Shown here: positions 1 through 64,000 of the stretch, in pieces | How the letters are laid out: each line of letters opens with the position of its first letter | Position numbering within the stretch: position 1 is the stretch's first letter | Source: Nocardioides sp. InS609-2 | GTDB taxonomy: Bacteria; Actinomycetota; Actinomycetes; Propionibacteriales; Nocardioidaceae | Assembly: GCF_023208195.1 (NCBI RefSeq) | Contig: NZ_CP060034.1 | Span: 186,001-250,000, forward strand | Reading direction: 5' to 3' | Length of the DNA stretch: 64,000 nucleotides | The notes under the pieces: generated by a model | What the model saw: the letters and a program-made list of their open reading frames with translations, nothing else | Databases searched by the model: none | What the model was told of the DNA's origin: nothing | Translations under genes and position numbers: made by a program

Positions 1-7
1 GTCGTTC

Positions 8-745
8 ATGACCGCCCGAGAGTGGTCGAGAAGCGTTCAGCGAGCCCTCGTCCAAGGGCAGGGGGCGCCTGGCGATCCCGCGATCCGCGAGGACGCCCCG
101 TACGCAACGATCCTGTGGACGCCCGAAGGCGGCCTGCTAGGAGTCCTCGCCGTGGACCCTGGCTTCACCAAGAGGGAAGGCCAACGAGAAGTGAACCGCG
201 CCCGCAACGCGGGTCGTTTCGGTGCAGAAACAATAATGTTGAGCGGCACGCGTATGACGGTGCGCATCTTCAATGCTCTGACTCTTGGGATGTTCACGGG
301 CATTTCAGGCGCTCTGATCACCGAGTCTGTACACGGTCTAGGAGTGGGCTTCGCGGCATCCGCTGTCGCCCTGTGGCGGACGAAGCCGCGAGATGAGGCT
401 ATTCGGTTCCTCGCCGATGTCGACGTCGTTGAGATCCGCCGTCTGCTAGATGTCGCGACGTGGGTGGGAATCGCCGACCAGGCCGCACACGCGGTCCGCG
501 ACATCCTCTGGAACGCACAAGACGATGGAGCAGCCCTCGGCACGAACCTCGGCTCACTGGCAGACGCGGTCGCTAGATACACCCGAGCAGTCAACCGACG
601 CGACAGCCTGTTCGGACTGGCGTCGTCGCCTGTAGCGCCCGACGAGTCCGCACCACAATGCCCCGATCACCTCGACCTCATCGACTGGCTCATCAGCGAA
701 GGGCACGTCATCGAGTCTCTGTGCCACGAGAAGGAGACCCAGTGA
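8..745 (+). CDS. Hypothetical protein with a central hydrophobic stretch
   Basis: I do not recognise this 245-aa protein. Residues about 90-120 are hydrophobic and glycine-rich (NALTLGMFTGISGALITES, then GLGVGFAASAVALW) and could form a membrane hairpin. The rest is soluble-looking, with a C-terminal helical half. The frame is open to the window edge, so the true start may lie upstream. Its TGA overlaps a GTG at 742 that opens only an 11-codon reading frame (742-777), probably the dead start of the intein-bearing gene that follows. Confidence 0.5.
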   Translation: MTAREWSRSVQRALVQGQGAPGDPAIREDAPYATILWTPEGGLLGVLAVDPGFTKREGQREVNRARNAGRFGAETIMLSGTRMTVRIFNALTLGMFTGISGALITESVHGLGVGFAASAVALWRTKPRDEAIRFLADVDVVEIRRLLDVATWVGIADQAAHAVRDILWNAQDDGAALGTNLGSLADAVARYTRAVNRRDSLFGLASSPVAPDESAPQCPDHLDLIDWLISEGHVIESLCHEKETQ

Positions 746-827
746 CCGCTCGCGGCGACAACACCGGCCACCCCTGAGTCCAGCCCATTGTGGTGCGTCC
801 CGGGACGTCAAGATCGAGAAGAGGGAC

Positions 828-1349
828 GTGAAGCGCGTGGCGTACGTCGGTGACGTCTGGTGTTTGCGAACGCCCGACGAGGTGTTCATGGTCCGCCGCA
901 ACGGCAAGGCGATGTGGTCCGGCAACTGCGACGACTTCGGTGGCACCGACCTCAACTACATCTGGACCGACGCCTACCCGACCCGCTTCCTGCTCAGCCG
1001 AGACCCCCTGGACATCCCCGCCGACGACAAGGAGTCGATGGCCGCGATGGAGGCCTACGCCTCGTTCGCGCAAGGCGAGATCGCCGACCTCTTCGGGCTC
1101 TCGATCGCGACCTTCCCCGACAACGAGCTGCTGCGCCTCGACCCGTACGTCGTACACGCCACACCCGAGGTGCCCGCCCCTGGCGGCATGTGGTCGTTCT
1201 TCAAGATCAGCGTCAGCACCCACCGCTACGACCTGCTCGGCAACTCCCACAACCACCTCCTCGACGACGACTGGCCACTCGTCTCGCGCGAGACGCTGCG
1301 CAACCAGCCGAACGGCGGCAACCGCGACGACGCCGGAGCCACAGCGTGA
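828..1349 (+). CDS. Intein C-terminal remnant joined to a C-extein of unknown function
   Basis: The first ~28 residues match the C-terminal splicing blocks of an intein: YVGDVWCLRTPDEVFMVRRN, then GKAMWSGN followed by Cys. Terminal Asn plus +1 Cys is the canonical splice junction. The frame is open upstream without a good start, and no intein N-terminal block (Cys-1 or TxxH) or N-extein is visible nearby. The C-extein (about 143 aa from CDDFGG) is acidic, ends in a disordered tail, and I do not recognise it. A GTG at 828 is the only nearby in-frame start. The gene is probably a truncated relic, although a trans-splicing partner elsewhere cannot be excluded. Confidence 0.55.
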   Translation: MKRVAYVGDVWCLRTPDEVFMVRRNGKAMWSGNCDDFGGTDLNYIWTDAYPTRFLLSRDPLDIPADDKESMAAMEAYASFAQGEIADLFGLSIATFPDNELLRLDPYVVHATPEVPAPGGMWSFFKISVSTHRYDLLGNSHNHLLDDDWPLVSRETLRNQPNGGNRDDAGATA

Positions 1350-1423
1350 CCACGGTCCCCACCGCGGCGACCGGTCACGTGCTCGCCGACGAGGACGCCA
1401 GGCCTACCTCGACATTGGCGTGA
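1346..1423 (+). CDS. Possible 25-aa coupling ORF
   Basis: A GTG start overlaps the preceding TGA (GTGA), and its own TGA overlaps the next GTG in the same way. The 25-aa product has no recognisable feature. It is listed because overlaps at both ends suggest translational coupling; it could equally be the relic of a longer N-terminus. Confidence 0.25.
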   Translation: MTTVPTAATGHVLADEDARPTSTLA

Positions 1424-1623
1424 AGTCCTACGAGCTGGTCTGGCTGCGGTTCCCCGAGCTGACCGAGCACCAGGCGCACTGGGTGCTGTGGGAACTGACA
1501 CTGTTCCCGCTCGCCTCGGGACTGCACGACATCGTCGACGAACTCGCCCAGCTCGAGCAGGCGGACCTGCCGGCGAAGGTGCCAACCGCCGGCGTGGTGA
1601 GTGCCTCAGGCCAGACCGCGTAG
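1420..1623 (+). CDS. Small hypothetical protein (67 aa)
   Basis: The GTG start overlaps the previous small frame. The product (MKSYELVWLRFPELTEHQAH...) is amphipathic and helical, with no family I recognise. Its last 18 bases overlap the convergent end of the minus-strand gene at 1606, so the two transcripts collide here. Confidence 0.45.
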   Translation: MKSYELVWLRFPELTEHQAHWVLWELTLFPLASGLHDIVDELAQLEQADLPAKVPTAGVVSASGQTA

Positions 1624-3237
1624 CCGGACAGGCACACCCGTCGGCCCGGCAGCACCGACGGCCTCGCCGAGCGCGCGACCCTTCGTGCGGTTCGGGCGCG
1701 CCGGTGTCGGGACGGGCACCGACGTCACGCCGGCGTCGCGCAGCAGCAGGGGCCACATGGCCGGGACGTCGCCGGACTCCTGGCCGCGCTGGCGCAGCCA
1801 GTACGGCGTCTGGCCGAGCAGTGCGGCGTTCGAGATCACCGCCGTCATCGCCGCGCGGTCACGGGCCGTGAACGGCACGGCCAGGTTGCTCGAGCCCGAG
1901 TCGAGGAAGTCGGCCGGCTGCCACAGCTCAGCGCCGCGGCCGATGGGCCGGTCCGCACGCAGGGTGAAGAACGCGTCGCAGATGCGGTGTCGCGACGGGA
2001 ACCACTCGCGCCACGACGCCACGCCCATCCGGGCTGCCACCCGGTCGGCCTTCGCGCCGGGGAACTCCTTGCAGGCGGCCGCGATCGCCTGATAGGTCGC
2101 GGCCCGCGCGGTCGGGGTCATCACCACGAACACCACGGTGAGACCGGAGATGGCCATCGGCCGTTCGGCGAGCAGTTGCGCCCACTTGCGGACCTTGTTG
2201 GTGAACGTCTTGGAGATCGTGCGGGTGATCTCGATGGCCACCCGCATCCCGTCGGGTCGCACGATGCACAGGTCGGCGGAGCGCTGGTCGCCGACGATGG
2301 GCGTGCGGCCCAACCCGGATCCGGCCAGCAGGTCGACGGTGCAGAACCGCTCACCCAGCACGGTGCCCACCTCGGCGTACTCCGCGGCCCGCAGGCCCAG
2401 CTCGGTGGCGAGCACGTTGTGCTGGTCCCACTGCGCGGTGTGCACCCAGTCGAGTCCGCCGGTGACCGCGACCCGCTCCGGCATGGTCAGCCGCGGCGCG
2501 ATCTCCTCGTCGTAGACGGTTGAGCGGGACGGACGCAGCAGCGTCTCCCCGGTCAGGAACGACGCGCGGTTGAGCCCGGAGACGAACACGCCCAAGTCGA
2601 GGAGGTGGCTGGCGAAGCCTGCCGACACGGCTGGGTGCAGCGGGCTGGTCAGCCCGGCGTCGCCGGTGAGAGCGGCGGCCTGCTGCGCAGACATGGTGCG
2701 CCAGGAGAACAGCGACCCGGCCAACGCCAGGCGACTTCCCCACGCGGCCCGCTTCGAGCTAGGCGAGCAGAATGACTCGATCGCCTCGGCCTCCGGCATC
2801 GCCAGCTGGGTGGGCAGCTCGCCGACACCGGCAGCCATGTGGCGGGCGGCCGTGGTCGCCGACGTCCACGACGCGCCGCCGCCTGCACCCCACAGGTCGT
2901 CCCACCAGGGGTCGTGGCGTGAGGCCGCGTCCGCACCCTCGACGGTGCACGCCGAGGCGAGGTCGGAGAAGTGCCAGGAGTTGTCGGGGTCGAAGCGCTC
3001 CGGCGGGGTGTGCCGACCGGACGCGACCTGGTGCGGGTCGCCGAGCGTCGACGTCGGGGTCTTGAATCGTGTCGCCAGGCCCCATGGCTCGGCCGGGGTG
3101 GGCTGCTCTGCCGGTACGGGCTCGAGGTCGCTGGCGGCCGTGGGCGTGGCCTGTTCTGTCACGGGCTGAGCCGGGGTGGGGGTGGCCTGTGGTCGCCGGC
3201 GGGCGACCACTCGCGCGGCTGTCGGAACGGTGCTCAC
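1606..3237 (-). CDS. Replication-relaxation-like protein of a conjugative element
   Basis: 543 aa with a Pro/Thr-rich disordered N-terminus (about 1-60) and a folded remainder. The segment QWDQHNVLATELGLRAAEYA, followed about 40 residues later by SADLCIVRPDGMRVAIEITR and a downstream Lys-rich FTNKVRKWAQLL, has the layout of the PD-(D/E)xK-like core of replication-relaxation proteins (D...IEIT...K). Such proteins accompany coupling ATPases on actinobacterial plasmids and ICEs, and this one lies 4 bp downstream of the VirD4-like gene in the same operon. The start is GTG. Family assignment is by motif only, so function in DNA processing for transfer is inference. Confidence 0.55.
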   Translation of the reverse strand: MSTVPTAARVVARRRPQATPTPAQPVTEQATPTAASDLEPVPAEQPTPAEPWGLATRFKTPTSTLGDPHQVASGRHTPPERFDPDNSWHFSDLASACTVEGADAASRHDPWWDDLWGAGGGASWTSATTAARHMAAGVGELPTQLAMPEAEAIESFCSPSSKRAAWGSRLALAGSLFSWRTMSAQQAAALTGDAGLTSPLHPAVSAGFASHLLDLGVFVSGLNRASFLTGETLLRPSRSTVYDEEIAPRLTMPERVAVTGGLDWVHTAQWDQHNVLATELGLRAAEYAEVGTVLGERFCTVDLLAGSGLGRTPIVGDQRSADLCIVRPDGMRVAIEITRTISKTFTNKVRKWAQLLAERPMAISGLTVVFVVMTPTARAATYQAIAAACKEFPGAKADRVAARMGVASWREWFPSRHRICDAFFTLRADRPIGRGAELWQPADFLDSGSSNLAVPFTARDRAAMTAVISNAALLGQTPYWLRQRGQESGDVPAMWPLLLRDAGVTSVPVPTPARPNRTKGRALGEAVGAAGPTGVPVRLRGLA

Positions 3238-3241
3238 CGGG

Positions 3242-5518
3242 TCACCACGTCAACAGGTTGGGGAAGTCGGCGGGCCGGTCGTCCTCGGGCTCCTCGTCCA
3301 CGACGACGGCCATCGGGGTGGGGTCCGCCATCACCGGAGACACGGCCGGCTCGGTCGGCGTGATCGACCGTGCGAGCGAGCCCGTGGCGGGATAGCCCTG
3401 CACTTCGGCGAACCCGGCCCGGTCGGCCTCGAAGTCCCGCACGTGCACGGTGAACGCCGGCTGTCGCTTCTTGACCACGTGCGAGCGCACGACCGCGGTG
3501 TACGTCGAGAGTTGCAGGATGTCGGACGCCTGCCAGTCGCCCTCATCACCGGAGACACCCTCGGCGAGCTCGCGCGCGGTCTTCATGTCCTCCTGGGTGT
3601 AGGAGACCAGCGTGGAGAAGTTCATCAGCGCGGTGCGGACCTTGTCGGGCAGCTGCTCGGGGCGCTGTGTGGCGAGCGTCGGGCGGACCCCGAACGAGCG
3701 GCCCTGGTCCTTGAGCCAGGCGATGACCGCCTCCGACGAGCCGGCCAGCAGTGCGAGCTCGTCGGCGTAGATGGAGACCGACCGGCCCTGGGTCTCCCAG
3801 CCCGAGCAGTTGCGCTGGATGGCGTGGCGGAGCGAGAACATCAGGATCGCCGACATCTGCCGGCTCAGCTCGTCCTCGACGATCCGGCCGGTGCGAGACG
3901 TGCCGGTGTTGACCACGACCGCGCGGTGGTTGGTGAGGATCTGGTCCCAGGTGACCTTGCGCCGGGCTGGGGCCCACCACTGCTCGAGCTCCATGAGCTG
4001 GCGGATCTTGTTTCGGGGCGCCTCCTGGAGCGCGCGGCGCTGAGCCGGGGACACGTTCGCGCCGTACAGCGGGCTGAGCCCCACGACCGTCTCGGTCAGT
4101 TGCGGGTCGGCGTCGTCGAGCACCGAGGCCCCGGCGATCTCGGCGGCCAGCATCCTGCCGGCGTCCTCACTGCGGCCGCCGAGCAGGACGTGCGCGAAGT
4201 ACAGGGGCGAGCCGTCGGGGTTGATGTTCTCCACCTCGGCAGCCATCTCGCGGGTGACCAGCAGCGCGGCGGGCAGGACACCCATGAGCGTCTCGAAGGA
4301 TCGGTTGCCGATGGCCTGCTCGCCGAAGGCGTAGATGCAGGCGTTGACGAAGAACGCGGCTCGGTCGGTCACGGTGCCCGGCACCGCGAACAGGTCGATG
4401 CCGACCGAGGCGGGGTCGGCCACGTCGATGACCACCATGACGTCTCCGGTCGCGTCGACCCAGCGTTGGTAGTCAGCGACGCCGTCGCCCTTGGACTCGA
4501 AGGCGATCAGGGCGTTGCGTGCACCCGGGAAGCCGGGAAGCCCGGACGGGTGTTGGCGCTCCAGGCATGCCCAGCCCCACAGCGAGCGGGTCAGCGCCGA
4601 CTTGCCGGATCCGGCCTTGCCGACGATCCCGATGCCACCGAATGCGTCGGTCGCTGGGAGGTAGGCGGGGCCGGCCGCCGTGTCTCCGATGAGCGGACCG
4701 ACCCGAGCGAGCAGGACCGGTGGTACCTCGCGGTGCTTGGTCGAGGTCTCACCCGAGGCTGCGCCGGCCTGGGGTGCGATCACGCCGACGACCGTCTGCG
4801 GTCCGACGAGGAACGCGGAGTCGTCCAACGGGTAGTCACCGTCGAAGGCAGGCATCGGCTTGTCGCCGACCACGGTCTCCTTGCGTGGCGGCTTCGGCTT
4901 TCCGCGGCGGTGCGTCGGCGCCCCGAAGTCGAGGTCAGCAGCTGCTCGACGAGCTCGGCTCCACGCCGAGGCGATGAGACCGGTGAACCGGCCGGCCGCA
5001 GCTAGCACCGACACGGCCGCGAGCGCAGCGCCGGGCAGCACCAGGCCGTGGCCAGGTGCGTCGACGAAGGCGGGCACCAGGTCGGCTTTGAGCCCGGTGG
5101 CCACCGCGAGGCCGGTGCCGACGAGCGTGGACAGCACGGGGCCGCGGACCGCGGCCGATCGGGTCGGCACCTCGGCGGTCGCGGAGATGTCGAAGCCGGG
5201 CATCGCCGAGCGGGTGGCGTCGAGCAGGGCCCGGGTCGCGTGCGGGTCGACACCACCGGCGTAGATCGAGACGACCAAGGCGTCGGGGCTCATCGAGTGG
5301 TGGGTCGGCACCGCGGTGGAGAGTCGGTGGGCCAGCCAGGTGTGGTTGCGGGTGCGCTCCTTCTTGCTCGGCCGGCGCACCGTGACCGCCACCCAGCAGC
5401 CGTGCGGCAGCGCGGTGGCCAGCAATCTCGAGGTCTCGGCCGGGCTCTGGGGGATTCGGGGACGTCGCAGCGACGGGGACACCTGGTGGGGCGCTGCCGG
5501 CCTCAACCGCAGGGTCAA
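3242..5518 (-). CDS. VirD4/TraG-type conjugative coupling ATPase
   Basis: 758-aa ATPase expected to couple relaxase-bound DNA to a transfer channel at the membrane. Two hydrophobic segments lie near residues 125-175. Walker A (GIVGKAGSGKSAL) is near residue 300 and Walker B (VSIYADELALLAG) near 584, followed by an arginine-bearing ATQRPEQLP motif typical of the FtsK/TraG/VirD4 superfamily. Length suits the family. The TTG start overlaps the TGA of the upstream gene (TTGA) and the stop is 4 bp before the next gene, so it is the second cistron of a tight minus-strand operon with a VPTGGQF-tag protein above and a relaxation-like protein below. Confidence 0.8.
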   Translation of the reverse strand: MTLRLRPAAPHQVSPSLRRPRIPQSPAETSRLLATALPHGCWVAVTVRRPSKKERTRNHTWLAHRLSTAVPTHHSMSPDALVVSIYAGGVDPHATRALLDATRSAMPGFDISATAEVPTRSAAVRGPVLSTLVGTGLAVATGLKADLVPAFVDAPGHGLVLPGAALAAVSVLAAAGRFTGLIASAWSRARRAAADLDFGAPTHRRGKPKPPRKETVVGDKPMPAFDGDYPLDDSAFLVGPQTVVGVIAPQAGAASGETSTKHREVPPVLLARVGPLIGDTAAGPAYLPATDAFGGIGIVGKAGSGKSALTRSLWGWACLERQHPSGLPGFPGARNALIAFESKGDGVADYQRWVDATGDVMVVIDVADPASVGIDLFAVPGTVTDRAAFFVNACIYAFGEQAIGNRSFETLMGVLPAALLVTREMAAEVENINPDGSPLYFAHVLLGGRSEDAGRMLAAEIAGASVLDDADPQLTETVVGLSPLYGANVSPAQRRALQEAPRNKIRQLMELEQWWAPARRKVTWDQILTNHRAVVVNTGTSRTGRIVEDELSRQMSAILMFSLRHAIQRNCSGWETQGRSVSIYADELALLAGSSEAVIAWLKDQGRSFGVRPTLATQRPEQLPDKVRTALMNFSTLVSYTQEDMKTARELAEGVSGDEGDWQASDILQLSTYTAVVRSHVVKKRQPAFTVHVRDFEADRAGFAEVQGYPATGSLARSITPTEPAVSPVMADPTPMAVVVDEEPEDDRPADFPNLLTW

Positions 5519-6249
5519 GGCTTGGGCGTGGGGTCAACCGCGAAGACGACGCCGAAGGGCCCGCACCCGGTCTGGGTCATCTGGCCCGGGTTGTCGATCC
5601 CACGCTCCTTGAGCATGGGAGTGGTGAGTCGCTCGGACTGCCAGTGGCCGCCCTCGCTGAGCCAGGACCCGACGCCCTCGTCGTCGAACCCCCACTCGCC
5701 GACCTCGAGCTGGTTGCCCTGGGCGTCGAAGACTGCGGCCCCGGCCATGTAATCCCCCTGGTCGGAGTCCTCCATGGTGAAGTAGGCGGCGTCGGGGTGC
5801 GCGTCCTTGGCGAGGTCGCGCAGCGCCTGGACAGCGGTTAGCTGCACCCGCTTCTCGAGGTCCCGGTGTTCCTTGGACAGCGCGTCGAGTCGGTCGTGGA
5901 CCGGCGCTCCATGGTGGCCGTTGAGGTAGGCGAGGCGGTTGACCAGCTTCTGGTGCCGGGTCTCGTGCGCCGCGATGGCTTCGTCGTGCTTCGCCTCGCT
6001 CATGCCGCGGCCGAACCGCTCCAGCTCGTCGCGCCACTGGGTGGACATCTCGATCGCCATCTCCAGGGCCTCGACCTCCTGGTCCTCCCGGGCGCCGGGC
6101 TGGGCGCCGAGGTCGGAGAGGGTGCGGGGCTGGGCCGGCTCGTCGAGACGGACGTCAGCCTCGGACTTGACGGAGGCGGCGAACTGGCCGCCGGTGGGGA
6201 CACCGGCGGCGACACGGCTGGCGTGGTTCGAGGTGGTCATCGTGGTCAC
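5515..6249 (-). CDS. VPTGGQF-tag protein, operon partner of the coupling ATPase
   Basis: 244 aa. Residues about 10-35 carry a tag, R-x-AAGVPTGGQFA, then a short spacer and an E-A-D-V-R-L tail. The same pattern recurs in the neighbouring 247-aa protein and, more diverged, at 26522-27133. Residues about 60-140 are strongly helical (coiled-coil-like, rich in Glu/Arg), and the C-terminal third is acidic and aromatic (WGFDDEGVGSWL). GTG at 6249 overlaps the upstream TGA; an ATG at 6240 is an equally good start. Function unknown. The motif is known to me from many unrelated actinobacterial plasmid and ICE proteins, which suggests a shared targeting or docking role (inference). Confidence 0.6.
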   Translation of the reverse strand: MTTMTTSNHASRVAAGVPTGGQFAASVKSEADVRLDEPAQPRTLSDLGAQPGAREDQEVEALEMAIEMSTQWRDELERFGRGMSEAKHDEAIAAHETRHQKLVNRLAYLNGHHGAPVHDRLDALSKEHRDLEKRVQLTAVQALRDLAKDAHPDAAYFTMEDSDQGDYMAGAAVFDAQGNQLEVGEWGFDDEGVGSWLSEGGHWQSERLTTPMLKERGIDNPGQMTQTGCGPFGVVFAVDPTPKP

Positions 6250-6989
6250 TTCCAGTTCTCGGGGTGGTAGCGGGACCAGGTCGTGCTGACGGCCCGGGAG
6301 CGGGCGGCCGACTCGGCGCGGTCGAGGGCGTCGATGCCTTCGGCGAGGGGCTCTTCGGCGTATTCGACGTCGGCGCGCACCTCGCTGGAGCCGGGGTCGT
6401 CGGGATCGGTGTGGGCGGTCCAGCTCGTGACCTGTTCGACGGCGTAGACAAGTCGGGTGCCGCCGACCTCCCCGCGGATTCCGTCGGCGTAGCGGCGCAG
6501 CTGCTGGATCTCGTCGCGGACGTCCTGGTGGTGATCGGGGTGGACGACGCCACCGAGGGTCTCCAGCGCGCTGGCCTTCTCCTCGGCCGCGCGGGCAGCA
6601 TCAAGCCGGTCGACGATCTCCTCCCAATCGGAGTAGTCCAGGCGCGGCGTGCCCAACTGGCCGTCGAGATGGGCGGTGACGAAAGTGCGGACTTCCGCGC
6701 TCACGAAAGGCTCGTCGTGGCTGGGCATCGCCCAGGTGGAGAAGACCGACGGCTCGATACCCAGGGACGCGTCACCGGCGGCCTGGACGGTCTCGTCGTA
6801 GTAGCCGTCGGGCCGTGGGCTGACCCGCACCGGCCGTCCTTCGGCGAGGGCGATGAGGCGGGCCTCCTCGGCGTTCATGAGGGGCCTCTCGGCCAGGGCG
6901 ACACCGGAGGCCTCGCCCCGTGGGCTGGTCGCGAACTGGCCGCCCGTGGGGACTCCAGCGGCGATCCGGTCGGGGTACTGGTTGCTCAT
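6246..6989 (-). CDS. VPTGGQF-tag protein, first gene of the transfer operon
   Basis: 247 aa. It opens with MSNQYPDRIAAGVPTGGQFA and then an SPRGEASGVAL tail, the same N-terminal tag as the next gene, while the remainder is different. The middle (about 110-190) is helical and charged and the C-terminus acidic. No catalytic motif is visible. The ATG is preceded at 6 nt by the CCGCACACCT box shared with three other genes here, and no Shine-Dalgarno is present, so translation is probably leaderless. It heads a minus-strand operon running to 1606. Confidence 0.6.
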   Translation of the reverse strand: MSNQYPDRIAAGVPTGGQFATSPRGEASGVALAERPLMNAEEARLIALAEGRPVRVSPRPDGYYDETVQAAGDASLGIEPSVFSTWAMPSHDEPFVSAEVRTFVTAHLDGQLGTPRLDYSDWEEIVDRLDAARAAEEKASALETLGGVVHPDHHQDVRDEIQQLRRYADGIRGEVGGTRLVYAVEQVTSWTAHTDPDDPGSSEVRADVEYAEEPLAEGIDALDRAESAARSRAVSTTWSRYHPENWK

Positions 6990-6995
6990 GCCCGA

Positions 6996-7005
6996 AGGTG
7001 TGCGG
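6996..7005 (-). promoter_or_regulatory. CCGCACACCT box 6 nt before the ATG at 6989
   Basis: On the minus strand CCGCACACCT is followed by 6 nt and the ATG. The same box with a 6-7 nt spacer precedes the starts at 8649, 14846 and 27574. Its position fits a -10-like element of a leaderless promoter, but it does not match the TANNNT consensus. Confidence 0.5.
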
Positions 7006-7057
7006 GGGCATCCGGCCGACGACCGTGACGGGGAGGCGCAACGCTAGGGTTCGGCCG

Positions 7058-7780
7058 GTGAAGCCTCGGGGACTGCGCAGCATCAGTCCGGTCGACTGGA
7101 TCGGCATCGTCGCGGGTGACGTCGTGTTGGCGCGTCTGATCCTCCGCGCCCAGACCGAGGTGTGGCCCTGGGGCTTCGAGGTCGGCGAGGTCGTCAACGA
7201 TGTGGCGATCGCCATCGTGACCGCCTGCTTCTTCAACTGGCTCGTCGTCGAACGACCTCGCAGACGAGACCTGGCCCGGATCTACGGGGTGATGGGTGAG
7301 TCGGTGCTCGCGCTGGGCACGGTCTCGCTCGACATCTGGGCGGCGTTCACCGAGACCGTCGACGGCCAGCCGGACTACGAGACGGTCCCCACGGCCGATG
7401 ACTGGCTCAGGGTCTGCGGGGAGCTGGACTTCGACACGCCCTTGGTCGGCGTCTGGAAGTTCCGTGCAGACGGCGACGCCGGCCCGGCCCTCGTCCGCGA
7501 GTTCCTCCAGGACGAGTTCGACCGAGCTGACCTGCTCCTGGGGCGCATCACACCTGTGCTCAGCGGTCTGCCGAACGAACTGGTGACGCTGATCCAGAAG
7601 GAGCGGGGCACCCGAATGCGGACGGTCGGCGTGAGACGCGCAACCAGGCTCTACCCCTCGATGGCCGACTACCACTTCGACCTTGCGGAGTACGTCCACG
7701 TGGGGGAGGAGATCATCGCCTACTACGAGGCGCACATCCGCTCAGCCGACATGCTGAGGCCGTCTGGCCGCGAGGTGTAG
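7058..7780 (+). CDS. Membrane-anchored hypothetical protein (240 aa)
   Basis: The N-terminal ~70 residues contain two hydrophobic spans (WIGIVAGDVVLARLIL and VNDVAIAIVTACFFNWLVV), followed by a basic cytoplasmic boundary (ERPRRRD) and a soluble, mainly helical domain. I do not recognise a family. It resembles small membrane-tethered sensor or effector proteins of accessory regions, but this is not evidence of function. GTG at 7058 gives the shortest frame that keeps both membrane spans. It converges on, and overlaps by 58 bp, the patatin-like gene. Confidence 0.55.
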   Translation: MKPRGLRSISPVDWIGIVAGDVVLARLILRAQTEVWPWGFEVGEVVNDVAIAIVTACFFNWLVVERPRRRDLARIYGVMGESVLALGTVSLDIWAAFTETVDGQPDYETVPTADDWLRVCGELDFDTPLVGVWKFRADGDAGPALVREFLQDEFDRADLLLGRITPVLSGLPNELVTLIQKERGTRMRTVGVRRATRLYPSMADYHFDLAEYVHVGEEIIAYYEAHIRSADMLRPSGREV

Positions 7781-8649
7781 GTCATCGCGTTGAGCGCGCA
7801 CCGTTCGCCGAGCTGGATCAGCGTGCGGACATGGGTGAAGTCGAGGACGTGCCCTGAGGAGAAGGAGTCGTCGATGCGCAGCCGGATGACCTCCACGCCC
7901 GGCTCGAAGACCACGGCAGGCTGGTTGGCGACGGTGGCCATCAGGGCCGCGACGAGGACGTCGATGGGCGTACGCAGGTCACGGTGCAAGCCGGTCTTGG
8001 TGGCGTCGAGCACGAACACCCGGTCTCCCGGCCGAGCGATCGCGTTGGCTGCCGTGAGCGGCACGTTCTCGGCGATGCCGGCGTCGACGTGACGCGTGGG
8101 CGCGCTGTCGGCCCCAGGCAGGATCGTCGGAGGGAAGACGCCGGGCAGTGCTGCGGACGCGGCCACGATCTCGGCGAGCCGCCCACGCTCGTGATGCACG
8201 GGACGCCCAGTGCCGAGGTCGGTGGTCGCGATGAGTGTGCGCACGGACAGGTCCTCGAGCATCGAGACACCGATCCAGTCCTCGACGAGACGGCGGAGGG
8301 GAGCGGAGTCAAAGAGGTAGGGGCGACGACGAGCGAGGTTCGCCATCGCGGTGCGACGGACGCCCAGCAGCGTCCTGCTTGTCATGGCTGCCCAGCGATC
8401 GGCCAGCTCGTCGACACGACCAGGCGTCGGGTCGGCCGCGAGAAAAGCGGCGTTGATGGCGCCGACGGAACCGCCGATCAGGATGTCGGGCCGTACGCCG
8501 GCAGCGAAGAGGCCGCGCAACATCCCCACCTGGACGGCGCCTCGAGATCCACCACCGGAGCACACGAAGATGGAGCGACCGGCTGGCACCTGGGGGCTCT
8601 CGTGCACCGGAGAGAGGCCGCGACGACGTGGCAACCGCAAGATCGTCAT
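7723..8649 (-). CDS. Patatin-like phospholipase
   Basis: 308 aa serine acyl hydrolase. The oxyanion loop CSGGGSRGA is near residue 30, the nucleophile elbow GGSVGA (G-x-S-x-G) near 55, and the second catalytic residue is in HVDAGIAENVP near 186 (D-A-G in place of the usual D-G-G/A), giving a Ser-Asp dyad. Length suits bacterial stand-alone patatins (RssA-like), predicted cytoplasmic, acting on phospholipid or acyl esters. The ATG at 8649 is preferred because it lies 7 nt after the CCGCACACCT box, which is 21-bp identical to the box region at 27572. Monocistronic. Patatins also act as effectors in some defence systems, but no sensor partner is adjacent. Confidence 0.8.
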   Translation of the reverse strand: MTILRLPRRRGLSPVHESPQVPAGRSIFVCSGGGSRGAVQVGMLRGLFAAGVRPDILIGGSVGAINAAFLAADPTPGRVDELADRWAAMTSRTLLGVRRTAMANLARRRPYLFDSAPLRRLVEDWIGVSMLEDLSVRTLIATTDLGTGRPVHHERGRLAEIVAASAALPGVFPPTILPGADSAPTRHVDAGIAENVPLTAANAIARPGDRVFVLDATKTGLHRDLRTPIDVLVAALMATVANQPAVVFEPGVEVIRLRIDDSFSSGHVLDFTHVRTLIQLGERCALNAMTYTSRPDGLSMSAERMCAS

Positions 8650-8656
8650 ACCCAAG

Positions 8657-8666
8657 AGGTGTGCGG
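8657..8666 (-). promoter_or_regulatory. CCGCACACCT box before the patatin-like gene
   Basis: Part of a 21-bp stretch (8647-8667, including the ATG) that is identical to 27572-27592, almost 19 kb away. The box is 7 nt from the start codon. Confidence 0.55.
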
Positions 8667-8832
8667 CCGCCCCTCCCTCGCTCCCATGCCCGCAAGCGGT
8701 GAGCCACTGCCCCGACGCCGCACACACTCTGCTCGACACCCACCCGAGCGAGGAGAGCCCGATGTCTTCGCCCCACCCGGCCGAACCGGGCCGGGTGTCT
8801 CGAAGGACGACCGATCGCCGCATGACGGCGCG

Positions 8833-8843
8833 TGGCATAGGTC
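8833..8843 (+). promoter_or_regulatory. TGGCATAGGTC promoter-like element upstream of the tRNA array
   Basis: The same 11-mer occurs at 12079, and with one change at 15207, each placed 5 nt before an ATG. Here it points into the tRNA array and would fire the first transcript of the cluster. Position and repetition suggest an extended -10 element. Confidence 0.4.
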
Positions 8844-9004
8844 TACGCGACGGGGCAGACGGTCAGCCTCGACCCCTTACCGTCTGCCCCGTCGACACGC
8901 TCATCAGCACCTCCGGACGGATAACCCGTCGCGGAATGTCGGTGGTCCGCTCTACCGTTCAGCCCAGCACGACAATCAGCACCACACAGACAAGGACCCG
9001 GCCC

Positions 9005-9148
9005 GTGAACACCGCACCCAGCAACCTCGACACCCGCCTCGCGGGCCGTCGCGATGCGCTGAAGCGCGCCCACAAGCCGGCACAGCAGCCCATGCGCAAT
9101 CGCCGCTGGCTGCCCGCCCACGCGGAACGCCCTTGCTCTAGGTGCTGA
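9005..9148 (+). CDS. Small basic protein (47 aa) before the tRNA array
   Basis: The GTG-started frame encodes MNTAPSNLDTRLAGRRDALK... and ends ...ERPCSRC. It is strongly basic, with two Cys in the last four residues. No family is recognised. It is the only coding-like stretch between the promoter at 8833 and the first tRNA, so it may be the leader cistron of the array, or may not be translated. Confidence 0.3.
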   Translation: MNTAPSNLDTRLAGRRDALKRAHKPAQQPMRNRRWLPAHAERPCSRC

Positions 9149-9286
9149 CATCACCCAGACCCTCGCACCGAGGGAACCAGGGCCGTTCCACAGAGGCGCA
9201 CCGCCTCCGAGGAGCGGCCTTTGTGCTGCCTGGGGCTGCCGAGCAGCGAGATGGCGTCGGATCGACAACAACTGAACACCGCACAG

Positions 9287-9359
9287 AGGGACGTAGCTCA
9301 ACCGGTAGAGCGCCGGTCTCCAAAACCGAAGGTTCCAGGTTCGAGTCCTGGCGTCTCTG
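9287..9359 (+). tRNA. tRNA-Trp (CCA)
   Basis: Full cloverleaf: acceptor AGGGACG/CGTCTCT with one G-T pair, D arm GCTC..GAGC, anticodon loop CTCCAAA giving CCA, T arm CCAGG-TTCGAGT-CCTGG, discriminator G. No CCA is encoded. Confidence 0.9.
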
Positions 9360-9660
9360 CGCATCGAGGAAGGTCCCGCGGGCACCGGACCCGGGGCTGG
9401 TCACGAACCAGCTCCAGTGGCACCGGGCTAACGGTCAAAGGGCCGTGGGGCAGCCTTCCCGACTCGCCGGCTCCGGCCGACGAGGGCAAACTCAACAGTG
9501 AACAGCACGACGAACAGCCGGACCCCCAGTGGGGAGCGGCCGCTCGTCGCCGCAGCGCCTTGGCCGGAGACGGCGAGGGAAGCCAACTCTGCGGCAGCAC
9601 TCTCCGGGCGCCCGAGCCGCGAGCCAACACGGTCGCGACTCGGGCATCCGGAGGTGACCT
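9360..9660. other. Array spacer with no recognisable gene
   Basis: About 300 bp between tRNA-Trp and tRNA-Asp. No T-loop consensus or convincing reading frame is seen. A GTG-started frame from 9498 runs through the tRNA-Asp and is probably chance. Confidence 0.4.
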
Positions 9661-9735
9661 GGCCTCGTGGCGCAGTGGTAGCGCAGCCGCCTGTCGAGCG
9701 GAAGGTCGCCGGTTCAACCCCGGTCGAGGCCGCCA
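9661..9735 (+). tRNA. tRNA-Asp (GTC), CCA encoded
   Basis: Acceptor GGCCTCG/CGAGGCC is perfect, the D arm is GCGC..GCGC, the loop CTGTCGA gives GTC, and the T arm is GCCGG-TTCAACC-CCGGT. The 3' CCA is encoded (9733-9735). The first anticodon-stem pair (G-A) is unpaired, unusual for a housekeeping gene. Confidence 0.85.
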
Positions 9736-9840
9736 CCGGCGAGACCAATGTCGGTGCGATGAGGCATCGTGGCCACGCCGCACACGTGCAGTACGGCAGA
9801 GCGCAGCATGGCGCCAGCCCGGTCAGACAAGGAGCTCGTC

Positions 9841-10455
9841 ATGTACGACCCCCGCGACGTGTTCGGCCTGGACATCGAGACCGACAACTCCCCGGGCTCC
9901 GACGGCCTGGACCCGACCAAGAGCCGCATCACCGAGATCGCCGTCGACGTGGACGCCAGCATCGGCGACGGCGAGGTCTTCACCGGACCCGAGCACCAGA
10001 TCCTCCACGACCTTCAAGCCTTCATCGACGACCTCCAGCCCGGCCTGCTCACCACCTGGAACGGCACGTTCTTCGACTGGCCCTTCATCGCCTCCCGCCG
10101 AGCCGCCATCCCCATGCACCTGGACTTCGGTCTCCGCCTCGCTCTCGCACCGCAGCTGACGCCCAAGTACGACTACCTGCCCGGCCACACCACCGGCTAC
10201 TCCGCCCACTGGGCCAACGCCGACGGCACCCTGCTGCACGCCCATCTCGACGTCATGGGCGGCTACCGCCGCTACGCCCAGGAGCACAACATCTCGTGGT
10301 CCTTGAAGCCCGTCGCTCGCTCGCTCGGCATCGAGATGGTTGAGCTCGACCGCGCCAACCTGCACGACTACACCGACCTCGAGCGCAAGGCCTACTGCCT
10401 CTCCGACGCCCGCGGCACCAGGCTCCTGGCCCTTCGCCAGCTCGGCCTTGACTAA
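9841..10455 (+). CDS. DnaQ-like 3'-5' exonuclease (DEDD, family-B polymerase type)
   Basis: 204 aa RNase H-fold exonuclease. Exo I is FGLDIETDN (residues ~7-15), Exo II is TTWNGTFFDWPFI (~74-86), and the Exo III region ends in YCLSDARGTRLL near 190. The TWNG..FDxPFI pattern is that of the exonuclease domain of family-B DNA polymerases, here stand-alone. It probably trims or proofreads DNA, or RNA given its position inside a tRNA array; substrate is inference. The ATG at 9841 has AAGGAG 7 nt upstream. Flanked by tRNA-Asp and tRNA-Ala on the same strand. Confidence 0.7.
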   Translation: MYDPRDVFGLDIETDNSPGSDGLDPTKSRITEIAVDVDASIGDGEVFTGPEHQILHDLQAFIDDLQPGLLTTWNGTFFDWPFIASRRAAIPMHLDFGLRLALAPQLTPKYDYLPGHTTGYSAHWANADGTLLHAHLDVMGGYRRYAQEHNISWSLKPVARSLGIEMVELDRANLHDYTDLERKAYCLSDARGTRLLALRQLGLD

Positions 10456-10545
10456 TACCAGAACTGACCGCCCGGCGGCATGCCGACAACTCGAGGGCGC
10501 GACAGAACGACGCGGACCCCTGTCCGCTCGCCCGCAAGGGCAAAT

Positions 10546-10618
10546 GGGGAGGTGGCAGACGTGGCGATGCACCTGCTTTGCAAGCAGACCCAGGCGGGTT
10601 CGACTCCCGTCCTCTCCA
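10546..10618 (+). tRNA. tRNA-Ala (TGC)
   Basis: Acceptor GGGGAGG/CCTCTCC with one G-T pair, anticodon stem CTGC/GCAG, loop TTTGCAA giving TGC, T arm GCGGG-TTCGACT-CCCGT, discriminator A. The D arm is weak (three pairs). Confidence 0.85.
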
Positions 10619-10634
10619 CTCGACCAACAACAAC

Positions 10635-10716
10635 GCCCGCCTGGTGGAACAGGTAGACACGCACGGCTCAGGTCCGTGTGCCGCAAGGCACGGGAGTTCG
10701 ACTCTCCCGGCGGGCA
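10635..10716 (+). tRNA. tRNA-Leu (CAG)
   Basis: Class II tRNA: acceptor GCCCGCC/GGCGGGC, loop CTCAGGT giving CAG, a long variable arm (GTGCCGCAAGGCAC), T arm GGGAG-TTCGACT-CTCCC, discriminator A. Confidence 0.92.
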
Positions 10717-10731
10717 CTCAGCAACACCAGA

Positions 10732-10804
10732 CCGGACGTAGGCCAGCGGCTAGGCCACCTGCTTTGGGAGCAGGGGAGCGGGGGTTCGAGTCCCTCCGTC
10801 CGGA
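10732..10804 (+). tRNA. tRNA-Pro (TGG)
   Basis: Acceptor CCGGACG/CGTCCGG is perfect, anticodon stem CCTGC/GCAGG, loop TTTGGGA giving TGG, T-loop TTCGAGT, discriminator A. Confidence 0.9.
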
Positions 10805-11029
10805 CCCAGCCAAGGCGACACGCACGTCCCCGGTGGCCCCGGGGAACCCCACCATGCCGGGTCACGCATGGCGCCACTCCGGGCGACGTACGGAGGACAT
10901 CCCGAGTCGGGGGAAGAGCGTGATGAGCGCACCGGCCGCGGTACGACAGCGCGAAGCCCATCCGGCCACTGTCCTGCCCGTGAGCGGGCCCACCACGTGT
11001 GGGCACAGCCACCGCGACTCGGGCGCCAT

Positions 11030-11102
11030 TCCCCGGTAGCTCAGACGGCAGAGCAGCTCCCTGTTAAGGAGACGGTCCCAGGTTCGAGTCCTGGTTGGGG
11101 AG
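11030..11102 (+). tRNA. tRNA-Asn (GTT)
   Basis: Acceptor TCCCCGG/TTGGGGA with two G-T pairs, D arm GCTC..GAGC, loop CTGTTAA giving GTT, T arm CCAGG-TTCGAGT-CCTGG, discriminator G. Confidence 0.92.
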
Positions 11103-11121
11103 CCCGGCCCACGAGGGCCTG

Positions 11122-11194
11122 TGGGGATTGGTCCAGTTGGCACGGACGTCCGGCTCTGGACCGGAAGACCGAGGTTCGAGTCCTCGATGCCCAG
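11122..11194 (+). tRNA. tRNA-Gln (CTG), acceptor mismatch
   Basis: Anticodon stem TCCGG/CCGGA, loop CTCTGGA giving CTG, and a good T arm (CGAGG-TTCGAGT-CCTCG). The acceptor TGGGGAT/ATGCCCA has one G-G mismatch, a sign of relaxed constraint on this mobile copy. Confidence 0.85.
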
Positions 11195-11224
11195 CGCAAC
11201 ACCACCCGGTCCCACGCGACCGCA

Positions 11225-11248
11225 GGGGGCGTAGTGGAGTGGAACCAC
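11225..11248 (+). other. tRNA 5'-half-like fragment upstream of the HNH gene
   Basis: GGGGGCG, TA, then a perfect D-arm hairpin GTGG-AGTGGAA-CCAC, followed by a GC-rich hairpin without U33. No T arm follows. It looks like the beginning of a tRNA cut off where the HNH gene starts. Its acceptor strand does not pair with the 3' half present after the HNH gene. Confidence 0.4.
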
Positions 11249-11318
11249 GCGGGGCATCCGCGGCATAGGACCAGGTGGCGTACGAAGCAACCCAGTGTCA
11301 CCGGAGGGAGGCGAGATC

Positions 11319-11888
11319 TTGAGACTGCTCGTTCCAGCGGACTGCCTGAGATGCAACGAGTCCTTCTCGCGGCGCCCCAGCGGCGCGGACAAGATGAAGT
11401 TCTGCGGCCGTCTGTGCTCCTCGCTCTGGAGAAGCGAGCAGGCCACAGGCGCGACGCGATGCAACGTGTGTCGAATCTGCGGAGGACCCAAGAGCGACGG
11501 CGGTCGCTGGCCCCACTGCACGCACTGTGCGCAGAGGCAGCGCCTGTCTCTCATCGCGGACACGACACTCGCCGAGCTGCGGGGGGGCCTGTCGCTGAAC
11601 CAGTACCACGCGAAGATCCGCGGCTGGTCGCGCTCCGTCTACGACGGGCCGCGCAGGTGCCTCGAGTGCGGGTACTCCCTGCACGTCGACATCTGCCATG
11701 TCCGCGACGTCAGCACCTTCGCGCTCTACGCGACCATCGGCGAGGTGAACGCACCGGAGAATCTGATCGCGCTCTGCAAGAACCACCACTGGGAGTTCGA
11801 CAACGGCTTCCTGACGATCCGGTCCATCACGAAGCATCGGCCGGCAGCAAAGAACAAGGCGGGCGCGGGTGCGGCTGGGGTCTCATAA
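11319..11888 (+). CDS. HNH endonuclease with Cys-rich zinc fingers, inside the tRNA array
   Basis: About 189 aa. Zinc-binding pairs are CLRC...CGRLC, CRICGG...CTHC and CLEC, followed by the HNH core ICHVRDVSTFA...NAPENLIALCKNHHWEFDNG. The layout is that of phage-type homing HNH nucleases. TTG at 11319 is chosen because GGAGGGAGG sits 8 nt upstream; the longer GTG frame from 11295 would put that SD inside the coding region. The TAA stop lies in the anticodon loop of the tRNA-Met-like gene that overlaps its last 31 bases. Probably a selfish gene that entered a tRNA gene of the array. Confidence 0.75.
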   Translation: MRLLVPADCLRCNESFSRRPSGADKMKFCGRLCSSLWRSEQATGATRCNVCRICGGPKSDGGRWPHCTHCAQRQRLSLIADTTLAELRGGLSLNQYHAKIRGWSRSVYDGPRRCLECGYSLHVDICHVRDVSTFALYATIGEVNAPENLIALCKNHHWEFDNGFLTIRSITKHRPAAKNKAGAGAAGVS

Positions 11889-11924
11889 GCCCCATGACCC
11901 GTGGTTCGACACCACGGCTCGCCA
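11858..11924 (+). tRNA. tRNA-Met-like (CAT), D arm shortened, overlapping the HNH gene
   Basis: Acceptor GGCGGGC/GCTCGCC pairs fully (one G-T), anticodon stem GGGGT/GCCCC, loop CTCATAA giving CAT, T arm CGTGG-TTCGACA-CCACG, discriminator A. Only 12 nt separate the acceptor from the anticodon stem, so no normal D arm is possible. The 5' strand is also HNH coding sequence. It may be a non-functional 3' half that pairs by chance, or a minimal tRNA. Confidence 0.5.
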
Positions 11925-11981
11925 CTGGGATCCCGAGACGCCGTTCGAGTCGGACGCCCCCTACTGGCCCTCGCGGCCTTC

Positions 11982-12054
11982 GCCCCTGTAGCTCAGTTGG
12001 TAGAGCGCTCGCCTCTTAAGCGAAGTGTCCCTGGTTCAAGTCCAGGTAGGGGTA
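11982..12054 (+). tRNA. tRNA-Lys (CTT)
   Basis: Acceptor GCCCCTG/TAGGGGT (two G-T pairs), D arm GCTC..GAGC, loop CTCTTAA giving CTT, T arm CCTGG-TTCAAGT-CCAGG, discriminator A. Confidence 0.92.
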
Positions 12055-12078
12055 CCGACCGTCATCGCCAGGACTCCG

Positions 12079-12089
12079 TGGCATAGGTC
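12079..12089 (+). promoter_or_regulatory. TGGCATAGGTC leaderless-promoter candidate for the NADAR gene
   Basis: The element ends 5 nt before the ATG at 12095, the distance expected from a -10 box to a start site at the A of ATG. Ten of 11 bases and the same 5-nt spacing recur before the gene at 15223. No SD is present at either start. Confidence 0.5.
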
Positions 12090-12094
12090 CAGTC

Positions 12095-12598
12095 ATGAGC
12101 CAGGCCGGACAGCGCACCGTCAACGGACAGACCCCGATGTTCAGCAACGACATGTTCTGGGCGTCGAACTTCAACACCGAGCCCTACTTCTCCCCGTACT
12201 GGGGCCAGATGGTCGACTCCGGCGAACACGACTTCAACGCCCGCAAACCAGTCGAGCTCGAGGCCGCCACGGCCATCCTCAGTGCGCCGAGCCCGGGCGC
12301 TGCCAAGGCGCTTGGCACCAAACGCGGCGCGTTCACCCTGCGCCCAGGATGGGACCACGGCGGTCGGGTCCGGGCGATGCAGGACACGCTGCTGGGGAAG
12401 TTCGCGGTGCCTGAGATGACGGACAGACTCCTCGCGACCGGCACGCTGCACCTGGTCGAGACCAACTACTGGCACGACAACTTCTGGGGCTCCTGCTTCG
12501 GCGGTACTGCACGGTGCCGGCCGGCCTGCGCTCACCCGGGAGTCAACATGCTCGGCGAACTGCTGATGGCGCTGCGTGCCAAGAAGGCCGCGGCCTGA
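12095..12598 (+). CDS. NADAR-domain protein (YbiA-like N-glycosidase superfamily)
   Basis: 167 aa. The family pattern is visible in order: MFSNDMFWASNF (for the usual FLSNF), GEHDFNARKPVE (for EHYYQAxK), K-R-G-AFTLRPGWD, MQDTLLGKFAVPEM, LLATGTLHLVETNYWHDNFWG, and a final GVNMLGELLMALR. NADAR proteins cleave N-glycosidic bonds of ribose derivatives, including ADP-ribose adducts on nucleic acids, and are frequent in phage. Between tRNA-Lys and tRNA-Arg, a role in removing host ADP-ribosylation or processing damaged nucleotides is plausible (inference). Start fixed by the leaderless promoter 5 nt upstream. Confidence 0.8.
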   Translation: MSQAGQRTVNGQTPMFSNDMFWASNFNTEPYFSPYWGQMVDSGEHDFNARKPVELEAATAILSAPSPGAAKALGTKRGAFTLRPGWDHGGRVRAMQDTLLGKFAVPEMTDRLLATGTLHLVETNYWHDNFWGSCFGGTARCRPACAHPGVNMLGELLMALRAKKAAA

Positions 12599-12661
12599 TC
12601 CGCCGCAGGTTGCGAAACCGCATGACCGGTTGCACAGGGCCCAGTCCCAGGCGGCCAGCAA

Positions 12662-12734
12662 GCCCTTGTAGCTCAGTGGACAGAGCGCCGCACTACGGAT
12701 GCGGGGGTCGGAGGTTCGAGTCCTCCCGAGGGTG
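12662..12734 (+). tRNA. tRNA-Arg (ACG)
   Basis: Acceptor GCCCTTG/CGAGGGT (G-T at the end), D arm GCTC..GAGC, anticodon stem CCGCA/TGCGG, loop CTACGGA giving ACG, T arm GGAGG-TTCGAGT-CCTCC, discriminator G. Confidence 0.92.
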
Positions 12735-12764
12735 CTCAGTTGTCGGCTTCGGTCGGCAGAACAT

Positions 12765-12838
12765 GGTGGACGTAGCTCAGTTGGCAGAGCGCCGGAACGT
12801 GACTCCGGAGGCCGCGGGATCGAAGCCCGTCGTTCACC
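12765..12838 (+). tRNA. tRNA-His (GTG) with C33 and a variant T loop
   Basis: G-1 and C73, the His identity pair, are both present, with acceptor GTGGACG/CGTTCAC. Stem CCGGA/TCCGG encloses ACGTGAC, giving GTG but with C in place of the near-universal U33. The T loop is ATCGAAG rather than TTCGAxT. These departures suggest drift or a tRNA altered to escape anticodon-loop nucleases. Confidence 0.8.
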
Positions 12839-12867
12839 CCAGGTCGCCCGACCTTCACACGGGCACT

Positions 12868-12940
12868 GCCTTGGTAGCTCAGTGGCCAGAGCGTCCGCCT
12901 CGTAAGCGGAGGGTCGTCGGTTCGACTCCGACCCGGGGCT
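12868..12940 (+). tRNA. tRNA-Thr (CGT)
   Basis: Acceptor GCCTTGG/CCGGGGC (two T-G pairs), anticodon stem TCCGC/GCGGA, loop CTCGTAA giving CGT, T arm GTCGG-TTCGACT-CCGAC, discriminator T. Last tRNA of the array. Confidence 0.92.
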
Positions 12941-13067
12941 CTGGTCCACAGATCGCCAGGAGGGAGAGCGACCGGTCCGGCACCGCACACGGTGACAGCA
13001 CCATGCTCGCCGTGTCCGGCAGCACTCAGCAGAAGCACCCAGCGCCCATGAAGGAGGCGAACAGCCA

Positions 13068-14300
13068 ATGAGCACGACGCCCAATCACCCGAACTTTCCC
13101 ATCGCCCTGCTTGGCACCAAGGCCGAGACTCTGATGTGGGCACATCCGCATGAGGTCGAGCACGACGCCCAGACGCAGCTGCGCAACGCGGCGGCCCTGC
13201 CGTGGGTCGCCGGCGTCCGGGCCATGCCCGACATCCACACCGGGTACGGCGTGCCGGTCGGCAGCGTCGTCGCCATGCGGCAGGCCGTTAGCCCATCCGC
13301 GGTCGGCGTCGACATCGGCTGCGGAATGATGGCTGTCAAGACCAACATCACCCTGACGGACCTGCCGGACGACCTCGGTCCGATGCGCGCCGCGATCGAA
13401 GGGACCGTCCCGGTCGGTCGCGCCGGCAACGACGGCACCGCCCCGGTGATCAAGAACGAGCAGAAGATCCAGTCAGACTTCGACACCCTCTTCTCCGGCT
13501 TCCGCGACCTACGGGCATCAAACCTGTCCGGACTGGAGGGGCGTGCCTTGTCCCAGTGCGGATCGCTCGGATCCGGCAACCACTTCATCGAGGTCACCGT
13601 CGACGGCGACGACATCGTGTGGCTCATGCTGCACTCGGGGTCGCGCAACATCGGTAAGGAGATCGCCGACCGACACATCGCCACGGCCAAGGCCCTGAGT
13701 CACAACATCGAGGCTGACCTGCCCGACGCCGACCTCGCTGTGTTCCTAGGCGGCACGCCGGAGATGGACGACTACGTCCACGATCTCTACTGGGCGCAGG
13801 ACTTCGCGATGCTGAACCGCCGCATCATGATGGCGACAGTGAAGCGTGCCTTCGCCAGCTTCTTCGACGCCGTGACGTGGCAGCGAGAGATCAACTGCCA
13901 CCACAACTACGTCTCCATCGAGTCACACGGTCAGGGCGCGGACCGCGAGGAACTTGTCATCACCCGAAAGGGAGCGATCAGCGCGCAGTCCGGCCAGTAC
14001 GGCCTCATCCCGGGGTCGATGGGCACCGGCTCGTTTGTCGTCAAGGGCCTCGGCAACCCGGCCTCCTACTGTTCGGCGTCACACGGCGCCGGCCGGAAGA
14101 TGAGCCGGGCGAAGGCGAAGAAGCTGTTCTCCGTCGAGGACCTCGCGGCCCAGACCGCAGGCGTCGAGTGCCGCAAGGACCAAGGCGTCGTCGATGAGAT
14201 CCCAGGGGCGTACAAGGACCTCAACGAGGTCATCAAGGCGCAGATGGACCTCGTCGAGGTGGAGGCCAGGCTCACGACCCTGCTGTGCGTGAAGGGCTGA
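13068..14300 (+). CDS. rtcB: RtcB-type RNA-splicing ligase
   Basis: 410 aa GTP/Mn-dependent ligase joining 2',3'-cyclic-phosphate/3'-phosphate RNA ends to 5'-OH ends. Visible motifs are the Mn-binding VGVDIGCGM (~82-90), SLGSGNHFIE, MLHSGSRNIGKEIA, NCHHNYVSIE, GSMGTGSFVVKG and SASHGAGRKMSR, whose His is the guanylylated residue. The ATG has AAGGAGG about 10 nt upstream. It lies 127 bp after the last tRNA on the same strand. Such ends are what anticodon and rRNA nucleases leave, so a repair role for the tRNA array or ribosomes is a good inference. A release-factor-like gene follows nearby, reminiscent of known RtcB2-PrfH pairs. Confidence 0.92.
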   Translation: MSTTPNHPNFPIALLGTKAETLMWAHPHEVEHDAQTQLRNAAALPWVAGVRAMPDIHTGYGVPVGSVVAMRQAVSPSAVGVDIGCGMMAVKTNITLTDLPDDLGPMRAAIEGTVPVGRAGNDGTAPVIKNEQKIQSDFDTLFSGFRDLRASNLSGLEGRALSQCGSLGSGNHFIEVTVDGDDIVWLMLHSGSRNIGKEIADRHIATAKALSHNIEADLPDADLAVFLGGTPEMDDYVHDLYWAQDFAMLNRRIMMATVKRAFASFFDAVTWQREINCHHNYVSIESHGQGADREELVITRKGAISAQSGQYGLIPGSMGTGSFVVKGLGNPASYCSASHGAGRKMSRAKAKKLFSVEDLAAQTAGVECRKDQGVVDEIPGAYKDLNEVIKAQMDLVEVEARLTTLLCVKG

Positions 14301-14359
14301 CGTCGACGGCCGCTGAGCCGGTGGTGAGCGACCCGGATGGTCCGCATACGGGTTGACTG

Positions 14360-14385
14360 CCACCCGAACCCGGTAGTTCGGGTGG
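14360..14385. terminator. Hairpin between convergent genes
   Basis: CCACCCGAA and TTCGGGTGG form a perfect 9-bp stem around an 8-nt loop. It sits between the end of rtcB and the end of the minus-strand gene at 14506. No T-tract follows, so it is a terminator-like stem rather than a classical intrinsic terminator. Confidence 0.45.
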
Positions 14386-14505
14386 TCCGGCTCCTCATCC
14401 GGGTGGACGGCCCTGAGAACGGGACGCGTCGCGAAGGGGCGTGCTGGTTTCCGAGGAGAGCGGGACCACAGCGGGTCGTCCTGCCGGGGGCGGCCCGCAC
14501 TTCCA

Positions 14506-14775
14506 CTAGGCGGTGTACCCCAGCCGTGGGTCGCCGTCCTCGTCGGGAACGATGACCGCGTCGCCACGCTCCAGTGCGTCGAGGGTCAGGTCGACCTCGT
14601 GCGCCGCCATGTCCTCCATCTTGCTCGGGCCGCTGACGAAGATGTTGTCGACCTTGAGTCCCACGTACTCCGGGTTGGGTGCCACGCGGAAGCGCAGGTC
14701 GTGGCCGATCATCTGGCCTACCGCTCGAGCGCGTTCGTCGAGCGCGGTGACTTCGTCGGGGCTGAGGGCAACCAT
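14506..14775 (-). CDS. Small hypothetical protein (89 aa)
   Basis: MVALSPDEVTALDERARAVG... a helical, acidic protein ending in DEDGDPRLGYTA. No family is recognised. The frame could be extended upstream, but the ATG at 14775 starts the conserved-looking part. It diverges from the gene at 14846. Confidence 0.45.
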   Translation of the reverse strand: MVALSPDEVTALDERARAVGQMIGHDLRFRVAPNPEYVGLKVDNIFVSGPSKMEDMAAHEVDLTLDALERGDAVIVPDEDGDPRLGYTA

Positions 14776-14828
14776 GGTTCGAGCGTATCCGGACCGCAGC
14801 GTCGCCGCGGGGAGCGACATTGCAGCCA

Positions 14829-14838
14829 CCGCACACCT
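14829..14838 (+). promoter_or_regulatory. CCGCACACCT box before the gene at 14846
   Basis: The box is followed by 7 nt (TCCTGGC) and ATG, the spacing seen at 8649 and 27574. Confidence 0.5.
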
Positions 14839-14845
14839 TCCTGGC

Positions 14846-15214
14846 ATGACCGAGATCACCACGCCCGACGACGTCCTGGTCGTGACCGCCAGCTCTGGGA
14901 TCGACTTCGGTGTCCGCGTCGTCGAAGCGGGCGCGACGTACGGCTTGTTCCGCTTGTTCGAGGCGGACCGGGCCCTCGTCGAGTTCTACGACCGCCGCTA
15001 CCCCCACACCGAACACGGCCAGTTCGTGTCCCGGTACGAGCTCGACACGCTGCTGGGCAACCACCGGCTCTGGTCCGTCCCGCCCGCTCCAGGCCAGGGC
15101 CTCACGCTGCACGGTGGCGTACCCGACTGGGTCATCGACGGCGCCACTATGGACCGTGTCTACGCATGGCTTCGCGGTCACGCCCCCGCAGCTCCAGAGG
15201 TCTCAGCGGCATAG
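14846..15214 (+). CDS. Hypothetical protein (122 aa)
   Basis: MTEITTPDDVLVVTASSGID... an alpha/beta-looking protein with no recognised family. A conserved-looking segment is FVSRYELDTLLGNHRLWSVP. The ATG immediately follows the shared CCGCACACCT box. The gene ends 8 bp before the next start, so the two may be cotranscribed, although the next gene also has its own promoter-like element. Confidence 0.5.
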   Translation: MTEITTPDDVLVVTASSGIDFGVRVVEAGATYGLFRLFEADRALVEFYDRRYPHTEHGQFVSRYELDTLLGNHRLWSVPPAPGQGLTLHGGVPDWVIDGATMDRVYAWLRGHAPAAPEVSAA

Positions 15215-15217
15215 GTC
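15207..15217 (+). promoter_or_regulatory. CGGCATAGGTC leaderless-promoter candidate
   Basis: Ends 5 nt before the ATG at 15223. GGCATAGGTC plus 5 nt plus ATG is identical in layout to the NADAR gene at 12095. Confidence 0.5.
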
Positions 15218-15222
15218 GAGGT

Positions 15223-15777
15223 ATGACCGACAACCCCTGGGCCGAGCCGCGCGGCATACTCCCGCCGGCGCACGAGGCCTTCCCGAAGGTGGCTATCACC
15301 GGCCACCGACCCAAGGCGATGACGCCCGCCCAGCTCGGATGGGCCCACGTCGCGATTGCGCGCGCCACCTGGCGGTTGCGGAGCACGTACGGCGCCCAGT
15401 GCGCGATCAGCGGGATGGCACTTGGCGCCGACACGATCTTCGCCGTCTCCGCGCTCGCCTGCGGCATGGATCTGCACGCCTACATACCCTTCGAGGCCCA
15501 GCCCGACGTCTGGCCCGAGGCCGACCGCCAGCTGTGGCACCATCTGCGCGCTCGCGCCGCACGCGAAGTGCTCGTCGGGGGAATCGAGTACGAAGTGCGG
15601 ATGCTGCACGCCCGCAACGACGCGATGATCCAAGACGCTGACCTGGTCGTGGCGCTGCTGCGCTCCGACGCCACCAAGGGCGGCACGTTCTCGGCGGTCA
15701 AGAAGACCGCGCAGGCTGGCAAACCGATGCTGATGCTGGACCCGGTAGCTCAGACCACGAGCCGAGTCGGCTGGTGA
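15223..15777 (+). CDS. SLOG-family (DprA/LOG-like Rossmann) nucleotide-binding protein
   Basis: 184 aa. The pattern AITGHRPKAM near residue 23, SGMALGADTIFA near 64, YIPFEAQPDVW, MLHARNDAMIQDADLVVALL near 125 and GGTFSAVKKTAQAGKPMLML is that of YspA/DUF1273-like SLOG proteins. They bind a nucleotide or nucleotide-derived ligand through a Rossmann fold, and some act as sensors in conflict systems. No effector is fused. Its TGA overlaps a GTG (GTGA) leading into the release-factor relic. Confidence 0.7.
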   Translation: MTDNPWAEPRGILPPAHEAFPKVAITGHRPKAMTPAQLGWAHVAIARATWRLRSTYGAQCAISGMALGADTIFAVSALACGMDLHAYIPFEAQPDVWPEADRQLWHHLRARAAREVLVGGIEYEVRMLHARNDAMIQDADLVVALLRSDATKGGTFSAVKKTAQAGKPMLMLDPVAQTTSRVGW

Positions 15778-15854
15778 GGCACGGCCTCAACCCGATCCCC
15801 GGCATAGTGGAGGTGACCGGGAGTGCCCCGGTCACGAAGGAACGGAGCGGGATC

Positions 15855-16191
15855 ATGGGCGTCAACGACGTCTCGATGGAGATCCACCCCGGCGAGGGTG
15901 GGGCGGACGCCGCGGCGTTCGCAGGTGAGTTGGCTGCGGCCGTCTCGAAGCACACCGGCGCGACCCCGGTATTCGCCGGCGGCGCCTGGGCCCTCCACCG
16001 TCTTTGACCCAGCGCTGAGCTCGCTGGCCGGCTCGCACCGCATCCAGCGCGTCCCCGAGACAGAGAAGCGCGGCCGACGACACTCCTCCCTGATCACCGT
16101 CGTCATCCTCAACCACGCAGCTCGCGCACGCTCGAGCTCGACCATGGATCGCCGCGACGTACGCGTCGACACATACCGGGCCGGAGGTTAG
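15855..16191 (+). pseudogene. Release-factor-like gene, N-terminal part (frameshifted and cut before GGQ)
   Basis: Starts MGVNDVSMEIHPGEGGADAAAFAGEL, the IRAGEGGxEA-like start of RF-1/RF-2 proteins. After a frameshift near 16000 it continues in another frame with AGSHRIQRVPETEKRGRRHSS (the usual GxHRVQRVPxTExxGRxHTS) and RRDVRVDTYRAGG, then TAG at 16189. The next residues expected are the catalytic PGGQ, which are absent. The C-terminal part is found 9.1 kb away at 25309-25638. An SD-like AGGAACGGAG precedes the ATG. With rtcB upstream, the original module may have rescued or recycled damaged ribosomes (inference). Confidence 0.7.
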
Positions 16192-16508
16192 AAGTTCCGA
16201 CGATTTCTGACTGTTTCGCCGGGAACCTGAGCGCGCTCGACGCTGAGAGCCTACTTGGGCACTCATGTTGGCAGAACCTGAGCGTGCTGCTTGCCTCTGC
16301 GCCTCTGTCGCCGACGATCCCGTTGAGTCAACCTTGACGGATGAGGGAAACGATGATCTCCTCGAGACACGAAATCAGCAGACATCTCGGGCTCCACAAA
16401 CTCTATGCGTCCGATGCAGTGGTGGGAGGACGTGGCACTCGTGATCGGGTGTCGCGCACGCACGCTCCCCCACGTGTTGCGCCCATGGTTGAGGGGGAAC
16501 TGTTTCTT
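16192..16508. promoter_or_regulatory. Leader of the biosynthetic cassette with a direct repeat and a small palindrome
   Basis: No gene is seen. GAACCTGAGCGCGCT at 16223-16237 recurs with one change at 16274-16288, 51 bp apart. GTCAACCTTGAC (16327-16338) is a palindrome. These are possible operator sites for the plus-strand cassette that begins at 16509. This is also the left edge of the block inserted into the release-factor gene. Confidence 0.4.
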
Positions 16509-17300
16509 ATGTTCGACGTCACAGATTTTCACCGCGACGGGTTCGTCGTCCTGGACGCCTTCTTCGTCGATGAAGAACTGCGCATGATCCAGGACCAGTC
16601 CGACCGCGTTCTCCATGAGAATGCCGAGACTCGGACCGTGGAGGCCGGGACCCAGGTCGTCCGGGCGACTCATGGCAACCACCGGTCGAGTGCCTTCTTC
16701 GAGCACCTCGTCAGACTCCCGCGTCTCCTTGACATAGCTGAAGAGCTGCTCGGGGGCCGGGTCTACGTGCATCAGTTCAAGATCAACGCCAAGCTCGGGC
16801 TGGTGGGTGACCTCTGGGCGTGGCACCAGGACTACCGGTTCTGGCGTGACGAGGACGGAATGCCCTCGCCGAATGCCCTCACCATCGCAGTCTTCCTGGA
16901 CGAGGTCCACGAATTCAACGGGCCCCTCATGCTCGTGCCGGGCAGTCATGCAGGTCGCTTGATCCCCGTGACCTCAGAAGAAGACGACGACGACTGGAGC
17001 AGCACCTTGTCCGCCGACCTGAAGCACCAGATCGGCGAGGATGCCTTGAGGGAGGCGCTGAAGGACAAGGAGATCGTGGCCCCCAAGGGCCCTGCAGGCA
17101 CCGCCATCGTCTTCCACAGCAACATCCTGCACGGGTCAGCCCCTAACATGTCACCCGATCCCCGGCGCGTGCTCCTGGTGAGCTACAACGCGGTCGCGAA
17201 CGCACTGGAGAGCATGGAGAGTCCCCGACCGGAGTTCTTGGCCAGCCGTGACTTCGAGCCCGTGTCCGCTGGACCGGCCCGTCTCCACCCCGTTCGCTAG
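16509..17300 (+). CDS. EctD-like Fe(II)/2-oxoglutarate amino-acid hydroxylase (PhyH family)
   Basis: 263 aa non-haem dioxygenase. WAWHQDYRFWRDEDGMP near residue 100 supplies the HxD iron ligands and closely resembles the ectoine hydroxylase signature (WHxDFxxWHxEDGMP). NGPLMLVPGSH follows, then the second His in SNILHGSAPN (~207) and the 2OG-binding Arg in DPRRVLL (~217). It probably hydroxylates a free or carrier-bound amino acid for the adjacent adenylation enzyme. ATG at 16509 is chosen for GAGGGGGAA about 9 nt upstream; an ATG at 16485 is possible. First gene of the cassette. Confidence 0.8.
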   Translation: MFDVTDFHRDGFVVLDAFFVDEELRMIQDQSDRVLHENAETRTVEAGTQVVRATHGNHRSSAFFEHLVRLPRLLDIAEELLGGRVYVHQFKINAKLGLVGDLWAWHQDYRFWRDEDGMPSPNALTIAVFLDEVHEFNGPLMLVPGSHAGRLIPVTSEEDDDDWSSTLSADLKHQIGEDALREALKDKEIVAPKGPAGTAIVFHSNILHGSAPNMSPDPRRVLLVSYNAVANALESMESPRPEFLASRDFEPVSAGPARLHPVR

Positions 17301-17462
17301 ACCTAGCCGCCCTCGGTTGCCAGCTGCCTAGCTGCTCCTGCCCGGATCCGGGCCGAACGAGGATCTCGCCGAGGGCGTGGCCAGTATATGACTGCCACCT
17401 GCCGTCGAACCCCGGCTCCGCACACCGAAAATCTCCCACCTGCTCGCGAGGAGAATCCATTG

Positions 17463-20129
17463 ATGAAGGAGCTTCGGCCGACCCTGTCCGGGGAACGCCG
17501 TGTCCGGTCCATTTCGAATCCGTTCGACCAGTTCGCACAGACGGCGGCGCGACACAGCGACCGCCCAGCAGTCATCGCCGGTGATCTGGTCATCACCTAC
17601 TCCCACCTGGTGGCTCGCGTCACCGCGATTCGTGAGCAGCTGGTGGGAGCCGGGATTCCACCCGGCACCGCGATCGTGGTCCAGCTGCCGCGGGGTGCCG
17701 ACGCGATCGCCGCGAACCTGGCAATCCTGGCTCATGACTGCCACTTCGTGCCGGTGGCCGAGGAAGAACCGATCTCGCGGGTCGAGCACGTACTGGTCGG
17801 CAGTGATGCCGCCGGACGAATCCACTACGACAGTCGCCGGCGGCTCGCGGTCACGCGCACCATTCACGCCGGGGAGGTGACGCGGCCGGGCGTCGCCTAC
17901 ATCATGCACACGTCGGGGAGCACCGGCCTGCCCAAGGGCACGGTCGTCCCGGTGGCCGCACTGGCCAGCCTGCTCGACTGGTACGGCGACGAGCTGGACG
18001 CGGGTACGGACCTCCGGCTCGCCCATCTCTCACGCCCGTCCTTCGACTTCTCCATCCCCGAGGTGTTCCTCCCGCTGCTCCACGGCGGGGCCATCGTCGT
18101 CCCCGAACGGCCGATAGCGACCAGCCTGCTGTCCGTGGTGGAACACCTGATCGAGATGGAGGTCACAGCACTTCAGCTCGTCCCCACAGTCTTGCGCGGG
18201 CTCACGAGCCTTCTTCAGTCACTTCCCGCGCTGGCCGAAGGACTCAGCGGCCTCCGGGCCGTCATCTGCAACGGGGAAAGCCTGCCGGACCCACTCCGAC
18301 GAGACGTCACCAGGACCCTGCCCCACACCCAGCTGATCAACTCCTACGGTCCCACCGAGGCATGTGTGGCGGTCACGTGGCACACATGCTCACGCACGCA
18401 GTCCCCTCTGCCGAATCTCATCGGTGGCCCCTCCCCCAACGTCGACCTCTACGTCCTGGACGAGGGGCTCCGACCGGTCGAGCAGGGCGAGCTTGGGGAG
18501 CTCTTCATTGGTGGGGTCCAGGTGGCTCAGGGGTACTTGGGGTCGGGAGACACCGACCGCGCATTCGTCAGGCTGCTTGGGCGGCCTGACTCCCCCGAGA
18601 CCGACCATGTGTACCGCACCGGTGACTTGGTCCGAGTCACCGAAGATGGAGTCCTTGAGTTCGTCGGCCGCGGCGATCGCCAGGTCCAGCTGAGGGGAGT
18701 CCGCATCGAACTGGGCGAGATCGAGTCGGCGGTCGGCGAGACACACCTCTGCCACGACGTGCGTGTGGTGCCTCTCGGTGACTCCGAGCCGGGCACCGCA
18801 CAGACGCTCGCCTGCTTCGTCACACCCGACACGGTCGACGTCGGCTCACTCCGGGAACAGCTGGAGGTGCGGCTACCTGCTGACCGGTGGCCCAGTGACT
18901 TCCATGCCGTCGGGTTCTTCCCGGCAACGGCGAACGGAAAGACCGACGACCTCGCGCTCATCCGAATCGCCGACCGGACACAACCGGCCACGACGGACCG
19001 CAGCGGCAGCAACTCGGACTCGCAGCGATTGAGCGACAGAGCGGAGTCACGTCCCGAGCGCGCGCTGCAAGAGGCCGTGCTGGCAGTCGCCGGGCGGCTT
19101 CCGCACCCGGAGGAGACGCTTCGATCGTCGATCGAGGACTCGCTGGTGGCCATCGAGCTGCAAGTGGCGATCGCGGAGCGTGGATACAGCCTCCCGGACG
19201 ACTCCGTGAGAAGCGGTGACCTCACCATCGCGTCGGCAGCCCGGCGGCTGGAGCCTCTCCAGGTCGTCGCATGCACCGGCGACGACCAAGCTCAGCGGTC
19301 CGACCTGGAGTCGTTCCGACGCCAGCTCTCGCTACTCCTCGACGAAGCCCAGTCGGATGGGTGCGAGGTCGTGGTCCTGCAGAGCTCCCTTCCTGACTTC
19401 AAGACGACGAACATCCACGAGGTCGTGGCGACGTTGCTCGCTGAGGTGGACAGGCGACGCGCGGAACTGACCGTGGCGCTGCCCGCATACACCCTGTCCT
19501 TCGCCACACGTCTGGCATCCGACCTCCAGCACGACCGCTCGGAATCGGGTGCACTGGCGCAACACGCGATCAAGGCCCTGGGGGCTTACCGCACCCGGCA
19601 TCCGATGTACTCGTTCGCTCTGGTCGGCCCTCGGGCGCCGGAGTTGGCTGCCGTTGACTGGTGGACCCGCGGGCCGTTCGGGGACGACTCGATCTTCGGC
19701 TGGTTCTCGCATGTGAATGCACACCACGTGCTGCTGGCTACTCGCGCGCTGGCCCACATCCATCGCTGTGAGTACGTCGCGGGTGCGCCGTACATGTCGT
19801 TCACTGACCTGGAAGGCACCCTGACCGACTCCAGCGGGACACGAGACATCACGACCTCGATCTACACGCGGGACCTGCCGGGAACAGAGCACCACCAGGT
19901 AGCGGGCGCGGACGTGGACCTGATCTTCGACGTTGCGCGCTCCGCGATCCGCACTCGCACGCTCGGCCTGTGTGACGCATCGACCGTCGACTCGCGAACG
20001 ATCGAGGAGGCGGTCGAGCGGGCCCTACAGCGGGACCCGTATGCGCTGATAGGACCGAGCGTGCGCGAGCGCGCACAGAGGTTGTCGTTGCTGCAAGACA
20101 CGAGACCGAAGGAGGTCGAGCTGCGTTGA
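17463..20129 (+). CDS. NRPS-like fusion: adenylation domain, PCP, AAC(3)-like acyltransferase domain
   Basis: 888 aa. The adenylation domain (about 10-510) has A3 YIMHTSGSTGLPKG (~146), A5 INSYGPTEACVAV (~295), A7 YRTGDLVR (~383) and A10 NGKTDDLAL (~493). The specificity positions read D-F-P-Q-I-N-S-V-A by eye, which I cannot match to a substrate. A carrier domain follows, with IEDSLVAIEL (Ser ~559). Residues about 610-875 match the aminoglycoside 3-N-acetyltransferase (Antibiotic_NAT) fold: LTVALPAYTL, then YRTRHPMYSFALVGPRA (family RSxHPxxSxxAxG) and PFGDDSIFGW. The third domain may offload the tethered aminoacyl group onto an amine. ATG has GAGGAG upstream. The stop overlaps the next TTG start. 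Confidence 0.8.
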   Translation: MKELRPTLSGERRVRSISNPFDQFAQTAARHSDRPAVIAGDLVITYSHLVARVTAIREQLVGAGIPPGTAIVVQLPRGADAIAANLAILAHDCHFVPVAEEEPISRVEHVLVGSDAAGRIHYDSRRRLAVTRTIHAGEVTRPGVAYIMHTSGSTGLPKGTVVPVAALASLLDWYGDELDAGTDLRLAHLSRPSFDFSIPEVFLPLLHGGAIVVPERPIATSLLSVVEHLIEMEVTALQLVPTVLRGLTSLLQSLPALAEGLSGLRAVICNGESLPDPLRRDVTRTLPHTQLINSYGPTEACVAVTWHTCSRTQSPLPNLIGGPSPNVDLYVLDEGLRPVEQGELGELFIGGVQVAQGYLGSGDTDRAFVRLLGRPDSPETDHVYRTGDLVRVTEDGVLEFVGRGDRQVQLRGVRIELGEIESAVGETHLCHDVRVVPLGDSEPGTAQTLACFVTPDTVDVGSLREQLEVRLPADRWPSDFHAVGFFPATANGKTDDLALIRIADRTQPATTDRSGSNSDSQRLSDRAESRPERALQEAVLAVAGRLPHPEETLRSSIEDSLVAIELQVAIAERGYSLPDDSVRSGDLTIASAARRLEPLQVVACTGDDQAQRSDLESFRRQLSLLLDEAQSDGCEVVVLQSSLPDFKTTNIHEVVATLLAEVDRRRAELTVALPAYTLSFATRLASDLQHDRSESGALAQHAIKALGAYRTRHPMYSFALVGPRAPELAAVDWWTRGPFGDDSIFGWFSHVNAHHVLLATRALAHIHRCEYVAGAPYMSFTDLEGTLTDSSGTRDITTSIYTRDLPGTEHHQVAGADVDLIFDVARSAIRTRTLGLCDASTVDSRTIEEAVERALQRDPYALIGPSVRERAQRLSLLQDTRPKEVELR

Positions 20130-21007
20130 CTATTTCTCGAGGTGAGCTGAGATACGGAGAGTCGTACGTTGTCGTCGACGCCGGAGTGGGCGACGCGGCT
20201 GCGGGCAACGCCGCCGCAGTAGTGGAGCTCGACGAGTTCCCGCCGAGCGCAGACCTGTTGCGCCTGGCCCAGGAACTGGACGCCCCGACCACAGCGTTCA
20301 TCACCGAGCTGCCGGACAGCGACCCAGATGCGCGTGCATACGCCATCCGGTGGTTCAACCGGCGAAGTGAGTCCAGGATCTGCGGGCACGCCACGCTCGC
20401 CGCCACCGAGTGGGTGACCACAAGTACCCGCAGTCCTCTCGTCGAGTGGCACTCCGGCATCGGCGTGCTGAAGGCCGGTCGGCTCGCGAACAGGGTGCAG
20501 GTCGAGTTTCCCCAGACGGAACTGCAGCCGCTGGACGACGACTCCGTACAGCGGATCCGTGCCCTGGCCGGTCGCGATCCCGCAGAATGCTTCGTCGCAG
20601 GCGACGACCACATGGCGATCTTCGACTCGCCGGCTGACGTGCTCAAGTTCAGTCCCGACTCCCGACAGGTCGAGGCCCTCGGGTGCAGGGGCCTCATCAT
20701 CTCCGCGCCGTGCACGGGGGAGGACGCCCCGCCCGAGAGACGCGACCGCTTCGACATCGTGTCTCGCTTCTTCGCTCCGAGCATGGCGCTGCCCGAGGAC
20801 GAGGTGTGTGTCTCCGCGCACTGCGCGCTTTACCCCTACTGGTCCCAGCGGCTGCAGCAGAAGGTCCTCCGAGCCTGGCAGGCCTCGCCCAGAGGTGGTG
20901 TCCTCGAGCTGGCCGGATCCCACGAGGGGACATTGACTATCACAGCGTCGTGCGTGCGCGTGGACCAGCCGGCAAACACTCCCGCCGAGACTTCTCACGC
21001 CCCCTAG
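20126..21007 (+). CDS. PhzF-family protein lacking the usual catalytic glutamate
   Basis: 293 aa diaminopimelate-epimerase-fold protein. Signatures are AAGNAAAVVEL near residue 30, RWFNRRSESRICGHATLAATEW near 75-95, and VCVSAHCALYPYWSQRL near 230. In PhzF isomerases a Glu precedes TxF (SETxF); here the aligned segment is APTTAFIT, so that acid is Thr. Isomerase activity is therefore doubtful, and the protein may epimerise, bind or dehydrate the product instead. The TTG start overlaps the TGA of the NRPS gene, implying coupled expression. Confidence 0.75.
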   Translation: MTISRGELRYGESYVVVDAGVGDAAAGNAAAVVELDEFPPSADLLRLAQELDAPTTAFITELPDSDPDARAYAIRWFNRRSESRICGHATLAATEWVTTSTRSPLVEWHSGIGVLKAGRLANRVQVEFPQTELQPLDDDSVQRIRALAGRDPAECFVAGDDHMAIFDSPADVLKFSPDSRQVEALGCRGLIISAPCTGEDAPPERRDRFDIVSRFFAPSMALPEDEVCVSAHCALYPYWSQRLQQKVLRAWQASPRGGVLELAGSHEGTLTITASCVRVDQPANTPAETSHAP

Positions 21008-21060
21008 ATCCCGAGCCACGCAACGTCCATGCATCTTCTGAAGAAGGGAGTCGGGCCGCG

Positions 21061-22269
21061 ATGACACCCGAACCGGTCGCCGACGAAGTGGATCAGGAAG
21101 TGGCAGACGCGCTCACAATCCTGGTGATAGGCGCCTACGACGACCTGCTGACCGATCTCCTCGTAGGTTCTCCTTCGACGAATGTCCTTCTCCTCGAGGA
21201 GCACGACCGCGTCGACCGAGTGGCCGACCGCTGGGCGGACCACCCACGCGTGGAGATACGCGTCGGCGACTACAGGCACAGCACGCAAGCAGTCGACGTA
21301 GGCGTTGCCTGGCACGCTGATCGACCCTTCCAGGCTGCTCTCGCTGGCCGGGAGTACGCCGTGAGACCAGTCCAGAGCGTCGCTTCGGCTCTCGGGCTCA
21401 AGGGGCCGGGGGACAAGGCTGCGCGGCTGTGCACGGACAAGCTGGCGTTTCGCCGGGCGGTGGCCGGGCTGGAGATCACGCAGGGCAGGTTCGCAGCGGC
21501 GCGTTCGCCTGAAGACGTCCGTCGGTTCATCGGGAGATCGCCAGTCATCTTGAAGCCTGCGAGACAGCACGCGTCAATCGGCGTCGTGCGAATCGACTCT
21601 CCCGACGACGTGGATCGCGCCTGGCGCGTCGCGATGCAGTCCCGTTCGCACGAAGGCCTCGCGCCCGGTCACGGATGGGACTACATCGTCGAAGACCTGG
21701 TTGCGGGCCGGATCGAGGTGTCCCTCGAATCGTTGGTTCGTGGAGGTAGAGCCACCTTCACCAGCGCGACACACAAGCTCATGCCGCCCAATGGCGGTTT
21801 CGTGCCCGCCGGTCACGTGGTCCCGGCACAGCTCGGCGAGCACGATCGCCGGCGACTCCACGAGGCTGAGAGCGCCATGCTGAGCTCCATCGGGTTCGAG
21901 GACGGGCTCACCCACTCGGAGTGGATCCTCACCGACGGGGGGCTGCACCTGGTCGAGTGCGCCGCGCGATACCCGGGAGGCGAGATCTCGCGATTGATCG
22001 CCATGACAACCGGCGTCAACGTCGGCGACTCCCTGGCCCGCGTCTGTGCCGGCCGGACCATGCGGGCTCCTGAACCGACGGGGGAGGTGTGCGCGGCTGT
22101 GTTCGATGCGGGAGGGCAGTCCTCCGACGGCCGGGGGTCACTCGACCGGAACCGCCCGACCATCGTCTCGGCCGACTCCTACGAGGCTCTGCGCCAAAGG
22201 ATCGAGGACACGGGTACACGGTCGACAGGAGCAGGAAGTGCTGGGCTGGTGAAGACCTCACATGCCTAG
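21061..22269 (+). CDS. ATP-grasp carboxylate-amine ligase
   Basis: 402 aa. The N-terminal pre-grasp Rossmann domain (ILVIGAYDDLL...) is followed by the ATP-grasp core: KLAFRRAVAGL, VILKPARQHASIGVVRI (~162), YIVEDLVAGRIEVSLESLV (~206-222) and the Mg-binding end HLVECAARYPGGEISRLIAMTTGVN (~298-320). It would phosphorylate a carboxylate and join it to an amine, a second amide-forming step besides the NRPS-like enzyme. The ATG at 21061 has GAAGGGAG upstream. The last codons overlap the start of the transporter gene. Confidence 0.82.
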   Translation: MTPEPVADEVDQEVADALTILVIGAYDDLLTDLLVGSPSTNVLLLEEHDRVDRVADRWADHPRVEIRVGDYRHSTQAVDVGVAWHADRPFQAALAGREYAVRPVQSVASALGLKGPGDKAARLCTDKLAFRRAVAGLEITQGRFAAARSPEDVRRFIGRSPVILKPARQHASIGVVRIDSPDDVDRAWRVAMQSRSHEGLAPGHGWDYIVEDLVAGRIEVSLESLVRGGRATFTSATHKLMPPNGGFVPAGHVVPAQLGEHDRRRLHEAESAMLSSIGFEDGLTHSEWILTDGGLHLVECAARYPGGEISRLIAMTTGVNVGDSLARVCAGRTMRAPEPTGEVCAAVFDAGGQSSDGRGSLDRNRPTIVSADSYEALRQRIEDTGTRSTGAGSAGLVKTSHA

Positions 22270-23551
22270 TGGCGCGGCGCCCCCCCATGACAGTCCCGGA
22301 GCGGACGTGGATTTCCGGACGGCCGCAGATCACTCAACGAGCGCGCGCGGCATGCGCAGGCTCAATGTCTTCCTGGTGGGCTACTTCCTGTCGGCGGTCG
22401 GTTCGGGACTCACATTTCCCTACATCGCGATCTACATGGACCAGGTGCGCGGCTTCGGCGGCGCTGGTGCCGCCGTCGCTCTGGTCGTCATGGCCGTAGC
22501 GAGCTTGGTAGGCAGCCTGGCTGCCGCCGCACGGCTGGACCGAAGTGGAGTTCGAGCGGTTGCGTTCGCCGGACTGCTTGCTCAGGCGGTCGGCTACAGC
22601 GCCATCGGACTGGCGGGCCTCGCCAGCGCGGCGTACGCGGCCTGCGCCCTCACCGGCTTCGGTGGCGGACTCTTCTTCGCCTCGCTGGCACCCGCAATCA
22701 GCGCGCTCTGCGGACCCGAGCTCCATCGGACTGCCTTCGCGCGGCGCTACCAGGTGAACAACCTCGGAATCGGAGTCGGCGCCCTGTGCGGGATCGCCCT
22801 GATCACGCAGCTGGACGTGGCGACATTCCAGCTGCTCTACCTCCTGAACGGCACGTCCTACCTGGTGCTCGGAGTCGTTCTGCTCGCAGTCCTTCCTGGA
22901 TGGTCTCCCGTTCCGCACTCGGAGCCGGGAATGACCGACCCGGGCAGCGAGCGCGCCAAGTTTCGCGACCTGCTGCACGATCGGAATCTTCGGCTCCTGC
23001 TCATGGTGCAAGCCCTCCTCGTCGCGGCTGGCTTCTCCCAGATGCAGTCAGTCGTGCCTCTCTATATCACCGAGGGGATGCAGGGATCTCCGACGCTCGT
23101 CAACACGATCCTCGTCCTGAACTGTGCAGGCATCGTGATCTTCCAACCGCTCATCGTGATACTCGGGCGCACGTGGTCCACCGCCTCGCTGCTCGCAGCC
23201 GTCGGCGTCGTGTGGGCTGTTGCGTTCTGCCTCGGGATCGGCGGGTCCTTCGGAGGTGCCGCAGGCCAGGTGGCCATCATCGCCTTCTGCCTCACCTTCA
23301 CGATCGGCGAGTGCTTCTACGGGCCGAGCTTCCAGACCCTGCTCATGGAGGTTGCACCCCCAGATCGCGTGGGGCAGTACAGCGGAGCCGCTTCGTCGCT
23401 GTGGGGCGTGATGAACTTCAGCGCCCCACCGCTCGGCGTCCTGCTGGTCAACTCACCGTGGCCGGTGTCGTTGTGGGTCGTCTGTGCCATCTGCAGCGCG
23501 ATGGCGGGCGTGCTCTGTTGGAAACTACGTCGAAGTGTCATGAATGAATAG
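22262..23551 (+). CDS. Major facilitator superfamily exporter
   Basis: 429 aa with about 12 hydrophobic spans. The first is LNVFLVGYFLSAVGSGLTFPYIAIYM, followed by the loop 2-3 region with AARLDRSGVRAVAF and a long central loop (~215-235). Drug-efflux-like proportions. The ATG overlaps the TAG of the ATP-grasp gene, so it is the dedicated exporter or self-resistance pump of the cassette (inference). Confidence 0.85.
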   Translation: MPSGAAPPHDSPGADVDFRTAADHSTSARGMRRLNVFLVGYFLSAVGSGLTFPYIAIYMDQVRGFGGAGAAVALVVMAVASLVGSLAAAARLDRSGVRAVAFAGLLAQAVGYSAIGLAGLASAAYAACALTGFGGGLFFASLAPAISALCGPELHRTAFARRYQVNNLGIGVGALCGIALITQLDVATFQLLYLLNGTSYLVLGVVLLAVLPGWSPVPHSEPGMTDPGSERAKFRDLLHDRNLRLLLMVQALLVAAGFSQMQSVVPLYITEGMQGSPTLVNTILVLNCAGIVIFQPLIVILGRTWSTASLLAAVGVVWAVAFCLGIGGSFGGAAGQVAIIAFCLTFTIGECFYGPSFQTLLMEVAPPDRVGQYSGAASSLWGVMNFSAPPLGVLLVNSPWPVSLWVVCAICSAMAGVLCWKLRRSVMNE

Positions 23552-23596
23552 TCTTGCCGGCCTGCCGTAGTAAGCAGGTCAGAAAGGGTGCTCGCC

Positions 23597-24652
23597 ATGC
23601 CGTTCAGCAGCGTCGAAAGCATTCACGAGATCAGCGCCGAGAAGTGGGCCGGGCTCGAGGGTGGAGAGCTCTACAAGAGCCACCGGTGGCTCACTGCCAA
23701 CGAGTCGACACTTGCCGGCGACACCGTCATCACCATGGAATCGACAGGCGCCGGGATCGAGTCCGCCGTCGTTTGGCAGAAGACTCGATTCGACGACCCC
23801 TCGCCCTACTACAACATTGCTGCCTTGCTCAGTCGCTTCGAGAGCCTGCCTGCCGGCCTGGAGGGGCAGTGGACTCTCAACTGTGTCGGGGTCGGCCCGG
23901 CGAGCCCGGTCTTGACTCGTTCGGGCGACCCGCTGTCCACGGAGACGTTCACGAGACACCTTCGGACAGCCGTCGAGAGCGAGAACGTCCCACCGTCGAT
24001 CTGTGGGGTCGACTTCGTACGCCGCGACGGCCTCGGTCTGGCCGAGCCGGACGAGTTGCACGACCTCGGCTGGACAAGGGTCGTGGCGTATGAGGAGTCG
24101 AACCTGGTCCTTTCCGGAGGCGGGTTCGACGACTACCTCGCTTCGATCCCCTCCAAGGGTCGTCGGTACATGATTCGTCGTGACAGGAGGGATTTCGTCG
24201 AGACCGGGCAGGAAGTCGTGGTCTCGACAGGGCCCGGCGCCTACGGGGACGACCTAGTCACCCTCCAGGGCCTCAACAAGGAGAAGTACGGCCAGCCTTT
24301 CGACGCCGACGTCGTCAGTCAGAGGTTCCAGTGTCTGCTGTCCGCCTTCGGCGACGACGCAGTCGTCGTCCGAAGCCTTCGCGGCGAGCATTGCACCGGC
24401 TTCGCCATGTTCTTCAGGATGGACGAGAAGCTTCATTCCCTGTGTGCCGGGTTCGAGGACACCGACGACCCAGTCACGCCCTACTTCGAATGCCTCTTCT
24501 ACGCGCCCATCGAGTGGTGCTACCCATCGGGCATCTCCAGGATCGACTACGGAATCGGATCGACGCAGGCGAAGTCGTTAAGAGGATGCGACGTGACGGG
24601 AGTGGGCACGTGGCACGTCTACGGCGACGCACTGCACGGTCTCCTGTCCTGA
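23597..24652 (+). CDS. FemAB/GNAT-like (Acetyltransf_6-type) transferase
   Basis: About 351 aa. The central DYLASIPSKGRRYMIRRDRRDF matches the (Y)xxSLSxKxRxxIRRxxR signature of FemAB-like and BioF2-like GNATs, followed by a second GNAT lobe (VVRSLRGEHCTGFAMFFRMDE) and RIDYGIGSTQAKSLRGC. Such enzymes transfer acyl or aminoacyl groups, FemAB relatives using aminoacyl-tRNA. In this cassette it could add a further amino acid or acyl group. ATG at 23597 is preferred over GTG at 23588 for the GAAAGGG 10 nt upstream. Starts 45 bp after the MFS gene. Confidence 0.7.
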   Translation: MPFSSVESIHEISAEKWAGLEGGELYKSHRWLTANESTLAGDTVITMESTGAGIESAVVWQKTRFDDPSPYYNIAALLSRFESLPAGLEGQWTLNCVGVGPASPVLTRSGDPLSTETFTRHLRTAVESENVPPSICGVDFVRRDGLGLAEPDELHDLGWTRVVAYEESNLVLSGGGFDDYLASIPSKGRRYMIRRDRRDFVETGQEVVVSTGPGAYGDDLVTLQGLNKEKYGQPFDADVVSQRFQCLLSAFGDDAVVVRSLRGEHCTGFAMFFRMDEKLHSLCAGFEDTDDPVTPYFECLFYAPIEWCYPSGISRIDYGIGSTQAKSLRGCDVTGVGTWHVYGDALHGLLS

Positions 24653-24700
24653 GGTGCGAGCCTGTCTGTCCACGCCGTCGAGCGACGTAGGCTGCGACGA

Positions 24701-25312
24701 GTGCCCCGAGACGTTCCGTTGATCACGCAATACGCGTCCGCGTCACTCATGTCCGCGATCAGCTACGGCGGCCGTTCCCGCGTGGACGACCCGCGGTGGC
24801 CGGAGTCGGGTGCGCCTGACCTGGACGCGTACGCCACCTGGTCCGTGCGGTGGTGCGGGATGGCGTGCCTGCGGATGGTGCTACTGGCCCGCGACGGCCA
24901 CGCTCCTACCCTCTACGACCTGACCATGGGCGGCCTGCGCTACGGGGCGTATTCCAACGAGCCCGGCCAGCCTCAGGGGCTCATCTACGGCCCGTTCGCG
25001 GACTACGCCGGAGCGGTGCACTCGCTGGAGGTCGAGGTCGTGCCCCACCTGGAGCCCGCTCGCCTCGTGAGCGAGGTGGGCAGCGGACACATGGTCATTG
25101 CGTCGGTGCACCCGGAGATCCGTCGTCCCCACCGACCTCCCCCCGGCAAGGGCGGTCACCTCGTCCTGGTCACGAGCTACACCCCGGCACGTCAGACGAT
25201 CGGCTTCATGGACCCCGCAGGCCACACGGCCCGTGCGGCCCGTGCCTCACTCGTGTTGCCCGTCTTCGAGACCTTCTTCGCGAACCGCGGCGTTGTCCTT
25301 CGCGGCGTGTGA
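24701..25312 (+). CDS. C39-like papain-fold peptidase
   Basis: 203 aa. WSVRWCGMACLRMVL places a nucleophilic Cys near residue 52, GKGGHLVLVTSY gives the His near 150, and FMDPAGHT supplies the Asp/Asn, the order of Peptidase_C39_2 domains. No signal peptide or membrane span, so it is predicted cytoplasmic. It could process the cassette product or be a stand-alone hydrolase. Its TGA overlaps a GTG that opens the release-factor C-terminal fragment, so it forms the right edge of the inserted block. Confidence 0.65.
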   Translation: MPRDVPLITQYASASLMSAISYGGRSRVDDPRWPESGAPDLDAYATWSVRWCGMACLRMVLLARDGHAPTLYDLTMGGLRYGAYSNEPGQPQGLIYGPFADYAGAVHSLEVEVVPHLEPARLVSEVGSGHMVIASVHPEIRRPHRPPPGKGGHLVLVTSYTPARQTIGFMDPAGHTARAARASLVLPVFETFFANRGVVLRGV

Positions 25313-25638
25313 GACCCACCCGCCATCAACACGGAGCGGCGCCGCTCACGCGTGCTGGACGCAGATCCCTGGTCATCTCGGACCCAGGACCTCAGCAGTC
25401 CGTGGACCCGCGCTCGCAGCACCAGAACCGCGAAGTCGCCTGGGGACGCCTGGCCGAGCAGCTCGACGGGCGAGCAGCAAGGCGGGATCACGACGAGCTG
25501 AACACCATCCGACAGGACGCCCACGCCGAGTTCCGCACCTGGACGTGGTGCGGATGGCGCGACGAGGTGAAGACTCCGACCGGAGTCAAGGCCTCGATGC
25601 GCAAGGTTCTAGCCGGTCGACTCGGCCTGGTGATCTGA
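25309..25638 (+). pseudogene. Release-factor-like gene, C-terminal part
   Basis: The 109-aa frame contains VDPRSQHQNREVAWGRLAEQ, the (D)xRSQxxNRxxAxxxL block that follows GGQ in RF-1-family proteins. The part before it is scrambled (only INTERRR in another frame resembles the NTTxSAVR stretch), and GGQ itself is missing. The C-terminus (FRTWTWCGWRDEVKTPTGVK) diverges from RF1/RF2. I read it as the downstream half of the gene started at 15855. Confidence 0.6.
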
Positions 25639-25680
25639 GCCGTGGGGAGCGAGCTCGGGCTCGCCGCCCACGGGCAGGAC

Positions 25681-25974
25681 ATGACCATCACCGCCGATTG
25701 GAAGACCCAGGTGTACGCGGCGATCCAGGTGGCGGCGGGTCCGCCGGCCGGCCAGATCAACGACCTGGACGAGGACCGCCAAGCAGGAGAGGGCCGCTCC
25801 TGCCGCGAATGCGGTGACGTCGGTCCAGCGATCCTGATCTCACCTGGCTCCGAGAGCGACGATCGCGGCCGTTGGACCTACCACCAGGCGGTCTACATCG
25901 GCACGCTGAGCGACCTGCTCGACGCGATCGCTGACGGCTCGCTGCGCCTGGAGTGGGTTCGCCGGACGCTATGA
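25681..25974 (+). CDS. Small hypothetical protein with a CxxC pair
   Basis: 97 aa (MTITADWKTQVYAAIQVAAG...). It carries SCRECGDVGP, a possible half zinc knuckle, and a C-terminal YHQAVYIGTLSDLLDAIADG helix region. Not recognised. An alternative GTG start at 25642 would add 13 residues. Confidence 0.45.
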   Translation: MTITADWKTQVYAAIQVAAGPPAGQINDLDEDRQAGEGRSCRECGDVGPAILISPGSESDDRGRWTYHQAVYIGTLSDLLDAIADGSLRLEWVRRTL

Positions 25975-26058
25975 GCGGATCTGTGCTGCCCGGGGAGAAA
26001 CGACCGGGGCGCCGCACACGGAGAGGGCACCAGACCACGACCAGAGGAGCCACCCGTC

Positions 26059-26463
26059 ATGGCCCGCAAGACCACCTTCGCCTCGAAGGCCGACTCGTTC
26101 ACCGACAAGCTCGTCGACGACGTACGCGCCGCCGTGGAGATCTCCATCTCCCGCGGACTTGTCCTGCCGGCGCTTCTGCGAGGCGTCGAGGTCAAGCGCT
26201 ACCGCGGCGCTGACGGCTCGCTGCACGCAAGCATCCTCGTCGACCAGTTCGAGTGGTCGGAGGTCGAGATGCCCCTTGATGGCGGCCGACCCCCACTGAC
26301 CGACACCAGCACCGGCCGCTACTGGTACTCGCCGTCGGCCAGGAGCGGGGAGCAGGATGAAGAGCTCGAGCAGATCCTGCGAGACGAGATCGCTGACGTA
26401 CTGCTTTCGCTCGCCACGGTGAACCTCCGCAAGGTGGTGGTCGAAGCCGTCGCGGCCCTGTGA
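26059..26463 (+). CDS. Hypothetical protein (134 aa)
   Basis: MARKTTFASKADSFTDKLVD... with a C-terminal acidic helix (EQDEELEQILRDEIADVLLS). The ATG has AGAGGAG upstream. No recognised family. Confidence 0.5.
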   Translation: MARKTTFASKADSFTDKLVDDVRAAVEISISRGLVLPALLRGVEVKRYRGADGSLHASILVDQFEWSEVEMPLDGGRPPLTDTSTGRYWYSPSARSGEQDEELEQILRDEIADVLLSLATVNLRKVVVEAVAAL

Positions 26464-26521
26464 TCCGAGGCAACATGCGCCGGGTGCTGTTCACTGTTCT
26501 CCGACGCCCCGTCCGGCTGAG

Positions 26522-27133
26522 CTATCGGTCCCCGCGATGCGCTTCGGGTGCGCTGTGGTGGTTGTTGGCCGCGAGGACGGGAGTCACGAAGGTTGCGGCC
26601 ATCGACTCGTCCGGGTCTTGCTCGCACAGGTCGTCGAGCTCGTCGAGGATCTGTGCACTGGTGATCCGTTCGCGGCGGTACTCCCACGCGTCGACGAACT
26701 CGGACCCGGAGGCGGCGTACTTCTCCTGGCGGCCGTTGATGCAGATCAGGTAGCCGTCCGGGTGCTCGACGTGCGCCTCGTAGAGGACGTCGTACTTCTC
26801 GGCGTCGTCCCAGTCCTCCTCGTCGAGGAGCGGGTCGGGTCCGGTGCGGGTCGTGACGATGACGGGCCAGCCGGTTCGCTCGCTGAGCAGGCGTGCCAGC
26901 GCGAGTGACTGGGCACCGGAGCAGTAGACGGACTCGGAGCCGCCGTCGATGACCCCCGGGGTGACCAAGTAGCCCACTCCGTCACCGTCGGGGATCTCGA
27001 CCGGCGGAGGTGTGAATAGGTCGACACCGCTGGCCTCGGACTTGGGTTGAGTGCCGAACTGACCGTTGTCCCGGCGGGCGGCTTCACGTGCGCCCGTGGC
27101 CCCGGCGGTGGTCGCGTGGACAGGGTTCGACAT
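26522..27133 (-). CDS. Tagged protein with a possible papain-like segment
   Basis: 203 aa. The N-terminus (REAARRDNGQFGTQPKSEASGVDL) is a diverged form of the VPTGGQF tag of the genes at 5515 and 6246. The body contains VYCSGAQSLALARLLSERTGW and later HVEHPDGYLICINGRQ, a Cys...His...Asp-like order seen in small papain-fold proteins of actinobacterial plasmids; catalysis is unproven. Last gene of the minus-strand operon starting with the FtsK-like ATPase, with the pseudogene at 27156 just upstream. Confidence 0.5.
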   Translation of the reverse strand: MSNPVHATTAGATGAREAARRDNGQFGTQPKSEASGVDLFTPPPVEIPDGDGVGYLVTPGVIDGGSESVYCSGAQSLALARLLSERTGWPVIVTTRTGPDPLLDEEDWDDAEKYDVLYEAHVEHPDGYLICINGRQEKYAASGSEFVDAWEYRRERITSAQILDELDDLCEQDPDESMAATFVTPVLAANNHHSAPEAHRGDR

Positions 27134-27155
27134 GGAGGCTCCTGGTGTGGCCGGC

Positions 27156-27574
27156 TCAGGCCGGGGTGGGCTCGGACGGGTCGGGCGTCGTAGGAAGCAG
27201 CTCGATGCCGGTGAAGATGCTGAGCAGGGACGACTCATGGGCGACCAGGTGCGTGCGGACGGCACGGGCGACCATCCGGCTCGACGCCGGGGCGGAACGT
27301 CGGGAGGCTGCGTCGATCTCGTCCCACAGCGAGGTGGATCGGCGGTCGCCGGGCCGATGGCGCGGGTCGGTGAGCACCTCGACCTCGTGCCAGGGATGTA
27401 GCGCAGCATCCGGCTGGCGGTGACGCGCATCTGCTCGTCCGCGATGGTGCTGGGCACGGTGCCGAGCATGTCGTTGAAGTAGGTCTCCAGCGGCGTGGGA
27501 CCGGGCTCGGCCGGCTGGCTGGCTGTTGCGGACAGCGTAGAGCGGCCAGGAAATTCGAGGATCGTTGCGGTCAT
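27156..27574 (-). pseudogene. Frameshifted hypothetical gene behind a conserved leader
   Basis: The ATG at 27574 follows the CCGCACACCT box. The frame reads MTATILEFPGRSTLS...MRVTASRMLRYIP, then coding-like sequence continues in a different frame (WHEVEVLTDPRHRPGD... to ...DPSEPTPA, stop at 27156). The switch is near 27390. Restored, the protein would be about 138 aa. A true mutation or a sequencing error cannot be told apart here. Confidence 0.5.
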
Positions 27575-27581
27575 ACCCAAG

Positions 27582-27591
27582 AGGTGTGCGG
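27582..27591 (-). promoter_or_regulatory. CCGCACACCT box, identical over 21 bp to the one at 8647-8667
   Basis: The box is 7 nt from the ATG at 27574. The 21-bp identity includes the start codon but not the coding sequence that follows. Confidence 0.55.
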
Positions 27592-27646
27592 CGTGCTGGC
27601 GGAAGGTACCCATCGAGCTCTGTCCAATGGGGTGGCTTGGAGAGCC

Positions 27647-28495
27647 TCAGGCCGCCCTGCCCCGAACGGCCCGGGCCCTCTTCGTCGGGATACGACGCGA
27701 CGGGCGGACCGGCGTGACCTTTGCTGGTGCCGCGCTGGCCTTGCGGGTTGGCCTCTTGCGGGCGCTGCTCTTGCGCACGGTCCGAGTCGTGGTGGACTTC
27801 GGCTTGGCCGGCATCGGCACGAACACCTTGCCGGGCCCTGGCCGAGGGGCGGCGGTGCGCCAGTTCATCGACTCCGAGAGCGATGCCATGAGGGCGAACT
27901 CGGCTAGGTAGGCCGCGGCGATCACGGGGTCGTGGATCTCGAGCGCGTTCTCGAAGGAATCGTTGGCGTTGCCGGAGAAGTTGAACGAGCCGGTCCACGC
28001 TGCAAGAGGCACGAGCACCTCGACGGCACCTGTCTTCTCGATGCGGCAGCGGACGATGAACTTGTGGTGCATGAGCGGGGCGAACCTCGACTGCGCGCGG
28101 GAGTAGCCGATGCAGGAGATGGGGGCGAGGACCAGGTCGTTGGGGACCGGCTTACCTCGGAAGGTCTTGGTGGCGAGCGGTGGAGGGAACGCTGAGGCGG
28201 CCAGCCCGCCGGTGAGCCCGGCGTAGCGGCCGGCGAGGGTCTGCCCACGGGTGTCGGTCTTCTTCCACCAGTTCTCCTTCTGCACCACCAGCGCGACCGG
28301 CCGGGTCGCCAGGGCGTCGAGGATGCGACCGGAGGTGATCCAGGCGACGCAGCCCACGATCACCTCGGAGCCGGCGATGAAGTCGAGCAGCGGCCCGTGG
28401 AGCTCGCCGAAGTGGGCCGTGCACACGCCATGCGGTGTCGCGGTCGGCCGCAGTCGGGGTCCTGGGTGCAGCGCGTGCAGGGACTGGGTCGTCAC
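27647..28495 (-). CDS. PLD-fold nuclease-like protein with a basic tail
   Basis: 282 aa with one visible HKD-type half-site: MHHKFIVR near residue 145 and AWTGSFNFSGNANDSFENALEI near 170 (H-x-K ... S-x-N-x-S). One motif per chain implies a dimeric active site, as in Nuc-type PLD nucleases. The last ~60 residues are Lys/Arg/Pro-rich, suitable for nucleic-acid binding. The GTG overlaps the TGA of the methyltransferase gene, so the two form a coupled pair. Confidence 0.65.
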   Translation of the reverse strand: MTTQSLHALHPGPRLRPTATPHGVCTAHFGELHGPLLDFIAGSEVIVGCVAWITSGRILDALATRPVALVVQKENWWKKTDTRGQTLAGRYAGLTGGLAASAFPPPLATKTFRGKPVPNDLVLAPISCIGYSRAQSRFAPLMHHKFIVRCRIEKTGAVEVLVPLAAWTGSFNFSGNANDSFENALEIHDPVIAAAYLAEFALMASLSESMNWRTAAPRPGPGKVFVPMPAKPKSTTTRTVRKSSARKRPTRKASAAPAKVTPVRPSRRIPTKRARAVRGRAA

Positions 28496-29663
28496 GCGGA
28501 AAGTCCCCCGAGCGCCGGCGTGCCCAGCGGGCCAGGGAGAGCGACCGGGTCGAGAAGCCGACGGGTGACGCGGGCGCACGTGAAGGCCAGGGCGTTGGGA
28601 TTGACGTCACCGCCCAGGAACCGGACTCCGCGGAGCCAGGCAGCGAGGGCAACGGTCCCTCCGCCCACGAACGGGTCGACCACCAGGTCCGGTTCGGCAC
28701 CAGGCCGATCTGCGGACTCGCCCGGGCGCGTGAAGGCTTCGACGAGCCGAGCCGCGAACCGGATTGGTAGCGAGTTGGGGTACCTCACCTGTCCCGGCTG
28801 CGCGTCCGCGCGGCCGACGTCCCCGGTCGGCCACAGGTCCAACGGGTAGTCGCGCCCGGAGCGGGCCTTTGGCAGATCGCTGGGAGGGTTGAAGACGCGC
28901 GCGGATGAGTACAGCATTCCGGCCGCCATGACGGTCACCCGCCAGTGGGAGTGCGCGAAGCGCCGCTTGGTGTAGAGCGGGAAGACACGTCCCACCGCGA
29001 GCGAGTTGACGTAGGTCAGGCCGACGTCCTCCGCCGCGATCTGCACCCAGGCCGCCTGCTGGGGTCCGGTGATCACGACCAGGTGTCCACCGGGCCGCAA
29101 TGCGGAGGCCGCGGCGGCCACCCAGCTGCTCGTGAAGTCGCGGTACTCGGTGGTGGGGACGTCGGCGTATCCGGCTACCACGCGGGCGTGGTCTCGCCCG
29201 TAGACACGTTGACCGGTGTCGTGGCGAGCACCGCTGCCGACGCCGAGTCCGTACGGCGGGTCGGTGAGGATGAGGTCCGCTGGCTCATCCATCGAGTCGA
29301 GGAGCTCGACCGCCGAAGCGAGCCGCAGCTCGAAGCGGTCCGACCGGCCGCCGGCAACCAGGGCGACACGGCGCGCACGCCCCGGGGTGCCCTCGACGAC
29401 CCACACGCCTGCCTCGACCCGGCGGGCCCGGCCCTGGCGACGCAGCGTCTGCAACGCTCCGCGCAGACGTCGCTTCCAGCGTGTGTCGTTGACGCATGTA
29501 TCACCTCGTCGCCGTCGTCACGGATCGTCAGGTCGGAACCGGCCAGGGCCTCGTACAGCTCGGACAGAGTGAAGGTCCCCGACTGCCGCGACAACCACGC
29601 CGACTCGGTCTCCTCGTCCCCGCGTGCGGCTGTGTCGGACGCGATGGGTGAGATGGTCACCAT
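28492..29663 (-). pseudogene. DNA methyltransferase (DPPY type) with an N-terminal frameshift
   Basis: The catalytic part (28492-29454) has LILTDPPYGLGVGS and, later, VVDPFVGGGTVALAA, so it is an amino-methyltransferase of the N6-adenine/N4-cytosine class. No good start exists in that frame. A sensible N-terminus (MVTISPIASDT...LSELYEALAGSDL) begins at 29663 in another frame, and the winged-helix-like join VNDTRWKRRLRGALQTL appears only after a shift near 29510. The ATG at 29663 overlaps the FtsK-like stop. It may be catalytically intact if the shift is a sequencing error. Confidence 0.6.
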
Positions 29664-31435
29664 TCGTCTCCGTCGGGTGCGGCCGGGGAGGTCTTCGCGC
29701 CGGCGACCACCGCGGCCCGTGCTGCGTTGGCCTTCTCGAAGCCGCGCAGCCGCTGGCCGTCCTCGCCGTACAGGTGGGAGAGGTCGTCGCCCATCTCGCG
29801 TGCAACCTCGGCGGCCGGACGACCCGAGGGTGCCCGTTCGACGTCGCCGAGGCGCTCGGCGTCGCGACTGCTGTACGACCCGCCGTCGTCCTCCAGGGAC
29901 GGGGTGAGGCGGGCGATCTCGGAGGCGGTGGGGGAGGGGCGGCTGGTGCGTGCCAGACCCATCCCGCTCAGTGCTCGGGCGAGGTCGTCGGTGGAGGCGT
30001 AGAAGGACTTGAACACCGCCGGGGTCTTGCCCTCGAGCTCGGCCACGCCAACTCCCCGGGCGGCCCGCTGGTCGCGTCGTACGTTGTCGGGGACCTTGGG
30101 TACGCTGGTGGGGTCGGACAGCGCGAGCTTGCGGTTGCCGTCGGTCGGGTTGGACCCGAGGAGGAACTTGTTGGCGAGGTTCATCCGCAGTGCGGTCGGG
30201 ATGCCGGTGTTGACGGAGCTGACCTGGCTGGAGAGCACCATGCGGATGCCGACGAAGCGCATCTCGGCGGCGATCTTCTTCAGGTAGCCGAGCAGCGTCT
30301 GGCGCAGCAGGTTGGCCTCCATGGCCTCCATCACCAGTGGGTGGTCCTTGCTGATGCCCTTGGGTACGTCGTCAAGCTGGATGAGGCCGGTGACCTCGTC
30401 GATGAGAAGCAGGATCGGCTTGAACTGCTCGGCCGGCGGCAGCTCGGTCCACTTAGTGACGCCCTGCTGGGCCAGGTACTTCGCCCGGCGCTCGCCTTCC
30501 TTGTAGGTGAGGGTGACCGATGCGACCGCGGCCTGGAGCGAGTCGCAACCCCATCCGCCGTCGCGGCAGTACTCCTTGACCCAGAAGAAGTCGACGGCCT
30601 TGTGAGGGAGGTCGATGATCGAGAGCTCGCACCCGCCGGCCAGCGCGCCGGTGATGAGGGCGTTGAGGGTGACGCTCTTGCCGGAGCCGGACGTGCCGGA
30701 GATCTGGGTGTGCGGGGCGGCCTCGAAGTCGAGCCACAGGATGTCGTTCTTCTCCTGGCCGGGTGCGCCGAGCTTCTCGCCCAGGGCGACCTTGTCGCGG
30801 GGTGCCTTCTTCACCGAGGAGACCGGGTAGGCGATCGTCCCGGGGAAGGTCGGCGGGTCGGATGGGGTGATGCGCCCGGTGAGCCTCTGGGCGTTGACCG
30901 TGACGTACCAGCCCTCGTGGCCGACGACGGTGGTCGCGACCTCCTCCAGCTTCGCGTCGTGTTTGGACCCGACGTACGTCCGGGGAAGCTCGAGGATGAA
31001 CCCGCCGTCGGCCGCGGCCTTTACCTGGACCTCCCAGGGCTTGACCGACAGGGCGACCGCGACCGCGCCGCGGCACCGGGCCTCATCGTCGGTGAGCTTG
31101 GTCAGGGTGGCCTTGCCGAGGAACGGCTCGAAGCGCGTCATGAAGTAGCCGACGTACTGGTTCATCAACTTCGCCTCGGTCTTGTCGCCGTCGGCCGGCT
31201 TCGTCCCGCGGGCCAGCCGGACCTCGAAGGAGTCGGACTTCTTAACCTGGGTGACCTCGGTGATCGCGACCTGGCGCGAGGCGGACGCGGTGCCGGCGAC
31301 GGGGTCGATCGAGTCGATCTCGAAGCCCTCGCCGTGGGCCTCAGCGATGAGCGTCAGCAACTTCTTCTGGTGCTTGGCCGGCTCGAACCCTGGGGGCAGG
31401 GTGATGCTGACTCGCTCGATGCTGGAGGCGGTCAC
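29657..31435 (-). CDS. FtsK/SpoIIIE-type DNA translocase (TraB/TraSA-like)
   Basis: About 592 aa. Walker A HTQISGTSGSGKSVTL is near residue 250, and Walker B KPILLLIDEVTGL near 345, followed by FVGIRMVLSSQV and a PTALRMNLANKFLLGS sensor region as in FtsK-HerA ATPases. No clear transmembrane span, unlike chromosomal FtsK. In actinomycete conjugative elements a single protein of this type moves double-stranded DNA between cells. GTG at 31435 is taken, with GAGGAG 11 nt upstream; GTG at 31465 is an alternative. Heads the minus-strand operon next to the element's right att copy. Confidence 0.8.
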   Translation of the reverse strand: MTASSIERVSITLPPGFEPAKHQKKLLTLIAEAHGEGFEIDSIDPVAGTASASRQVAITEVTQVKKSDSFEVRLARGTKPADGDKTEAKLMNQYVGYFMTRFEPFLGKATLTKLTDDEARCRGAVAVALSVKPWEVQVKAAADGGFILELPRTYVGSKHDAKLEEVATTVVGHEGWYVTVNAQRLTGRITPSDPPTFPGTIAYPVSSVKKAPRDKVALGEKLGAPGQEKNDILWLDFEAAPHTQISGTSGSGKSVTLNALITGALAGGCELSIIDLPHKAVDFFWVKEYCRDGGWGCDSLQAAVASVTLTYKEGERRAKYLAQQGVTKWTELPPAEQFKPILLLIDEVTGLIQLDDVPKGISKDHPLVMEAMEANLLRQTLLGYLKKIAAEMRFVGIRMVLSSQVSSVNTGIPTALRMNLANKFLLGSNPTDGNRKLALSDPTSVPKVPDNVRRDQRAARGVGVAELEGKTPAVFKSFYASTDDLARALSGMGLARTSRPSPTASEIARLTPSLEDDGGSYSSRDAERLGDVERAPSGRPAAEVAREMGDDLSHLYGEDGQRLRGFEKANAARAAVVAGAKTSPAAPDGDEW

Positions 31436-31465
31436 GGCGGGTGCTTCTCCTCGTCTCCGCGACAC

Positions 31466-31762
31466 CCCTTGATCGGGTCCGGTGGGCGGTCAGATGGGCT
31501 GGTGGGCTCACCTGGAAACATGCGCAGATGCGATGCCGTCGGAGCGTCGCAACGGCCCTGTTGGCGAGTCCGCGAGGCTGACCGGATCCCGAATGTCGAC
31601 GAGGACGCAGATTTGAACGTGCACCGAATATGCATCGAAAACCCCAGCGCAAGCCCGCAAAGCAGGTCAAAGAGAGGCAAGCCGTGAACCGGGTTCGCAG
31701 GAGTTCTTGCAGGTCAGGGCAACAGTCAGCAAAGCAACGCAAAACGCCCCGGTCATCGCCGA
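31466..31762. other. Intergenic region between the FtsK-like gene and the att copy
   Basis: No gene is seen. The stretch 31655-31740 repeats short GCAAAGC and AGGTCA words, possibly binding sites for an integrase or for regulators of the FtsK-like operon. Confidence 0.3.
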
Positions 31763-31801
31763 GGGTCAAGGGGTCGCAGGTTCAAATCCTGTCAGCCCGA
31801 C
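31763..31801 (+). repeat. att copy 1: 39-bp tRNA 3' half (direct repeat with 57862-57900)
   Basis: Contains a complete T arm (GCAGG-TTCAAAT-CCTGT) and the 3' acceptor strand CAGCCCG-A, preceded by GGGTCAAGGGGTC, as in the 3' half of an actinobacterial tRNA, probably tRNA-Pro(GGG). No 5' half precedes it. All 39 bp are identical to 57862-57900. Typical duplicated attachment core of a tyrosine integrase. Confidence 0.85.
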
Positions 31802-32247
31802 CGAAGAAGCGGCAGGTCAGAGGCCGTTTTCCGTTCAGGGAGGCGGCCTCTCGCCTTGTCAGGCCACGCTTGCACACCTATTTCGCACACCATTTTGAAG
31901 CGCTCGACGGGTCGTGGTCTCGTGAGCGAGGACGTGACGAGCGAAGTCCGGTCGCGACCAGGGAAGAGCTCCCGCGTCCGTCCGGGGGCCCTCGACTAGC
32001 GGCCAGACCTGCCAGTTCGGCGATGAGTCCAACCGGCTCCGAGAATGTCCCTGCCGCTCTCCTAGTCATCGACGACAGTTTCGCGGAGAGTGCGAGCCTC
32101 CAGCCCGGTACCACACCACTTGGCGCAGAGATCCAGGATTCAATCCCGGCTACCACGCCGACAGACACCAGAACGACGGCGCGTTTCCCTCTCCCCGACT
32201 ATCGTGGCGATGTGCCGACGGTCCCCGCTGTATCGCCAGCTTCGCTG
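31802..32247. other. Non-coding left end of block 2
   Basis: No gene is seen before the OLD-like ATG. AGAGGCCG and CGGCCTCT (31819-31852) form an 8-bp stem. The arm-like repeat is at 31869-31895. The rest (31900-32247) must hold the promoter of the OLD-like gene, although no box is obvious. Confidence 0.35.
31869..31895 (+). repeat. Putative integrase arm site (partner of 57739-57765)
   Basis: 27 bp made of two GCACACC-(T/A)-TTT units. It matches 57739-57765 at 25 of 27 positions in the same orientation. It lies 67 bp inside att copy 1, as arm-type sites do in an integrated element. Confidence 0.6.
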
Positions 32248-32871
32248 ATGCGGATCGAGGTCGTGCACCTGAGGTCGTTTCGCGGCATCGACGACTGCGT
32301 CGTGACTCTTCGCCCAAGACTCACGCTTCTCGTCGGAAGGAACAACTCTGGGAAGTCGAGAATCTTGCGCGCCATTGCTCTCGCTTGCGGCGGGGTGAGC
32401 GCCGAGCGCGACGACTTCACTCTGGGTTCCGAGGAAGAGCCAACGGTCGATCTCATCCTGGCACCAGCAGACTCCGCCGATTCCTTTGACGACCGAGTAC
32501 GAGAAATCTTCGGGACCCACCTGCAGCTGGTATCAGCGAGCGGGGACGAGCGGGTCGCCTGGCGGACATCAATCACGCGCTCGGCTGAGGGGTGGGGTGC
32601 TCGAGCGACGAGCCGATTCTTGATGTACGACGCAGGAGTCGACGAATGGAAACCGGCGACTGGTGCATCGGAGGTATCGCGAAGGCAGCGCGGCGTGCTT
32701 GCCGCGGACATCGCAGGCACCGGTCGCGACTTAGCCGGTGAGCTCAGCCGTCCCGGAACGTCGATCCGGCGTGTGCTCGACGATTTGGAGGTCCCGGAGG
32801 CTGCCCGCGGAACTCTTGAGGCCGATCTTCAGGCGTTAGGCGGACGCATCGTTGATGAAAGTTCGGCCCTA
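32248..32871 (+). pseudogene. gajA piece 1: ATPase N-terminus
   Basis: MRIEVVHLRSFRGIDDCVVTLRPRLTLLVGRNNSGKSRIL: the N-terminal strand and Walker A (GRNNSGKS) of OLD/RecF-like ATPases. It ends at the TA target of the IS630. The start could be the GTG at 32213, 12 codons earlier. Confidence 0.75.
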
Positions 32872-34018
32872 GTGGTCCGCGTGGGAAATAGTCATCGGGT
32901 TGATGAAGTGAAATCATGGGCGCATGGCGAATCGACCTGCTCCGGCCCTGGTGCTGCGTGATGGTGACCGGGACAAGCTCGAGCGACTGACTCGCTCCTC
33001 GACGGTCTCGGTTGGTGCGGCTCAACGGGCTCGGATCGTGTTGCTGGCAGCCGACGGGGTGCCGAACGACCAGATCTGCGAGCTCGTCGGGTGCGGCCGT
33101 CAGAAGGTGCTGCAGTGGCGGGGCCGCTACCAGGGCAAGGGCATGGCCGGGCTCCTCGACCGGCAGCGTCCGGGCCGTCCGCGCACGATCGACCATCGCA
33201 AAATCGTGGCCGAGACACTGAAGCCCCCGCCGAAGAAGCTCGGCGTGACGCACTGGTCCACGCGGCTGTTGGCGGCTCGGTTGAAGGTCAGCGCCTACAC
33301 CGTCGCGGAGGCTTGGCGTTCCTACGGGGTCAAGCCGTGGCGCTCGGAGTCGTTCCGGTTCTCCACCGATCCCGAACTCGAGGCCAAGGTCATCGACATC
33401 GTCGGGCTGTACCTGAACCCGCCAGAGAACGCGATCGTGCTGTGCGTGGACGAGAAGTCCCAGATCCAGGCACTGGACCGCACCATGCCGGTCCTTCCGA
33501 TGCAACCCGGGCTCGTCGAACGCCGCTCTCACGACTACGTCCGCCACGGCACCACGACCCTGTTCGCCGCGCTCGACATCGCCACCGGCCAGGTCACCGC
33601 AGCACTCAAGCCCCGGCACCGCCACCAGGAGTTCCTGGCGTTCCTCAAGCAGGTCGAACGGGCCTACCGCCACGTCCTCGACGAAGCCGGCGCGCCAGTC
33701 GAGCTGCATCTGGTGATGGACAACTACGCCGCCCACAAACACGCCAACGTGAAGAACTGGCTCATCGAGAACCCGCGCTTCAAGATCCACTTCACCCCGA
33801 CCCACGCCTCCTGGATGAACCTCGTCGAGGTCTGGTTCTCCCTCATCGAACGCCAAGCCATCCGCCGCGGCGTGTTCACCTCGGTCAAGGACCTCAACAC
33901 CAAGATCCGCACCTACATCGACTGCTGGAACGAACGCTCCCACCCCTTCGTCTGGACCAGGACCGCCGACGAGATCCTCACCAAAGCCAACCGGATGAAG
34001 ACTTCAAATCCGGACCAC
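32872..34018 (+). mobile_element. IS630-family element, copy 1
   Basis: Ends GTGGTCCG.../...CGGACCAC. Flanked by TA at 32870-32871 and 34019-34020, the TA duplication typical of IS630. It interrupts gajA between codons for Leu and Gly. Confidence 0.85.
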
Positions 34019-34021
34019 TAG
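32924..34021 (+). CDS. IS630-family transposase
   Basis: 365 aa. N-terminal helix-turn-helix of the homeodomain-like type (ARIVLLAADGVPNDQICELV), then the DDE catalytic triad in VLCVDEKSQIQALDR, HLVMDNYAAHKH and SWMNLVEVWFSLIERQ. Full length. Its TAG stop is made of the TA target duplication and the next host base, so termination depends on the insertion site. Confidence 0.9.
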   Translation: MANRPAPALVLRDGDRDKLERLTRSSTVSVGAAQRARIVLLAADGVPNDQICELVGCGRQKVLQWRGRYQGKGMAGLLDRQRPGRPRTIDHRKIVAETLKPPPKKLGVTHWSTRLLAARLKVSAYTVAEAWRSYGVKPWRSESFRFSTDPELEAKVIDIVGLYLNPPENAIVLCVDEKSQIQALDRTMPVLPMQPGLVERRSHDYVRHGTTTLFAALDIATGQVTAALKPRHRHQEFLAFLKQVERAYRHVLDEAGAPVELHLVMDNYAAHKHANVKNWLIENPRFKIHFTPTHASWMNLVEVWFSLIERQAIRRGVFTSVKDLNTKIRTYIDCWNERSHPFVWTRTADEILTKANRMKTSNPDH

Positions 34022-35692
34022 CCCCGGTCTTTCATGGAGGTAGTCGGACGGCTGCGCGTCGAGGTTGACGACGTGTGCGTTGCCTGGGCTGGTTCCGGGG
34101 TTGACCTGTAGGCCGACTGTCGCTGTCGGGTGCGGTTCTCCGGGTCCTCGGGTTGTGGGTGGGCGGGGATGTTCAGGCTGGTGGTGGGATCGCTGCGATG
34201 TTGGCGAATGTCGCGACGATCGCTGCCGCCCAGGGCCAGGTGTCGGGGATCCGGAGTTGTCGCCGGCGCCCGGTGTGGACCAGGCGTGCTGGTGCGTGCA
34301 GGAGTCGGTAGCGCAACGCTTTCGGCTCACAGCCGGCGAGCACAGCAGCCTCGCCGGTGAAGGCCAGAAGTCTGGTCCAGGCGGTGAGGTCGGCAGCGAT
34401 CATGGTCGCTGTCAGCCAGGCCTGGTTGATCGCGAACTCACGTGAGGGGAATCTGCCCAGGCCGGTGTCCTTGGCGATCCGGATCCGGTCCTCGACGCGG
34501 GCGTGAGCACGGTGACGGGCTTCGAGGAACGCCAGCTGTCCGGTGGTGGTGTTGGTCGCGATCACTTGGTAGCGCCACCCGTCGGCTTCTTCGAACAGCG
34601 ACAGCTGCGCACCGGGGTGGGGTCGTTCGCGGCGCACGATGAGCCGCATCCCGGGCGGCCATGCCGTCAGGTCAAGGAGGTCGGTGAGCTCGGCGACGTC
34701 ACCACCTTCGCGGACCCCACCATCAGCATCGGACGCGGGTGTCCACACGTGCTTGGGGACGACCTTGATGGCTTCGCGGATCTTCTCGGTGACTGCGTAG
34801 CCGACGCTGTACTCCAAGCGACGTCCCCGCACGCGGCCTTGTTCGGTGAGCCAGGCCAGGAGCTTGTGGGAGGCACCCGCGCCATCGCTGCGGATCAGCA
34901 GGTTCTTGCGTTGTGCGGCGGGGACCTGGGCGATTGCCGCGGTGAGGACTTCGATGTGATCGGTCGCGGTGTTCGACCCCGCCTTCCCGGTCCGCAACGT
35001 GGCGGCGAGGAACTCGCCTGTGTTGTCGCACCACACCCCGATCGGGTGGTACCCGAACGTCCGCTTGAACGTCGCCGATGCCAACTCTTTCTCGGAGTGG
35101 GTGATCACGACCGTGGCATCGACATCGAGCACGACCACCTCACCGAGGTCGGTGCCGGCGACCTTCGAGGCAGGGAACCCTTCGGGTGAGGCGTTCATGA
35201 GTGCCCAGACGTGGCGCCGTGTCCTGGCTCTGGCCACGGCGATTTTCTTGACCTGCCCGGGGCTGATCTCATCCAAAGCCCGCCAGACCGTGGCCTGCGA
35301 GGCCACCGCACCGAGCACGGGTTCCTGGTGGCGCAGGACCTCGATGTCAGCGATCGCTTCACCGCCGTCGGCGATCATCACCGCGACATCGACCAGGACC
35401 CGGCCGCGGTCATGGGCAGGGGTGAACGAACGTCGTGCCAGGGCCTTCGAGAGCTGTCCAGTCAGCCCGGTCCGATCACCTACGAGACGCAGCCCGACGC
35501 TTCCCGCGTGGGCCACCACGCCGACACCGCCCCCAGTTACTGACAGACCCCTCGACCACGAACTACGCTTCACCTGCAGAGTGCCTTCCAGTTGGAGAAC
35601 TTGTTCCGTCGCAAGACCAAGTTTCCCCTGCTGGGCAGGCACTTCTGTGTTTCTACGCGCCGATCAAGCCGCCGACCCGTGAATGATCCGGG
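34022..35692 (-). mobile_element. IS1380-family element A, copy 1 (inverted)
   Basis: 1671 bp. Imperfect terminal repeats CCCGGATCATTCACGG and CCCCGGTCTTTCATGG, with CTAG duplicated at 34018-34021 and 35693-35696. The left CTAG includes the last base of the IS630 copy and its TA duplication, so it inserted exactly at the IS630/gajA border, after the IS630. Confidence 0.9.
34173..35642 (-). CDS. IS1380-family transposase (element A, copy 1)
   Basis: 489 aa DDE transposase. The catalytic blocks are VVVLDVDATVVITH (first Asp), RKNLLIRSDGAGASHKLL (second Asp) and the C-terminal RIAKDTGLGRFPSREFAINQAW region (Glu in the RVEDRIR segment). Protein identical to copy 2. Encoded opposite to gajA. Confidence 0.9.
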   Translation of the reverse strand: MPAQQGKLGLATEQVLQLEGTLQVKRSSWSRGLSVTGGGVGVVAHAGSVGLRLVGDRTGLTGQLSKALARRSFTPAHDRGRVLVDVAVMIADGGEAIADIEVLRHQEPVLGAVASQATVWRALDEISPGQVKKIAVARARTRRHVWALMNASPEGFPASKVAGTDLGEVVVLDVDATVVITHSEKELASATFKRTFGYHPIGVWCDNTGEFLAATLRTGKAGSNTATDHIEVLTAAIAQVPAAQRKNLLIRSDGAGASHKLLAWLTEQGRVRGRRLEYSVGYAVTEKIREAIKVVPKHVWTPASDADGGVREGGDVAELTDLLDLTAWPPGMRLIVRRERPHPGAQLSLFEEADGWRYQVIATNTTTGQLAFLEARHRAHARVEDRIRIAKDTGLGRFPSREFAINQAWLTATMIAADLTAWTRLLAFTGEAAVLAGCEPKALRYRLLHAPARLVHTGRRRQLRIPDTWPWAAAIVATFANIAAIPPPA

Positions 35693-35696
35693 CTAG

Positions 35697-36323
35697 GTGC
35701 CGTGCGCGACAGACTCGGCGTGTTAGCGGACGCCGTCAACGGGATCGGGATTCCGCATGTGAGTGCACTGCCGGGCCGTCTTGAGGAACTCGTTCGACTG
35801 ATCGAAATTGCCCTCGACACCGGTGGTGGTGCGATGCCCATGCGCCTGCACGGCGCGGGCGCTCGCAGCCTGGCGTCGCTCCAGGTTCAGAGTGTTCTGT
35901 ACGAGCGGAGGCTTGGACGGGACGGGTCGGATTTCCCAATCCACCCCGTGACAATGATTGAAGAGCCCGAGGCGCACCTCCACCCTCAGGCCTGCTTCGA
36001 CCTCGCCGAACTGTTATTGGCGGTGCCGGGCCAGGTGGTCGTGAGCACCCACTCATCGCACCTTGTGACTGTCGCTGAGATCGGCTCGCTCCGACTTGTT
36101 CGAAGCAACGCCGATGGATGTCAGGTTCACGACATGACACCCTCCGATACCGAGGCGACAAAGCCGCCAGCCCTCCGGCTGGATGTCGCTCAGGCGGAAT
36201 GGGAGAAGATCAAACGCTACGTAGAACGGCCCTTCGGAGAGCTCCTGTTCGCCAGTGCGCTCGTCATTGGCGACGGAGCATCTGAACGAGGATTCCTTCC
36301 CCACATACTGAAAGGGGCGCTAG
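35697..36323 (+). pseudogene. gajA piece 2: ATPase C-terminus and start of TOPRIM
   Basis: Carries the signature and Walker B region MIEEPEAHLHPQACFDLAELL, the switch His in VVVSTHSSHLVTV, and the TOPRIM entry SALVIGDGASERGFLPHIL (G-x-x-x-E, usually VEGxxE). Trapped between two identical IS1380 copies in opposite orientation. Confidence 0.8.
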
Positions 36324-37994
36324 CCCGGATCATTCACGGGTCGGCGGCTTGATCGGCGCGTAGAAACACAGAAGTGCCTGCCCAGCAGGGGAAACTTGGT
36401 CTTGCGACGGAACAAGTTCTCCAACTGGAAGGCACTCTGCAGGTGAAGCGTAGTTCGTGGTCGAGGGGTCTGTCAGTAACTGGGGGCGGTGTCGGCGTGG
36501 TGGCCCACGCGGGAAGCGTCGGGCTGCGTCTCGTAGGTGATCGGACCGGGCTGACTGGACAGCTCTCGAAGGCCCTGGCACGACGTTCGTTCACCCCTGC
36601 CCATGACCGCGGCCGGGTCCTGGTCGATGTCGCGGTGATGATCGCCGACGGCGGTGAAGCGATCGCTGACATCGAGGTCCTGCGCCACCAGGAACCCGTG
36701 CTCGGTGCGGTGGCCTCGCAGGCCACGGTCTGGCGGGCTTTGGATGAGATCAGCCCCGGGCAGGTCAAGAAAATCGCCGTGGCCAGAGCCAGGACACGGC
36801 GCCACGTCTGGGCACTCATGAACGCCTCACCCGAAGGGTTCCCTGCCTCGAAGGTCGCCGGCACCGACCTCGGTGAGGTGGTCGTGCTCGATGTCGATGC
36901 CACGGTCGTGATCACCCACTCCGAGAAAGAGTTGGCATCGGCGACGTTCAAGCGGACGTTCGGGTACCACCCGATCGGGGTGTGGTGCGACAACACAGGC
37001 GAGTTCCTCGCCGCCACGTTGCGGACCGGGAAGGCGGGGTCGAACACCGCGACCGATCACATCGAAGTCCTCACCGCGGCAATCGCCCAGGTCCCCGCCG
37101 CACAACGCAAGAACCTGCTGATCCGCAGCGATGGCGCGGGTGCCTCCCACAAGCTCCTGGCCTGGCTCACCGAACAAGGCCGCGTGCGGGGACGTCGCTT
37201 GGAGTACAGCGTCGGCTACGCAGTCACCGAGAAGATCCGCGAAGCCATCAAGGTCGTCCCCAAGCACGTGTGGACACCCGCGTCCGATGCTGATGGTGGG
37301 GTCCGCGAAGGTGGTGACGTCGCCGAGCTCACCGACCTCCTTGACCTGACGGCATGGCCGCCCGGGATGCGGCTCATCGTGCGCCGCGAACGACCCCACC
37401 CCGGTGCGCAGCTGTCGCTGTTCGAAGAAGCCGACGGGTGGCGCTACCAAGTGATCGCGACCAACACCACCACCGGACAGCTGGCGTTCCTCGAAGCCCG
37501 TCACCGTGCTCACGCCCGCGTCGAGGACCGGATCCGGATCGCCAAGGACACCGGCCTGGGCAGATTCCCCTCACGTGAGTTCGCGATCAACCAGGCCTGG
37601 CTGACAGCGACCATGATCGCTGCCGACCTCACCGCCTGGACCAGACTTCTGGCCTTCACCGGCGAGGCTGCTGTGCTCGCCGGCTGTGAGCCGAAAGCGT
37701 TGCGCTACCGACTCCTGCACGCACCAGCACGCCTGGTCCACACCGGGCGCCGGCGACAACTCCGGATCCCCGACACCTGGCCCTGGGCGGCAGCGATCGT
37801 CGCGACATTCGCCAACATCGCAGCGATCCCACCACCAGCCTGAACATCCCCGCCCACCCACAACCCGAGGACCCGGAGAACCGCACCCGACAGCGACAGT
37901 CGGCCTACAGGTCAACCCCGGAACCAGCCCAGGCAACGCACACGTCGTCAACCTCGACGCGCAGCCGTCCGACTACCTCCATGAAAGACCGGGG
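36324..37994 (+). mobile_element. IS1380-family element A, copy 2
   Basis: 1671 bp with the same ends and a CTAG duplication at 36320-36323 and 37995-37998. Each copy has its own duplication, so the pair arose by two insertions, not as one composite transposon. Confidence 0.9.
36374..37843 (+). CDS. IS1380-family transposase (element A, copy 2)
   Basis: Same 489-aa protein as copy 1, intact, with all DDE blocks. It is transcribed with gajA and could drive outward expression of the downstream gajA tail and gajB. Confidence 0.9.
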   Translation: MPAQQGKLGLATEQVLQLEGTLQVKRSSWSRGLSVTGGGVGVVAHAGSVGLRLVGDRTGLTGQLSKALARRSFTPAHDRGRVLVDVAVMIADGGEAIADIEVLRHQEPVLGAVASQATVWRALDEISPGQVKKIAVARARTRRHVWALMNASPEGFPASKVAGTDLGEVVVLDVDATVVITHSEKELASATFKRTFGYHPIGVWCDNTGEFLAATLRTGKAGSNTATDHIEVLTAAIAQVPAAQRKNLLIRSDGAGASHKLLAWLTEQGRVRGRRLEYSVGYAVTEKIREAIKVVPKHVWTPASDADGGVREGGDVAELTDLLDLTAWPPGMRLIVRRERPHPGAQLSLFEEADGWRYQVIATNTTTGQLAFLEARHRAHARVEDRIRIAKDTGLGRFPSREFAINQAWLTATMIAADLTAWTRLLAFTGEAAVLAGCEPKALRYRLLHAPARLVHTGRRRQLRIPDTWPWAAAIVATFANIAAIPPPA

Positions 37995-37998
37995 CTAG

Positions 37999-38458
37999 GG
38001 TCGCGTGCTGCTGAAATCTGCGTGGTCGATCCGGGTGGGATGACGCAATGCGGCCCACTGATCAAGTACGCCGAGGCGGCCGGCATCACCTGTGTGGTCT
38101 TCCTAGACTGCGACGACCAAGGCCGCGAGGATGAAAAGAAGATCCGCAGTTCGGCGATCCGCGTCTGGGCAACCGGTGATCCGGTAAAGGAGGGCGCGCT
38201 CGAAGAGGTGCTCGTCGATCATGACGACGACTGGGTCGTTGCGCGCTGCTCAGAGCATTTGCCGTCGTAGAGGGGTCAGCGCTTGAACGACTGAAACAGT
38301 TGAAAGGAACCTACGGCTCACCGCTGGGTAGAGCGTTCGTCGAAGCCTTCCCAGATCAGACTGCATGGCCCGTAGGCCTGCAGGATCTCGTCAAGGCGCT
38401 GACACCGTCGCGCGCTGACGCAGATGACGAAGGTGGCGAAGGTGGCGAAGGTGCCTGA
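37999..38458 (+). pseudogene. gajA piece 3: TOPRIM core and frameshifted tail
   Basis: GITCVVFLDCDDQGREDEKKI holds the TOPRIM D-x-D. The frame stops at 38268-38270, but homologous-looking sequence (SALERLKQLKGTYGSPLGRAFVEAFPD) continues in another frame to TGA at 38456-38458, overlapping the helicase start. Confidence 0.7.
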
Positions 38459-40202
38459 CGGTGCAGACGTCAACCTCAGCGACGAGCAACGCGCCGCGCG
38501 AGACTGCGACGACCAATACGTCGTTGTCTTGGCCAGCGCCGGAAGCGGCAAGACCGAGGTGGTAGCCCAGCGGGTGGAGCGGATCTTGACCGGCGGCACC
38601 GGGTTCCGAGTCATCGCACTGTCGTACACGCGCAGGGCGGCCGCTGAGTTACGCGATCGATTCGCATCGAGACTCGACGAGGAACATCGGCGCGTCGAGA
38701 CCGACACGCTCCACGGATTCGCTCAGGGCCTGCTCCTGCAGTACGGCACTTGGATAGACCTCCCGGCAGAACCGATCATCGTGGTCGACGACGCCGACCG
38801 CGTCGAGCTGCTCCAGGAGTGGCGGTCGTCGATGGGAATGCCCCTCCTGGACGACCCGAAAGAACAGTTGGCGCGATTGGACCTCGCGAGGGCCAGAGGG
38901 GAGGACGACCCAATCGCGGAGGACTGGGATACTGCGCTAACCGAGGCTGGCGCACTGGACTATGAAGCGATGCTCGCTCGAGCGAAGGAGTTACTAGACG
39001 TCCCAGCGGTGGCCAGGTTGGTCGCTCGCGTGTTCCGCCACGTGATCGTGGATGAGGCCCAGAACCTCACGGCATCGCAGTACGAATTCCTTAAGCAACT
39101 ATTCCTCGCAGGACGCGACGTGTCACACGTGATGCTGGTGGGTGACGATAAACAGTCGATCGTAGGCTTCGCGGGCGCTAGTCCCCAATACTTGCATGAG
39201 TTCGAGCGCGACTTTAGCGCAACGGTCTTCCGGCTAACCCAGAACTTTCGGTCGGCAGCTGACATCGTCACTCTCGGCGACCGGATCGCGGCTGCGCTCG
39301 GTGACCCACCGTCTACGTCGGAGAATTATGCCGCCCGGGGCAGCGTGGGGAGGATGAACTACACAGATGAGCGAGCCGAGGCTATTGGCATCTCCGAGTG
39401 GGTGAGTCACCTACTGGCCGACGGTCTCCCTTCCGCGGCGCTCGCCCCTGGCGAGGACCCTACGATTCGAGCCGAAGACATCGCCGTGCTCGGACGGACA
39501 GCCTCGAGCCTTCGAGCTTCCCAGGCTGCTCTAGAAAGCGCCGGCCATACCGTCGCGGTAGCCACCCACGCGGACGACTGGCTAGGTTCTGACGTCGCCC
39601 GGTCCGCGTGGCTCTTGGCCACTTTCAGGCCAGATTCCGCCGTGTCGCGTCGCCGGATTCAGCGCGAGTTGTCAGTAGATGCGGGCAGTAGAGACTCAGC
39701 CCGCGACTCACTGTCGGGATCTCACGCTGAGGAGTTGCGTGAGTTCGCCGCTCCACTCAGCCCACAAGAGTTTGTAATCCAGATCGAGACACTCGACGTC
39801 CATGATGATGAGTTCTGGGCGAGGGACCAGGCAGAGATCTTGTCCGTCTGGAAGAACTTCTGCGATCGCGCTCCACAGACCGACCGATCCTGGCCTCAGT
39901 TCGAACTGTTCGTCGCCAGGTGGCAGCGCGGAGATGGCCAAGGTGTTGGTGTTCGGCTGCACACAGTTCATAAGGCGCAAGGGCGCGAGTACAAGGCCGT
40001 CGCGGTGATCGGCCTGAATGACGGACAGTTCCCGGACTTCAGGGCCCGGACCGCGAAGGACCTCGAGGCTGAGTTGCGGGCGTTCTACGTAGCTGTCACA
40101 CGGCCCAGTCGTGCGCTGCTACTCACGAGACCGGAAAGGATTCAAACCCGAAACGGGCCGTGGGCGCGTCCAGCATCACGCTTTCTTGAGTATGTCGGCT
40201 AG
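38424..40202 (+). CDS. gajB: UvrD/PcrA-like SF1A helicase (GajB-like)
   Basis: 592 aa. Motif Ia region VVVLASAGSGKTEVVAQRV (Walker A ~36-44), motif II VIVDEAQNLTASQYEFL (~207), motif III MLVGDDKQSIVGFAGA, motif IV/V LTQNFRSAADI and LHTVHKAQGREYKAVAVIGL, motif VI RAFYVAVTRPSRALLLT. All helicase motifs are present. The ATG lies within the last codons of the restored gajA, as in a coupled operon. An IS630 sits inside the TAG stop codon, but the stop is regenerated, so the protein is complete. Without GajA it is an orphan. Confidence 0.88.
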   Translation: MTKVAKVAKVPDGADVNLSDEQRAARDCDDQYVVVLASAGSGKTEVVAQRVERILTGGTGFRVIALSYTRRAAAELRDRFASRLDEEHRRVETDTLHGFAQGLLLQYGTWIDLPAEPIIVVDDADRVELLQEWRSSMGMPLLDDPKEQLARLDLARARGEDDPIAEDWDTALTEAGALDYEAMLARAKELLDVPAVARLVARVFRHVIVDEAQNLTASQYEFLKQLFLAGRDVSHVMLVGDDKQSIVGFAGASPQYLHEFERDFSATVFRLTQNFRSAADIVTLGDRIAAALGDPPSTSENYAARGSVGRMNYTDERAEAIGISEWVSHLLADGLPSAALAPGEDPTIRAEDIAVLGRTASSLRASQAALESAGHTVAVATHADDWLGSDVARSAWLLATFRPDSAVSRRRIQRELSVDAGSRDSARDSLSGSHAEELREFAAPLSPQEFVIQIETLDVHDDEFWARDQAEILSVWKNFCDRAPQTDRSWPQFELFVARWQRGDGQGVGVRLHTVHKAQGREYKAVAVIGLNDGQFPDFRARTAKDLEAELRAFYVAVTRPSRALLLTRPERIQTRNGPWARPASRFLEYVG

Positions 40203-41296
40203 TGGCGCGGATTTGAAGTTGTTGGACGGTTGGCCTTCTTGAGGATTTCCTCGGCGGTCTTTGTCCACACGAAGGGGTGGGAGCGGTCGTTCCAGCCGTC
40301 GATGAAGGTGCGGATCTTGGTGTTGAGGTCTTTGACGGACTTGAACACTCCGCGGCGGATGGCTTGTCGCTCGACGATGCCGAACCAGACCTCGACCAGG
40401 TTCATCCAGGAGGCGTGGGTCGGGGTGAAGTGGACCTTGAACCGCGGGTTCTTCTCGAGCCACGCGCGGACGTTCGTGTGTTTGTGTGCGGCGTAGTTGT
40501 CCATCACCAGGTGCAGCTCGACGGGCTCGCCGTCGCTGTCGAGGACGTGTCGGTAGGCCCGTTCGATCTGCTTGAGGAACGCCAGGAACTCCTGATGTCG
40601 GTGCCGTTGCTTGAGGGCGGCGGTGACTTGCCCGGTGGCGATGTCGAGGGCGGCGAAAAGGGTCGAGGTACCGTGTCGGTAGTAGTCGTGGGATCGGCGC
40701 TCGATCCGCCCCTCCTGCATGGGCAGGATCGGGACGGTGCGGTCCAGCGCCTGGATCTGGGACTTCTCATCCACGCACAGCACGATCGCGTTCTGTGGTG
40801 GCGCGAGGTAGAGACCGCAGATGTCGGTGACCTTCCCGGCCAGCTCGGGGTCGGTGGAGAACCGGAACGATTCGGCCTTCCACGGCTTGACCCCGTAGGC
40901 CCGCCACGCGCGGGCGACCGAGGTGTTGCTGATCTTCAGACGCTCGGCAAGCAGTCGCGAGGACCAGTGCGTGACACCCAGCTTCTTCGGCGGCGGCTTC
41001 AAGGTCTCGGCCACGATCGCACGATGGTCCAGCGTCCGCGGACGACCAGACCGCGGCTGATCAGCCAGACCAACCAACCCCTTGGCCTGGTACCGCTGCC
41101 GCCACAACAACACCGTGGTCACCGTCGCGTCGACCAGCTCCGCGATCCGGGTGTTGGCCACCCCGTCGTCCGCGAGCAACACGATCCGGGCACGCTTCGC
41201 AGCAGACGCCGTCACTGTCGATGCCCGGGTCCAACGTTCGAGCTCTTCGCGATCGCCAGCACGCAGAACAAGGGCCGGAGCAGGACGATTCGCCAT
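40199..41296 (-). CDS. IS630-family transposase (copy 2)
   Basis: 365 aa, clearly homologous to copy 1 over its whole length, with the same DDE blocks (VLCVDEKSQIQALDR, LVMDNYAAHKH, MNLVEVWFGIVERQ). The stop codon again uses the TA duplication plus one flanking base. Confidence 0.9.
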   Translation of the reverse strand: MANRPAPALVLRAGDREELERWTRASTVTASAAKRARIVLLADDGVANTRIAELVDATVTTVLLWRQRYQAKGLVGLADQPRSGRPRTLDHRAIVAETLKPPPKKLGVTHWSSRLLAERLKISNTSVARAWRAYGVKPWKAESFRFSTDPELAGKVTDICGLYLAPPQNAIVLCVDEKSQIQALDRTVPILPMQEGRIERRSHDYYRHGTSTLFAALDIATGQVTAALKQRHRHQEFLAFLKQIERAYRHVLDSDGEPVELHLVMDNYAAHKHTNVRAWLEKNPRFKVHFTPTHASWMNLVEVWFGIVERQAIRRGVFKSVKDLNTKIRTFIDGWNDRSHPFVWTKTAEEILKKANRPTTSNPRH

Positions 41297-41347
41297 ACCC
41301 CCATGATTTCAGACCACAACCATCTAGACAGTTACGACACGAACCAC
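40202..41347 (-). mobile_element. IS630-family element, copy 2 (inverted)
   Basis: Ends GTGGCGCG and, on the other strand, GTGGTTCG, flanked by TA at 40200-40201 and 41348-41349. Related to but not identical with copy 1. The target TA is the TA of the gajB stop codon; both junctions read TAG. Confidence 0.85.
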
Positions 41348-41546
41348 TAGTGATCTCCGACCTCAACGATGGAAGAGCTCCATCCACAACTGGCCCGGGT
41401 GGATAGGGTCAGTCCTCGCCGAGTCGTGAGGCGGGCGGAGTGGCGGTGACTGATCGCCGCCAGTTGCGCAGTCGCCCCGAGGCGGCATACTTCAACACCG
41501 GCATTTCGCCGCGCACGGCGAGGTCTTACCTCCCACGCTGGCCTTC

Positions 41547-42077
41547 ATGGACACCGCGCTGGCTGTCGCGATTGTGGGCGTTGGAGGCACGCTCGCCGGA
41601 GTTGCCCTGACTCTGGTGGGGCACGGCCTTGCGGAGTCTCGGCGCTATGAGAGGGACGAGTCCGCCCGTTTTCATTCCGATCGACGCGCGGTCTACGCAC
41701 GGTTCCTAGCGCATCTAAGCGTTCGGCGTAAGCATGCCAGCGACCTGAGCACCTACTGGGACACGCCGTATTTCCCGGCCGTTCGCGATGCTGGCCCGGA
41801 CGAGGGCGAATGGCTCCGAGAAGCTCAAGAGATCATGGCCGAAATCCATCTCCTTGGTGACACACACGTCATTCGGGCAGCGACGAGCCTGCTGATGACA
41901 GCAATGGCAGCGCCGTTGATCATGTTCGCTCCATCCGCTCCACAACCGAGTCGCGAACAGGTCAGGGAGCGCGCCGCGAGCGGAGAGAAGATCTTCAAAG
42001 ATGCTTACGGGCCGTGCCTGGACGCCATGCGAGCCAGCCTCAACATGCCGGAGGCTGGCGGGCTCCACGTCGTGTGA
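41547..42077 (+). CDS. Small protein with an N-terminal membrane anchor
   Basis: 176 aa. Residues 3-27 (ALAVAIVGVGGTLAGVALTLVG) are one transmembrane span, followed by a charged segment (ESRRYERDESARFHSDRRAVYARFLAH) and a helical soluble domain. This arrangement is common for small proteins in actinobacterial accessory regions, without known function. The 197 bp before it hold no gene. Confidence 0.55.
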   Translation: MDTALAVAIVGVGGTLAGVALTLVGHGLAESRRYERDESARFHSDRRAVYARFLAHLSVRRKHASDLSTYWDTPYFPAVRDAGPDEGEWLREAQEIMAEIHLLGDTHVIRAATSLLMTAMAAPLIMFAPSAPQPSREQVRERAASGEKIFKDAYGPCLDAMRASLNMPEAGGLHVV

Positions 42078-42224
42078 CCTTCGGGGTCGGTGGCCGGTTG
42101 GTCGTGGTTCACCCCGGGCACGTCCAGCCGGCGATCCGCGATCACGGACCTGCGTCACATCGGCCGCCATAGACGCGGGTGGGCAGCGGGCGAGGGCCCG
42201 GAGCGCAGAGGGCAGCCCGCCTGC

Positions 42225-43784
42225 TTAGCCTCGATCCACCGATGGGCAGGGGCTGAGCGTCCGCGGTCGCTGAGGCGGGGTCTTCGAGTGTGTGGGCGTG
42301 GCCGACCGTCTGGCCTCGCTGCCAGGTTGTTCCGGGTTGGTCGTTGTGCCGGTGTCGGCTGGGGGTGGTCTGGTCGTCGGTGCCGGTGCCGGTGTTGGTC
42401 CGCAGGCCCGGTTGAACAGTTCGCTCCAGGCTGTCTCACAGGGCCATCCGGTCGGGAGGTGCAGCGTCACTCTTCGTGCCGAGGACGCGACCCGGGCGGG
42501 CACGGCGATCAGCTTGCGGCGGATGGTCGCGGTGGTGGCCTTGGCGAGTCCCGGGCCGGTGATGGTCGCGGCTGCTCTGGTCAGGTTGAACGCTATGACG
42601 GCCAGCACGAGCCAGGCGGCGTTCGCTGCGAACTTTCCCGATGGCAGATGCGCGAGGGCGGAGCCCTTGAGGTCGGAGTGGACCTGTTCGATGATCGCGT
42701 GGCCGCGGTGGGTCTTGTCCGCGGCCACCGTGCCGGCCACGGCCGGGTCTGTGGTGGTGAAGAAGGCGTGGAAGCGCCAGGTGTCGAACAACGTCTCCTG
42801 ACCATTCTTGGCGGACGTGTTGAGGTCGGGGATCCGGCGGACCACGAGCCGTCCGGTGACTTGGTCGGCTTTCTTCTTGGAAGTGAACGCGGTGAACGGA
42901 ATCTCGGCGACCTCGGCGCGGGAGACCCACGTGTTGGTGGGTTCATCGAAGACGGCGTCGGTGTACTCGATGGTGGTCCAGGCATCGTCACCGATGGTGG
43001 CGATCGCCGCCTTGACCTTGGGATCCATTCGCACGGTGACCGAGATGTCGGCGCCACCGCGCAACGCCGCGTTGACCACCTCGGCGCCGTAGAACGCGGA
43101 GTCGGCTCGCAGCATCGGGCGCAGATCGGACTTGGCGGGCAGTTTGCTGGTGGTCTTCAACGCGTCGGCGACCAGGCGTTTCGCGCCCCGCGGTGAACCA
43201 CATGATCCCTTCCGGAGCCGGTGGGCCACGATCACCGGCGCGGACTGGCTCGTGGACACGACAGCGAGCAGCGCGTTGAGCCCACGCACGCCGGAGTAGC
43301 CGTAGCCAGAGCCCTGCTTGGCGTGCCCGTGGACCTCGACGATGGTGTCGTCGATGTCGATCATCACCCGCTCGCTGGTGTCAGGTGAGGTCACGATCAG
43401 CGGTGCCTGCTCGGCCAGCCCGGCCAAGAACCTCGAGGCGACAGCGTCGAGCTGGCGGACGTGGCCGAAGCTGAACGTGCGCAGGAACGAACCCAGCGTC
43501 GAGGGCGCGTAGGCGTTCGTGAACACCCGGCCCATCCCGCCGTGACGGAGCAGCGCCATGTCATCGATGCTGTCCGCGCCGGCGACCATCCCGGCGACCA
43601 GCGAGGACACCTTCAACCCCGCGTTCGCGCCCTTGTCGGTCGGCACAGTGAGGTGGGCTTGGGCCAGTTCCTGGAGTCCCGCGGATCGGGCCAGCGCGAG
43701 GACCGGGACCAGCCCGGCCGACGACACGAGATTGGGATCATCGAACACTGCCGACGTGGCACGGGGCGTGTGGCAAAGTTGCAT
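42225..43784 (-). CDS. IS1380-family transposase (element B)
   Basis: 519 aa. DDE blocks MIDIDDTIVEVHGHAKQGSG, PMLRADSAFYGAEVV and RGHAIIEQVHSDLKGSALAHLP are visible. The C-terminus is Pro/Thr-rich. The TAA stop is supplied by the TTAG target duplication. Confidence 0.9.
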   Translation of the reverse strand: MQLCHTPRATSAVFDDPNLVSSAGLVPVLALARSAGLQELAQAHLTVPTDKGANAGLKVSSLVAGMVAGADSIDDMALLRHGGMGRVFTNAYAPSTLGSFLRTFSFGHVRQLDAVASRFLAGLAEQAPLIVTSPDTSERVMIDIDDTIVEVHGHAKQGSGYGYSGVRGLNALLAVVSTSQSAPVIVAHRLRKGSCGSPRGAKRLVADALKTTSKLPAKSDLRPMLRADSAFYGAEVVNAALRGGADISVTVRMDPKVKAAIATIGDDAWTTIEYTDAVFDEPTNTWVSRAEVAEIPFTAFTSKKKADQVTGRLVVRRIPDLNTSAKNGQETLFDTWRFHAFFTTTDPAVAGTVAADKTHRGHAIIEQVHSDLKGSALAHLPSGKFAANAAWLVLAVIAFNLTRAAATITGPGLAKATTATIRRKLIAVPARVASSARRVTLHLPTGWPCETAWSELFNRACGPTPAPAPTTRPPPADTGTTTNPEQPGSEARRSATPTHSKTPPQRPRTLSPCPSVDRG

Positions 43785-43907
43785 CTACGAGATGCCCTTC
43801 GTCTTGGTGAGAATTGGGACCCTGAAGAAGTCCGATTTTCCCAGCACGTAAGGGCATTCTCACTTCACGACGCGCTCACAACCTCAAGCTCATCGGTGGA
43901 TCGAGGC
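42229..43907 (-). mobile_element. IS1380-family element B
   Basis: 1679 bp. Terminal repeats CCTCGATCCACCGATG (left) and its inverted match CATCGGTGGATCGAGG (right). TTAG duplicated at 42225-42228 and 43908-43911. Unrelated in sequence to element A apart from family. Confidence 0.9.
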
Positions 43908-43954
43908 TTAGATATTGGCCACCACCGACGGCGGACTCGGAGATTGCGCCGGGC

Positions 43955-45103
43955 TCACCGAAGGGCATCGCTCAGCACCTGCATCGCGGCCACGCTGATG
44001 TCGGGGGAGACGTGTCCGTAGATGTCGCCGGTGATGCTGATCGAGGAGTGGCCCAGGATCTCCGAGACCACCTTGAGCGGGACGCCGTTGGCGAGCATGG
44101 TGCTGGCGGCGGAGTGGCGGAGGGTGTGAAGGCCGATGCTGCCAAGGCCCGCCTGGTCGGCCGCCACCTTGAGCGCCCGGAGCGCGTTGCGAGGGTCGCA
44201 GGGCTCGCCGAACGCGGTGGTGAAGACGTAGCCCTTCTCGTTCCATTGCGAGCTGGCCCGGTCACGTTCGGCGACCTGACGCGCACGCAGCTCCTGGAGG
44301 ATGGCGGCCGTGCGGTCGGTAATCGGCACCTCGCGGCGGGACTTCGCGGTCTTGGTGCTTGTGATCACGAGCTCGCCGTCCTCGCGCGTCAGGGTGCCGC
44401 GGATCTTGAGCCAGCCGTCGTCCTCCTTGACGTGACTGCGCCACTTGAGCGCGAGCGCCTCACCGCGGCGGAGGCCAGTGTTGACCAGGAACTCGAAGAG
44501 CAGGCCGTAGCGGGTACCGCTGGCCGCTTCGAGCAGGCTCTTCACCTGCTCAGGAGTGAGGTACTCCGCCTCCTTCACCTCGACTCGGGGACGCGGGACC
44601 GCAGCCACGGGGTTGTCGGCAAGCTCGCGGTCCTTGACGGCAGCGTCGAAGACAGCGCGCAGGATTGTGTAGGCGTTGCGCCGGGTGGAGTCGCTGAGGC
44701 CCTTGCGGCGTAGTTCCGCCAGCCAGCCGTCGACCGCGCTTGGCCGCACCCGGTGCATCGGCGTTGCGCCGAGCGGGCTGCCGATGATGTGGTGGCGGGC
44801 GACCGCGGCGTACATCGACTTGGTGCTCGTCTTGCGGTCCGAGTTCGCCAGGGTCGTCTCGATCCAGGTCTGGGCGTACTGATCGACGAGCTGGCGAGTG
44901 TCGCTGGCCGGCAGCTCCTTCTTCAGCCTGGCTCGGACCTCCTCTGCCTTCACTCGGGTCTCCTTGGCCGTTGGTCCGGTGACCGTCACGCGCTTGCGGA
45001 CGCCGTAAACGTCGGTGTGGCGGATCAGGATCTGCCATCGACCGTCCTTGCGCTGCACAGGTCGGGATCCCTCGCCGTTCGCGCGTCGAGTCGGTGTAGT
45101 CAT
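43955..45103 (-). CDS. int: Tyrosine recombinase/integrase of block 2
   Basis: 382 aa phage-type integrase. An N-terminal arm-binding domain (about 5-50, GRWQILIRHTDVYGVRKRV) is followed by a SAM-like core-binding domain. The catalytic residues are in NTGLRRGEALALKW (Arg), LHTLRHSAASTML (H-x-x-R) and LGHSSISITGDIYGH (His...Tyr). ATG at 45103 is chosen because the upstream extension is out of character. It lies mid-island, not beside either att copy, and its excisionase candidate is 1.6 kb away at 46693. Confidence 0.88.
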   Translation of the reverse strand: MTTPTRRANGEGSRPVQRKDGRWQILIRHTDVYGVRKRVTVTGPTAKETRVKAEEVRARLKKELPASDTRQLVDQYAQTWIETTLANSDRKTSTKSMYAAVARHHIIGSPLGATPMHRVRPSAVDGWLAELRRKGLSDSTRRNAYTILRAVFDAAVKDRELADNPVAAVPRPRVEVKEAEYLTPEQVKSLLEAASGTRYGLLFEFLVNTGLRRGEALALKWRSHVKEDDGWLKIRGTLTREDGELVITSTKTAKSRREVPITDRTAAILQELRARQVAERDRASSQWNEKGYVFTTAFGEPCDPRNALRALKVAADQAGLGSIGLHTLRHSAASTMLANGVPLKVVSEILGHSSISITGDIYGHVSPDISVAAMQVLSDALR

Positions 45104-45235
45104 GGACCTAGGGTATGACCCCTTGACCGCTGCGATGGCAGACGCCGAGGGGGCTGTGGACAAGGAGTCCCTTCCTTCGCGGCCCATCGGTGGGAGACTG
45201 TTGGCGAAGGCTCGACGATGCGTCAGGAGGCAGCA

Positions 45236-45541
45236 ATGGCAGGACCGCTCGCGCTCGATCGCCCCGCGATCGAGGCGCTCTGTCGGAAGTACGCCGTGCG
45301 TCGCCTCCTGCTGTTCGGCTCCGCCAGTACGAACCGTTTCGACGAGGCGACCAGCGACGTCGACTTCCTTGTCGAGTTCGAGGACGCACTCGGGAGCCGC
45401 TTCGATGCCTACTTCGGCCTCAAGGAGGGCCTTGAGGCGCTCTTCGGGCGCCCGGTCGACCTCGTCTCGGCGGCTGCCCTGGAGAACCCGTACTTCGCGA
45501 AGTCCCTCGCCAGCACCAGTCGAGAGCTGTATGCAGCCTGA
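45236..45541 (+). CDS. mntA: MNT-type nucleotidyltransferase antitoxin (MntA-like)
   Basis: 101 aa minimal nucleotidyltransferase with the GSx10DxD signature, FGSASTNRFDEATSDVDFLVEF (residues ~26-46). In the known HepT-MntA pairs this enzyme adds AMP to a Tyr of the HEPN toxin and so silences it. ATG at 45236 has CAGGAGG 5 nt upstream. Overlaps the toxin gene by 11 bp. Confidence 0.85.
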   Translation: MAGPLALDRPAIEALCRKYAVRRLLLFGSASTNRFDEATSDVDFLVEFEDALGSRFDAYFGLKEGLEALFGRPVDLVSAAALENPYFAKSLASTSRELYAA

Positions 45542-45872
45542 GTCGCCGGCGCTGATCTGGGACGCCCGCCGAGCGGCAGGTCGCGTCCTCGAGTTCGTGG
45601 CAGACCGGAACTGGGACGACTACCAGCAAGATGTCATGCTCCGTTCGGCAGTCGAGCGCCAGTTTCAGATCATCGGCGAGGCGCTCAACCGGCTCCGCAA
45701 GGTCGATCCAGACACCGCGGGTAGGGTCCCGGAGCTCGCCAGGATCGTCGCCTTCCGCAACGTGCTGGTGCACGGCTACGCGCAGATCGACGACGCGCTC
45801 GTCTGGGAAGTCGCGTCGACGCGGGTCCCGGCCCTGTCGGATGTGCTGGCCGGACTCTTGGATGACCCGTAG
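45531..45872 (+). CDS. hepT: HEPN toxin (HepT-like, DUF86)
   Basis: 113 aa, all helical. The Rx4H RNase motif is FRNVLVHGY (residues ~77-85), and the Tyr that follows is the residue modified by MNT antitoxins in characterised pairs. Probable ribonuclease that cleaves tRNA or mRNA when released. Overlap with the antitoxin gene implies translational coupling, and the pair may stabilise the island. Confidence 0.87.
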   Translation: MQPESPALIWDARRAAGRVLEFVADRNWDDYQQDVMLRSAVERQFQIIGEALNRLRKVDPDTAGRVPELARIVAFRNVLVHGYAQIDDALVWEVASTRVPALSDVLAGLLDDP

Positions 45873-45896
45873 ACGCTCCCTCGAGCGGAGCGCCGG

Positions 45897-46271
45897 CTAG
45901 CGCGAGCCTCCGAACCAGCCGTCGGGTCGCCGACCCGACGAGGCTCTCAAACGCTCGAGCTCATCGCTCACGCTGCTCCATTTGGCGTCCCTGAGCTCTC
46001 CGTTCTCGTGGCGTGCGCGGAGCTGGCGGAGCACGTTGCGACAAGCAGCGGGGGAGTCCAGAACGGCGGCGACGTGGTCCTCGAGGCTCGCCGGAGGCGC
46101 TGACTTATCGACGTATTCAATTGCGATAGCACCGTTCCTGGCCGCCCGCCGCTCCTCGTAGCTCGCCCGCCGGCAGGCCTGGGAGCACCAACGCTGGGGC
46201 CGCCCACGCCGCGGAGTGGAGGACACGAAGAACGGCTGTCCGCAGCGCCGGCACGTTTGTTCGACGACCAT
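45897..46271 (-). CDS. Small zinc-finger protein
   Basis: 124 aa. It starts MVVEQTCRRCGQPFFVSSTP and continues RWCSQACRRASYEERRAARN, a C-x2-C...C-x3-C zinc ribbon followed by a basic helix. The remainder is helical, ending SSGRRPDGWFGGSR. Small proteins of this type are common in actinobacterial integrative elements, and a DNA-binding regulator is likely (inference). The longer frame to 46481 lacks any convincing start. Confidence 0.6.
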   Translation of the reverse strand: MVVEQTCRRCGQPFFVSSTPRRGRPQRWCSQACRRASYEERRAARNGAIAIEYVDKSAPPASLEDHVAAVLDSPAACRNVLRQLRARHENGELRDAKWSSVSDELERLRASSGRRPDGWFGGSR

Positions 46272-46692
46272 GCCGACGACCTTACGGTCATTACGTACGG
46301 ACGGAAATGCTCCGAGAATGCAAGAGGTGTGTAGGTCATGGTCAAGGCACAGGCTCGTCGTCGTTCTCGGTGGTGGCAGTTGAGGACGTCGGCATGCGCG
46401 ACTGTGATGGTGACTCGGTGCACGACGGTGCGTGGGTGGATCGATGCAGTAGAGCAATGGGTAGGAGTGCTCGGCGTTCAACCTGGCTCCGATCCCGCCC
46501 GTTGCGCGCGAGGGGCTTCGGCGCTGAGGAGGTGTTCTTGGAGTGCACAGACGTCGCAGGTCGGAGAGGGGGACGCGGGGGAAGGGGGGACGCAGATTTT
46601 CCGACGCAGCGTCCCCCCGAAAGTTTCGTCGCTGTGACCGCCGGGACCTCCGTGGCCTCCCTAGGTGAACAAAGAACCCCTATGGAGGACCC
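46272..46692. other. Promoter-containing gap before the excisionase gene
   Basis: About 420 bp without a convincing gene. A plus-strand frame (46307-46696) has poor composition and is rejected. The region must hold divergent promoters for the zinc-finger gene and the excisionase operon. Confidence 0.35.
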
Positions 46693-46872
46693 ATGAACGA
46701 CAAGCTGCTCTACCGCATCCCGGAGGTCGTCGCGATCCTGAACGTCAGCCGCTCGAAGGTCTACGAGTTGCTGAGCTCCGGCACCCTGCCCTCGGTCCAC
46801 ATCGACCGCACCCGGCTGGTCCGGCATGAGGACCTGGTCGCGTACGTCGAGTCGCTGCCGATGGCCGGGTGA
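46693..46872 (+). CDS. xis: Excisionase-like MerR/HTH_17 protein
   Basis: 59 aa winged helix: LYRIPEVVAILNVSRSKVYELLSSGTLPSVHIDRTRLVRHEDLVAYV covers the whole HTH_17 fold. Such proteins bend att DNA and steer a tyrosine integrase to excision. GGAGG is 7 nt before the ATG. The stop overlaps the next GTG (GTGA). Confidence 0.82.
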   Translation: MNDKLLYRIPEVVAILNVSRSKVYELLSSGTLPSVHIDRTRLVRHEDLVAYVESLPMAG

Positions 46873-47177
46873 GAGCGACGACCAGTGAATCGGTTCGGCG
46901 ACAGCTGGTGCGTCGAGCACTCAACGAGAATCGCACCCACGAGGTCATGCGACGGAACCGCGAGCTCAGCGACCTCGGTGAGCAGGTCGAGATCGCGGTC
47001 CGCACCCGCGACGCCACCATCCAGCGCACCGAGCGTCGCGCTGGTGAGCTGCTGTCCAGGCTGACCCGCGACTACGGCCTTTCGATGGAGCGCGCGCTCG
47101 AGTTGGCTGGCGGTGCGGTCAGCCGCGCGGACGGACTGCGTCTGCGTCGTGGGTCCGAGCGCTCGGCCACTTCATGA
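46869..47177 (+). CDS. Hypothetical helical protein (102 aa)
   Basis: Coupled to the excisionase by a GTGA overlap. Arg/Glu-rich and probably coiled-coil (RRALNENRTHEVMRRNRELSDLGEQVEIAVRTRD). No recognised family. It lies between the excision module and the restriction cluster. Confidence 0.45.
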   Translation: MRATTSESVRRQLVRRALNENRTHEVMRRNRELSDLGEQVEIAVRTRDATIQRTERRAGELLSRLTRDYGLSMERALELAGGAVSRADGLRLRRGSERSATS

Positions 47178-47278
47178 TCGAGCCGAGCACCCGCCGCCTC
47201 GCCCACTGCAAACGGGCGCAATGACCTGATCTCGTGGTTATGCTCTGGCCGAAGACTTTCGGCTCGGGAGAGGTGCTC

Positions 47279-50200
47279 ATGACGGAACCGGATGCCGTGT
47301 CCGTCGAGCCGCTTGCCAGCCCCATCATCAACACGCCCTACGCCGTCCCGAGTCGTCACTTCGAGATCGGCCCCACCGGACCGAAAGCGATTATCGAGTC
47401 GCGTCGGCCGAGCGAGTCCTACATTCCGGTCGCCCCCGTCCGTAAGGGCCGCACCCGTGGCGCAGACCGCACCGTGCAAGAGACACTGCCGCTCACCCAC
47501 GAGCAGGTCGTCAAGAACACCCTGATCGACGAGCTGCGCGGTGAGGTCGCGGTCTGGCGCAACCGGCGGTACGACGGGGTCACACCGATCTCCCGCAAGC
47601 TGCTGGAGCACTGGGCCGACCCCGATCGGGACAACCGGGTCCTCTTTGCCCAGCGCGAGGCCGCCGAGACAGCGATCTTCCTGGCCGAGGTGAGCGGCCG
47701 CAAGACGTCGTACGGTGTGATCCGCGACTGGCGCACCGAGCTGGGCGAGATCAACGACGAGCACAACGCCGGCCTGCCGCGCGTGGCGCTCAAGATGGCG
47801 ACCGGATCGGGCAAGACGGTCGTGATGGCCATGCTGATCGCCTGGCACACACTCAACAAGGTGACCAGCCCGCGCGACGCCCGCTTCGTCCGTCGTTTCC
47901 TCGTGATCACTCCTGGCATCACGATCCGGGACCGACTTCGGGTGCTGCAGCCGAGCGACCCGGGCAACTACTACGACCTGCGCGACCTCATCCCGCCCGA
48001 CCTGCGCGGCCAGCTCGGCAAGGCGCAGATCCTGATCACCAACTACCACGCCTTCCTGCCGAAGGACTCCCGTGAGATCAAGGGAGTCTCCATCACGACG
48101 CGCAGAATCCTCACGCAGGGCAGGAACGACCCTTTCAGGGAGACCGAGCCGGCAATGGTGGCTCGAGTCCTCCGGGGCTGGGGAGTCGGTAGCGGACGTC
48201 GACAGAGCGACATCCTGGTCCTCAACGACGAAGCCCATCACTGCTACGTCAACAAGCCGATCAGTCTCGATGACGAGGTGGAGGAGGGTGACAAGGAGGA
48301 CGAGTCGCGCAACCTCGATGCTCGCAAGTGGTTCACCGGGATCCAGGCGATCTCCCGGGTCGTGGGGGTCAAGCAGGTCTACGACATGAGCGCCACGCCC
48401 TTCTACCTCGCCGGATCGGGCTACAAGGAAGGGTTCATCTTTCCTTGGGCGGTCAGTGACTTCTCACTGATGGACGCGATCGAGTCCGGCATCGTCAAGG
48501 TGCCGCGGATTCCGGTCGATGACGACGCGGCCCACGAGGCGGTCACTTACCTGAACCTGTGGGAGTCCGTAGGGAAGCCCGGCGTCCTGCCAAGGCGAAA
48601 CCGCAAGGATCTCGACGTCGCCAGCTGGGTGCCACCCGACGAGCTAATCGGGGCCCTGCGCAGCCTGTACCGCTCCTACGAGCGCGAGTTCGCGCATTGG
48701 GACCGGGAGCTACGCCCGCTGGGGCACACCCCACCGGTCTTCATCGTGGTCTGCCCCAACACTGCCGTCTCGAAGCTGGTCTACGACTGGGTCGCCGGCA
48801 CCGACCTCGCACGGGACGACGGCAGCGTCGTCACCTCGCCCGGTAATCTGCCGCTCTTCGACAACTATCGCGACGGCATCGCCCTGGCTCGGCCGCGAAC
48901 GATCTTGGTTGACTCGGCCCAGCTCGAGTCCGGCGAGAGCATGAAGAGGGACTTCAAGGAGGCTGCGGCCGCCGAGATCGAGGCGTTCAAGACCGAGCTG
49001 CGCGTGCGCAATCCCGGCGCAGACGTAGATGACATCACTGATGAGGACCTGCTGCGTGAGGTCATGAACACCGTCGGCAAGGCTGATCGGCTCGGTGAGC
49101 AGGTGCGGTGCGTGGTCTCGGTCGCGATGCTCACCGAGGGGTGGGACGCCAACACCGTCACTCACATTCTCGGAATCCGTGCCTTCAAGAGCCAGCTCCT
49201 GTGCGAGCAGGTCGTGGGACGTGGGCTGCGGCGCCGCTCCTACGACGTGAACGAAGACGGGTTCTTCGAACCGGAGTACGCCGCGGTCTATGGAGTGCCG
49301 TTCGCGTTCATCCCGACCGACCGCCCAGCGATTGAACCGAAGCCACCCCGTCCCTCCACCCTGGTCCGCACCATTGAGGGGCGCGAGGCACTGCGCATCA
49401 CGTGGCCAAACCTCACGGGCTACCGGCTCGAGCTCCTCGATGACCCGATGTGGCTCTCCGACGACGTTTCGCGATTCGTGATCGGGCCGGGCACCGTGCC
49501 GACCTGGACCGAGGCCGCTCCGGTTGTGGGCGAGAGCGAACGTGTCGAGGACGCACCCGAGGTGCAGCGAGCAGCCGAGGTGGCATTCCGTCTGGCCGCC
49601 CGACTGGTCAGGACGCACTTCACGGCCGACGAGGACGATCCTCGTCCGTGGCTCTTTCCGGAGCTGGTGCGGATCTGCCGTGAGTGGATCGACCGTGCGG
49701 TCATCGTCGAGGCGGGCTTCGAGCTCAGCTATCTGACGCGCTTCGTCTCCTGGCAGGCACGCGCCGCGGACGCGGTCTACCAGGCCGTGATTCGCCAGGA
49801 GAACAATCGGACGGCCCGGCTGCGCCCGATGCTGCGCCCGTTCGACCCGGAGGGCTCAACGGCAGCGGTAGCGTTCCACAGTCGCAAGGTCGCGATCGTC
49901 ACCGATCCCGACCGCTGCGAGATCAGCCACGTAGTGCTCGACGGATCGGGCGCCGATGGGGGCAACACATGGGAGCAGCTGATGATGGCCTACGCCGAGG
50001 CACACCCTCGGGTGGCTGCGTACGTGAAGAATGACCACCTCGGCTTCTCGATCCCGTACGTGCATCAGGGGCGCAGCCACGACTACGTGCCCGACTTCCT
50101 CCTGCGTCTGCGACGCGCAGGCGATGAAGCATTTGACCGCACTCTGGTGGTGGAGGTCTCCGGCGCGCAGAAGCGCGTGCACTCGCCTCTGTCGTCGGAC

Positions 50201-50407
50201 GCCAAGGTCGCAGTCGCACGCGATGCCTGGTGCGTGGCCGTCAACAACCACGGCGGCTTCGGACGGTGGGGCTATCTGGAGGTCACCGAGATGCCCACGC
50301 TCAAGCGGACCCTCGACACTGCCATCCAGACGCTCTACGACGATGGCCCGATCACCGGGGACGTCGACGGCTTCGAGTTCAGCAACGATGACGAAGGGAC
50401 CGGCTGA
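47279..50407 (+). CDS. SF2 helicase-nuclease, BPTD_3080-type restriction endonuclease (Res-like)
   Basis: 1042 aa. Walker A LKMATGSGKTVVMAMLI (~168), DExH motif VLNDEAHHCY (~313), motif III YDMSATPFYLAGSG, and motifs V-VI MLTEGWDANTVTHILGIR...EQVVGRGLRR (~610-655). Near the C-terminus DYVPDFLLRLRR...RTLVVEVSG (~935-960) is a PD-(D/E)xK nuclease-like core. This is the architecture of type III restriction (Res) subunits. ATG at 47279 is chosen for GGGAGAGG 6 nt upstream. Its TGA overlaps the methyltransferase ATG (TGATG). Confidence 0.85.
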   Translation: MTEPDAVSVEPLASPIINTPYAVPSRHFEIGPTGPKAIIESRRPSESYIPVAPVRKGRTRGADRTVQETLPLTHEQVVKNTLIDELRGEVAVWRNRRYDGVTPISRKLLEHWADPDRDNRVLFAQREAAETAIFLAEVSGRKTSYGVIRDWRTELGEINDEHNAGLPRVALKMATGSGKTVVMAMLIAWHTLNKVTSPRDARFVRRFLVITPGITIRDRLRVLQPSDPGNYYDLRDLIPPDLRGQLGKAQILITNYHAFLPKDSREIKGVSITTRRILTQGRNDPFRETEPAMVARVLRGWGVGSGRRQSDILVLNDEAHHCYVNKPISLDDEVEEGDKEDESRNLDARKWFTGIQAISRVVGVKQVYDMSATPFYLAGSGYKEGFIFPWAVSDFSLMDAIESGIVKVPRIPVDDDAAHEAVTYLNLWESVGKPGVLPRRNRKDLDVASWVPPDELIGALRSLYRSYEREFAHWDRELRPLGHTPPVFIVVCPNTAVSKLVYDWVAGTDLARDDGSVVTSPGNLPLFDNYRDGIALARPRTILVDSAQLESGESMKRDFKEAAAAEIEAFKTELRVRNPGADVDDITDEDLLREVMNTVGKADRLGEQVRCVVSVAMLTEGWDANTVTHILGIRAFKSQLLCEQVVGRGLRRRSYDVNEDGFFEPEYAAVYGVPFAFIPTDRPAIEPKPPRPSTLVRTIEGREALRITWPNLTGYRLELLDDPMWLSDDVSRFVIGPGTVPTWTEAAPVVGESERVEDAPEVQRAAEVAFRLAARLVRTHFTADEDDPRPWLFPELVRICREWIDRAVIVEAGFELSYLTRFVSWQARAADAVYQAVIRQENNRTARLRPMLRPFDPEGSTAAVAFHSRKVAIVTDPDRCEISHVVLDGSGADGGNTWEQLMMAYAEAHPRVAAYVKNDHLGFSIPYVHQGRSHDYVPDFLLRLRRAGDEAFDRTLVVEVSGAQKRVHSPLSSDAKVAVARDAWCVAVNNHGGFGRWGYLEVTEMPTLKRTLDTAIQTLYDDGPITGDVDGFEFSNDDEGTG

Positions 50408-52218
50408 TGCCACCCCGCAAGAGGGCGAGCGGCCCTACGCCGATCGACTCGATCAAGCATGGTGACAAGCGGGCCAACTTGCCCACGGCCGACGCACAAG
50501 AGTTCGTGACGCCCCAGGTCGAGGAGGCCCGCCAGATCTTGGTGCAACGCAACCCGAGCCTCGATCCGCAGCTGGTATGGCGCGGCAAGTACGGGGACGA
50601 GTTGCCTGCCTCCATCGAAAACGCCTCCGCTCTCCAAGCGGACGCACCACCGATCTACATCCAGGAGAAGATCGACCCTCAGGTCCTGGTAGAGAATCTG
50701 CGACGGACCGCAGCCAGGCCGGAGGACGAGCCAGAGCTCACCCTCTTCGACACCTTCGACGGGCTCGACGAGCTCGACTTGGTCGACTTTTATCAACACC
50801 AGTCGAACTGGTCGAACCGGATGATCCTCGGCGACTCGCTCCAGGTCATGGGATCACTCGCCGACCGCGAAGAACTGCGCGGTCAGATGCAGATGATCTA
50901 CCTGGACCCGCCCTATGGCATCAAGTTTGGCTCGAATTGGCAGGCCTCGGCGCGAAAACGCGACGTGAAGGACGGAAAGGTCGAGGACGCAGCCCGCGAG
51001 GCTGAGCAGATTAAGGCGTTCCGTGACACCTGGGAGCTGGGCATTCACTCCTACCTCTCCTACCTCCGCGACCGACTCTTGGTCGCCCGTGAACTGCTCA
51101 CCGAGTCGGGCTCCTGTTTCGTGCAAATCGGCGACACCAACCTGCATCTTGTCCGGAGTCTGATGGACGAGGTGTTCGGGTCCGAGAACTTTGTCAGTCA
51201 GGTCTCGTTCCGGACAACCACCGGTGCGACCGCCGACTTTCTGGCTGGCACGGTCGACTTCGTGCTGTGGTTTGCCAAGGACCGAGAGAACACGAAGTAC
51301 AGGCCGCTGTTTCGGGCCAAGGCAGTCGGCGGACTGGGAAGCGGCGCATACGGGTACGTAGATGCGCCTGATGGTCGCCGGCGGCTTACCAAGGAGGAGA
51401 AGCGCAAACCGGATGCCGCGATGGCCGCAGGGCGCGTCTTTCGGCTCGACAATCTCACCAGCCAAAGCGCAGGCAGGGAGAAGGGCGAGGGCGCAGCATC
51501 ATGGTTTCCGGTCGCATTCGACGAACGGGTGTTTCGACCAACCGCGCAGAGTCGCTGGAAGACAAACGCTCCCGGGATGGAGCGACTTCTGCGTGCTAGG
51601 CGTTTGGGCGTAGCCGGCAACACCCTGTCTTACGTCCGCTATATCGATGACTTTCCGGCTTTCCCGATCAACAATTTCTGGGACGACACCTCGACGGCTG
51701 GGTTCGCCGCAGACAAGTTGTACGTCGTTCAGACCAACAGCAAGGTCATCGAGCGCTGCCTGCTGATGTGTACTGATCCGGGCGACCTGGTGCTTGACCC
51801 CACTTGCGGTAGCGGCACCACGGCGTACGTGGCCGAGCAGTGGGGACGCCGCTGGATCACCGTGGACACCTCGCGCGTCGCACTCGCGCTCGCTCGCCAG
51901 CGATTGATGGGGGCGAAGTTCCCTTACTACTTGCTCGCCGACTCCGACAAGGGCCGGACGAAGGAGGGCGAGCTGGCTGGTAGGCCGCTGCCACCCGCGC
52001 CGCTGACGAACGACATCCGGCACGGCTTCGTTTATGAGCGAGTCCAGCACATCACACTGAAGTCGATTGCCAATAACCCTGACATACAGGAGGGGATGAG
52101 TCGCGAGGAGATCGACTTGCCATCAAGCGACATGCAGACTTCGAGACGCTCTATGACCGGCCCTACGAGGACAAGAACGCAGTGCGCGTCACCGGTCCCT
52201 TCACCGTCGAGTCTCTAA
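50407..52218 (+). CDS. Type III Mod-like DNA adenine methyltransferase, catalytic part (frameshifted at the end)
   Basis: The frame gives 603 aa, but the last ~35 codons are not real. DPPY motif MIYLDPPYGIKFGSNW (~160) and SAM motif VLDPTCGSGTTAYVAEQWG (~460) are in the beta-class order, with the target-recognition region between them. After REEID (near 52115) the homologous sequence moves to another frame (LAIKRHADFETLYDRPYEDK) and runs into the next ORF. Full-length Mod would be about 910 aa (50407-53138). Partner of the Res-like gene directly upstream. Confidence 0.8.
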   Translation: MPPRKRASGPTPIDSIKHGDKRANLPTADAQEFVTPQVEEARQILVQRNPSLDPQLVWRGKYGDELPASIENASALQADAPPIYIQEKIDPQVLVENLRRTAARPEDEPELTLFDTFDGLDELDLVDFYQHQSNWSNRMILGDSLQVMGSLADREELRGQMQMIYLDPPYGIKFGSNWQASARKRDVKDGKVEDAAREAEQIKAFRDTWELGIHSYLSYLRDRLLVARELLTESGSCFVQIGDTNLHLVRSLMDEVFGSENFVSQVSFRTTTGATADFLAGTVDFVLWFAKDRENTKYRPLFRAKAVGGLGSGAYGYVDAPDGRRRLTKEEKRKPDAAMAAGRVFRLDNLTSQSAGREKGEGAASWFPVAFDERVFRPTAQSRWKTNAPGMERLLRARRLGVAGNTLSYVRYIDDFPAFPINNFWDDTSTAGFAADKLYVVQTNSKVIERCLLMCTDPGDLVLDPTCGSGTTAYVAEQWGRRWITVDTSRVALALARQRLMGAKFPYYLLADSDKGRTKEGELAGRPLPPAPLTNDIRHGFVYERVQHITLKSIANNPDIQEGMSREEIDLPSSDMQTSRRSMTGPTRTRTQCASPVPSPSSL

Positions 52219-53138
52219 GCCCGCACCGCTCCCTCGCGTTTGCTGGTGGCTCCTACGCAGATGTCGCGCACCGCGAGACGATCAGCGAGCAGAACGGCGC
52301 CCAGCAGCCAGACGCAGCCAACTTTGAGCAGTCCATCCTCGACAACCTCGCCCGCGCCGGAGTGCAGAACGGACGCCGCGACGAGCGCATCGAGTTCGCG
52401 TCCACCGAGCCGTATGCCGGCACCTTCATCCAGGCGTTGGGGGAGGCAAAAGACGGGACGAGGATCGGGGTCGCCATCGGGCCGCAGTACGGCACAGTGA
52501 GCCAGCGCTTCGTCAAGGAGGCGGCGCGCGAGGCGATCGCTGAGGGCAGCATCGATCTGCTCTGTCTATTGGGCTTCGCTTTCGACGCGACCGCCGGCGA
52601 AGTAACCGGCGACGACAATGTCACCGTCGACACCAGCCGCGATGGCTTCGCCAGCGTCGCCGGCGAGCGCAACCTCGGCCGGATCAAGGTGCTGATGGTG
52701 CGGATGAACGTCGACCTACTCATGGGGGAGGACCTCAAGAAGACCGGTGCCGGCAATCTCTTTACTGTCTTCGGCGAGCCCGATCTTCGAATCGAGACCA
52801 CTGACGACGAGGTCGTCGTGCATCTCAACGGCGTTGACGTCTACGACCCCACCACCGGCCAGGTCCGCAGCAACGACCCTGACCAGATCGCGCTGTGGAT
52901 GATCGACACCGACTACAACGGCGACAGCTTCTTCGTCCGGCACTGCTACTTCACTGGTGGCAACGACCCTTACAAGCGGCTCAAGACCGCCCTCAAGGCC
53001 GAGATCGACGCCGACGCCTGGGCCAGTCTGTACTCCACCGACTCCCGCCCCTTCCCCAAGCCCGTCAGCGGCAAGATCGCCGTCAAGGTCATCAACGACT
53101 ACGGCGATGAAGTGATGAAGGTCTTTGAGGTGGAGTGA
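52182..53138 (+). CDS. C-terminal domain of the split Mod-like methyltransferase
   Basis: 318 aa from GTG. It begins VTGPFTVESLSPHRSLAF, the sequence that normally continues a BPTD_3080-associated Mod protein, and ends NDYGDEVMKVFEVE. In-frame homology extends upstream to about 52116. A frameshift, not a normal gene border, separates it from the catalytic part. Whether it is translated separately is unknown. Its TGA overlaps the next ATG (TGATG). Confidence 0.75.
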   Translation: MRVTGPFTVESLSPHRSLAFAGGSYADVAHRETISEQNGAQQPDAANFEQSILDNLARAGVQNGRRDERIEFASTEPYAGTFIQALGEAKDGTRIGVAIGPQYGTVSQRFVKEAAREAIAEGSIDLLCLLGFAFDATAGEVTGDDNVTVDTSRDGFASVAGERNLGRIKVLMVRMNVDLLMGEDLKKTGAGNLFTVFGEPDLRIETTDDEVVVHLNGVDVYDPTTGQVRSNDPDQIALWMIDTDYNGDSFFVRHCYFTGGNDPYKRLKTALKAEIDADAWASLYSTDSRPFPKPVSGKIAVKVINDYGDEVMKVFEVE

Positions 53139-53896
53139 TGTCACCAGCCGGCCGAGCCAAACCCACCGCGCTACAGGCGTTCGAAACGAACGTTGCGGAC
53201 GCGCGGCACCTGGTCGGTATCGCCCAGGCAATGACCAATACCCGTGCACGGCGAATGAGACGCGAGCTGCGCGACAAGGTGGGAGAAGCGCTGGGCGTTC
53301 CTGTCAAGCAGCGCGACTCCCTTGACTGCCTGCAAAGCGACCACCTCTTCGTGACGTTCATGCCTGGCGCGGGGTTGAGCCGATCTGACTTCGATGATGC
53401 TCGGCCACTCCTCAGGCAAGCGTTAGTCGCCGCTTGCGCCGCAGGTGAGACGTTTTTGGCCGACCGTGCGATGGAACGTGTCGGCCCGCTGTTGAGCGCG
53501 CAACAGTCGACGGCCCGTCTTCGCGGGATACCTATGAATCTCGGTTGTTGGCTGGAGATCGACGCGCGTTACGAACGCAAGAAGTGGGGTCTGCGCGGCT
53601 TGGTGATCGAGCCGTACATTCGGCAGGAGGCCAGTACCGATCCAACCAAGGTCGGGTTCATCCTGAGCTTGCTCGGGGTCGAGTCACCGATGAACAAGTT
53701 GGACAACGCCCGCGGCGTGTCGAAGGGCGAGACCAAGGCGTTCCTGGAGCAGCTCACGCAACGGCGCAACAAGATCGCGCACGAGGGCGACCGGGTCGGC
53801 CGCGGCCGTGCGGCGCTCACGTCATCCGAAGTTCTTGCTGACCTTGAAAAGCTCACGTCGGTGGTCGAGGCAATCCAGAAGGTGACACAGCCTTGA
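53138..53896 (+). CDS. HEPN-domain protein (RiboL-PSP-HEPN-like)
   Basis: 252 aa. The C-terminal helical domain has LTQRRNKIAHEGDRVG (~205-220), the R-x4-6-H motif of HEPN ribonucleases of the RiboL-PSP type. The N-terminal half is helical without other motifs. Coupled to the methyltransferase by TGATG overlap, so it belongs to the restriction operon. It may be the RNA-targeting effector of the system, or a structural HEPN (inference). Confidence 0.7.
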   Translation: MSPAGRAKPTALQAFETNVADARHLVGIAQAMTNTRARRMRRELRDKVGEALGVPVKQRDSLDCLQSDHLFVTFMPGAGLSRSDFDDARPLLRQALVAACAAGETFLADRAMERVGPLLSAQQSTARLRGIPMNLGCWLEIDARYERKKWGLRGLVIEPYIRQEASTDPTKVGFILSLLGVESPMNKLDNARGVSKGETKAFLEQLTQRRNKIAHEGDRVGRGRAALTSSEVLADLEKLTSVVEAIQKVTQP

Positions 53897-53966
53897 GGAG
53901 CCACGAATGGCGGGGCTGTTCTGTGCAGGCAGCCCACGACGCAAGCCTACTTAGGGAGAGTCCTGC

Positions 53967-56900
53967 ATGAGCACCGTGCAACATATCTCGATGCGGGTCC
54001 CGTGGCGCGATCAGCCGTGGGACGACAAAGTGTGCGCGCACCCCTTGGACAACAGTTCTTGCTTGCTTCTCAAGAACATCGGCGACAAGCGGCTCGACGA
54101 CTGGGAAGAATCGGTAGCCGGCAAGTCCTTCGCGGAACTGCAGCAGTACGAACGACTGGCCTGCCTATCGGAACGCGGGACCTTCATGTCCTCACACGGT
54201 TACGCACTCGAGAAGGAGCATCCGTACCGGTTCAACAAGGCCCTCAAGAGTCACCTTAAACCCACGACGGTCTCGGTGGCGCCGTACTCTTTTGAGGCGG
54301 TCCCGTTCCGTTGGCTGAGCCGGGAAACCGTCGACGCTGAGTTATGGCAGGACGCCGATGACTACCGTCCCGATCGTGAGGACTTCGCGAACCAGATACT
54401 GGGATTCACGCCCGGCTGGCTGATGGACGGGCGAAACCAGCGCGCCTTGATCGGTCGCTTCTTCGAGGATGTGGTCGCCGGTCAGAGCCTTGTCCTGATC
54501 TACCTCAAGCACTCGCCGCTGCAGGAGGAGTCGACTCGACGACTGCTCGTGGGAGCGGCCGATGTGACTCGGGTGAAGTCGCCACCCGTGTGGAATCAGT
54601 CAGGGGGTCAGCCGTTCGATTCGTCGATGTGGGAGACGATCGTCAGCCACAGCCTACGTCCCGACCAGAAGCACGGACTGCTGTTGCCTTACCAGGAACT
54701 CGTGCCGCTGCTTGATGCCGGTCAAGACGTTGGGGGTGCGCTCGCGTGGGCGCCCGAAGACGCCAACGTCGAGTTCTCCTATGTGACTGAACACGTGTCC
54801 AATGACACCACGATCGCCGCTCTTAACGCCATACGGTCCGCCGCCGATGGTATGACCGCTCTCGGCATCGCGGTGCCTGCGTCGGCCACCTCATGGGTCG
54901 ACAAACAAATTGAACGGCTCTGGCATCTCAGAGGACCGGCCCCCGGCATGTCGGCAGCTCTGGGATACCTCGGCGCCGAGTCCGCGCATCGAGTCGTGCG
55001 CCGACTGACCGACGAGCCCGAATGGAGTCGCGATCCCTGGGGTGTAGTGGAGCGTGCTTTGGATCGGAAGGACCCACTCGGGCAAGAGCTCGCTGCGCAG
55101 CTGCCGGCGTCGATCGGCAACACCTGGCGGGGCACGGACACGGACGAGCAGAATGCGCTCAAGATTCTCTCGGCGATGGACATCGGCCGTGAGCAGGTCG
55201 CCGACCTGCTGGGCGGCAAGTCCACCTGGCAAGTCACTCCGGCCGAGCTCGTCGAGAACCCATACTTCGCAGCCACGTGCACATACCGGTCACCGCAACC
55301 GATCGCCTTGGCCACCGCCGATCAGGCGTGCTTCCCAGCCGGCCATGTTCAGTGGGTAAACCTCATCTCCGACCTGATCGGGCTCGACGACCCGGGCGAT
55401 GCACGTCGGGTCGAAGCGCTCATGGTCGACGTCCTCGAACGACTGGCTGAAGAAGGCGACACGATCGTGGGCGAGCCGCAGGTATTGACCGCCGCAGCGG
55501 CGATCCCCCTGACCCGACCGTGTCCCGTCTCGCGGTCACTGCTCGCCACCTACTCGTTGGACGCCCCGAACTTGTCGGGCTACGCGCACTGGACTCCCCT
55601 GGTCGGGGCCGAGCTCGACGGGGGACTGCCCGCATACAAGCTCGAGCACCCGCATGCGGCCGGGCTCGATATCTCCGAGCACCTGCGCGAGCGACGCTCA
55701 GCCCGCCGTTTCGACGCCGACTTCGACCCACGAGCGGCCATCGACGCCGGCTTCGGAGTTGCAGATCCTAACGACACCGAGGAGGAGCTCGCCCGCACCG
55801 AGAAGGCAGCCGGCCTCCACGAACTCTTCGCCTCCCGCCTCTCGGTACTCGTCGGCCCCGCGGGTACAGGCAAGACCTCACTGCTCAGCACCCTCGTCGC
55901 ATTGCCCGACATAGCCCAGGACGGCGTCCTGCTGCTCGCCCCGACCGGCAAGGCCCGTGTGCAGCTCCAGTCAAAGGTCAAGCATCCGGCACAGACGCTC
56001 GCCAGCTTCCTGGTGAAGAAGGGCGGCTTCGACCCGAACACCGGTCGCTATCTCGGCGTCGACAAGTCGCGACGAGACCGCTACGGACTCGTCGTCATCG
56101 ACGAGGCCTCGATGCTCACCGAGGAGATGCTCGCTGCGACGCTCAGTGCTCTTGAGGGTGTGAAGCGGTTAATCCTGGTCGGCGATCATCGGCAGCTGCC
56201 GCCCATCGGCCCGGGCCGCCCGTTCGTCGACCTCGTGGAGTGGCTTAAGCCAGCCGCCTTCACCGACACAATTCGCGTGGCCCACGGCTATGTTGAGCTC
56301 ACCGTCTACCGGAGGCAGAAGGGCGAGGAAGGCGAACGTGACGACCTGGCGCTCGCCCGTTGGTTCGGGGGAGAGGACATGCCCGGTGCTGCGGACGACA
56401 TCTGGCAGAAGCTACGCCGTGGCGCGACGTCGGACACGCTCGACTACTTTCCATGGCGAGACGACGGCGTGGTCGCGACGCTCGTCAACGCCTTGGAAGC
56501 AGAGTTCGGCCTTGCCGCTGCCGCCGAAGTCGAGAAGGCATTCAAACTCACTTACGGCGGGCAGCTGTCGCCCGACGGGAAGTGGGTCAACTGGCCGGTG
56601 GGTGATGCCGGCGCGGGAGACCGCTGCGAGGACTGGCAGGTGTTGTCGCCCACCAGGTCACGCGTGTTCGGCACCGTGGAGCTCAACCGCTTCATCAAGC
56701 AGAAGTATCGGGCGGGCGATCTCGCCTGGGCACAGAACAGGTGGGGCCACCGGCCTCCCAAGCCACTCGGCCCCGAGCAGATCGTGCTCGGCGACAAGGT
56801 CATGCAGACAAGAAACGACGGACGGGCCAAGTCCTACCCCGCGAAGTCCGGAATGGACTACGTCGCCAACGGTGAGATCGGGGTGGTCGTCGGTCGTGCG

Positions 56901-57704
56901 AGCAAGGCCCCGACCTACGCGAATGTTGAGTTCTCCTCACAGATCGGTGCCACCTACGGCTACAAGCCGTCGCCTTCGGACGAACCTCCGCTCGAGCTTG
57001 CGTGGGCGGTCACGGTCCACAAGTCGCAGGGCTCCGAGTTCGGTGTCACCTTCCTGGTGCTCCCGTCGCGAGTCGTGGTGAGCCGAGAGTTGCTCTACAC
57101 CGCATTGACCCGACAGACAAAGAAGGTCGTGATCCTCCACGAGGGCTCCGTCGATGAGCTGTTCGCCCTGTCCTCGCCGGCGCTGTCGGAGACTGCTCGA
57201 CGCATGACAGACTTGTTCCGTCCGCCAGCACCCCGAGAGCTCCCCGTTGGTGACGGCATGCGTCGCTTCGACGGGAACCTGATCCATGTCGCTCCTGGCA
57301 GCGTTCTGGTCCGCAGCAAGAACGAAGTGATTGTCGCCTCCATCCTGGAAGACGTCGCATCAGGTCGCTGGACCTACGAGTCATCCCTGACGATCGACGG
57401 AGTCACCAAGTATCCGGACTTCACGATCGAGACGCCATCAGGTGACCAGATCATCTGGGAGCACCTCGGCATGATGGGTAACCCCAAATACGCGAACGAC
57501 TGGGCGGCCAAGAAGCAGTGGTACACCGCGCACGGCTTCCGACCCTACGACGAGCCGAGCACCGAGGGTTCTCGCGGTGTCTTGGTCTGGACAGATGACC
57601 GCGGGGGAGTTGATCAGCCTGCCTGGGCGCAGCTGGCACGCGATGTCATCGGTACCTCCACTCCCAGGCGCGCAGCCAAGAAGGCTTCCGGGAAGCGACT
57701 GTGA
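53967..57704 (+). CDS. RecD-like SF1B helicase fused to a C-terminal nuclease-fold domain
   Basis: 1245 aa. A ~600-residue N-terminal region of unknown fold precedes the helicase: VLVGPAGTGKTSLLSTL (~628), LLLAPTGKARVQL, VVIDEASMLTEEML (~709), ILVGDHRQLPPIGPG, and WAVTVHKSQGSEFGVTFLVLP (~1010) with LLYTALTRQTKKVVIL. The last ~110 residues have VTKYPDFTIETPSGDQIIWE followed by HLG (~1147-1167), a PD-(D/E)xK-like core. ATG has AGGGAGAG upstream. It starts 70 bp after the HEPN gene and closes the cluster. Confidence 0.82.
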   Translation: MSTVQHISMRVPWRDQPWDDKVCAHPLDNSSCLLLKNIGDKRLDDWEESVAGKSFAELQQYERLACLSERGTFMSSHGYALEKEHPYRFNKALKSHLKPTTVSVAPYSFEAVPFRWLSRETVDAELWQDADDYRPDREDFANQILGFTPGWLMDGRNQRALIGRFFEDVVAGQSLVLIYLKHSPLQEESTRRLLVGAADVTRVKSPPVWNQSGGQPFDSSMWETIVSHSLRPDQKHGLLLPYQELVPLLDAGQDVGGALAWAPEDANVEFSYVTEHVSNDTTIAALNAIRSAADGMTALGIAVPASATSWVDKQIERLWHLRGPAPGMSAALGYLGAESAHRVVRRLTDEPEWSRDPWGVVERALDRKDPLGQELAAQLPASIGNTWRGTDTDEQNALKILSAMDIGREQVADLLGGKSTWQVTPAELVENPYFAATCTYRSPQPIALATADQACFPAGHVQWVNLISDLIGLDDPGDARRVEALMVDVLERLAEEGDTIVGEPQVLTAAAAIPLTRPCPVSRSLLATYSLDAPNLSGYAHWTPLVGAELDGGLPAYKLEHPHAAGLDISEHLRERRSARRFDADFDPRAAIDAGFGVADPNDTEEELARTEKAAGLHELFASRLSVLVGPAGTGKTSLLSTLVALPDIAQDGVLLLAPTGKARVQLQSKVKHPAQTLASFLVKKGGFDPNTGRYLGVDKSRRDRYGLVVIDEASMLTEEMLAATLSALEGVKRLILVGDHRQLPPIGPGRPFVDLVEWLKPAAFTDTIRVAHGYVELTVYRRQKGEEGERDDLALARWFGGEDMPGAADDIWQKLRRGATSDTLDYFPWRDDGVVATLVNALEAEFGLAAAAEVEKAFKLTYGGQLSPDGKWVNWPVGDAGAGDRCEDWQVLSPTRSRVFGTVELNRFIKQKYRAGDLAWAQNRWGHRPPKPLGPEQIVLGDKVMQTRNDGRAKSYPAKSGMDYVANGEIGVVVGRASKAPTYANVEFSSQIGATYGYKPSPSDEPPLELAWAVTVHKSQGSEFGVTFLVLPSRVVVSRELLYTALTRQTKKVVILHEGSVDELFALSSPALSETARRMTDLFRPPAPRELPVGDGMRRFDGNLIHVAPGSVLVRSKNEVIVASILEDVASGRWTYESSLTIDGVTKYPDFTIETPSGDQIIWEHLGMMGNPKYANDWAAKKQWYTAHGFRPYDEPSTEGSRGVLVWTDDRGGVDQPAWAQLARDVIGTSTPRRAAKKASGKRL

Positions 57705-57861
57705 CTCCTCCTGGACCGCGCCAAACGTTCCCGCCGATCTTGCACACCATTTTCGCACACCATTTGCTCTCGTGCGCCCTCATGCAGGCTCGTCCAGAAC
57801 CCCGCCGTTGAGCGTGAAACGGACAATCAAGGACCCCCACAAACCCGCGGCCGACGCCTGG
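57705..57861. other. Right inner end of block 2
   Basis: No gene. It contains the arm-like repeat (57739-57765), and GACCCCCA (57828-57835) forms an 8-bp inverted repeat with TGGGGGTC at the att border. Confidence 0.4.
57739..57765 (+). repeat. Putative integrase arm site (partner of 31869-31895)
   Basis: Two GCACACCATTT units in tandem, 2 nt apart. It differs from the partner copy by a TA/AT swap only. It lies 96 bp inside att copy 2. Confidence 0.6.
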
Positions 57862-57900
57862 GGGTCAAGGGGTCGCAGGTTCAAATCCTGTCAGCCCGAC
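57862..57900 (+). repeat. att copy 2: 39-bp tRNA 3' half
   Basis: Identical to 31763-31801. The upstream bases CTGGG extend the match to a tRNA anticodon loop (CTGGGGG, anticodon GGG), supporting tRNA-Pro and a crossover in or next to the anticodon loop. No 5' half is present. Confidence 0.85.
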
Positions 57901-57906
57901 AAAAAA

Positions 57907-57945
57907 ACCGGCCCTGACCAGCGGAAACGCTGGCTCAGGGCCGGT
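57907..57945 (-). terminator. Strong intrinsic terminator of the int/xis operon
   Basis: On the minus strand an 11-bp stem (ACCGGCCCTGA with TCAGGGCCGGT) continues into CCAGCG/CGCTGG closed by a tetraloop, and is followed by seven T residues (57907-57901). It ends transcription of the integrase just before the att core. Confidence 0.88.
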
Positions 57946-57967
57946 TCGTCATTTGAACCCGGAGGCG

Positions 57968-59176
57968 CTATTCACCACTTATTCCCAAAGTATTCGGGCC
58001 GGCCTCCGGTTCTGCCTGTGCGAATTCGCCCAGAATGTGCGCGACGTCGGCGGCGATCGCCGGCTTGGAGATGTAGAACTCGCGGGTAATGGCGGGGGAG
58101 GAGTGCCCGAGCTGCTGGGAGGCAGTCTCGGCATCGACCCGCTCGGAGATCAGCGTCGCGACGGTCTTGCGGAACGTGTGAGGCGTGACCCAGTCCAGTC
58201 CGGTTCCCTGGCGAATCTGCCGCCAGCGACGTTCGACATTGTTGACCTGTTGCCAAGTGCCGTTGCGTGTCGGAAACACGGCTTCGTTCGGGTTCTCGCG
58301 CGCTGCCGCCTGACGGCGCTTGAGCATTGCGACGGCGAAGTCCGGAAGGACGACCGTCCTCACGCTGGCGTCCGACTTCGGGCTGGCCTTGCGGTAGGTC
58401 CCCCTGCCCGGCTCGGTCTTGATGGTGCCGTTGATGGTCAGGTTCGGACGGGTGGCCTCGGGCGCGACGTCGACCCAACGCAGGGCGAGGATCTCGCCGA
58501 TCCGCGCTCCGGTGGCCAGCATGAGCTCGATGATGTCGGCCATGTCGGTCGTGGCCTTGGGGCCCGAGCGCTGCGCGGTAGCCCACGCGCAGACGGCCTC
58601 GCGGACCGTGTCCAACTCCTCGAGGGTCAGTGACCGCGGCTCCGACTTCTCCCGGTGGATCCGCGAGGTCTGCTGCACCGGATTCACTGGAAGGGCATCA
58701 TGACGTACAGCAAGGCCAAGCATGGCGCCCAAGACCACCTTGGTCTTGCGCTGGCGGCTTGTACTGATCGCCCGCAGTCGGACGAGGAAGAGGTCGAGGC
58801 GGCCGGTGGTCACCTCCCGTAGTCGCAAGCCGCCCAGCTCGGGGATCACCACCTTCGTGAGGACCCGCTCATACTCGTTGATCGTGGTGGCCTCGATGCG
58901 ATCCTCGTCGCGGAGAAAGGTGAGCCACAGTGTGGCGAGCCTCGCGATCGTGGTGTCGGCCGTGATGCCCTGTTGCGTCGGCGCCTGGCGGTCCACAAGC
59001 TTCTGACGCAGGGCACGCTCCGCAGCCGCGCTGGTGGTTCCGGTTGCCGTGACTTCACGCGTCACCCCGTCCTTGTCCCTGATCCGGGTGCGCGAACGAT
59101 AGGCCCCGTCCCGAACCCTCGTTGTGCGAGTCGTGCCCCAGGTTCCGAGCGCGGTCAGAGGTCGTCCCCGTCCCAT
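57968..59176 (-). CDS. int: Tyrosine recombinase/integrase of block 3
   Basis: 402 aa. The N-terminal arm-binding domain (TRVRDGAYRSRTRIRDKDGV) and SAM-like domain precede the catalytic residues in ATGARIGEILALRW (Arg), TPHTFRKTVATLI (H-x-x-R) and LGHSSPAITREFYI (His...Tyr). Its 3' end is 67 bp from att copy 2, the classic position of an integrase acting on a tRNA site. ATG at 59176 lies 4 bp after the xis stop. Distinct from the integrase at 43955. Confidence 0.9.
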   Translation of the reverse strand: MGRGRPLTALGTWGTTRTTRVRDGAYRSRTRIRDKDGVTREVTATGTTSAAAERALRQKLVDRQAPTQQGITADTTIARLATLWLTFLRDEDRIEATTINEYERVLTKVVIPELGGLRLREVTTGRLDLFLVRLRAISTSRQRKTKVVLGAMLGLAVRHDALPVNPVQQTSRIHREKSEPRSLTLEELDTVREAVCAWATAQRSGPKATTDMADIIELMLATGARIGEILALRWVDVAPEATRPNLTINGTIKTEPGRGTYRKASPKSDASVRTVVLPDFAVAMLKRRQAAARENPNEAVFPTRNGTWQQVNNVERRWRQIRQGTGLDWVTPHTFRKTVATLISERVDAETASQQLGHSSPAITREFYISKPAIAADVAHILGEFAQAEPEAGPNTLGISGE

Positions 59177-59180
59177 GTCG

Positions 59181-59474
59181 TCACCCTGCCTCACGCGGTC
59201 GGCTGGCCCGGGACAGCGAGATGCCATCGTCTACCCGCTGCGCCGGGATAACGCCGAAGTCGTCGAGAGTCTCGACGTGCTCTGCCACCCAGGCGTCGAG
59301 GTCGGCTCTCCGGTAGCGCAGGCAGCCACCGAGCTTGAGCGCGCGGGGACCGAACCCGGGCCGGCGGGTGCGCCATGTGTAGAGAGTCGCCTTGGGGATC
59401 GAGAGGTATGCCGCGGCTTGGTCAATCGTGAGGATGCCGCCGTCCACGGTGGTATCGATCGTCGTGATCATCAT
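59181..59474 (-). CDS. xis: Excisionase-like HTH_17 protein
   Basis: 97 aa. GILTIDQAAAYLSIPKATLYTWRTRRPGFGPRALKLGGCLRYRRADLDAWV is a complete winged-helix excisionase fold. ATG at 59474 has AAGGAG about 7 nt upstream. Operon with the integrase. The promoter should lie in 59475-59663, where no gene is seen. Confidence 0.87.
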   Translation of the reverse strand: MMITTIDTTVDGGILTIDQAAAYLSIPKATLYTWRTRRPGFGPRALKLGGCLRYRRADLDAWVAEHVETLDDFGVIPAQRVDDGISLSRASRPREAG

Positions 59475-59663
59475 GTGCTCCTTCGTCGTGACGAGGACAG
59501 GTTTGCCCTCGTGACTGAAGGTGTGCACTGGCAACCCGGCCCTCCTGTGGACAATCCCTACCAAGGTGATGCCAGAAGGTGCTCGCCGTCACGGACCCGG
59601 ACGAGCCGTCGGCCTCGATCAGCGACAGAGCGCGACGTTGTCGACCTGCTTCTGCTCCGTTAG

Positions 59664-61334
59664 CCCGGATCATTCACGGGTCGGCGGCTTGATCGGCGCG
59701 TAGAAACACAGAAGTGCCTGCCCAGCAGGGGAAACTTGGTCTTGCGACGGAACAAGTTCTCCAACTGGAAGGCACTCTGCAGGTGAAGCGTAGTTCGTGG
59801 TCGAGGGGTCTGTCAGTAACTGGGGGCGGTGTCGGCGTGGTGGCCCACGCGGGAAGCGTCGGGCTGCGTCTCGTAGGTGATCGGACCGGGCTGACTGGAC
59901 AGCTCTCGAAGGCCCTGGCACGACGTTCGTTCACCCCTGCCCATGACCGCGGCCGGGTCCTGGTCGATGTCGCGGTGATGATCGCCGACGGCGGTGAAGC
60001 GATCGCTGACATCGAGGTCCTGCGCCACCAGGAACCCGTGCTCGGTGCGGTGGCCTCGCAGGCCACGGTCTGGCGGGCTTTGGATGAGATCAACCCCGGG
60101 CAGGTCAAGAAAATCGCCGTGGCCAGAGCCAGGACACGGCGCCACGTCTGGGCACTCATGAACGCCTCACCCGAAGGGTTCCCTGCCTCGAAGGTCGCCG
60201 GCACCGACCTCGGCGAGGTGGTCGTGCTCGATGTCGATGCCACGGTCGTGATCACCCACTCCGAGAAAGAGTTGGCATCGGCGACGTTCAAGCGGACGTT
60301 CGGGTACCACCCGATCGGGGTGTGGTGCGACAACACAGGCGAGTTCCTCGCCGCCACGTTGCGGACCGGGAAGGCGGGGTCGAACACCGCGACCGATCAC
60401 ATCGAAGTCCTCACCGCGGCAATCGCCCAGGTCCCCGCCGCACAACGCAAGAACCTGCTGATCCGCAGCGATGGCGCGGGTGCCTCCCACAAGCTCCTGG
60501 CCTGGCTCACCGAACAAGGCCGCGTGCGGGGACGTCGCTTGGAGTACAGCGTCGGCTACGCAGTCACCGAGAAGATCCGCGAAGCCATCAAGGTCGTCCC
60601 CAAGCACGTGTGGACACCCGCGTCCGATGCTGATGGTGGGGTCCGCGAAGGTGGTGACGTCGCCGAGCTCACCGACCTCCTTGACCTGACGGCATGGCCG
60701 CCCGGGATGCGGCTCATCGTGCGCCGCGAACGACCCCACCCCGGTGCGCAGCTGTCGCTGTTCGAAGAAGCCGACGGGTGGCGCTACCAAGTGATCGCGA
60801 CCAACACCACCACCGGACAGCTGGCGTTCCTCGAAGCCCGTCACCGTGCTCACGCCCGCGTCGAGGACCGGATCCGGATCGCCAAGGACACCGGCCTGGG
60901 CAGATTCCCCTCACGTGAGTTCGCGATCAACCAGGCCTGGCTGACAGCGACCATGATCGCTGCCGACCTCACCGCCTGGACCAGACTTCTGGCCTTCACC
61001 GGCGAGGCTGCTGTGCTCGCCGGCTGTGAGCCGAAAGCGTTGCGCTACCGACTCCTGCACGCACCAGCACGCCTGGTCCACACCGGAAGACGGCGACAAC
61101 TCCGGATCCCCGACACCTGGCCCTGGGCGGCAGCGATCGTCGCGACATTCGCCAACATCGCAGCGATCCCACCACCAGCCTGAACATCCCCGCCCACCCA
61201 CAACCCGAGGACCCGGAGAACCGCACCCGACAGCGACAGTCGGCCTACAGGTCAACCCCGGAACCAGCCCAGGCAACGCACACGTCGTCAACCTCGACGC
61301 GCAGCCGTCCGACTACCTCCATGAAAGACCGGGG
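59664..61334 (+). mobile_element. IS1380-family element A, copy 3
   Basis: 1671 bp with the same ends as copies 1 and 2 and a TTAG duplication at 59660-59663 and 61335-61338. A few base changes (for example one Ser-to-Asn codon and silent changes near the 3' end) set it apart from the two identical copies in gajA. Confidence 0.9.
59714..61183 (+). CDS. IS1380-family transposase (element A, copy 3)
   Basis: 489 aa, intact. It differs from copies 1 and 2 by Asn for Ser in the LDEINPGQ segment. It is the likely relative, not the direct parent, of the gajA insertions. Confidence 0.9.
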   Translation: MPAQQGKLGLATEQVLQLEGTLQVKRSSWSRGLSVTGGGVGVVAHAGSVGLRLVGDRTGLTGQLSKALARRSFTPAHDRGRVLVDVAVMIADGGEAIADIEVLRHQEPVLGAVASQATVWRALDEINPGQVKKIAVARARTRRHVWALMNASPEGFPASKVAGTDLGEVVVLDVDATVVITHSEKELASATFKRTFGYHPIGVWCDNTGEFLAATLRTGKAGSNTATDHIEVLTAAIAQVPAAQRKNLLIRSDGAGASHKLLAWLTEQGRVRGRRLEYSVGYAVTEKIREAIKVVPKHVWTPASDADGGVREGGDVAELTDLLDLTAWPPGMRLIVRRERPHPGAQLSLFEEADGWRYQVIATNTTTGQLAFLEARHRAHARVEDRIRIAKDTGLGRFPSREFAINQAWLTATMIAADLTAWTRLLAFTGEAAVLAGCEPKALRYRLLHAPARLVHTGRRRQLRIPDTWPWAAAIVATFANIAAIPPPA

Positions 61335-61399
61335 TTAGCTTGCGCCTGCGACGGGCAGCCTGACCCTGCCCAGGATCGGAACTGCCGCGCTAGCCGTCT

Positions 61400-61702
61400 T
61401 TGAGCCGTTACGCCGAAGCAATACAACTCAGGAGGACGCCGCGACCCTCGCCCGCTGGCGATAATGGGTCACACTGGACTGGCGACTTCGCCCTAGCCGC
61501 TGCGTCCGGCCGTCTGGAGTTGAGTCTCGGTCAGGCCGTGGTAGCCGCGAACACGTGGATCAAGGAGATCGACCTCGTGGAACTCCTCGATGAAGAAGCG
61601 CGAGCGGTTGAGGGAGCCCAGGCGACCACTGATCCCGACAAACCCCTGCCCCCGCAAGTGAACGCCACCCGTAGCCATGGCCCGCGTCGCCGCACTCAGT
61701 AG
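61400..61702 (+). CDS. Doubtful hypothetical ORF (100 aa)
   Basis: The middle (ASGRLELSLGQAVVAANTWIKEIDLVELLDEE) has protein-like composition, but the ends do not. It may be a fragment. Nothing else is seen between the IS and 61976. Confidence 0.25.
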   Translation: MSRYAEAIQLRRTPRPSPAGDNGSHWTGDFALAAASGRLELSLGQAVVAANTWIKEIDLVELLDEEARAVEGAQATTDPDKPLPPQVNATRSHGPRRRTQ

Positions 61703-61976
61703 CGGCTCGCCAGCCATCTATCCCATCCCACGGTCCTGCTGATTCAGCATCACCAGCCTGACCTGCGGTTTTGGTCATTTGAACCTGCTACCGGCCCGAG
61801 TACATGTCGATCCCAGCGGGGAGTCCAAGCGACGGTCGTTCATGTCGCCACTGTGCACGAGGGGGAGCACCATTTCGCGCCCGTCCGTAGTTCGCCCGTC
61901 CCAGGACGGGCGCGGAGGACTCACGGCGCTCGCGCAGGTCGGCGGAGCGCCCCTCCGAAAGTTCGATGACTTTCGT

Positions 61977-62390
61977 TCAGGCCGACTTGAACACTGTGTC
62001 CATGTGCCAGGTCAGGGCCTCGCGCTCGGGTCGTAGCTTGCGGTGCTCGGGCATCGAGATTGTGTGCCCGACGCGTTTCCGCTCATGGAATTCGACCCCG
62101 TTGCCGAACTCCGACTTGAGGCGAGGGCTCACGCGCAGGCGGAAGCGGTCGTCGACGCCGAGGGACCCGTCGTCGAACAACTTGTTCACGTCACTGCGCA
62201 GCAGCATGCCGTTGTCGACTTGATGAATGCCGCCATCCTTGACAGGCCTGATGTGGGCCGCCTCCAGCACAGGCTCGATCCGCGAACCGGTGATCGCGCA
62301 GTGGCGCTGGTAGGCGCCAAGAACGAGGGCCTTGAACGCTTACTGGCCTACCCGCGGTGTGGTCATCAGGCAGTCCTGAGGACTGGTCAT
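61977..62390 (-). pseudogene. HNH restriction-endonuclease-like gene, interrupted by a stop
   Basis: The frame 61977-62270 reads LEAAHIRPVKDGGIHQVDN...MLLRSDVNKLFDDGSLGVD...LTWHMDTVF, the conserved C-terminal HNH_2 domain. Upstream in the same frame, AFKALVLGAYQRHCAITGSR continues the family pattern but is cut off by a TAA directly before it, and only MTTPRVGQ lies beyond. The N-terminal part of the nuclease is missing. Confidence 0.65.
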
Positions 62391-62920
62391 GCGACTGCGA
62401 GCTGTGGGTCGTCGGGCCACATGAGGTCGGGTCGAGCAGTCGTGCTGAGCTGCCGTAAAGCCGAGGCGATGTGGTCGTTGTCCGGCTCGGCGAGGTCATA
62501 CCGCTTGTACCGCTGGATAGAGGGCTGTGGGGAGGCGTGGGTCTTGAACAGCATGGGTTCGCCGGTCGTCAGCGCCCGGACCCGACGCTCGACGTCCAGA
62601 AGTTCACCTCCATGAGGTGCGACCGCGCGCCGACGGACCCGAACCACCGCCTGTCCATGACGGCGACGACCGTCGAGTTGAAGCACTGCACCGCTGTCAT
62701 GCTCGCGAATCGGAACTCAGTCTCCACGCACTTCGTAGGTGTCGCAGACCCTCCTGCCCGTCCTAACCCCATCTCGACATACACCGTTTGCAGAACGAGG
62801 TGTAGCCGTAAGACCCACCTCGTTCTACAAGACGTGTAGAACCAATTCTCGCTCAGCGGACGGGTAGGACGGGCGGCATGCGACACCTGGGCACTGACGG
62901 GGCGACCCAAACGAGGAAGG
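62391..62920. other. Region of fragments with one inverted repeat
   Basis: A minus-strand stretch (62387-62560) reads GEPMLFKTHASPQPSIQRYK... and looks coding but has no start and no recognised family. The remainder up to 62920 shows no gene apart from the inverted repeat at 62789-62829. Confidence 0.3.
62789..62829. repeat. Inverted repeat TGCAGAACGAGGTG / CACCTCGTTCTACA
   Basis: 14-bp arms with one mismatch and a 13-nt spacer. TGTAGAAC recurs once more just downstream. It could be an operator or the end of a lost mobile element. Confidence 0.45.
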
Positions 62921-63189
62921 TCAGGGCGATGAGGAGACCCACCGGGCTTCGGCCCAACGATCACGTCTGTCGGACGGTGGGGGCAGGGTGACCCAGTGGA
63001 GACCGATGTCGTAACCCCCATGCAGATCCTCAATCTGTCCGGCGGGACAACTCGGCGTGGCGCGACCCCGGGGGCAGAAGCCCCGGCGCACACTGGTCAC
63101 CACCACGGGCAGGTGTCTCAATTCGTGCAGCACCCCCAACCGTCGTGCCCGCTTTCTTGATGCGCGTTGATTCGTCCCAGTACGCCCGT

Positions 63190-63358
63190 CCTGCGCACCT
63201 TCGAGCGGCGCTTCTCGACGAGCCCGCCGTTCGTCAAGCAATAGCGCCAGACCTTGAACTCCTTCTGGCAGACGTCGCCGGGCCAAGACCCGGCCGTGTT
63301 CGTCCTGCAGCTCGATGTCGTGATGGGCCTCAGCCCAGTCGTTGCCCAAAAACAGCAT
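63190..63358 (-). pseudogene. IS110-family transposase N-terminal fragment
   Basis: MLFLGNDWAEAHHDIELQDE, then HGRVLARRRLPEGVQGLALL: the DEDD-transposase start (FxGIDWAxxxHxVxxxDxxG). After ~45 residues the frame loses similarity. The rest of the transposase and its ends are missing. Confidence 0.6.
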
Positions 63359-63589
63359 CGCGATCTCTCCTCTCTCGGAATCTTCGTCCAGAGGAAGACT
63401 GCAGCGACCTAATGGTTCAGTGCTCCAAACACGGCATCCCAGGAGCTATCACGCTTCCTCGTTCACCGGCAGGGGCACGATCTAGAGCTAGACCTCACAG
63501 GTCAGGCTGTCGCAGTGCTCACCCACCGGCGGACTCGGACACCACTCTGACTGAAGCCCGAGCGATGCAACCCCATTAGCCCGACGAGG

Positions 63590-63748
63590 AGCCGACGCTG
63601 GGACCCCCACCGACCGAAGTCCATGGCTACCGGGTACGCCTCGACCTGCAGGGCGCCAAGCTGCCCGTCTGGCGCCGGCTCGAGCTCCCCGGCGACCTCA
63701 CCCTGGCCCAGCTGCACGACGTGATCCAGGCGGCCATGGGTTGGTGGC
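63590..63748 (+). pseudogene. pRiA4b ORF-3-like fragment
   Basis: Reads VHGYRVRLDLQGAKLPVWRR, LELPGDLTLAQLHDVIQAAMGW: the N-terminal signature of the plasmid pRiA4b ORF-3 family (YxLxVxLxGxxPPIWRRxxVPxxxTLxxLHxxIQxxMGW). No start codon is visible, and homology stops abruptly at about 63745, where sequence of a minus-strand gene begins. Confidence 0.65.
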
Positions 63749-63868
63749 CATCGCGCCGAGCCCCAGCAGGGCCAGCAGGATCGCCAGCCCTGCCGAGGGC
63801 CGCGACGACTCCGTCGACCCGGCACCGCTCGGCCGGGTGCTCGCGGGGAGCGCGGAGACGGCAGGCAT
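63745..63868 (-). pseudogene. Truncated small protein with a hydrophobic segment
   Basis: The ATG at 63868 opens MPAVSALPASTRPSGAGSTE, then SSRPSAGLAILLALLGLGAMATN: a Ser/Pro linker and a membrane-spanning segment. It runs into the pRiA4b fragment, so the rest is lost. It starts 2 bp after the stop of the next upstream gene. Confidence 0.4.
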
Positions 63869-63870
63869 CG

Positions 63871-64000
63871 TCACACCTCCACCTCACGGTCAGGACGACG
63901 CTCCTCGGCCGGCCAGCCGAGACCGGTCGTGGCCGGCGCGTCGGGGGTGCTCGGCGTGGGCGCGACGCCACCGGGGTCCGCTGGGCCCTGGTCCAGCCGG
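63871..64000 (-). CDS. Partial CDS, C-terminus only
   Basis: A Pro/Thr-rich tail (VAPTPSTPDAPATTGLGWPAEERRPDREVEV) ends at TGA 63871-63873. The start lies beyond the window. Not identifiable from this piece. Confidence 0.4.
   Translation of the reverse strand, partial: RLDQGPADPGGVAPTPSTPDAPATTGLGWPAEERRPDREVEV

Follow-up and report, generated by a model that had tools for sequence, protein, structure and literature searches.

A mobile 26-kb island in Nocardioides sp. InS609-2 ends with a type III-like restriction gene (Res) and a methyltransferase gene (Mod), followed by a gene for a HEPN protein and one for a RecD-like helicase. Because HEPN and RecD are mostly found apart elsewhere, the set appears to be a modular assembly of known defence components, and not one fixed new four-gene system. 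At this locus RecD and HEPN occupy positions that are held in relatives by other helicase-nuclease or variable genes, and the layout of core, accessory gene and SF1 helicase partly recurs, with other gene families in those positions. The exact four-gene set is not conserved, and a UvrD-Cas4 gene beside type III Res/Mod is already published, in a Cas4 phylogenomics study (PMC5704561).

Layout of the locus and its island

Domain and profile searches of the window (the whole 64,000-nucleotide stretch of DNA analysed) recovered Res, Mod, HEPN and the RecD-like helicase in that order and all on the forward strand, in agreement with the four contiguous genes of the initial annotation. The features of the locus and of the island that carries it are as follows.

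31763..31801, + strand: left island boundary, where 39 bp of the tRNA-Pro(GGG) 3' end are copied (exact repeat)
43955..45187, - strand: tyrosine integrase within the island (Pfam Phage_integrase)
47279..50407, + strand: Res, BPTD_3080-family type III-like restriction endonuclease (NF046055.1, Pfam ResIII)
50407..52218, + strand: Mod ORF 1, methyltransferase, 603 aa (PDLC03632, Pfam N6_N4_Mtase)
52119..53138, + strand: Mod C-terminal part in the other frame (listed ORF 52182-53138, 318 aa; PDLC03632, GC3)
53138..53896, + strand: HEPN, RiboL-PSP-HEPN type, predicted RNase, 252 aa, R210-x4-H215 (PF18735)
53967..57704, + strand: RecD-like SF1 helicase with a C-terminal PD-(D/E)xK-like domain, 1245 aa (PDLC05065, PDC-S68)
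57862..57900, + strand: right island boundary, second copy identical to the 39 bp on the left (exact repeat)

Coupling by TGATG overlaps, described earlier for most of the set, is present at two of the three junctions, between Res and Mod (50405-50409) and between the Mod C-terminal frame and HEPN (53136-53140, with the HEPN ATG at 53138). It does not extend to HEPN and RecD, where a stop at 53896 and a start at 53967 leave a 70-bp gap, and where a ribosome-binding-like stretch (AGGGAGAG) lies upstream of the RecD start. From the Mod stop to the RecD start is 828 bp on the same strand. The promoter scan returned none (1.0 expected), and the terminator scan returned 8 (6.0 expected).

The four genes stand at the end of an island bounded by exact tRNA-Pro repeats (a 30-bp core was matched exactly, with 0 expected, and the 39 bp were read by eye), the right-hand one beginning 158 bp past the RecD stop; an intact tRNA-Pro(GGG) lies at genome positions 167919-167994. 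The island also carries Gabija-like genes, among them a truncated GajA-like ORF adjoining a transposase gene, and an MntA-HepT-like pair.

Domains and conserved residues of Res, HEPN and RecD

Res scores 1089 bits against NF046055.1 (curated cut-off 800 bits), which places it in the BPTD_3080 family. It is an SF2 helicase with a Walker A motif (ATGSGKT), a DEAH box and a Pfam ResIII match, and sequence search found no PDB relative at E 0.01. The PD-(D/E)xK-type end first assigned to it is borne out as a variant, PD...EVSGxxK, a nuclease-like C-terminal end that is invariant in all 12 aligned sequences. The locus has the type III arrangement of a Res helicase-nuclease gene adjoining a Mod gene.

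The HEPN protein belongs to the RiboL-PSP-HEPN family (PF18735, 31.2 bits against a gathering score of 28.4), for which the motif is R-x4-6-H, and HEPN is the sole domain found by Pfam search. Its RNase motif, noted at the outset, stands: R209, R210, N211 and H215 are invariant in 22 sequences. The predicted model has a mean pLDDT of 90, and its best VIA-align rows are HEPN proteins, while Foldseek gave no match at E 0.001. Sequence comparison placed it in no PADLOC family (best E 0.065) and gave no PDB match at E 1. HEPN was not found in phages; viral contigs gave one distant match, and plasmids gave one, in a neighbourhood without Res, Mod or RecD.

RecD matches PDLC05065 (PDC-S68, in which we take the S to denote a single-gene candidate) over nearly its full length, with 1404 bits for residues 2-1228 against profile positions 3-1219 of 1221, and has Pfam helicase domains. 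The second nuclease-like domain proposed for its C-terminal end is confirmed by E1120, D1151, E1165 and K1182, which are identical in 57 of 57 aligned sequences; a model of this domain alone had a mean pLDDT of 43 and was discarded. A single-protein query found no RecD in viral contigs.

A frameshift in Mod

Type III restriction-modification systems methylate one DNA strand and use ATP to cleave at paired sites. In place of an intact Mod frame the window has two ORFs with a switch at 52116/52119, which the initial annotation, treating Mod as a single reading frame, had missed. ORF 1 carries DPPY and DPTCGSG motifs and a Pfam N6_N4_Mtase match. Both ORFs match one 983-position profile (PDLC03632) in different frames, the first over positions 75-590 (645 bits) and the second over 674-983 (269 bits). 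Six intact relatives align in one frame up to 52116 and in the next from 52119, so that ORF 1 past about 52116 is out of frame relative to them, and the GC3 signal shifts to the C-terminal frame near 52100. Apart from this one shift the Mod frames are uninterrupted, with 57-72% identity to the six relatives; Mod relatives are about 900 aa, with a long C-terminal part.

Phase variation of Mod was rejected, because neither the site of the frameshift nor the rest of the gene contains a simple repeat, and no slippery heptamer was noticed by eye at the shift. Split Mod genes in three other loci were not used as support for the window frameshift: in L122 the split coincides with a run of N, and in L121 and L123 the frame switches at other places in the gene; the broken locus L127 was likewise set aside. 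The frameshift suggests that restriction by this copy may currently be lost. Given the split in Mod, its restriction is probably weak or absent, except if HEPN and RecD can act by themselves.

Distribution of the four genes in other genomes

We searched 391 genomes at the order level with Res, HEPN and RecD, and 394 at the class level with Res and RecD. More than one of the three proteins was found only in the window's genome in the order-level sample, and in the class-level sample Res (10) and RecD (8) coincide only there. The order-level RecD count refers to six matches of at least 930 bits, one of which (G082) covers 447-1219 only; any helicase match would take in 372 of the 391 genomes. 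Within the flanks examined, several of them shortened around HEPN, Res/Mod of this type is absent from all 34 HEPN genome loci and from all 16 other RecD loci (weak partial RecD matches in L066 and L092 were taken as other proteins). Conversely, neither this HEPN nor this RecD is present at any of 13 further loci whose Res exceeds the cut-off, all of which have Mod (adjacent in 12, about 8 kb away in one); three Res fragments with no Mod found beside them (L051-L053) were excluded from these 13. Co-conservation of the four genes was not borne out. HEPN and RecD without the Res/Mod pair is the outcome that the initial annotation had named as refuting its reading, and we rejected a conserved Res-Mod-HEPN-RecD system on co-occurrence (one of 391 genomes; in the flanks examined, no HEPN locus out of 34).

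Elsewhere, HEPN and RecD are neighbours in a single genome, Serinicoccus kebangsaanensis (L060), where RecD (38% identical) overlaps HEPN (53%) by 4 bp. Most RecD loci are solitary or have other partners; in G240 (L056) a different type III Mod-Res has immediately after it a RecD 74% identical to that of the window, and in another genome (L057) RecD faces a different type III Mod-Res. HEPN begins -4 to +14 bp after a large gene in L060 (RecD), in L096 (a DrmMI/IIG-like methylase) and in L065 (by BLAST, a gene of the same family as the L096 methylase). For 14 of the 17 other close relatives there is no coupled upstream gene of at least 1000 aa, the HEPN start in L071 and L073 not being resolved; these 17 comprise 15 of the 34 loci (L059-L071, L073, L074) together with L005 and L096, and L072 (at a contig end) and distant matches were left out of the count. 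In L072 a helicase gene begins 45 bp after HEPN.

Genes downstream of Mod in relatives

This Res family departs from the view that ordinary type III systems consist of Res and Mod alone, because a UvrD+PDDEXK (UvrD-Cas4) gene lies downstream of Res-Mod on the same strand in nine of the 13 loci (called by Pfam on L048 and L121 and by tblastn for the rest), including L127, a broken locus in which Res, Mod and the UvrD gene are all damaged. We also viewed nine plasmid loci, chosen by identity and non-duplication, not at random, from 38 plasmid records with a match to the Mod C-terminal part (in L142, Res is outside the stretch shown). Two of the nine have a UvrD-type helicase annotated as a 3'-5' exonuclease after Mod, with no nuclease domain found; the helicases of L145 and L146 were considered as NERD fusions and rejected, the PADLOC match being to the profile's helicase part only and Pfam giving no nuclease. 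A downstream SF1 helicase was not recognised in 11 of the 22 other loci (13 genome and nine plasmid), among which L123 and L125 end at the fetch or contig end and L141 has an unassigned 1361-aa gene outside the scan. In the window the SF1 gene that comes after Mod, on the same strand, is RecD, whose family (PDC-S68) differs from UvrD-Cas4. Genes found directly after Mod in relatives include the following.

L047: EcsC-like, PDC-S29
L049: 615 aa
L050: 182 aa, then a YhcG nuclease
L142: 314 aa
L144: CBASS phospholipase and cyclase
L146: 275 aa

Interpretation

We tentatively favour, at a little less than even confidence, a defence cassette on an integrated island, in which a BPTD_3080 Res-Mod core is joined by HEPN and a RecD-type helicase-nuclease in accessory positions after Mod. 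All of its biochemical steps, and any cooperation of HEPN and RecD with Res-Mod, we infer: Mod would mark self DNA, Res with Mod would cut unmarked incoming DNA, RecD would unwind and degrade from the ends made by cleavage, and HEPN would be kept inactive by the restriction proteins and cut RNA in response to their being blocked or overwhelmed, by analogy with PrrC and EcoprrI. The layered response that had been suggested is possible in view of the recurring layout, the RecD genes by type III Mod-Res (L056, L057) and the coupling of HEPN to methylase and helicase operons, but not as a conserved four-gene system.

With most close HEPN relatives lacking a large coupled upstream gene, and RecD being mostly alone or with other partners, HEPN and RecD may be present by island clustering only. 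The uncoupled HEPN-RecD junction, the frameshift in Mod and the 11 of 22 loci with no recognised SF1 helicase also weigh against the cassette reading. It is almost as likely that Res-Mod, HEPN and RecD/PDC-S68 are independent modules stacked in a plain defence island and acting separately, which would accord with co-occurrence in the window's genome only (at both sampling levels), with the 34 HEPN and 16 RecD loci that lack this Res/Mod in the flanks examined, and with the Gabija-like and MntA-HepT-like genes on the same island; yet the start of HEPN overlaps the end of the Mod C-terminal frame, RecD has the place that in this Res family usually goes to a helicase-nuclease, and the HEPN-RecD adjacency is seen again in Serinicoccus. 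That adjacency, with its 4-bp overlap, could instead mark HEPN and RecD as a two-gene module of their own (RNase effector plus helicase-nuclease) beside the Res-Mod pair, and HEPN P0032 and RecD P0196, which agree in the length of their longest contig (14,184 bp) and in having two contigs, hint at a third case. We consider such a module improbable: this HEPN is at only two of 17 RecD loci (window included), the gene order is opposite in the window and Serinicoccus, and a 12,988-bp contig for Mod P0243 and RecD P0122 (88%), with no such HEPN among the 120 listed of 251, is a hint, though only that, in the same direction.

The state of Mod bears on the cassette itself, which might be decaying, the frameshift having switched restriction off and the set being lost, as the island's Gabija-like genes may be. 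A shift with neither simple repeat nor slippery heptamer noticed, and the shortened GajA-like ORF beside its transposase gene, are consistent with this account, which we nevertheless regard as rather unlikely, as the Mod frames are otherwise open and similar to those of six relatives, Res, HEPN and RecD are open, and an assembly error is a possible source of the shift.

Beyond the cassette reading of this one locus, the BPTD_3080 Res-Mod pair might serve as a chassis in which an effector slot behind Mod takes exchangeable, coupled SF1 helicases (UvrD-Cas4, another UvrD type, RecD/PDC-S68) and effectors (HEPN, YhcG nuclease, EcsC-like, CBASS), such that restriction would cut DNA and license a second, swappable response; we hold this idea as speculative and somewhat doubtful. 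Should the slot be real, type III-like restriction would be added to the defences that exchange their effectors, such as CBASS and type III CRISPR, and the unassigned genes located in it, including those for the 615-aa, 314-aa and 275-aa proteins, would become testable defence candidates. If it is not, the case shows how islands stack autonomous modules that come to resemble one operon.

Comparison with known systems

Searches of the open-licence PMC literature listed no paper on this gene set and none with the names PDC-S68 or BPTD_3080; UvrD-Cas4 occurred in one paper. Whether the set already had a name has a divided answer: its parts do (PDC-S68, UvrD-Cas4 with type III, HEPN near restriction-modification), and for the exact set none was found in that literature. 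The published association of a UvrD-Cas4 fusion with type III Res/Mod, as presented in the 2017 Cas4 phylogenomics study (PMC5704561), is like the window in adding an SF1 helicase-nuclease gene to Res and Mod, whereas the window has a RecD-like (PDC-S68) helicase, HEPN in between and a frameshifted Mod. HEPN genes near restriction-modification systems were proposed as a further line of defence in a 2013 paper (PMC3710099), and PrrC with EcoprrI likewise places a HEPN RNase gene in a restriction locus as a proposed second defence (PMC3710099 and PMC12707154). However, PrrC also contains an ABC ATPase domain, and its partner is a type I system; the window holds no ABC ATPase-HEPN fusion in a type I hsd locus, its HEPN being a single-domain 252-aa RiboL-PSP-HEPN protein after a type III-like Mod. 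PADLOC's PDC-S68 matches the window RecD over nearly its whole length, but here RecD follows a restriction core, and the PADLOC rows are without a described function. EcoP15I-type type III systems resemble the window in their Res SF2 helicase and Mod (Mod ORF 1 against EcoP15I Mod in PDB, 4zcf: E 3.7e-13), and the window differs from them in the EVSGxxK variant end of Res and in a Mod whose relatives have the long C-terminal part.

The four genes and a frameshift in Mod

Each of the four clustered genes was assigned to a family, as follows (window positions).

Genes of the cluster
47279-50407, + strand, Res, NCBIfam BPTD_3080-family restriction endonuclease model
from 50407, + strand, Mod, PADLOC type III model PDLC03632, in two pieces
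53138-53896, + strand, HEPN, Pfam RiboL-PSP-HEPN
53967-57704, + strand, RecD, PADLOC candidate family PDC-S68

Res scores 1089 bits against the 800-bit cut-off of its NCBIfam model, HEPN scores 31.2 against a Pfam gathering score of 28.4 (with no PADLOC family; best E 0.065), and residues 2-1228 of RecD match PDC-S68 at 1404 bits. The two PDLC03632-matching pieces of Mod lie in two frames, a frameshift overlooked in the initial annotation, which took Mod to be a single gene. When six intact relatives (ORFs of 901, 885, 970, 903, 910 and 906 aa, from six of the 13 further loci whose Res passes the cut-off) are aligned to the window, all of them change frame at one place: the match in one frame stops at 52116 and resumes in the following frame at 52119, with one residue skipped in every case. 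The GC3 signal passes between the frames at about 52100. No simple repeat was found around the frameshift or elsewhere in the gene, making classical phase variation of Mod unlikely. The DPPY and DPTCGSG motifs both fall within ORF 1. Over the C-terminal 340 codons, which form an open frame, identity to the six relatives is 57-72%, so the shift is either a recent event or an assembly error. Because Mod is split, translational coupling of HEPN to Mod needs the second frame to be translated, and the split argues that the window copy is weakened.

Co-occurrence of Res, HEPN and RecD

Among 391 genomes of the order, 6 carry RecD (counted at 930 bits or more), 9 carry Res (above the cut-off in 6) and 2 carry HEPN, and no genome but the window's combines any two of them; among 394 genomes of the class, Res occurs in 10 and RecD in 8, with the window's genome alone common to both. 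Neither Res nor Mod was present near HEPN relatives (roughly half of which are distant) at any of 34 genome loci, within the flanking DNA examined, and no window-type Res or Mod stood beside RecD at any of 16 other loci (10 in genomes, 5 in plasmid records and the Serinicoccus one described below). By the refuting condition set in the initial annotation, these counts refute, for these samples, the exact four-gene set as a conserved composite system.

At one of the 34 HEPN loci, in Serinicoccus kebangsaanensis, RecD lies directly upstream of HEPN with a 4-bp overlap; this pair (L060 1985-10750) is about 1.1 kb past a type I-like restriction subunit gene. When the 120 matches listed for each protein were compared by eye, the longest contig proved equally long for Mod P0243 (80% identical) and RecD P0122 (88%), at 12,988 bp, and for HEPN P0032 and RecD P0196, at 14,184 bp, weak hints that may be due to chance; no such size was shared by HEPN and Mod among the 120 matches listed of each.

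RecD is directly downstream of another type III Mod-Res in one genome (G240) and faces another in a second (G055). In genome G132, of the same genus as the window's genome, HEPN follows a DrmMI/type IIG-like methylase at -4 bp; the operon also encodes two helicases, one DpdE/DrmD-like and one carrying an MrfA zinc-binding domain. Relatives of these genes, assigned by BLAST only, occur in an Acidimicrobiia genome, where HEPN stands at +14 bp. A trio that recurs in two genomes consists of RecD (PDC-S68), a DrmD-like helicase and a weakly GajB-like protein of 672-686 aa.

Loci with RecD or HEPN beside other partners
L056 8289-17446 and L108 8384-17634, RecD / DrmD-like / GajB-like trio
L096 8994-19929 and L065 107-10756 (L065 by BLAST only), HEPN behind DrmMI/IIG-like methylase operon

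Genes after Mod in relatives

Every one of the 13 further loci whose Res passes the cut-off also has Mod (adjacent at 12, about 8 kb off at one), and at 9 of the 13 a UvrD helicase plus PDDEXK_1 nuclease gene, broken in one case, lies downstream on the same strand; two of the four loci without it end at a contig or fetch edge. UvrD-Cas4 fusions are reported to have type III Mod and Res as their commonest neighbours (PMC5704561). The gene directly after Mod also varies among genome loci: it is EcsC-like (PDC-S29) in one, encodes a 615-aa protein weakly matching HEC-07/NsnC in another, and in a third is a 182-aa gene with a YhcG nuclease behind it. In the 9 plasmid records examined, of 38 matching the Mod C-terminal part, Mod is followed by a UvrD-type helicase (two, with no nuclease domain found), CBASS phospholipase and cyclase (one), an unassigned 314-aa gene (one) or nothing coupled (five). 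No SF1 helicase partner was seen at half of 22 loci. From this comparison, HEPN and RecD stand where some other members have other accessories and other SF1 helicases.

CBASS phospholipase and cyclase genes begin 17 bp past a BPTD_3080-system Mod on a Methylomagnum plasmid (L144 7939-10447). PDC-S39 (DUF4209) genes lie just upstream of Mod in two unrelated hosts (L123 15639-17660; L142 1-1848), overlapping it by 29 bp in L142.

A genomic island at tRNA-Pro

An identical 30-bp core of the tRNA-Pro(GGG) 3' end is repeated at 31763-31801 and 57862-57900 (none expected by chance; 39 bp when read by eye), which puts the cluster at the right-hand end of an island of 26 kb. The intact tRNA gene lies at 167919-167994 of the genome and a further 39-bp copy (97% identity) at genome 297872, which suggests tandem integration of several elements.

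Other genes of the island
43955-45187, tyrosine integrase
45218-45872, MntA-HepT-like pair
31630-32961, 32924-34021 and 38424-40202, Gabija-like genes

Transposase genes are also present; the GajA-like ATPase is shortened: it runs into a transposase gene and matches the first third of its profile only. The GajB-like UvrD helicase has 592 aa. At 45218-45872 a nucleotidyltransferase gene adjoins a HepT-like HEPN gene, likely a toxin-antitoxin pair, so that the island holds two HEPN families. From 57862-57900 onward, right of the cluster, there is a possible second element with an integrase (57968-59227) and an excisionase-like HTH gene; the att-like copy at genome 297872, about 54 kb beyond, fits tandem islands at one tRNA-Pro. 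Eleven tRNA genes fall within 3.7 kb at 9287-12941, outside the island.

Proposed function and known systems

In the mechanism that we favour as most likely, Res-Mod would cut unmarked DNA, RecD would then degrade the ends, and the HEPN RNase would act as a back-up, a functional link that we infer from gene position only. About as likely is a plain island in which the modules are merely stacked, with no functional link between them.

A 2013 survey linked restriction-modification systems to at least 16 HEPN clades, and proposed that such HEPN proteins are kept inactive and freed upon restriction failure (PMC3710099); the name RiboL-PSP is absent from its text. PrrC-EcoprrI is the tested case of such guarding (PMC12707154). 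The literature searched held no description of the present combination, which we judge to be put together in modular fashion from parts of known kinds; the slot after Mod is one general lead.
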